Of a stretch of DNA of 23,732 nucleotides, positions 1-23,732 are shown in pieces. Each line of letters begins with the position of its first letter. Position 1 is the first letter of the stretch. The notes beneath the pieces were generated by a model, which was given only the letters and a program-made list of their open reading frames with translations, searched no databases and was not told the origin of the DNA. The stretch is taken from the IMG/VR virus record IMGVR_UViG_3300043438_000237, positions 1 through 23,732 of that record. One strand, 5' to 3'. A program made the position numbers and the translations under genes. Source of the stretch: a virus.

Positions 1-21
1 TCAAACTGATGAGGACATAAC

Positions 22-468
22 ATGGCTGAGTTTTCAACTGGCGTTACTACGTTGCTTGCACGTATGGACACAAACCCGAGCGAGTTTTTTGACGGCGCAT
101 ATAAGTGGTCATTCTTTACCGCAGAAGGGGTTAAAGACATACTGACAGACGATGAGAAGACCGCGATAAGCAACAAGCTCACAGAGGTTCGCCGAATAGC
201 TTTCGACCAAATGGTCATGCAAACTTTATTGGATAGCGAAGCAGAGAGAGAATCAAGGCTAGGGTTAGGGAACAAAGCGAAGATGGCACTACAGGGTAGC
301 TCGTTGGTGACTCCCATGACTACATTTGAACAACAACTACAACAACGAATGCAAAACCAATACGCAAACGCAGCCCTAAACGCAGCGCAAAGCCAATACG
401 CAAACGCAGCGCAAAGCATGTACCCAAACGGCACCGGCACCGCTACCAGTAGATTCAGCTCTAAATGA
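22..468 (+). CDS. Unknown phage protein with Gln/Asn/Ala-rich C-terminus
   Basis: 148 residues, function not recognised. The first ~90 residues look like a compact, mostly helical domain with many charged residues. The tail from about residue 103 to 140 is low-complexity, rich in Gln, Ala, Asn and Tyr, with a repeated QYANAA unit encoded by a direct DNA repeat. There is no signal peptide or membrane segment. A GAGG ribosome site about 8 nt before the ATG supports the start. The stop overlaps the polymerase start by 4 nt (ATGA), so the two are probably translationally coupled and this protein may serve replication. That role is inferred only from position. Confidence 0.8.
   Translation: MAEFSTGVTTLLARMDTNPSEFFDGAYKWSFFTAEGVKDILTDDEKTAISNKLTEVRRIAFDQMVMQTLLDSEAERESRLGLGNKAKMALQGSSLVTPMTTFEQQLQQRMQNQYANAALNAAQSQYANAAQSMYPNGTGTATSRFSSK
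357..417 (+). repeat. Imperfect short direct repeats inside the first gene
   Basis: A 17-bp sequence (ccaatacgcaaacgcag) occurs at 357-373 and again at 393-409. A 13-bp sequence (cgcagcgcaaagc) occurs at 381-393 and 405-417. They encode the repeated QYANAA/NAAQS segment. The pattern fits slippage-driven expansion of a low-complexity protein tail. Confidence 0.75.
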
Positions 469-2291
469 ACATCATTACTTTAGACTTTGAGACCTATTAC
501 TCGCAGGAGTTTAGTCTCACCAAGGTTACCAACGAAGAGTACGTGCGCTCTGCAGAGTTCGAGGTTATCGGTGTTTCAGTACAGGTAAATGGCGATAAGC
601 CCGAGTGGTTCAGCGGGCCTATGGAACAAATCGCTGTGTTCCTACGCATGTTCAATTGGGAAGCCAACCTAGCCCTAGCGCACAACGCTGCGTTCGATGC
701 GTCAATCCTGACGTGGGTGTTTGGCATTAAGCCGAAGGGCTGGCTGGATACTTTGTCGATGGGTAGGGCACTGCACGGTACTGAGGTGGGTGGTAGCTTG
801 GCTGCGCTAGCGCAATACTATGGGGTGGGTGTAAAAGGTACTGAGGTCATCATGGCTAAGGGACTACACCGCATAGACTTCCCCGCCGACCAGCTTGCGA
901 GGTACGGTGAGTACTGCTGTAACGACACGGCAATGACGTATGCGCTATTCCAAAAGATGAGCGTTGACTTCCCGCCGATTGAGTTGCGCCTGATTGACCT
1001 GACCATCCGCATGTTCTCTGAGCCGTCACTGTACTTAGACACGAGGATACTGAACACTCACCTACGGGATGTCAAGGAGAAGAAGGCGAACCTGCTGAGC
1101 AAGATGCTGATTGAGAAAGATCAGTTGATGAGCAACCCACAGCTAGCCAAGATACTTGAAGACTTTGGCGTTGACGTACCTATGAAGGTGAGCCCTGCTA
1201 ACGGTAAGCAGACGTATGCGTTCTCCAAGACTGACGAAGGCTTCAAAGCATTGCTTGAGCATGAGAACGTACTTGTACAGGCCATCGTAGCCGCTAGGCT
1301 TGGGGTGAAGTCAACCATTGAGGAGACACGGACAGAACGCTTCATTGGGATTGCCTCCCGAGGAGCCATGCCAGTTCCCTTGCGGTACTACGCTGCCCAC
1401 ACAGGCCGTTGGGGTGGTGACGACAAACTAAACCTACAAAACCTGCCACGCAGTTCACCGCTAAAGTATTCCATCGTTCCCGCAGATGGCTACGTAATCC
1501 TAGACTCAGACTCATCGCAGATCGAAGCCCGTACCTTGGCGTGGCTAGCGGGGCAAGACGACTTGGTGGATGCGTTTGACCGTGGCGAGGACGTTTACAA
1601 AATCATGGCATCGGCTATCTACGGTAAGGACATTGCGGAAATCACCAAGGACGAACGGTTCGTTGGTAAGACTACCATTCTTGGTGCAGGGTACGGCATG
1701 GGTGCAGCGAAGTTTAAGTTGCAGCTAAAGAACTTTGGCGTTGACGTTACGCTCGAAGAAGCCAAGCGAATCATTGATACCTACCGTGCTACATACCCAA
1801 AAATTGTTGCGTTATGGGCGGCGGCGAATAATGTACTTAAAGCCATGTTGCGGAATGCGCAGACAAGTTTGGGGCGAGACGATCTGCTAAAGGTAGATGG
1901 GAAACTTGGAATCCTTTTACCAAATGGCCTACGCCTGAAGTATCCAAACCTACGCCTACGTGAGGACGAGGAATCCGGCAAGGTTGAGGTTGTGTATGAC
2001 ACCAAGAAGGGCAAGGCTGTTATCCCCAATCGTATCTACGGCGGGAAGGTAATCGAGAACGTATGCCAAGCCCTAGCCCGTATCGTAATCGGTGAGCAGA
2101 TGTTGCAGATTGCTAAGAAGTACAAAGTTGTAATGACGGTGCATGATGCTATTGCAGTAGTAGTACCCAAGGCCGAGGCCGACACCGCCAAAGAGTTTGT
2201 TGAGATGTGCATGCGCATGCGCCCTAAGTGGGCACTGGGGTTACCCCTCAATTGCGAAGCAGGGTATGGAGAGAGTTATGGAGACTGCTAA
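465..2291 (+). CDS. Family A DNA polymerase with 3'-5' exonuclease domain
   Basis: 608 residues; the phage replicative polymerase. The N-terminal DEDD-type proofreading exonuclease shows D7-x-E9 (DFE), an N74...D78 motif and D154 in CNDTAMTY, all apparently intact. The polymerase domain has motif A with D349 in DSSQIEAR, including steric-gate E354, and motif B with R398 and K402 followed by GAGYG. Motif C is VHDA with D561. Aligning on K402 (E. coli K758) and Y410-G411 (Y766-G767) puts Leu406 at the E. coli Phe762 position. Motif C has Ala562 where Pol I has Glu883. There is no 5'-3' exonuclease domain, as usual for phage enzymes. The gene overlaps its upstream neighbour by ATGA and is followed at once by a 40-codon ORF. 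Confidence 0.97.
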   Translation: MNIITLDFETYYSQEFSLTKVTNEEYVRSAEFEVIGVSVQVNGDKPEWFSGPMEQIAVFLRMFNWEANLALAHNAAFDASILTWVFGIKPKGWLDTLSMGRALHGTEVGGSLAALAQYYGVGVKGTEVIMAKGLHRIDFPADQLARYGEYCCNDTAMTYALFQKMSVDFPPIELRLIDLTIRMFSEPSLYLDTRILNTHLRDVKEKKANLLSKMLIEKDQLMSNPQLAKILEDFGVDVPMKVSPANGKQTYAFSKTDEGFKALLEHENVLVQAIVAARLGVKSTIEETRTERFIGIASRGAMPVPLRYYAAHTGRWGGDDKLNLQNLPRSSPLKYSIVPADGYVILDSDSSQIEARTLAWLAGQDDLVDAFDRGEDVYKIMASAIYGKDIAEITKDERFVGKTTILGAGYGMGAAKFKLQLKNFGVDVTLEEAKRIIDTYRATYPKIVALWAAANNVLKAMLRNAQTSLGRDDLLKVDGKLGILLPNGLRLKYPNLRLREDEESGKVEVVYDTKKGKAVIPNRIYGGKVIENVCQALARIVIGEQMLQIAKKYKVVMTVHDAIAVVVPKAEADTAKEFVEMCMRMRPKWALGLPLNCEAGYGESYGDC

Positions 2292-2414
2292 ATGAGAGTC
2301 CTGTGGAAGTACATCAACAAGAAGACACGGGATGTACATTTTTCGTGGGAGCGGTGGAGTCGTGGCGATGCGTATGGGTTTTGGGAATTTAGGTTACCGA
2401 AGGAAGAATTATGA
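2292..2414 (+). CDS. 40-residue micro-ORF between polymerase and nuclease
   Basis: An ATG lies directly after the polymerase TAA. The frame stays open for 40 codons, and its TGA overlaps the nuclease ATG by 4 nt (ATGA). The product is basic and aromatic-rich (five Trp, six Lys, six Arg), begins MRVLWKYINKKTRDVHFSW and ends RLPKEEL. It fills the otherwise empty 119-nt gap exactly, and its end-to-end packing resembles the other couplings in this module. The function is unknown; it could be a small nucleic-acid-binding or polymerase-associated peptide, which is a guess. Confidence 0.6.
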   Translation: MRVLWKYINKKTRDVHFSWERWSRGDAYGFWEFRLPKEEL

Positions 2415-3076
2415 GCATCGTTTGGTCATTCAGTTCGCTGAAAACATTTCAGCAATGCCCTCGCAAGTACTACTACGCTAAGGTTGCACCGGACAGGATT
2501 CGGGAGCCCGACACCACAGCAACGCTTTACGGCAAGGCTGCACATACGGTAGCAGAGGATTACATCGGCAACGGGACACCTGTACCACCGCAGTTCGCAT
2601 ACCTGAAACCCCTGCTGGAGCAGCTAAACGCTATCCCCGGCGAGAAGCTAGTCGAGGTGAGGCTAGGGCTTACTAAAGACTTACAAGCCTGTGACTTTGA
2701 CGCACCGGATGTTTGGTGGCACGGTATTGCCGACTTGGTAATCGTCAACGAGGAGAAGGGCTTAGCCCATTCCATCGACTACAAGACAAGCAAGAACGCA
2801 CGGTACGCAGACGTGAAGCAGCTTGACCTAGTGGCTGCGGGGATTTTTGCTCGCTGGCCTAACATTGTTAGGGTGAAGTCAGGATTGCTGTTCGTGGTCA
2901 GCAAGGAGTTTATTAAGGCCGAGCACCACGCAGACATGAAGGACGTGTACGTAGCTGCACCTGCTAAAGATGTTGCAAGAATTGAGGCGGCGTTGGAAAA
3001 TGGGGTTTGGAACCCAATCAGCGGCCCACTGTGTAAGTTTTGTGCAGTCAAAGACTGTGAATTTAACCGGAGTTAA
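2411..3076 (+). CDS. PD-(D/E)XK nuclease, Cas4/RecB-like, likely with Fe-S cluster
   Basis: 221 residues. This matches the Cas4/AddB/RecB-type exonuclease fold. It has an early CPRKYYY element (Cys16), a GKAAHTVAE motif with His45, an active-site block GIADLV (Asp108) then DYKTSK (Asp123, Lys125), and a downstream Gln137. Three C-terminal cysteines (Cys208, Cys211, Cys216) with Cys16 form the usual four-cysteine pattern for a 4Fe-4S cluster. The family degrades or resects DNA ends. Here it probably serves phage recombination, replication-intermediate processing or host DNA breakdown. It overlaps the micro-ORF by ATGA. No CRISPR repeats or other cas genes are present, so it is not a CRISPR component here. 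Confidence 0.9.
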   Translation: MSIVWSFSSLKTFQQCPRKYYYAKVAPDRIREPDTTATLYGKAAHTVAEDYIGNGTPVPPQFAYLKPLLEQLNAIPGEKLVEVRLGLTKDLQACDFDAPDVWWHGIADLVIVNEEKGLAHSIDYKTSKNARYADVKQLDLVAAGIFARWPNIVRVKSGLLFVVSKEFIKAEHHADMKDVYVAAPAKDVARIEAALENGVWNPISGPLCKFCAVKDCEFNRS

Positions 3077-3078
3077 AG

Positions 3079-3327
3079 ATGAAAAAAGGACTAACTGAAA
3101 ACGGTTGGGATGTAATGTGCAACATTTCTAAGATCGTTATTGATATAGATAGCCGAATAGGTGAACTATACCTACCCCCTATGAATGCGCCCGATATGCG
3201 TAGTACGATTAACTGTTTTACTTCCGCTGACCCCGAGTGCCACACAATCTATACTTTTGTAGGTGGTGTGCCGGATGTTACATACGTAAAAACTTCTTCG
3301 GAATGGGAAGCTAAATATGCCCAATGA
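3079..3327 (+). CDS. Unknown small protein
   Basis: 82 residues, not recognised. It begins 2 nt after the nuclease stop, with a purine-rich GGAGTTAAAG leader over the end of that gene. The product is soluble, without membrane segments, and has four cysteines (14, 46, 52, 54 approximately) that do not form a clear metal motif. Its DNA looks AT-richer than the polymerase and nuclease genes, hinting at accessory (moron-like) origin. It overlaps the next gene by 11 nt, so the two probably move and are expressed together. Confidence 0.65.
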   Translation: MKKGLTENGWDVMCNISKIVIDIDSRIGELYLPPMNAPDMRSTINCFTSADPECHTIYTFVGGVPDVTYVKTSSEWEAKYAQ

Positions 3328-3658
3328 TGACGACTACACAGATGTTGTAATCCAAGTGCAAGCCAAGCATCCTGCGCTAACTCAATTTGGGTTTGGTGGG
3401 AGTGGGGACATTCGCCCGGAAGCTGTAAAACTATGTGCTGAATGGTTACTGAAACATGACGCATTAGACCGACGAAAAACAATTAACGAACATATTTCTA
3501 GCTATTCGTGGAAGCATGTTGTTGAACGGTACTATGACAGCTACATCGCGGAAGGGGAATTCATTTGCGCAGCTTTGTATCTAGGGTACAAAATGAAAAA
3601 AAGAAACTCAAATGCTTGGTTCAACATTAGAGAATACGATAAAACTTCTTCAAAATAA
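3317..3658 (+). CDS. Unknown protein, possible mobile-element-associated family
   Basis: 113 residues, no enzymatic motif recognised. The central and C-terminal part contains SYSWKHVVERYYDSYI, then an EFICAALYLGY segment, then NAWFNI. From memory this resembles a hypothetical family on plasmids and proteobacterial mobile elements (a pattern like S-Y-x-x-K-H-x-x-E ... Y-I/V-x-x-G-x-x-I-x-A-A ... N-A-x-F-N). I cannot confirm that without a search. The start lies inside the end of the preceding gene, and the coding DNA is AT-rich compared with the module's core enzymes. Confidence 0.7.
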   Translation: MPNDDDYTDVVIQVQAKHPALTQFGFGGSGDIRPEAVKLCAEWLLKHDALDRRKTINEHISSYSWKHVVERYYDSYIAEGEFICAALYLGYKMKKRNSNAWFNIREYDKTSSK

Positions 3659-3675
3659 ACTGAAAAGGAAATCCC

Positions 3676-3957
3676 ATGCCATACGTAAACAAACCACGCC
3701 CCTACAAAAAGGAATACCAGCAACAAGTCGAACGAGGTGAAGCACCTACTCGTGCGGTGCGACAGAAAGCCCGTGACGACATGGATGCTAAGGGTATCGA
3801 CCGTACAGGTAAAGACATCGACCACGCTATCCCCCTGAGCAAGGGCGGCACTAATGCGCCGAGCAACTTGAAGTTGAAGAGCCCTAGTGCCAACCGTTCC
3901 TTTACACGCAACTCAGACCATACCGTCAAGGTGAACAAACCCAAGAAGAAAAAATGA
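3676..3957 (+). CDS. Compact HNH endonuclease-like protein
   Basis: 93 residues with a very basic N-terminus. The HNH core is visible as DIDHAIPLSKGGTNAPSNL (about residues 54-72), giving the conserved D-H pair, the GG turn and the N-x-L helix, followed by N79-R. It lacks the CxxC zinc-knuckle cysteines of many HNH proteins, so it is a minimal variant. A C-terminal Lys-rich tail (KPKKKK) could bind DNA. An AAGGAA ribosome site precedes the ATG. The stop overlaps the helicase start (ATGA), so the nuclease and helicase are likely co-translated and may act together on DNA. Confidence 0.85.
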   Translation: MPYVNKPRPYKKEYQQQVERGEAPTRAVRQKARDDMDAKGIDRTGKDIDHAIPLSKGGTNAPSNLKLKSPSANRSFTRNSDHTVKVNKPKKKK

Positions 3958-5342
3958 CCCTATCAGAATACGGATGGCCTCGCCCACACGGGTTCACACC
4001 ATTCGACCATCAGAAGATCACAGCAGAATTTCTTACAACGAACCGCAAGGCGTTCTGTTTCAACGAACAAGGTACTGGAAAGACTGCATCAGTTATTTGG
4101 GCAGTCGATTATTTGATGCAACGAGGGCTGCTAAAGCGAGTACTAGTCGTTTGCCCCTTGTCGATTATGAAGTCAGCTTGGCAGCAAGACCTGTTTAAGT
4201 TTGCCATACACCGTACAGTCTCCGTGGCCTACGGTAGCGCAGCTAAGCGCAAGCAGATCATCGCCGGTGATGCCGAGTTCGTCGTCATCAATTTTGACGG
4301 GTTGTCTATTGTCAAGAACGAAGTCCTAGCGGGTGGGTTTGATTTGATCGTAGTCGATGAAGCCTCTGCGTATAAGAACGCACAGACAGACCGTTGGAAA
4401 GTATTGCGTGACCTGAACAAAGTAATCAAGGGCTTGTGGATGCTGACGGGCACACCTGCTGCTCAGTCCCCTGCGGATGCCTACGGTTTGGCTAAGCTGG
4501 TTAATCCAACTGCGGTGTCCCCGTTCTTTGGGCAGTTCAAAGATACCGTGATGAACAAGGTGAGCTTGTATCGCTGGATACCAAAACCTGACGCACAAAA
4601 AACCGTACATCGTATCCTCCAACCTGCCATAAGGTTTGAGAAAGCCCAGTGCTTAGACCTACCTCCTGTTACGCACGTAGACCGTGACGCTCCGCTGACG
4701 CCCCAGCAAAACAAGTTCTATCAAGTGCTCAAGAAGCAGATGCTAATGGAAGCTGCGGGTGAGGAAGTCTCTGCGGTAAATGCTGCAGTGCAACTAAGCA
4801 AGCTGTTACAAATTGCTGGCGGTGCTGTATATACAGATACCAAGGAAGTCATTGAGTTTGACGTATCTAATCGGTTAAATGTGGTGCAGGAAGTCATCGA
4901 CGAATCTAGTCATAAGGTACTCGTTTTTGTACCCTTTACCCATACCATAGAGCTGCTAAAGAAGCACCTCGAAAAGAGCAACATAACGTGTGCTGTTATC
5001 AACGGTTCCGTCAGTGTAAACGCTCGGTCTGACATTGTTAAGGACTTCCAAACCACCGACATGGTTAAGGTTCTAATCATCCAGCCGAAGGCCGCATCCC
5101 ACGGGTTAACACTTACTGCCGCCGACACAATCATCTGGTACGCTCCGTGTACAAGTGTTGAAACTTACCTGCAAGCCAACGCTCGTATTGATCGACCGGG
5201 ACAACTAAACAACATGACCATCGTGCACATTTCAGGTTGCCCTGTGGAGACAAAGGTCTACTCGCTGCTGCGTAGCAACATCGGTAACCACCAAAAAATA
5301 ATTGATTTGTACAAACAAGAAATTTCTTCTGAAAGCCCTTGA
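3954..5342 (+). CDS. SNF2/DEAD-like superfamily 2 helicase
   Basis: 462 residues, an ATP-dependent DNA translocase or helicase. Motif I (Walker A) is GTGKT at 40-44, motif Ia is VLVVCPLS near 63-70, motif II is DEAS at 135-138 and motif III is LTGTP at 164-168. The second RecA lobe has VLVFVPF near 322, GLTLTAADTII near 384 and motif VI QANARIDRPGQ at 407-417. The arginine-rich RIDRPGQ block is typical of SNF2-like proteins. It is short for the family, with few inserts, as phage versions often are. It is coupled to the upstream HNH gene by ATGA. Roles in fork remodelling, recombination or displacing bound proteins are plausible but inferred. Confidence 0.93.
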   Translation: MTLSEYGWPRPHGFTPFDHQKITAEFLTTNRKAFCFNEQGTGKTASVIWAVDYLMQRGLLKRVLVVCPLSIMKSAWQQDLFKFAIHRTVSVAYGSAAKRKQIIAGDAEFVVINFDGLSIVKNEVLAGGFDLIVVDEASAYKNAQTDRWKVLRDLNKVIKGLWMLTGTPAAQSPADAYGLAKLVNPTAVSPFFGQFKDTVMNKVSLYRWIPKPDAQKTVHRILQPAIRFEKAQCLDLPPVTHVDRDAPLTPQQNKFYQVLKKQMLMEAAGEEVSAVNAAVQLSKLLQIAGGAVYTDTKEVIEFDVSNRLNVVQEVIDESSHKVLVFVPFTHTIELLKKHLEKSNITCAVINGSVSVNARSDIVKDFQTTDMVKVLIIQPKAASHGLTLTAADTIIWYAPCTSVETYLQANARIDRPGQLNNMTIVHISGCPVETKVYSLLRSNIGNHQKIIDLYKQEISSESP

Positions 5343-5366
5343 CAATGTACAATGTTGTGCTAGACT
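5339..5366 (+). promoter_or_regulatory. Sigma70-type promoter with extended -10
   Basis: A consensus -35 TTGACA at 5339-5344 is followed by a 16-nt spacer and TAGACT at 5361-5366. TG stands one base before the -10, giving an extended -10. The -35 overlaps the helicase stop codon. It lies about 30 nt upstream of the next gene's ATG. It probably gives host RNA polymerase a separate entry point for the downstream genes. Confidence 0.7.
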
Positions 5367-5395
5367 AAGAACATAAACAACTAGGAGTGAGAAAC

Positions 5396-5818
5396 ATGGA
5401 CAACGAAGTTCAGGGGGAAAAGACCCCTCCAAACCTTGCGCAGCTTACTGAAATCTACATCAAGATACGTGATGCAAGAGCAGAGCTAAAGGGCAAGTTC
5501 GACCAAGAAGACTTGGGCCTCAAAGAACAAATGGGTTTGCTAGAGACCTCCATGCTTGACGCATGCAAAGACATGAACGCCGACAGCGTTCGTACCCCAC
5601 ACGGCACGATCATTCGCTCAGTTAAGTCACGGTACTGGACGAACGATTGGGATTCAATGTACGACTTCATAGAGAAGCATGGTGCATTTGGCCTGTTAGA
5701 GAAACGACTTCATCAAACCAACATGAAAGACTTTCTCGCTGAGAATCCTGACATTCTGCCTATGGGCTTGAATGTTGACAGTGAATATACCGTGGTAGTT
5801 AGACGTTCTAAATCTTGA
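5396..5818 (+). CDS. Unknown phage protein, coiled-coil-like N-terminal half
   Basis: 140 residues from the ATG at 5396. I prefer this to the in-frame GTG at 5387 because an AGGAG site (5383-5387) sits 8 nt before the ATG and would overlap the GTG. Residues ~15-60 are charged and helical (IKIRDARAELKGKF...), likely a coiled coil. The C-terminal half has a short beta-rich stretch (TPHGTIIRSVKSRYWTNDW), a helical part and a final strand YTVVVRRSKS. Such proteins often sit beside SSB or recombination genes in phages, but I do not recognise a named family. It is the first gene after the promoter at 5339-5366. Confidence 0.8.
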   Translation: MDNEVQGEKTPPNLAQLTEIYIKIRDARAELKGKFDQEDLGLKEQMGLLETSMLDACKDMNADSVRTPHGTIIRSVKSRYWTNDWDSMYDFIEKHGAFGLLEKRLHQTNMKDFLAENPDILPMGLNVDSEYTVVVRRSKS

Positions 5819-5828
5819 AAGAAACCAA

Positions 5829-6725
5829 ATGAGCAACCTTACAGTACTCGACCAAGCCGTCCCTGACTTCCTGCAATCCAGCGGAGTTAGTGACCTTACA
5901 AAATCCCTGATGGGCAACACAGGCACCAAGCGTATCGTTCCGAAGAACGGTATCTTCCGCAAGGAAATTGGTGGCAAAGAGATGGGCAAGGTGAAGGGTG
6001 ACCTCAACGTCATCATCGTCAACTCATCCCCCAAAGTCGGGCGTATCTTCTACGCAAAGACATGGACACCTGATGCCGAGCCAACTGCACCTGACTGCTT
6101 CTCCAATGACGGTCAAGCTCCTGACGCTAAAGCTGGTAACCCACAAGCTGCTCGCTGCGACAACTGCGAGCGCAACATTAAAGGTTCAGGCCAAGGTAAC
6201 TCCAAAGCTTGCCGCTACTCTCGCCGTATCGCTGTTGTGCTTGAAGATGATTTCGGCACTGCGCTTGAAGGTGAAATCTATCAAATGAACTTGGCATCCA
6301 AGTCTTTGTTTGGAGAGAGCCCTACCGAGAACACACACATGTTCGAGAGCTACGTTAAGTACTTGGGCAACAACGGTAAGAGCCTTGACTGGTACATCAC
6401 CCGTCTGAGCTTCAACGAAGACAATGACAATCAGTCCATCTTGTTTACACCTGTTGAGCATATTAAGCGTCCGCAATATGACGTGGTTGCTAGAGTAGGT
6501 AATACACCTGCGGTGCAGAAGCTGATGACCATGACCCCGTATGAGGCACAAACATCGGGCGCACAGAAACTTGCTGCACCTGCTGCGAAACCAGTAGCCG
6601 AAGCTAAGCCTGTTGAAGACGCGATTGAAGAGCCGAAGAAACGTGAGAGCAAGAAGGCAGATGTCGCCCCCTCACCTAAGAGAGACCTTGATTCCGTGCT
6701 TAAAGCATGGGGCGATGAGGAGTAA
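5829..6725 (+). CDS. Putative ssDNA-binding-like replication protein
   Basis: 298 residues. The central region (about 55-225) is rich in beta-strand-like segments. It has four cysteines, C90, C110, C113 and C128, which could form a zinc site. The last ~60 residues are an Ala/Pro/Lys/Glu linker ending in DLDSVLKAWGDEE. A disordered linker with an acidic, aromatic-containing tip is the hallmark of bacterial and phage SSBs, where the tip recruits partners. The place between helicase and primase-helicase fits. No sequence family is recognised with certainty, so the SSB role is inferred from architecture and position. The ribosome site before the ATG is weak (GAAAG). Confidence 0.75.
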   Translation: MSNLTVLDQAVPDFLQSSGVSDLTKSLMGNTGTKRIVPKNGIFRKEIGGKEMGKVKGDLNVIIVNSSPKVGRIFYAKTWTPDAEPTAPDCFSNDGQAPDAKAGNPQAARCDNCERNIKGSGQGNSKACRYSRRIAVVLEDDFGTALEGEIYQMNLASKSLFGESPTENTHMFESYVKYLGNNGKSLDWYITRLSFNEDNDNQSILFTPVEHIKRPQYDVVARVGNTPAVQKLMTMTPYEAQTSGAQKLAAPAAKPVAEAKPVEDAIEEPKKRESKKADVAPSPKRDLDSVLKAWGDEE

Positions 6726-6728
6726 CGC

Positions 6729-6974
6729 ATGAGCTACGGATACAGCCAGCGATTAGTGGATGCCAATAATAAGGCTGATGCTAATTCGTGCGGCGTGTAT
6801 TTGGGTAGGCGTTGTATCAAACTTGGCGTTCCTGTTAGCAACGTAGCACACGAGCTCGGCGTAAGTCGGGCGACTGTCTACAACTGGTTTTGGGGGCTAG
6901 TAGCACCCAGTCCTACTCATGCTGACAAGATCGCCGAGTTTATACGCACTCTCAGAAACAACAAATATGTCTAA
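6729..6974 (+). CDS. Small helix-turn-helix DNA-binding protein
   Basis: 81 residues. The segment at about 34-57 (VSNVAHELGVSRATVYNWF) is a clear helix-turn-helix: the ELGVS turn is followed by a recognition helix. This resembles Cro/CI or excisionase-like small regulators. A strong GAGGAG site lies inside the last codons of the upstream gene. Its end overlaps the start of the primase-helicase gene by 8 nt. It may control early/late switching or be a replication-initiation accessory. With no integrase or opposing repressor gene in the window, a lysogeny role is unproven. Confidence 0.85.
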   Translation: MSYGYSQRLVDANNKADANSCGVYLGRRCIKLGVPVSNVAHELGVSRATVYNWFWGLVAPSPTHADKIAEFIRTLRNNKYV

Positions 6975-9816
6975 TTTCAATCTACTTGACGCAGTGCTTC
7001 CCACTGAGGGGCGTTACTGTGTACTAGGGGTTGGGCGGTATGTAGATCAGCAGTTTGTCGATACTCGAGAAGAGCTAGACGAGATTGCAGCGGACTTTGT
7101 AAGCAGGAATGTAGATGCGTATTTTGGGTGTGCCAAGTTCGGCCCCCTGAATAAGCGGGTGCATGAAAACGCTACTTATTTCAGAGCGGTGTGGATGGAC
7201 ATTGACTGCGGCCCTACAAAGGCTGTACCCGATAAACGGGGTATCGTCAATGGGTACATAGACCAAGCCGTAGGGCTAGCTGAATTTAAGAAGTTCTGTA
7301 TTGCAGTCGGCCTACCGCAACCAATCTTGGTGAGCTCGGGGTATGGTATCCATGCCTACTGGCTGCTCGAGGAGACTATATCTCGTCGGGAGTGGGAACC
7401 GTTAGCCGAGCGGCTGCGGGAGCTGTGCGTAGAGCAAGGCTTCATAGTTGACCCATCTGTGTTTGAGGCTTCTCGTGTGCTGCGCATCCCGGGCACATTT
7501 AACTTCAAGCAGGAAGAACCGAAGCTCGTCGAAGTACTTAACGAAAACAGTGCTCGCATCCCGTATGCGCAACTGAAAGAATTGTTAGGTGCAGCCGAGC
7601 CCAAACCTGATCGCCCTGACTTCATACCTCAGTCGATGAGCCCCATGATGGAAGCGTTGTTGGGCAACAAGGTAAAGCGGTTCAAGACAATTATGATGCG
7701 CTCGGCTAACGGCACAGGCTGTAACCAGCTACTCAACTGCTACGAGAACCAAGCGACCATTGAAGAACCGTTGTGGCGTTCTGCGTTATCCATTGCTACG
7801 TTTTGTATCGACCGAGATACCGCCGTACATAAGATTTCTAAAGAGCACCCGGGTTATGACCGATACGAGGTAGAGCTAAAAGTAGAGAACCTGTTAAAGA
7901 ACGGTGGGCCACATCACTGCGCTACGTTTGAGAAGTTAAACCCAACAGGGTGCGATGACTGCCCCCACAAAGGGAATATCAAGTCACCAATTGTTTTGGG
8001 TATTGAGATAGAAGAAGCAGACGCAGAAGACAACGAAGTAGAAATAGTTACCGAGGAAAGCACCGAGATAGTAAGCATCCCTGAGTATCCGTTCCCGTTT
8101 TTTCGGGGTAAGAACGGTGGTATTTACCGCAGGGCAGAAGATGATGAGGGAGACCCAGCACTAGTTTACGAGCACGATTTATATGTGGTGAAGCGGATGA
8201 AAGACCCGTCAGCGGGTGAGATGGCGCTATTCAAATTGCACCTGCCGCACGATGGAGTTAAGGAATTTGCCATATCCACAGCAGTTATATCCGCGAAGGA
8301 CGAACTGCGAAGGGTACTAGCACAGCACGGGGTAGTTGCACACCCAAAGCAATACGAAAACTTAGCCAACTTTGTGGTTACGTTTATTAAAAATTTACAG
8401 TACGTTAGGAGAGCAGATACTATGAGAACACAATTCGGATGGGTGGAGAAGGACAGCAAGTTCATCATGGGCGACAAAGAGATTACCAAGGACGGTACGT
8501 TCTACAGCCCACCGACTACTGCTACAGAATTTTTTGCCGACAACATCCACGCCAAAGGCGAGTTTGACAAGTGGAAAGAAGTCTTTAATCTATACGCACT
8601 ACCGGGCATGGAGCCACATGCGTTTGCAACACTCACAGCGTTCGGTTCACCGCTCATGCCGTTTACTGGTTTGGATGGAGCTATCCTTAACGTGATCTAC
8701 GAACAAGCGGGTTCAGGCAAGTCCACCATCTTGCGTATGTGCAACAGTGTGTATGGCGAGCCTAAGAAGATGATGGCGATTGAGAAGGACACAATCAACG
8801 CAAAGATGCAGCAGTTAGGTGTTATGAACAACATGCCAAACACCATCGACGAGATTACCAACATGCGCCCCGCAGAATTCTCGGACTTGGCCTACGGTAT
8901 CAGTCATGGCAGGGGTAAGAACCGCTTGAAAGGTTCAGAGAACGCAATGCGCCTCAACAATACTACATGGAAGAACATGACGCTGGCATCGGCTAACGCT
9001 AGCTTTCACGAGAAGCTATCTGCGTTTAAGAGCACACCGGATGGCGAGTCTGTGCGTCTGATGGAGTACAAGATTGAGCCCAACGACGTTATCGGCGTAG
9101 CCCGTGGTAAGGAAATGTTTGACCACCAATTGCAAGAGAACTATGGTCACGCAGGTGAGATTTACATTAGCTGGCTGGTGAACAACTTAGAGGAAGCTAA
9201 AGGATTGGTTAAGAAGGTTCAGGCCCGCATCGACAAAGAAGTTCAGTTTACAAGCCGGGAGCGTTATTGGTCAGCGCAAGCAGCATGCAACATCACCGGT
9301 GGATTGATTGCCCGTAGCCTTGGACTGCACGACTACGACATGGGCAGAGTCTACGCTTGGATGAAGACCATGCTGTCCGAAATGCGCCTCGATGTAAAAC
9401 CCCCAAGTGCAAACCCAGTCACTGCGCTAGGCGAGTTCATCAATACCTACATCTCCAATGCCCTCGTGGTCAACGGTGAAGTCGATGCCCGAAGCAACCT
9501 GTCGGCTATGCCAATACTGGAACCCCGTGGAGAGTTACTGATACGCTACGAGCCAGATACCAAAGAGCTGTACGTGGCAGCAAAACAGTTCAAAGAATTC
9601 TGCGTTAAGCAGCAGACCAACTACCGCAATACCATAGCGGAGCTCACAGCTATGGGTGTATTTATTGAGTCCACCAACAAGCGGATGTCAAAGGGCATGC
9701 GGGTTGTATCACCCCCAGTGCGTGTATTACGGTTTAACGCATCCACATCCGAGTTTCTGCAGATGGACACTTTCATAAAGCAAGATGAAAATAGAGACAG
9801 TCTCGTATCAGATTAA
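6967..9816 (+). CDS. AEP-type primase fused to a P-loop helicase
   Basis: 949 residues from the ATG at 6967. An upstream in-frame ATG at 6919 would add 16 residues lying wholly inside the HTH gene, and I rejected it. Residues ~1-200 look like an archaeo-eukaryotic (RepB/PrimPol-like) primase: metal-binding MDID (D78, D80), SSGYGIHAYW (H129), then RVLRIPGTFNFK. A Cys/His cluster at about 316-334 (HHC...CDDCPH) is a likely zinc site. Residues ~370-530 resemble the DUF927-type pre-helicase region. The ATPase has Walker A AGSGKST at 581-587 and Walker B IDEI at 627-630. It should prime and unwind DNA at the fork, combining two replisome jobs in one chain. Confidence 0.92.
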   Translation: MSNFNLLDAVLPTEGRYCVLGVGRYVDQQFVDTREELDEIAADFVSRNVDAYFGCAKFGPLNKRVHENATYFRAVWMDIDCGPTKAVPDKRGIVNGYIDQAVGLAEFKKFCIAVGLPQPILVSSGYGIHAYWLLEETISRREWEPLAERLRELCVEQGFIVDPSVFEASRVLRIPGTFNFKQEEPKLVEVLNENSARIPYAQLKELLGAAEPKPDRPDFIPQSMSPMMEALLGNKVKRFKTIMMRSANGTGCNQLLNCYENQATIEEPLWRSALSIATFCIDRDTAVHKISKEHPGYDRYEVELKVENLLKNGGPHHCATFEKLNPTGCDDCPHKGNIKSPIVLGIEIEEADAEDNEVEIVTEESTEIVSIPEYPFPFFRGKNGGIYRRAEDDEGDPALVYEHDLYVVKRMKDPSAGEMALFKLHLPHDGVKEFAISTAVISAKDELRRVLAQHGVVAHPKQYENLANFVVTFIKNLQYVRRADTMRTQFGWVEKDSKFIMGDKEITKDGTFYSPPTTATEFFADNIHAKGEFDKWKEVFNLYALPGMEPHAFATLTAFGSPLMPFTGLDGAILNVIYEQAGSGKSTILRMCNSVYGEPKKMMAIEKDTINAKMQQLGVMNNMPNTIDEITNMRPAEFSDLAYGISHGRGKNRLKGSENAMRLNNTTWKNMTLASANASFHEKLSAFKSTPDGESVRLMEYKIEPNDVIGVARGKEMFDHQLQENYGHAGEIYISWLVNNLEEAKGLVKKVQARIDKEVQFTSRERYWSAQAACNITGGLIARSLGLHDYDMGRVYAWMKTMLSEMRLDVKPPSANPVTALGEFINTYISNALVVNGEVDARSNLSAMPILEPRGELLIRYEPDTKELYVAAKQFKEFCVKQQTNYRNTIAELTAMGVFIESTNKRMSKGMRVVSPPVRVLRFNASTSEFLQMDTFIKQDENRDSLVSD

Positions 9817-9979
9817 CTGGGCGAAGTTTAGGCCGGGGTACTCTTTCTTTGTACCCTGCGTAGACCACCGCGCAGCCCGAGAGTCTATTGATACCACAGC
9901 TCGCCGACTAAAGATGAAGGTAGTCACGAAAGTAGTACTTGTAGAGGGTATCAAAGGCTTGCGAGTTTGGCGCGTTTGA
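9785..9979 (+). CDS. Unknown 64-residue phage protein
   Basis: 64 residues, last gene of the rightward module. Its start overlaps the primase-helicase end by 32 nt, which is larger than the usual overlap here. The product is basic and probably a compact alpha/beta domain, with SFFVPCVDHRAARESI followed by two hydrophobic strands ending in a Trp-Arg-Val C-terminus. Small proteins of this general look are common in phage replication regions, but I know of no function. A terminator follows 65 nt later. Confidence 0.7.
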   Translation: MKIETVSYQINWAKFRPGYSFFVPCVDHRAARESIDTTARRLKMKVVTKVVLVEGIKGLRVWRV

Positions 9980-10024
9980 GTTAAAGTAAATCCACTGACG
10001 CAGTTGTCGGTGTTTCTCCTCCTC

Positions 10025-10039
10025 GGTGGCGACCCCACC
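10025..10039. other. Small GC-rich hairpin upstream of the terminator
   Basis: GGTGG at 10025-10029 pairs with CCACC at 10035-10039 around a CGACC loop, followed by TTTA. It could assist termination of rightward transcripts or, read leftward, slow polymerase leaving the late module. The U-tract is too short for a standalone call. Confidence 0.35.
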
Positions 10040-10043
10040 TTTA

Positions 10044-10070
10044 CCCCCGGCTAATCCCCGGGGGTTTTTT
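10044..10070 (+). terminator. Rho-independent terminator between convergent modules
   Basis: CCCCCGG at 10044-10050 pairs perfectly with CCGGGGG at 10058-10064 across a 7-nt loop. Six T residues (10065-10070) follow. It ends rightward transcription just past the last + gene, and its T-run overlaps the stop of the leftward giant gene. The 89-nt space between the convergent genes holds this and a smaller hairpin and nothing else I can see. Confidence 0.88.
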
Positions 10071-13000
10071 ATTCCCCGCGCCCTTTGCGTTCGGCTTCAT
10101 CAGCAGCTAAGCGTGACGGCAGTAAAGCATCAGCCACTAGTGCGGCGTTCTTTTCGTTGAGCGTAAATCCGCGCCAAGATTCCCCCCGTTGCTTCGCACG
10201 TTTTTCCATAGATTCCACAAGGTTGTCTACGGTAATCTCAGCAAAGGGATACTTCTTGTTGAACTCATTACGCTTGTCTAAAAGTTTTACGTAGGCATCA
10301 GCATTGCCATTCCTGTACTCCCTGTCGAGGTTGTTCAGGATTTGGTTTCTTTCGTTTTTGATTTTTTGCTCTAGGCCGAGTACCTTGAAGGTAGCGTACT
10401 GTGTGTTAGCCAACAAGTCAGGCCGGAAGCCTATTGATTGGGCAATTAACTGTCCAGTGCTAAACGCATCCTCAGATAAGATTTGTGCACCCTTATTGTC
10501 CTTTGCGCCTTTACTAGCAAGTTCATGCGCATTAACGAAGTTACGGAACCCAGCAGGAGCCCACTTCTTAACCGCTTTAGTGTAGTCCCCTTGCATAGCG
10601 GCGTCAAAACCGTCTGCCATAGTCAAAAGCATGTTAGCAGATGGGCCTAATTTTTCTAACACTATGGCGGTTGCACTTTCCCGCAGTGTTGCAGTTTCCT
10701 TGGAGTCCCTAAAAAACAAGTTATTTGCGCCAGTACGACCAGCTACGTCTAGTCCGGTAAAGGCATTTACAAACCCACGGTCAACTATGTCGGATAGCTT
10801 TTTGCCGCCGATAGATACACCGCCTAATTGGTCATCTAAAAACTTAGTGCGGAAGAAAAGTTCAAAGTCCATAGATTTAAGGTCTTCGGGCAGGTCATCC
10901 CGTATTTCATCCCACGCAGCGCCGAGCAACCCCATAACGGTACTAAACATTGGTAACCCGGAAGCGCCAGCAAGTATGAACGTAGTGCCTAGAGTACCAA
11001 AGAACTTTTGCGCAGCTTCTCCACGAGTGCGTTTGTCCATTGGCTTTATCATTTCCCGGAAGTTTCTAACCAGAAATGTTGCTATGTGCAGTGGGTACAT
11101 CATGAACTGGGTCAGTACTTTACCGCCGGAGCTGTTCATAAAAGCAGGTCGTGCGTATTCGCCGTAGTTGCCTAGTGCTTCATTGGTGTCGTACACCGCC
11201 TGCTCAACCGCACGGTTAAAGTTCTTATGCTCCTTCATGTTCAGGTTAAACGAAGCCATGAACATCATCTCTCGGGATATACGCTCTGAAGCGTTCATCA
11301 ATCCACCAAATACGAGTGCATCTAAAGCATTGTTAGCCAACTTCACTTTTGGAGACTTTAGCTCGTCTGAAGGAGTAGCCTTGTATTCAAATATAGACCC
11401 TGCCTGCGTAGCTGTAAATAAGTCCATAGCTGCCGCTGCGTTATATGCTCGACGTTCTTCGGGAGACAGCTTTGAATGTTCCATAGATGGAGAAACCCAA
11501 GACCTAGTACCGTCGCTATTGGTTTTGTGCGCACCAAGCTGGTTCCACACCTTGAGCATTTTGCCCATTTCCTTAGTGGCGTTAAACGCGCCGTAGCGAG
11601 ACAGCACCGGTAGGCCAGTCTGAAAAACACTTAGAGGCTGCAGCAAAGCAGAAGATGCTCCACTCAAATAGTAGATGAACGATGCCTTGTTTAGCCCTCC
11701 GGCTACCCTAGCCGCAAAAGATTGTGCTTTAGGTGCTAGTGCAGCATCCACACGTTCCTTCATCTCATTTACAAAAGGCTCAAACTCAATTTGACCTTTG
11801 ATGGAATCCTCCGCTGCCGACAATGAAGTGCGGAGTAACGGGGAGTATTTGATACGCGCAAGCTGAGTAGCCATACGAGCAGACGCATGGGCTGTATTGC
11901 GTAGTACATCAGGCCGAAAACCAGCAATACCTTTACGATGGATAAACTGCTTACGGAAACTTTGGTCGGGCATTGTCTCTAGAAAAGCCTGATAGATAGC
12001 ATCCTTCAAAGAGTCATTAGCCTCGGGGCTACCCAAGTCGGTTTTATCGATTGCGCCGAATACTTCGGAAAGCATGTTGCCTTCACCCTGAGAGTACGCT
12101 TTCTTACGCAAAGCTCGGATGTCGTTGCCACGCTCGAATTCTCCGTCGGAATACAGTTCAGCTAGCTTCTCGTCTATACGCTTTTCCCACGCAGAATCTT
12201 TTTCGCCGTCTTTGCGCTTTAGTTGCTCTGCGGCAAACTCCCGTGCCACGTTGTCACGCTCGGCCTCAGTTTCTGCCATAAAGAACTGACGAGTCTTGCC
12301 TTCGCCCATTGACAGCCAGAAATCACCGTCACGAACTAGGGCAAAGTACGGGCTGATCTTACCGCCGCGCTCAAATACAGACCTAATCTTTTTCATCAGG
12401 TTTGCTTTGTCCAGCGCATTCAACTTTGAATTATTTACTTGGTCATCTAGCAACTTGGACAGGTACTTGGACAGGTTACCAAAGTGATCTCGGATTTGTG
12501 TATATACACGTTGACCTTCGGGGCCAAGGTCTTCCCACATTTTGTCTAATGCAGGACTGCGTTCCATAGTGTCGATAGACGCTGGGTCTATCTCAGCTAG
12601 AGTAGCTACAGAAGTAATCTTATTGAGCTTTGCTGACAACTCAGGGTCTGCTCTGAAAGCACGCTCTACATCGTTGGAAAGCTCACTAGCACCACGCAAT
12701 AGCTGGTTAGTCATGCCCGCCATTTTCTGCATGAGCTTGTACGTATTCTGTAGCTCAGGCGCATCATTACCAGCCCAGTCAACTAAAACTTGAGTTGGAG
12801 GTATTTTTACCAACAAATTACGCTTAGCGGAATTAGCCCTTCTCCATAGGGCTCGCAAGATAGGTACAACCTTACTAGGGTCCTGCATCATCTGAATAGC
12901 TGATACACCTTTAGCAGCCTTAGCCGCTTTGTCTGAAGTCTCAAACTTAAAGTTTGCCTCCGCAACTGCTTTATCTAGCTGTTGTTGGCTACGTGCGCCA

Positions 13001-16000
13001 GCTTCAATTTTTGCTGGTTCTTCGTCTTCTTCTATTTTGGTTGACTGCAGGACTCTGCCTTTGTTTTCCAGTTTAGTCTGCAACTGCATGTTGCGAGAAC
13101 CCTTTGCCGATAGCAACCTGTCTGAAGCCACAACCAAGTCCATGAGCGCGTTTTCTTGCTGTACAGCCATGCCAAAGAACTTAGCAATCGTATGCACAAA
13201 CTTGGTAAATGCGCTCGAGTCCTCTCCGAACCCTTTAGTATCCATAAGGAACTTTTGGAATGTCTCGTCGCTCATACCGTAAGCAAGAAACTCATCCACG
13301 TCGGTGAACACACCGGACTTCTCTAGACTTGCAATATACGCAGGTAACTTACCCGAAGCCTTGAGCTCGTTAAAACGCTGTTGAGCGTTCCCCATAATCA
13401 TTATGAGGTCCATAGTGGAGGCTACTACGTCGTTAGTTTTGCTAACTCCTTGGCGTATAGCAATCTTCCCTAGCCGTATCTTTTGACTAGTAGCTGCGTG
13501 CAGTAGCTCATGAAGCACAACGATATTGTTAACACCCTGCATGTCGCCAAAACTTTCACCGCGAACATAGACTGTACGGTCGCCCGGTACATACGCACCA
13601 AAAGCAGTACCCCACTTAGATGCTTCCCTTTTTTGCAAAGAGCTCGGTGTAGGGTCACCCTTCTCTAAGACTACAAACTTGATGCCGCCCAAAGCTCCGC
13701 GCAAACGCTTGGCAAGGAATTTTTGAAACACGTTGCCTGTCTTCATGATGTGTGAAGCAGCTTGCACACCATTGATAAACCCAGTGAACTTAGTATCAAC
13801 TTTACTTTGACCCACTTTAGAAGCAGTTAATACCCGCGCCCCTACTCGGTAATCCTTAGAGTCAACTTCGTTGTCTAGCAATTGCTGAGCATAGGCTCTA
13901 GCTGCTCTGGGTTTATCTGAGTCGTTAGCAGTTTTGTATATTTGCTGCGCCGAGTTCCTTGCACTATTTTCGTCTGGGTTATTGTTGTAGTTATTGAGTA
14001 AGTCATCTAAGAGCTCAACTTCTTCCCGTGATTCTGGGTCAAGCGCTTCCCGATCAATAGTAGGTGCTTCGACAGGTGCTTCAGTAGATGCCTCGGCTAC
14101 TGTAGTCTCAGCCGCTACTTCAGGCTCCACAACTGATTCTGTTGCTGGTGCAGGCTCCGCTACGGAGGTTTCGGCAGGGGGCAGCTTGGCTTTTAAGGCT
14201 CTGTACAGCGCACTCAGAGCTTCAGCCCGTACTCCTTTAGGGCTACGTTCTTTAGGCATCCGCCCATCCTTAGACCGCAAAGAGTTGAACTCAGCATCAA
14301 CCTTTAGCATTAGCTGTTCAATTTCAGCCGGGTCGGTTACCTCAGACGCAGCATCAATATCTATCCCCGTTACATTTGTGGTTGCGGGTGCTTTTTGTTT
14401 TTGCGTTTTTGCTTTGACGGTTTTAGGGGCTTCAGTGCCATCGGTTACGGTTCCTTCTTGAGTTAATGTATCGGGTTGTTGTCCCGTTCCCACTGTAGTC
14501 CCATCAGTAGCTGGTCCAGTAGAAACCACTGCGTCGGGCTGAGACTCTTCAATTCCTTGGGTTGTCGGTACTTCTTCGGGTTGCTCAGCCACACTAACGC
14601 CCGCTCGATCTGCTCCACCGACAGGCTCTCCAAGTGCATCGATTCCTTCTGTAGTGGGTTCAACTCCGGGGGCTGCTCGCTTCCCAGTTTTTTTGCCTGT
14701 GGGTCCGGTAACATCTAAGGCTCCTTGTTCCGCATTGAGTGCGTCGTTCTCGAGCTCAGCCTGTACTTGCTGCATAGCAGTGGCGTAAGCAGTGGCTGGG
14801 TCTACTCCAGCATCAATTAGTTCTACAGCGCGTGTCTTTACTTGCGTAGGGGTAGGTACAGCTTTGCCTGCCAATGCGTCTTGCACATTAGTTGTATCAA
14901 GCGCCGACAGGTTTTTTATTTTCTGTTCTTCCGCAGCTATGTCATCCTCGGCTAGGCGGATTGCGTCATCTGGAGCTATGCCAGTTCTTTCGAGTTCTTG
15001 TGTACGCTGTGCAACTTTTTGCTCACGGTCTTGTGAACCGGCTGGAGCCGCAGGGGGAGCTTCAGTTGTGGGGGGAGGTGGAGGAGCTTTGCCTTCCATC
15101 TGCGCTTTTTGCTCAGGTGTAAGCTGGGTGTCAGTCGAGATAGTAGTAGTGTTATCGCCAGTCTTCTTCGTGATGTCTGTTTTCTCTGGCCCTTTGCCCA
15201 GTGCAACGTCTGTAACACCTGTAATAGCACCGCCGCCAAGACCGCCTTTCAATGTGGCATCTAAAACTCGGCTAAAGTTTTTCTTGTTAAAGAAGTCTGC
15301 GTTATCCGCAACAAAGTTTTCAGCCGCAATGGTAGTAGTTTCTTGAGCTCCCTCTGTAAGACCCTCAATAGTAGCGCCTTGAGCTGCGCCTTTGCCTAAG
15401 CGTTTGTACCAAGCTGCCGCAACTGCTTCGGGGCTAATACCCGCGCTAGATGCCTTACGAAGTAAGTTAATTGGTGTAATTGCGTCTAACGCACCCATGA
15501 AAAGGCCCGCTGGAATAGCAACACCTAAGTCTTGCTTACCTGTTTTCTCGTAAATACTTTGGTATACGCTAGGTACGTTTTGCGCAGAAGAGCCAGCGAC
15601 TGCACCGACCGCCTGTTGTCGCAAGGCTATTTTCTGAGCTGCTTCCGTACCTGCTTTCATCGCAGCGGCTTTGATTTCTGCTTCAGTTGCGCCCTTAGCT
15701 ACCTGTGCCAGCACTGCTTTTTCTGCTGCTGCTCTACCTGCAGCTACTGCACCACGACCTAATACAGTGGCAGCGCCACCAGTAAACAAACTTGGCAGTA
15801 GGGAAGGGATAGCCTCTCCGACAGCTTCAACTACATAAGTGCCAAAATCGCCTAAGCCTTTGATATTCTCGTATGAACCAATTGCAGCAGGATAGAGCTT
15901 TTCAGTCTCTTTGTTGTAGGCCGCAGCCTCTTGCAATTGTTTCGTAGCGTAGTCCTCTGCGCCAACTGCTTTTCCCGCCATAGCCGGAATAATGTCTGTG

Positions 16001-16221
16001 AACAAAGACGCAATCCCGCGACTACCCCGCATAACAGATGGGATACCTGCGGATAACCCGCGAGCTCCCTGTGCTTCTACTGGAGCTGGGGCTGTTGTAG
16101 GCGTGGCTGTAGGTGCAGTTTGGCCTAGCACCTTTTTTACCGTAGCTTGAATTACTGCGGGGTCAGTACCATCAGGAAATTCTAGGATGCGCCCATCAGC
16201 CAATTCTGCTTCAATAGCCAT
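10069..16221 (-). CDS. Giant polyvalent/ejected virion-type protein with HELLH zincin motif
   Basis: 2050 residues, the largest gene here. The N-terminus (LADGRILEFPDGTDPAVIQ) is typical of large phage virion proteins. Residues ~140-260 are Ala/Gly-rich and hydrophobic. Pro- and Glu/Ala/Thr-rich linkers follow (around 375-395 and 680-720). HELLH at 904-908, with E977 in DEFLAYG, fits a zinc metallopeptidase of the MPTase-PolyVal type. Residues ~1690-1775 (RNFREMIKPMDKRTRGE..., then hydrophobic GLPMF...) resemble large-polyvalent-protein domain LPD38. Such proteins are thought to enter the host with the DNA and carry several effector activities. The start is 12 nt after the upstream stop, at the end of the late operon. 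Confidence 0.88.
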   Translation of the reverse strand: MAIEAELADGRILEFPDGTDPAVIQATVKKVLGQTAPTATPTTAPAPVEAQGARGLSAGIPSVMRGSRGIASLFTDIIPAMAGKAVGAEDYATKQLQEAAAYNKETEKLYPAAIGSYENIKGLGDFGTYVVEAVGEAIPSLLPSLFTGGAATVLGRGAVAAGRAAAEKAVLAQVAKGATEAEIKAAAMKAGTEAAQKIALRQQAVGAVAGSSAQNVPSVYQSIYEKTGKQDLGVAIPAGLFMGALDAITPINLLRKASSAGISPEAVAAAWYKRLGKGAAQGATIEGLTEGAQETTTIAAENFVADNADFFNKKNFSRVLDATLKGGLGGGAITGVTDVALGKGPEKTDITKKTGDNTTTISTDTQLTPEQKAQMEGKAPPPPPTTEAPPAAPAGSQDREQKVAQRTQELERTGIAPDDAIRLAEDDIAAEEQKIKNLSALDTTNVQDALAGKAVPTPTQVKTRAVELIDAGVDPATAYATAMQQVQAELENDALNAEQGALDVTGPTGKKTGKRAAPGVEPTTEGIDALGEPVGGADRAGVSVAEQPEEVPTTQGIEESQPDAVVSTGPATDGTTVGTGQQPDTLTQEGTVTDGTEAPKTVKAKTQKQKAPATTNVTGIDIDAASEVTDPAEIEQLMLKVDAEFNSLRSKDGRMPKERSPKGVRAEALSALYRALKAKLPPAETSVAEPAPATESVVEPEVAAETTVAEASTEAPVEAPTIDREALDPESREEVELLDDLLNNYNNNPDENSARNSAQQIYKTANDSDKPRAARAYAQQLLDNEVDSKDYRVGARVLTASKVGQSKVDTKFTGFINGVQAASHIMKTGNVFQKFLAKRLRGALGGIKFVVLEKGDPTPSSLQKREASKWGTAFGAYVPGDRTVYVRGESFGDMQGVNNIVVLHELLHAATSQKIRLGKIAIRQGVSKTNDVVASTMDLIMIMGNAQQRFNELKASGKLPAYIASLEKSGVFTDVDEFLAYGMSDETFQKFLMDTKGFGEDSSAFTKFVHTIAKFFGMAVQQENALMDLVVASDRLLSAKGSRNMQLQTKLENKGRVLQSTKIEEDEEPAKIEAGARSQQQLDKAVAEANFKFETSDKAAKAAKGVSAIQMMQDPSKVVPILRALWRRANSAKRNLLVKIPPTQVLVDWAGNDAPELQNTYKLMQKMAGMTNQLLRGASELSNDVERAFRADPELSAKLNKITSVATLAEIDPASIDTMERSPALDKMWEDLGPEGQRVYTQIRDHFGNLSKYLSKLLDDQVNNSKLNALDKANLMKKIRSVFERGGKISPYFALVRDGDFWLSMGEGKTRQFFMAETEAERDNVAREFAAEQLKRKDGEKDSAWEKRIDEKLAELYSDGEFERGNDIRALRKKAYSQGEGNMLSEVFGAIDKTDLGSPEANDSLKDAIYQAFLETMPDQSFRKQFIHRKGIAGFRPDVLRNTAHASARMATQLARIKYSPLLRTSLSAAEDSIKGQIEFEPFVNEMKERVDAALAPKAQSFAARVAGGLNKASFIYYLSGASSALLQPLSVFQTGLPVLSRYGAFNATKEMGKMLKVWNQLGAHKTNSDGTRSWVSPSMEHSKLSPEERRAYNAAAAMDLFTATQAGSIFEYKATPSDELKSPKVKLANNALDALVFGGLMNASERISREMMFMASFNLNMKEHKNFNRAVEQAVYDTNEALGNYGEYARPAFMNSSGGKVLTQFMMYPLHIATFLVRNFREMIKPMDKRTRGEAAQKFFGTLGTTFILAGASGLPMFSTVMGLLGAAWDEIRDDLPEDLKSMDFELFFRTKFLDDQLGGVSIGGKKLSDIVDRGFVNAFTGLDVAGRTGANNLFFRDSKETATLRESATAIVLEKLGPSANMLLTMADGFDAAMQGDYTKAVKKWAPAGFRNFVNAHELASKGAKDNKGAQILSEDAFSTGQLIAQSIGFRPDLLANTQYATFKVLGLEQKIKNERNQILNNLDREYRNGNADAYVKLLDKRNEFNKKYPFAEITVDNLVESMEKRAKQRGESWRGFTLNEKNAALVADALLPSRLAADEAERKGRGE

Positions 16222-16233
16222 ACAAATCCCTAG

Positions 16234-18471
16234 TTACTGTATTACGTTGCCGCTTGCGTCAAACCTCATTCTAACGGGGCTTGCAACTGGGGATGGCTCA
16301 CTCCCACTGCGTTGATTTCGTGCAAAGTTTCTTCGTACCTCTGCTTCTACATCAGCCAGAGCCTTTTCCTGCGCACCGGGAGTTTTCGCTAGCCGTAAAA
16401 AGTTCTGATCGTACTTTAGCTTATCTTTTGCATTTGCAACTGCCTCGTTAACTTTTGCGCTTCTGGCGAGTTCAACCGTGTCTTCCCTTACAGCAAGTGA
16501 GCCGGGGCCCATTTCACGTACACCGGCAGCGGCGCGTCTTGCTGACTCTACACCTATTCTGTTTGCCGTTGTTGGGTTTTGAGCGTAGGCAAGTTCTGCC
16601 CTGTAGAGCACGTCGAAAGGCTTAGGCGAAGCCCCGCTGCCAGCAGCTTTGGTTGGTTTTGTGGCTCTAAGCATGCCTGTTTCTAGTTGCATGAGTTTAG
16701 CCAACCTGTCAAATTCTTTTGTGTTGCCCTCTGCAAGCGCTTTGTCCATTGCCTCGGAGTACGCCCGTGCGTCTTTGAGATAGCCAATTTTTTCTTGGCG
16801 TCTACCAGTAGCAAGACCGAGAAGTTCTTTAGCAGCAGCACGCTGGCTAGCTTTGTTAGCTTTATTGCCTTCACTACGCCCTTGAGCATAAGAACCCAAT
16901 GCCTTAGCTGCCGCCGTAGAAAAATCATTACCCTCTAACATAGCTGGAATCGCCGAAAGTATAGCCATCCGTCTAGACTCTTTTAGGTCATCTGCGCTAG
17001 AAGCTCTATCTTCTTTTAACAGTTTTTCGTAGTCGGCGTAAATGTCTGGCCCGCCTAGTCCCTGCAGTTTCTCGTAGTATTTTTGCTGTTCGTCTTCTCG
17101 TTCTTTTGCGGTTCTAGCTGGCGTTGGCTTAAATCCATACAGAGCACTCATCAACCCCTTTGCTTTGCCCATAGAATTTTTATACGCCGCTGGATCGCCG
17201 GGAGAATAGACCCCGCTGTTGTTTGGGGCATCTTCATCTACCATACCTTCATCAGCAAAAGCAACAACGCCACCACGAGCCATACTCTCTTCAGTCGGCA
17301 GCATTCTGTTCATATCTACTGGCAGGGAACCGAGGCCACGTTTCATAGACGCACGGGCTGCTTGCTCCATACCGATTACTTGGAGTTGTTCTTGGTCTCC
17401 ACGGGCTTGCGCTGCTTTTGCAGCTTGGTCTAGCTGTGCATCAGACAGTTTGCTCACGATGTCTTCAATGTTTGCTTGGCTATCTACGCTACCACCGTCA
17501 GCAAAGAAGCTGCTCAGCCCCATGCCCACTGCGCTTAATTTCTGCAGGTCAGACGGAGTGCCGGGAGTTCCTGTCCTATACACTGACGATTCAGTGCCGA
17601 TTGGCAGGCCGTTAATCATGTTCGCCATGTAGCCCAACTGTTGTTGTGGGTAGGCTTGCTGGTTCTGGAAGTCTTGGTATGCTTGGCTAAGCCCAGCTTG
17701 GTTCAGCGCCTGCTCTTGAGCGCCGTAAGCTGACTGGAGCTTATTGATGTCTACACCCTGCTGAAACTGCTGACCACCAAGTTGACCAAGTGTATTAGCC
17801 GCACTACCAGCCAACTGCATACCTTGAATACCACGGTTTTGGTCAGCATTAAACTGCTGCTGTGCGTTTGTATACGCAGCTTGACTACCCTGAGCCTGAA
17901 TGTCACCCATCTGAGTACCAAGATTGCGTTCGCGCTCAGCACGCATGATTGCATCACGGGAACCACCGAAAGCTCCGGCTTGAGCAGCTTGCGCTTGTTG
18001 TTGAGTTCCTTGAATACCAGACTGACGCTGAGCTTCGCGCTTCTGAATATCAACTACATTCTGCATGTAGGGGCTCATATACTGGTCAGCCTGTGCTTGA
18101 CCAAATGCCTGTGTATTTAACCCACCTTGAGCAACTTGCCCAGCAATACCCATGCCTTGACCAACGGCTTGGTTAGTCTGCATACCCGCAGCTTGGGCTT
18201 TGGCTTGTTCCTGTAGTGGGCTGAACCCAGCAATTCGATCTTCACCGTAAGGTTGATAACCACGTTCAGATAACGCCGATTGTTTGGCTAGGGTGTCCTG
18301 TGCATAGGGAAGCGCCCAAGCTGGGAGTCCCGTATTTGTTTGCGTAGTAGACGTTGGTACCGAACCAGCACCGCCTTGAGGGATAATCCCACCGCCAGCT
18401 TTGCGGATAAAGGCACGGGGAGGCAAGTCTGGAATGCCCAGCAAAGCCATTGAACGGTCGTTAAATTTCAT
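16234..18471 (-). CDS. Large Gln/Ala-rich virion-type protein
   Basis: 745 residues. Residues ~50-280 are helical and very rich in Gln, Ala and Gly (for example QRQSGIQGTQQQAQAAQAG), suggesting extended coiled or stacked helices. The middle has two glycine-bounded segments, FADGGSV (near 325) and MARGGVVAFADEG (near 398). Charged helical stretches follow, ending in an Arg/Pro/Ser-rich tail. This combination occurs in aquatic podovirus-like phages beside internal-virion or tail genes. I infer a structural or ejected role and recognise no enzymatic motif. It overlaps the GNAT-like gene by ATGA and sits 12 nt before the giant gene. Confidence 0.82.
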   Translation of the reverse strand: MKFNDRSMALLGIPDLPPRAFIRKAGGGIIPQGGAGSVPTSTTQTNTGLPAWALPYAQDTLAKQSALSERGYQPYGEDRIAGFSPLQEQAKAQAAGMQTNQAVGQGMGIAGQVAQGGLNTQAFGQAQADQYMSPYMQNVVDIQKREAQRQSGIQGTQQQAQAAQAGAFGGSRDAIMRAERERNLGTQMGDIQAQGSQAAYTNAQQQFNADQNRGIQGMQLAGSAANTLGQLGGQQFQQGVDINKLQSAYGAQEQALNQAGLSQAYQDFQNQQAYPQQQLGYMANMINGLPIGTESSVYRTGTPGTPSDLQKLSAVGMGLSSFFADGGSVDSQANIEDIVSKLSDAQLDQAAKAAQARGDQEQLQVIGMEQAARASMKRGLGSLPVDMNRMLPTEESMARGGVVAFADEGMVDEDAPNNSGVYSPGDPAAYKNSMGKAKGLMSALYGFKPTPARTAKEREDEQQKYYEKLQGLGGPDIYADYEKLLKEDRASSADDLKESRRMAILSAIPAMLEGNDFSTAAAKALGSYAQGRSEGNKANKASQRAAAKELLGLATGRRQEKIGYLKDARAYSEAMDKALAEGNTKEFDRLAKLMQLETGMLRATKPTKAAGSGASPKPFDVLYRAELAYAQNPTTANRIGVESARRAAAGVREMGPGSLAVREDTVELARSAKVNEAVANAKDKLKYDQNFLRLAKTPGAQEKALADVEAEVRRNFARNQRSGSEPSPVASPVRMRFDASGNVIQ

Positions 18472-18875
18472 AGTTTTACCCCAACAATACGGTATTTTTC
18501 TTCAAAGCCATAACGCTTCCAAAGCCTAGCAATTGACTCCCTAGCCGCGCCTTCGATAGCTGTAGCGCCCATAGACCTTGCGTAGGTTTTTAGTTGCTCG
18601 AACGTATCGACATTACTGACTAGTTTGCCGCCAATAGCGGTAATAAATGCAACCCGATCATCAGGGCGATTAAAAAACTCAACTGTTGCTGCGCCGTGTA
18701 ACTCACCATCGTCGCCTACACCAACTAGCAACGTCCATTTTCCTTGGGTAACAAATACCTTAGCCTGCTCTACTGTGTAGTCCCCATTAGAGTGCGCAAG
18801 TGCGTCGGCAATATACCCTTCAACCTTACTCCAAGTATAGTTCACCCACTCAGGGGAGACATACTGAATTTTCAT
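18468..18875 (-). CDS. GNAT-like acyltransferase-fold phage protein
   Basis: 135 residues. The pattern matches a short GNAT-fold protein: a central strand pair WTLLVGVGDDGELHGAATVEFF (~47-68), RVAFITAIGG (~74-83), a helix KTYARSMGATAIEG, and a C-terminal RLWKRYGF (~117-124) typical of GNAT endings. Phages carry such a protein among internal-virion genes, and T7 gp13-type proteins have been compared with this fold; that comparison is from memory. Whether it acetylates anything is unknown. The usual R/Q-x-x-G-x-G/A acetyl-CoA loop is not obvious, so it may be structural. It is ATGA-coupled on both sides. Confidence 0.8.
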   Translation of the reverse strand: MKIQYVSPEWVNYTWSKVEGYIADALAHSNGDYTVEQAKVFVTQGKWTLLVGVGDDGELHGAATVEFFNRPDDRVAFITAIGGKLVSNVDTFEQLKTYARSMGATAIEGAARESIARLWKRYGFEEKYRIVGVKL

Positions 18876-19990
18876 GCTGGCAGGTTCTTATCCGAGCGGC
18901 TATTTGTTGCAACTTTTCCTTTGCCAACTGTCTTTTTGCGTCCAGCTTGGATACGGTCCAGCATTGCGTATAGCTTACGAGCACCAGCTTCAGTCGAGCC
19001 ATTACCTAACTCTGAAACAATCCGTGCTGGAACTACAAATTCACCGTCGGCTAACCGAGCAGGGCGCTTACCACCAATACTTGCAGGGATGGAATCAGAT
19101 ACACCGTCACCGGGGCCACGCAGTAAGCGTCCGCCGTCAGAGTAACCGCCAAGAGAACCTAAACCGCCACCAGCCAAGGCAGCAATACCGCCTTTGCTAA
19201 ACATACTACCGTCGATGCCGCCGTCTGGTGTCATACCATAACCGCCATCAGTTACCCCGTAAGAACCGCCTTGGTTCTCGCCTTTATTACCCTCAGCAAT
19301 AGCGTTGGCCTGTGCCTGTGCAGCATTAGCAGCAGCATTTACGGCTGCGTCATTTACATTTACAGTATTGGCAGCATTAGCCTGTGCTGCAGCTTCTACT
19401 TGTGCGTTAGTTGCAGCATCTTGCGATTGCGTAGAAACCCCTGTTCCCAGTGTTCCTTCGTTATAGCCTGTATTCCAGCCACCGGTTACTGGGTTTTTGC
19501 CTTGAAAGACATCAACAACTGAATTAACCATATTAAGCGGGTTTAGAAGACTAAGGAACGATAAATCGTCTTTAATACGCGCTCCACGAGTTGTACCAAC
19601 TGGGTTACCATCTGCTATATCTTTAGCGTCTTCTGCATCCATAAAAGCATCAACACGCGCTTGGTCATCTGGGTCTCTGTCACCTTTACCGGGCATAAGG
19701 CGTTCTTGGTTTTGGCCTTGGTAATAGGGGCTTGCTGCTATGCCAACAGGGGCTGCTGCCGCTGCAGTAGCTGGAACCCAAATGTATTGACCTGTTTTGG
19801 AGTCATAGACGTACTTGCCCTTGTCTGGAGTTCGAGCACCGGTCTGTAAGTTAGAGGCGGCAGCGGCAGCGGCTAAATCTGATACTGCGGAAGGCGCGGT
19901 ATAGCCAGAGTACATCTTCTCTTTGCCAAAGTTTTGGTTTTGTTTACCGTAGTCTGGTACAGTCAAATAGGGATTGTTTTCTGTGCTCAT
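18872..19990 (-). CDS. Virion-type protein with conserved GPGDG...DGEFV C-terminal motif
   Basis: 372 residues. The N-terminal half is disordered and Ala/Asn/Gly-rich, including an Ala-Gln-Asn low-complexity helix (~190-240). Residues ~265-288 hold glycine motifs (SKGGIAALAGGG, YSDGG). The C-terminal block 289-354 (GPGDGVSDSIPASIGGKRP, then ARLADGEFVVPA, then GNGSTEAGARKLYAMLDRI) is a motif I recognise from many podovirus-like phages. It is often annotated only as a structural or hypothetical protein. It lies between two small genes, overlapping both by ATGA. Its function is unknown; a virion component or assembly factor is the best guess. Confidence 0.85.
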   Translation of the reverse strand: MSTENNPYLTVPDYGKQNQNFGKEKMYSGYTAPSAVSDLAAAAAASNLQTGARTPDKGKYVYDSKTGQYIWVPATAAAAAPVGIAASPYYQGQNQERLMPGKGDRDPDDQARVDAFMDAEDAKDIADGNPVGTTRGARIKDDLSFLSLLNPLNMVNSVVDVFQGKNPVTGGWNTGYNEGTLGTGVSTQSQDAATNAQVEAAAQANAANTVNVNDAAVNAAANAAQAQANAIAEGNKGENQGGSYGVTDGGYGMTPDGGIDGSMFSKGGIAALAGGGLGSLGGYSDGGRLLRGPGDGVSDSIPASIGGKRPARLADGEFVVPARIVSELGNGSTEAGARKLYAMLDRIQAGRKKTVGKGKVATNSRSDKNLPA

Positions 19991-20286
19991 GTTTTTACTT
20001 TCAGTACATTACTGGCTGTTGTATCGTAGTAGACATCGCCTACACGAAGGTTAGCTAAATCTGCCTCAGTTGGCAAGCTCGGAGTGGCTGTTCCGGGGAC
20101 AGGGGGTGCGCTCAATGCCGCAATTATATTGGCTCCGATGCGTTGTGTGGAGACATTGATTGGGCCACTGTTATCTAGTTGGTTGAAATACAACCGCAAA
20201 AAGCTAACAAACTGATCTTGATACGCACGGTCGTACTCTTCCGGCGCAGCAGGTAAACGGGGAGCAATTACGTTCTTTTGCGCCAT
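19987..20286 (-). CDS. Unknown small late protein
   Basis: 99 residues. The middle (YDRAYQDQFVSFLRLYFNQLDN) is an amphipathic helix, followed by a Pro/Ala linker. The C-terminal part (LRVGDVYYDTTASNVLKVKT) looks like beta strands as seen in tail or head-joining proteins. Its ATG overlaps the stop of the HNH gene by one base (TAATG), with a G-rich GGGGGG stretch upstream as ribosome site. It is ATGA-coupled to the next gene. It is probably a small virion or assembly protein, with no family recognised. Confidence 0.75.
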   Translation of the reverse strand: MAQKNVIAPRLPAAPEEYDRAYQDQFVSFLRLYFNQLDNSGPINVSTQRIGANIIAALSAPPVPGTATPSLPTEADLANLRVGDVYYDTTASNVLKVKT

Positions 20287-20915
20287 TACGCAACCCCCCA
20301 GTGGACGCGTTCAAGTTCTTTTCGGGCTGCGGCGGCTTCTTCCACGGTCTTACACGCTTTAGAGTAAAACTTTTTCCCTTTGCTAGTTATTTCACCGTAC
20401 CAACTATTGTCTCTAGCATTTACACCAACAAAACCTGATTTACTACCCGAGCGTACCCGCACATTTCTGTTTTGTACTGTTGGTGTTGCCCATCTACAGT
20501 TCGTAGGGGCGTAGTTCCCGTATGTATCTATGCGGTCAAGGGTTTCCGTACCTGTCGGCTCTCCCATATCTTTTGCAAATGCCGCGTAGTCATGCCATGC
20601 TGCAAAAACAGAAACACCCCTACCCCCGTACTTAGGGTAGTCTTTATCGTGTGACGTATAACATCTACGCATCATCGCCCGCCATGTGTTATACGATCCT
20701 TTACCTGTGCCGCCATGCTTAGTAATTTTTTCTTTTAGATAACACCCGCAAGATACCGAATTACCCGTAACCAAATCCCCAGAAGTTTTTATTACTACAT
20801 TCCCACAATCACAAGTACATTTCCACACAACCTTCTTTAGGGTATTGCGCCCCGCTTCTTCTGTAACCAAAAGACGCCCAAACCGTTGCCCTGTACGATC
20901 AATAAATTTTCCCAT
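20286..20915 (-). CDS. HNH homing-type endonuclease with C-terminal AP2-like domain
   Basis: 209 residues from the ATG at 20915, chosen because AGGAGG (20920-20925) lies 4 nt upstream. A longer in-frame start at 20996 would overlap the tail gene. The N-terminus has a Cys-rich zinc-binding part (C33, C35, C37, then C56, C58 in SCGCY). The HNH core is LDRIDTYGNYAPTNCRWAT (~127-144), a classic block in phage HNH endonucleases. Residues ~158-205 (SGFVGVNARDNSWYGEI...) resemble an AP2/ERF DNA-binding domain. Such genes are selfish invaders that cut DNA lacking them. This one sits between structural genes, possibly with its own promoter. Confidence 0.93.
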   Translation of the reverse strand: MGKFIDRTGQRFGRLLVTEEAGRNTLKKVVWKCTCDCGNVVIKTSGDLVTGNSVSCGCYLKEKITKHGGTGKGSYNTWRAMMRRCYTSHDKDYPKYGGRGVSVFAAWHDYAAFAKDMGEPTGTETLDRIDTYGNYAPTNCRWATPTVQNRNVRVRSGSKSGFVGVNARDNSWYGEITSKGKKFYSKACKTVEEAAAARKELERVHWGVA

Positions 20916-20937
20916 AAGCCCTCCTAAAAGAGCTTTT

Positions 20938-20943
20938 ATTATA
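20938..20943 (-). promoter_or_regulatory. Possible -10 element upstream of the HNH gene
   Basis: On the minus strand TATAAT occurs 22 nt before the HNH ATG, in the AT-rich 55-nt gap after the tail gene. There is no good -35 at the expected distance (TATACT at 17 nt), though a TTGATA lies farther upstream. Only weak support. Confidence 0.3.
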
Positions 20944-20970
20944 CTATACATTGTTGGGTCAGTATACATA

Positions 20971-23067
20971 TCAACGTCTGCCATCAGGCCGCACATCCAC
21001 CCGTGGACTACCTAATTGCCACTGAGTACCAAGTGTGCTTGATGTAATTCGCATTGACATCTGGCGACCACGGACACGGATATTAAGTTGCCCTGTAAAG
21101 GTGTCTAAGTCAATTGGGTATGCCTGCGTAGCCGTTACGGGCAATGAAGCCGTGGCGCTTGTACCGCCTACTGATAGGGGGTTGTTGTATCCTGAACCAG
21201 AGTTCTGTAATGGCAGAAGCTGCATAGTTAGACTTGGTGTAGTCCCGTCTGTAGAGCCACGGAAGGTTAAGTCAGGCAAAATACGCCAAGCAAACGCCAT
21301 GTTGTGCCCATCTCCAATATCGAATTGAGACGTTGTAATACTGGATTCCATAGCTACGGGAGTCCCGGTAGTGTTGTCATCTACGCCAAACTCATGATTA
21401 ACAATGTTGTTTGCATAGGTAGCTGCCATAGGATAGTCCCGCAGACCAGAATCTAGCCACGCGGTGCGAGCCAAAGTGCCGTACATCCAGATATCTTCCG
21501 AGTAGTTATAGATTACGTACCGATCAATGGTAAAGCTGTTTTCTGAGCAGTAGAAGAACCAAACCTCATTAAAGCCCTCGTTGGTACTAGCAAAAATCTG
21601 GTCGGACTGCTGCACGTTAATGTCGTTAAAAATAAACTGGCGCAAGTCGCAACGTAAGGTCTGAACCCGTCCGTCGTACTTGTAGAACTTGTCTATGCCC
21701 ATCCAATAAACAACGCCAGAGCCAATAGCAGCGGAATTAGGTCCTGCAATTGATACATTGTCGGCGAGTAACTGCGTGCTCCACACGTAAGGAGGTCCAA
21801 GGTACTGCAGGGAATAAATGGTTGAGTCCGTCCAAACCACAATCTCTTGGCGGCTTTGCAACGCGGTAACAATTTTGGAACCGTGAGACAGGCGAATACT
21901 ACCGGCTTGGTTTGTTACAGCAGGAGCCCATTCTGTGTAGGATTCTTGGTCTGACCAACGAATAAGCATGGGGTCAAACTCGGTGCTACCAAAGTCGTTA
22001 GTTCCAAAACAAATAACAAACCGACTTGCATCAGAAATAATGAAGAAATTCTGTGTCAGTGGAACGCTAGATGCTCCATTTAAAGCCGTTACCGCAATGC
22101 CTCTAGGAGAAAAAGAATGCGCCCCAGATTGAGAACCCGACGTGTTAATAAGCGCCCCGGTAGGTGTAGCAGACAGATTAAATGTAGTGCTTGATAAAAA
22201 CCGTGTGTAGTACACAGTGCCAACAACAAGCCCCGTTGGAAGAGCGCCTGTAGTCTGTATCGTAATTGCCGTTTTGTCAGGCAAGTTAATGTTGCAGGTA
22301 ACTATAGCAGGGGATGCAATGGTAATAGAAATACCAGAAGAGCCGTATCCTACAATCGCGTTCCACAAGTACAAAGGCCCCTCACGATAGCCGTACAACA
22401 GGTCTTGCCCGAAGTTTTGTTGAGTCCAAAGACGCATCGCGTAAGTAGAGTTATCGCTTGTTCCCCAGACACCTGAACCCCAAGTACCAGCACCCCAGCC
22501 CGTAGCCGGAACTGCATAGGCAGGTCCTACGTTAACTTGGTATACGGCATAGACTGTACCACCGCCTGTAGTTGACGACGTTGCTGCTGTAGCGGATGTG
22601 ATAGTGTAAGTATTAGCACTTGCACTACTGATTTCGTACTCACCAAGAATAGTAATGCCTCCGACTGCTGTGCCGCCAAAAAAGGTAACGTAATCCCCAG
22701 AGTCATAGCCACCAGCAGCGTCAGATACCGTAACAGTTGTAGAAAGATTTACCGTAGTAAACGGGTTAGTTAGCGTAACTTCTGCACGGATAGGGGTAAT
22801 GTCGTAGTAAGCCCCGCCGTTCTCAATATAGAACTTTACGTTTGTGCCTACGCCTAACAGATTCTGAGCGCCAAGCGTGATCCAATTCCACAGCGAACGG
22901 CATACACCTAGAAAAGTGTTAGCAGAGATGCGTACCCACCCACCAATCTTCTCTGGTGTACCCTGACGAAACCGAACTTTGTCCGACTCATAATAGCCAC
23001 CTTCGTTGGTGTAACGAGTATTCTCGCGGTTAACGCCGGGCTTTAGGACAACTTTTTGTAAGGGCAT
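20971..23067 (-). CDS. Large tail / packaged-DNA stabilisation-like protein
   Basis: 698 residues. The N-terminus (LKPGVNRENTRYTNEGGYY, then DKVRFRQGTPEKIGGW) is a conserved opening of podovirus tail proteins that I associate with P22 gp10-type DNA-stabilisation proteins. That link comes from family memory, not alignment. It contains two beta-rich modules. One at ~110-172 has GDYVTFFGGTAVGGIT and repeated Thr/Ser. The other at ~248-320 has GALPTGLVVGTVYYTRF then TPTGALINTSGSQSGAHSF. Both resemble small adhesion-like modules inserted in phage tail proteins. The C-terminal half looks like a beta-propeller (YIL-type strands, YDGRV, YNYSEDIWMYG). It follows the peptidase gene by 18 nt. Confidence 0.88.
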   Translation of the reverse strand: MPLQKVVLKPGVNRENTRYTNEGGYYESDKVRFRQGTPEKIGGWVRISANTFLGVCRSLWNWITLGAQNLLGVGTNVKFYIENGGAYYDITPIRAEVTLTNPFTTVNLSTTVTVSDAAGGYDSGDYVTFFGGTAVGGITILGEYEISSASANTYTITSATAATSSTTGGGTVYAVYQVNVGPAYAVPATGWGAGTWGSGVWGTSDNSTYAMRLWTQQNFGQDLLYGYREGPLYLWNAIVGYGSSGISITIASPAIVTCNINLPDKTAITIQTTGALPTGLVVGTVYYTRFLSSTTFNLSATPTGALINTSGSQSGAHSFSPRGIAVTALNGASSVPLTQNFFIISDASRFVICFGTNDFGSTEFDPMLIRWSDQESYTEWAPAVTNQAGSIRLSHGSKIVTALQSRQEIVVWTDSTIYSLQYLGPPYVWSTQLLADNVSIAGPNSAAIGSGVVYWMGIDKFYKYDGRVQTLRCDLRQFIFNDINVQQSDQIFASTNEGFNEVWFFYCSENSFTIDRYVIYNYSEDIWMYGTLARTAWLDSGLRDYPMAATYANNIVNHEFGVDDNTTGTPVAMESSITTSQFDIGDGHNMAFAWRILPDLTFRGSTDGTTPSLTMQLLPLQNSGSGYNNPLSVGGTSATASLPVTATQAYPIDLDTFTGQLNIRVRGRQMSMRITSSTLGTQWQLGSPRVDVRPDGRR

Positions 23068-23085
23068 AGCTCATTTTCCCATGAA

Positions 23086-23517
23086 TCAGGCAAAAGGTCG
23101 AGTACCTGCTTTGTCAATAATAAGCGCATTGCCACGGGGTTCTGCATCTTCAGTATTCGGGATGCTGATATGTGTCCAACGGTCAAACTCACGAATGATC
23201 TGGTCATAGGGTAAACCCGCAGCAATCACCGCACGGACTACCTCATCTGGAGTCACGCCGGGTACTCGGAGGTCAGCCGCGCACCCCTTACGATGCTGAG
23301 ACTTGTCAGAACTTCCAACTGCGTCATTGACTTGCTTACTGCGGAAGGCAGAGTTAATCATCACAGGCTTGCCGCCAAGGGTTTCTTTGACCTGTTCTAG
23401 CAATTGCGCCAAGCGTTGCAAGTTGCTGATTTCTTCCTGTGTCGGCGAGTTGTCAAATTCCCTGTGGTCGGTAACGGTCAGTTCGTCAAGGGTGAAGTGT
23501 TTACTTAGGTGTGTCAT
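23086..23517 (-). CDS. M15-family peptidase, endolysin
   Basis: 143 residues. This matches the peptidase M15 (D,D-carboxypeptidase/L-alanyl-D-glutamate) fold. SAFRSKQVN (56-64) is followed by SQHRKGCAAD with zinc ligands H75 and D82, then PYDQIIREFDRWTHISI with E110 and the third ligand H116. It should cut the peptidoglycan stem peptide to release progeny. There is no signal peptide, so it needs a holin, which fits the adjacent small membrane protein coupled by ATGA. The length is normal for single-domain phage versions. Confidence 0.93.
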   Translation of the reverse strand: MTHLSKHFTLDELTVTDHREFDNSPTQEEISNLQRLAQLLEQVKETLGGKPVMINSAFRSKQVNDAVGSSDKSQHRKGCAADLRVPGVTPDEVVRAVIAAGLPYDQIIREFDRWTHISIPNTEDAEPRGNALIIDKAGTRPFA

Positions 23518-23729
23518 TTTTTACCTTTCATATCGGCTAATTTCTCAAGCGTTCTGCCGCCAAAATACGCACCCATCACAAGCATTCCCCACTGCCCAAG
23601 CAGCGTGACGTAGGACTCGGAAATCTTAAAGCCGAAGCCGTCCAGAATAGCCAGCGTAAGGTAAGCGGTCAGGATATATACCAAGGTCATTGGGCGCACA
23701 TTTTTAGACAGCCACGAATCTGAGGCCAT
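23514..23729 (-). CDS. Holin-like small membrane protein
   Basis: 71 residues from the ATG at 23729. Two hydrophobic segments are visible: about 13-31 (MTLVYILTAYLTLAILDGF) and about 40-60 (YVTLLGQWGMLVMGAYFGG). A basic C-terminus (RTLEKLADMKGKK) and the sequence style WLSKNVRPMTL...AYFGGRTLEK recall the 3-TM gene-transfer-agent/phage holin family. It overlaps the endolysin gene by ATGA, the usual lysis cassette. The frame remains open to the window edge (a GAC codon precedes the ATG), so the true start may lie beyond and the call could be N-terminally short. Confidence 0.85.
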   Translation of the reverse strand: MASDSWLSKNVRPMTLVYILTAYLTLAILDGFGFKISESYVTLLGQWGMLVMGAYFGGRTLEKLADMKGKK

Positions 23730-23732
23730 GTC

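Follow-up and report, generated by a model that had tools for sequence, protein, structure and literature searches.

The window, which is the whole stretch of 23,732 nucleotides analysed here (IMG/VR virus record IMGVR_UViG_3300043438_000237), carries a gene for a family-A DNA polymerase (PolA), followed on the same strand by further replication genes. Residues are numbered as in the window PolA (for instance, L406) or by their equivalents in E. coli Pol I (for instance, position 762). The features are listed below, with the supporting evidence in brackets.

465..2291, plus strand: PolA, a 608-amino acid family-A DNA polymerase with an N-terminal DnaQ-type 3'-5' exonuclease domain (Pfam, PHROG, fold match)
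483..926, plus strand: stretch with the exonuclease catalytic residues D7, E9, D78, Y150, and D154, equivalent to D355, E357, D424, Y497, and D501 (alignment to E. coli Pol I)
1503..1505, plus strand: D347, equivalent to E. coli 703, where Pol I has Ser; an extra motif A acid and candidate replacement of E883 (clade comparison)
1509..1532, plus strand: motif A core D349-S-S-Q-I-E354-A-R356, equivalent to D705 ... E710 (alignments)
1656..1697, plus strand: motif B on the O-helix, R398 ... K402 ... L406 ... Y410 G411 (alignments, AlphaFold2 model)
1680..1682, plus strand: L406, equivalent to E. coli F762 and T7 Y526 (codon CTT; ungapped alignments)
2055..2057, plus strand: E531, equivalent to E. 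coli N845 (Glu in 158/164 Leu762 rows, Asn in 74/74 Phe/Tyr762 rows)
2139..2150, plus strand: motif C, V559-H560-D561-A562, equivalent to V-H881-D882-E883 (alignments)
2411..3076, plus strand: PD-(D/E)XK (RecB/Cas4-like) nuclease (Pfam PDDEXK_1, E 6e-13; in 14/15 A883 loci with enough flank)
3676..3957, plus strand: HNH-like nuclease, a conserved neighbour (PHROG 4590; HNH_4 just under the cut-off; in 14/15 A883 loci)
3954..5342, plus strand: SNF2-family helicase (Pfam SNF2-rel_dom, E 4e-22; PHROG 62 DNA helicase, E 1e-105; in 14/15 A883 loci)
6919..9816, plus strand: DUF927 or primase-helicase-like protein (Pfam DUF927, E 9e-28; PHROG 8841 DNA primase/helicase, E 1e-33; in 13/15 A883 loci)

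The polymerase matches the Pfam models DNA_pol_A (E 9e-37) and DNA_pol_A_exo1 (E 3e-7) as well as PHROG 17, DNA polymerase (E 2e-92), and scores 127.3 bits against PF00476, for which the cut-off is 34.3. According to the alignment with E. coli Pol I, it keeps the catalytic aspartates D349 and D561 (D705 and D882), the steric-gate pair E354 and Y410 (E710 and Y766), the dNTP-binding residues R398 and K402 (R754 and K758), and H560 (H881), in addition to R668 and Q849. All five catalytic residues of the exonuclease domain are likewise kept, from which proofreading is predicted. The AlphaFold2 model (mean pLDDT 76.9) matches the Klenow, Taq, and Bst fragments with Z values of 19-21 over 436-519 residues. 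As in Pol I, K402 and L406 belong to a helix spanning residues 395-409, which is the O-helix, and the HDA sequence occupies the turn between the two strands of a hairpin (554-556/564-568), though with low pLDDT at residues 558-560.

Motif B of the window PolA, R398-FVG-K402-TTI-L406-GAG-Y410-G411, aligns ungapped with R754-RSA-K758-AIN-F762-GLI-Y766-G of E. coli Pol I and with K-TFI-Y526 of T7. The placement of Leu406 at the Phe762 site of Pol I, as proposed in a first-pass annotation of this DNA, was recovered in MAFFT alignments with 11, 120, and 238 rows and in phmmer alignments to Klenow chains. In the same alignments A562 (codon GCT, 2148-2150) falls on E883 with no gap inside the motif, so that VHDA is indeed found in place of the usual VHDE; a shifted alignment of either motif is thereby ruled out. 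The further statement that motif C is devoid of a conserved acidic residue is correct for E883, while the essential D882 is retained as D561, and the loss, which is real, is matched in the clade by a gained Asp at position 703.

RecB-like nuclease and SNF2 helicase genes accompany polA in 14/15 A883, 3/3 S883, and 13/13 E883 loci, counting those with sufficiently long flanks. Such neighbours are described for the Leu762 Group I polymerases, of which 70% have a RecB-like and 55% an SNF2-like gene nearby, according to Nasko 2018 (PMC6302109). In the window these genes are located at 2411-3076 and 3954-5342, and Leu at 762 is accompanied by aligned R668, D705, and K758. On the basis of residue 762 and synteny, the PolA can be placed with the Leu762 Group I kind. 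Inside the replication cluster there are also two genes, 5387-5818 (PHROG 13900, 'minor head protein') and 5829-6725 (PHROG 27714), both of which occur near polA in 13/15 A883 loci and in most E883 relatives. Further downstream, a 2050-amino acid protein is encoded on the minus strand (10069-16221), and its C-terminal part has a match to a PHROG with the annotation DarB-like antirestriction (E 1e-54). Matches to a DNA ejection protein and a virion structural protein (16234-18471 and 20971-23067, minus strand) and to an endolysin (23086-23517) suggest that the strand opposite to polA carries a late region of podovirus-like character.

A scan of IMG/VR matched at least 600 stretches, at least 599 of them encoding relatives. 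Among the best 80 of these at least 599 relatives, 79 were readable at both motifs and one was partial; 78 of the readable ones combine L762 with VHDA, and one has L762 with VHDS. The window's own record (L081) is left out of this count and would raise the VHDA number to 79. Since both residues are common to 78 of the 79 readable relatives among these best 80, a sequencing error as their source is ruled out. When columns 762, 845, and 883 were left out of tree building, the window PolA was placed in a clade of 42 non-redundant polymerases, all of which have L762, with A883 in 37 and S883 in five (support 100 with FastTree and 100/99 with IQ-TREE). The expected placement within a clade of Leu762 enzymes such as those described from virioplankton (PMC6302109) is thus supported. 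The A/S883 clade is nested among L762/E883 enzymes, and tree reconstruction gives one change from Glu to a different residue at 883; Leu762 is consequently the older character here, and the loss of E883 a single later step.

The first-pass annotation had considered the presence of both changes in one enzyme notable, a view that does not survive this comparison, as the pair marks an abundant clade, has a precedent in the DpoZ polymerase of phage phiVC8, and involves a glutamate that is lost in many Phe762 phage polymerases, where A, S, or Q is found instead. A linkage of L762 and A883 to each other is also ruled out: 36 of the 74 Phe/Tyr762 rows in the 238-row alignment are non-E883, E883 occurs among Leu762 rows, and independent pairs are trendless. 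As judged from its sequence, the PolA represents a type that is very common and has been described before, whose odd active-site residues are clade-wide and not peculiar to one enzyme.

Which compensating changes make Leu workable at 762 is a named open question in a 2026 preprint (PMC13228545), and polymerases with Leu762 rank among the most common ones in virioplankton. As Leu762 came first and E883 was lost later, the workability of Leu762 is not owed to this loss. Besides 845, the columns 734 (H to Y), 792 (to R), 802 (to W), and 846 (to N) cleanly separate Leu762 from Phe/Tyr762 enzymes, and these positions are candidates for changes that would compensate Leu762. Repeated coevolution of L762 and E845 is ruled out; Glu845 is found in 158/164 Leu762 versus 0/74 Phe/Tyr762 rows, but this involves few changes on the tree and is a clade difference.

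The part of the active site most worth attention, and a new lead beyond the first-pass annotation, is a possible exchange between D347 and A562. The interval given in that annotation begins at position 1509, the first base of the codon of catalytic D349, and D347, located two residues before D349, had been overlooked. Position 703 is occupied by Asp in 42/42 members of the A/S883 clade versus 0/30 of their L762/E883 sisters, which have Ala, Ser, or Ile. Within 313 non-redundant rows, an acidic residue is present at 703 in 117/154 non-E883 versus 2/159 E883 enzymes. Among the scan patterns feeding the alignments, A4 and A6 included N845 and A5 included HDE; position 703 was part of none, and the last scan feeding the 313-row set used patterns free of both 703 and 883. 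By parsimony reconstruction on this set, 703 gave the best result when about 600 columns were tested for changing together with 883, with 6/9 of the changes at 883 lying on the same branch as a change at 703 in the expected sense. These include two apparent reversals (L301 and L483), both of which are E883/T703. The acid accompanies the loss of E883 in separate lineages, namely, the window clade, phiVC8, whose DpoZ is independently D703/S883, and a clade of Phe762 enzymes. Positions 703 and 883 are presumably neighbours at the active site, given the known arrangement of strands in the palm of such polymerases.

In a look-ahead test with six further isolate phages, five were non-E883, and the acid at 703 was found only in VcaS_HC. 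After these six had been added, 703 was second of 607 column tests, with 4/10 changes and a naive p value of 4e-5, which treats branches as equal and comes from a reconstruction that shifted upon adding rows; with so few supported independent pairs, significance was not reached (median p 0.125). What emerges is a strong association and not an obligatory exchange, because TMA (Phe at 703), T5-like SSP1 (Ala), Erwinia 22 (Lys), and SPO1L4 (Gln), all with S883, are devoid of an acidic 703. A separate arrangement is seen in a group of Phe762 enzymes (L316, L319, L328, L341-L343) that have HDA but a non-acidic 703, which read GEHHDALLG and have Glu at 879 instead. In the literature searched, which was largely other than subscription journals, no paper on the 703/883 exchange was found. 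It is tentatively proposed, at somewhat less than even odds, that the family-A active site has a movable second carboxylate, with Glu883 exchanged for Asp or Glu at 703 in several phage lineages and the window clade being a fixed, abundant Leu762 example. If this holds, an acid would have been relocated within a textbook active site, in a way that can be tested directly.

Taken together, the best explanation, with a probability of roughly 0.75, is that the window encodes an active replicative PolA of the Leu762 Group I kind, in which L406 and A562 are clade characters and D347 would partly replace E883. The enzyme would serve an uncultured tailed phage, with the SNF2 helicase, the RecB-like nuclease, and the primase-helicase as partners, and is predicted from the residues it keeps to be active and proofreading. 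Leu406 would meet the incoming sugar without an aromatic ring and be accommodated by the rest of the Leu762 scaffold. The Glu883 carboxylate, with which at least one other phage enzyme can dispense, would have been lost once in the clade. The new Asp347 on the motif A strand might then take over part of the role of Glu883 near the metal site, which is the least certain step of the scheme, at somewhat less than even odds.

That E883 was dispensable and lost neutrally, with Asp347 a mere lineage marker of no compensating role, has a real chance of being correct, if not quite an even one. The Thermus phage Tt72 polymerase, in which Ser is found at 883, keeps 76% of its activity as the S616A mutant, in comparison to 4% for D384A and D615A (PMC9324360), so that A562 need not inactivate the window PolA either; the four S883 enzymes with no acid at 703 are in line with such a loss, and many other columns also split the A/S883 clade from its sisters. 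Against neutrality stands the distribution of the acid, which is rare with E883 and prevalent without it, arises with the loss of E883 in separate lineages, and is gone in the two apparent reversions. Decay of motif C in a degenerate or inactive polymerase is, by comparison, scarcely credible; one conserved acid of the motif is lost, yet the whole clade, whose members are 52-94% identical to the window PolA, retains D349 and D561 together with the remaining catalytic residues, and the adjoining replication genes are intact.

An unlikely reading is that of a slow, high-fidelity polymerase adapted to a phage life that is temperate or not so strictly lytic, both parts of which had been put forward in the first-pass annotation. 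It draws on a published correlation between Leu762 and temperate phages and on a Taq mutant (both as reported in PMC6302109), and the intact exonuclease residues would suit it. However, the label of slower, more accurate copying derives from this Taq point mutant and is not borne out for the window enzyme; T7 Y526L lost 97% of its activity, which made a measurement of its fidelity impracticable (PMC13228545). Native Leu762 enzymes showed primer extension in 5/8 cases (PMC9069017), and no fidelity measurement of a native one was found in the literature searched. The lifestyle claim finds no support: neither an integrase nor a serine recombinase was detected in the window, 15 longer clade records, or the phages KPP25 and RHph_TM3_14A, with three other records in that search showing an integrase above the cut-off. 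As the records may be fragments, this is an absence of support for temperate life and not a disproof. Moreover, a scan of 84,980 species genomes yielded only six records with a relative, three being short MAG contigs at 59-69% identity and two distant, and a member of the KPP25 group, phage CRPAP1904, has been characterised as lytic, its burst size being about 109 (PMC13340246). A tyrosine integrase is carried by the L762/E883 relative L195 (record G016), a point in favour of the temperate reading, so that Leu762 occurs with and without lysogeny genes.

The preferred reading, an active Leu762 Group I replicative PolA, may finally be set against known systems. E. coli Pol I and T7 gp5 have the same family-A fold and catalytic residues as the window enzyme and differ by F762 or Y526, E883, N845, and no acid at 703. 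The Thermus phage Tt72/TMA polymerase (PMC9324360) resembles the window PolA in a non-acidic residue at 883, in its case a Ser that is tolerated, but has Phe762, and in TMA Phe is found instead of Asp at 703. The DpoZ of phiVC8, for which a crystal structure is available (PMC8599892), resembles the window PolA in Leu762 (L455), a non-acidic 883 (S583), and Asp703; it differs in Phe766, a motif B insertion, Gly845, and its specificity for 2-aminoadenine, whereas the window enzyme has Tyr410 and Glu531. According to PMC8599892, Tyr766 is otherwise strictly conserved outside DpoZ. The window PolA, with Y410, is devoid of the Phe for Tyr766 replacement that marks phiVC8-like and Wayne-like DpoZ, and it reaches 27.8 bits with the NCBIfam DpoZ model, the cut-off of which is 350. 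The best matches from isolate phages, at 35-38% identity, are the polymerases of Pseudomonas phage KPP25 (Kochitakasuvirus) and Rhizobium phage RHph_TM3_14A, which have L762, E845, and helicase and nuclease neighbours in common with the window, but VHDE (E883) and no Asp at 703. The RHph_TM3_14A enzyme (L084:8001-9908) combines Leu762 with Phe at 766, where the window has Tyr, and a scan with the KPP25 PolA found only two loci. In the available parts of the papers on the Leu762 Group I or Leu I virioplankton polymerases (PMC6302109, PMC9069017), motif C and position 703 are without discussion; the polymerases described there share with that of the window Leu762, the RecB-like nuclease, the SNF2 helicase, and an origin in viral metagenomes.
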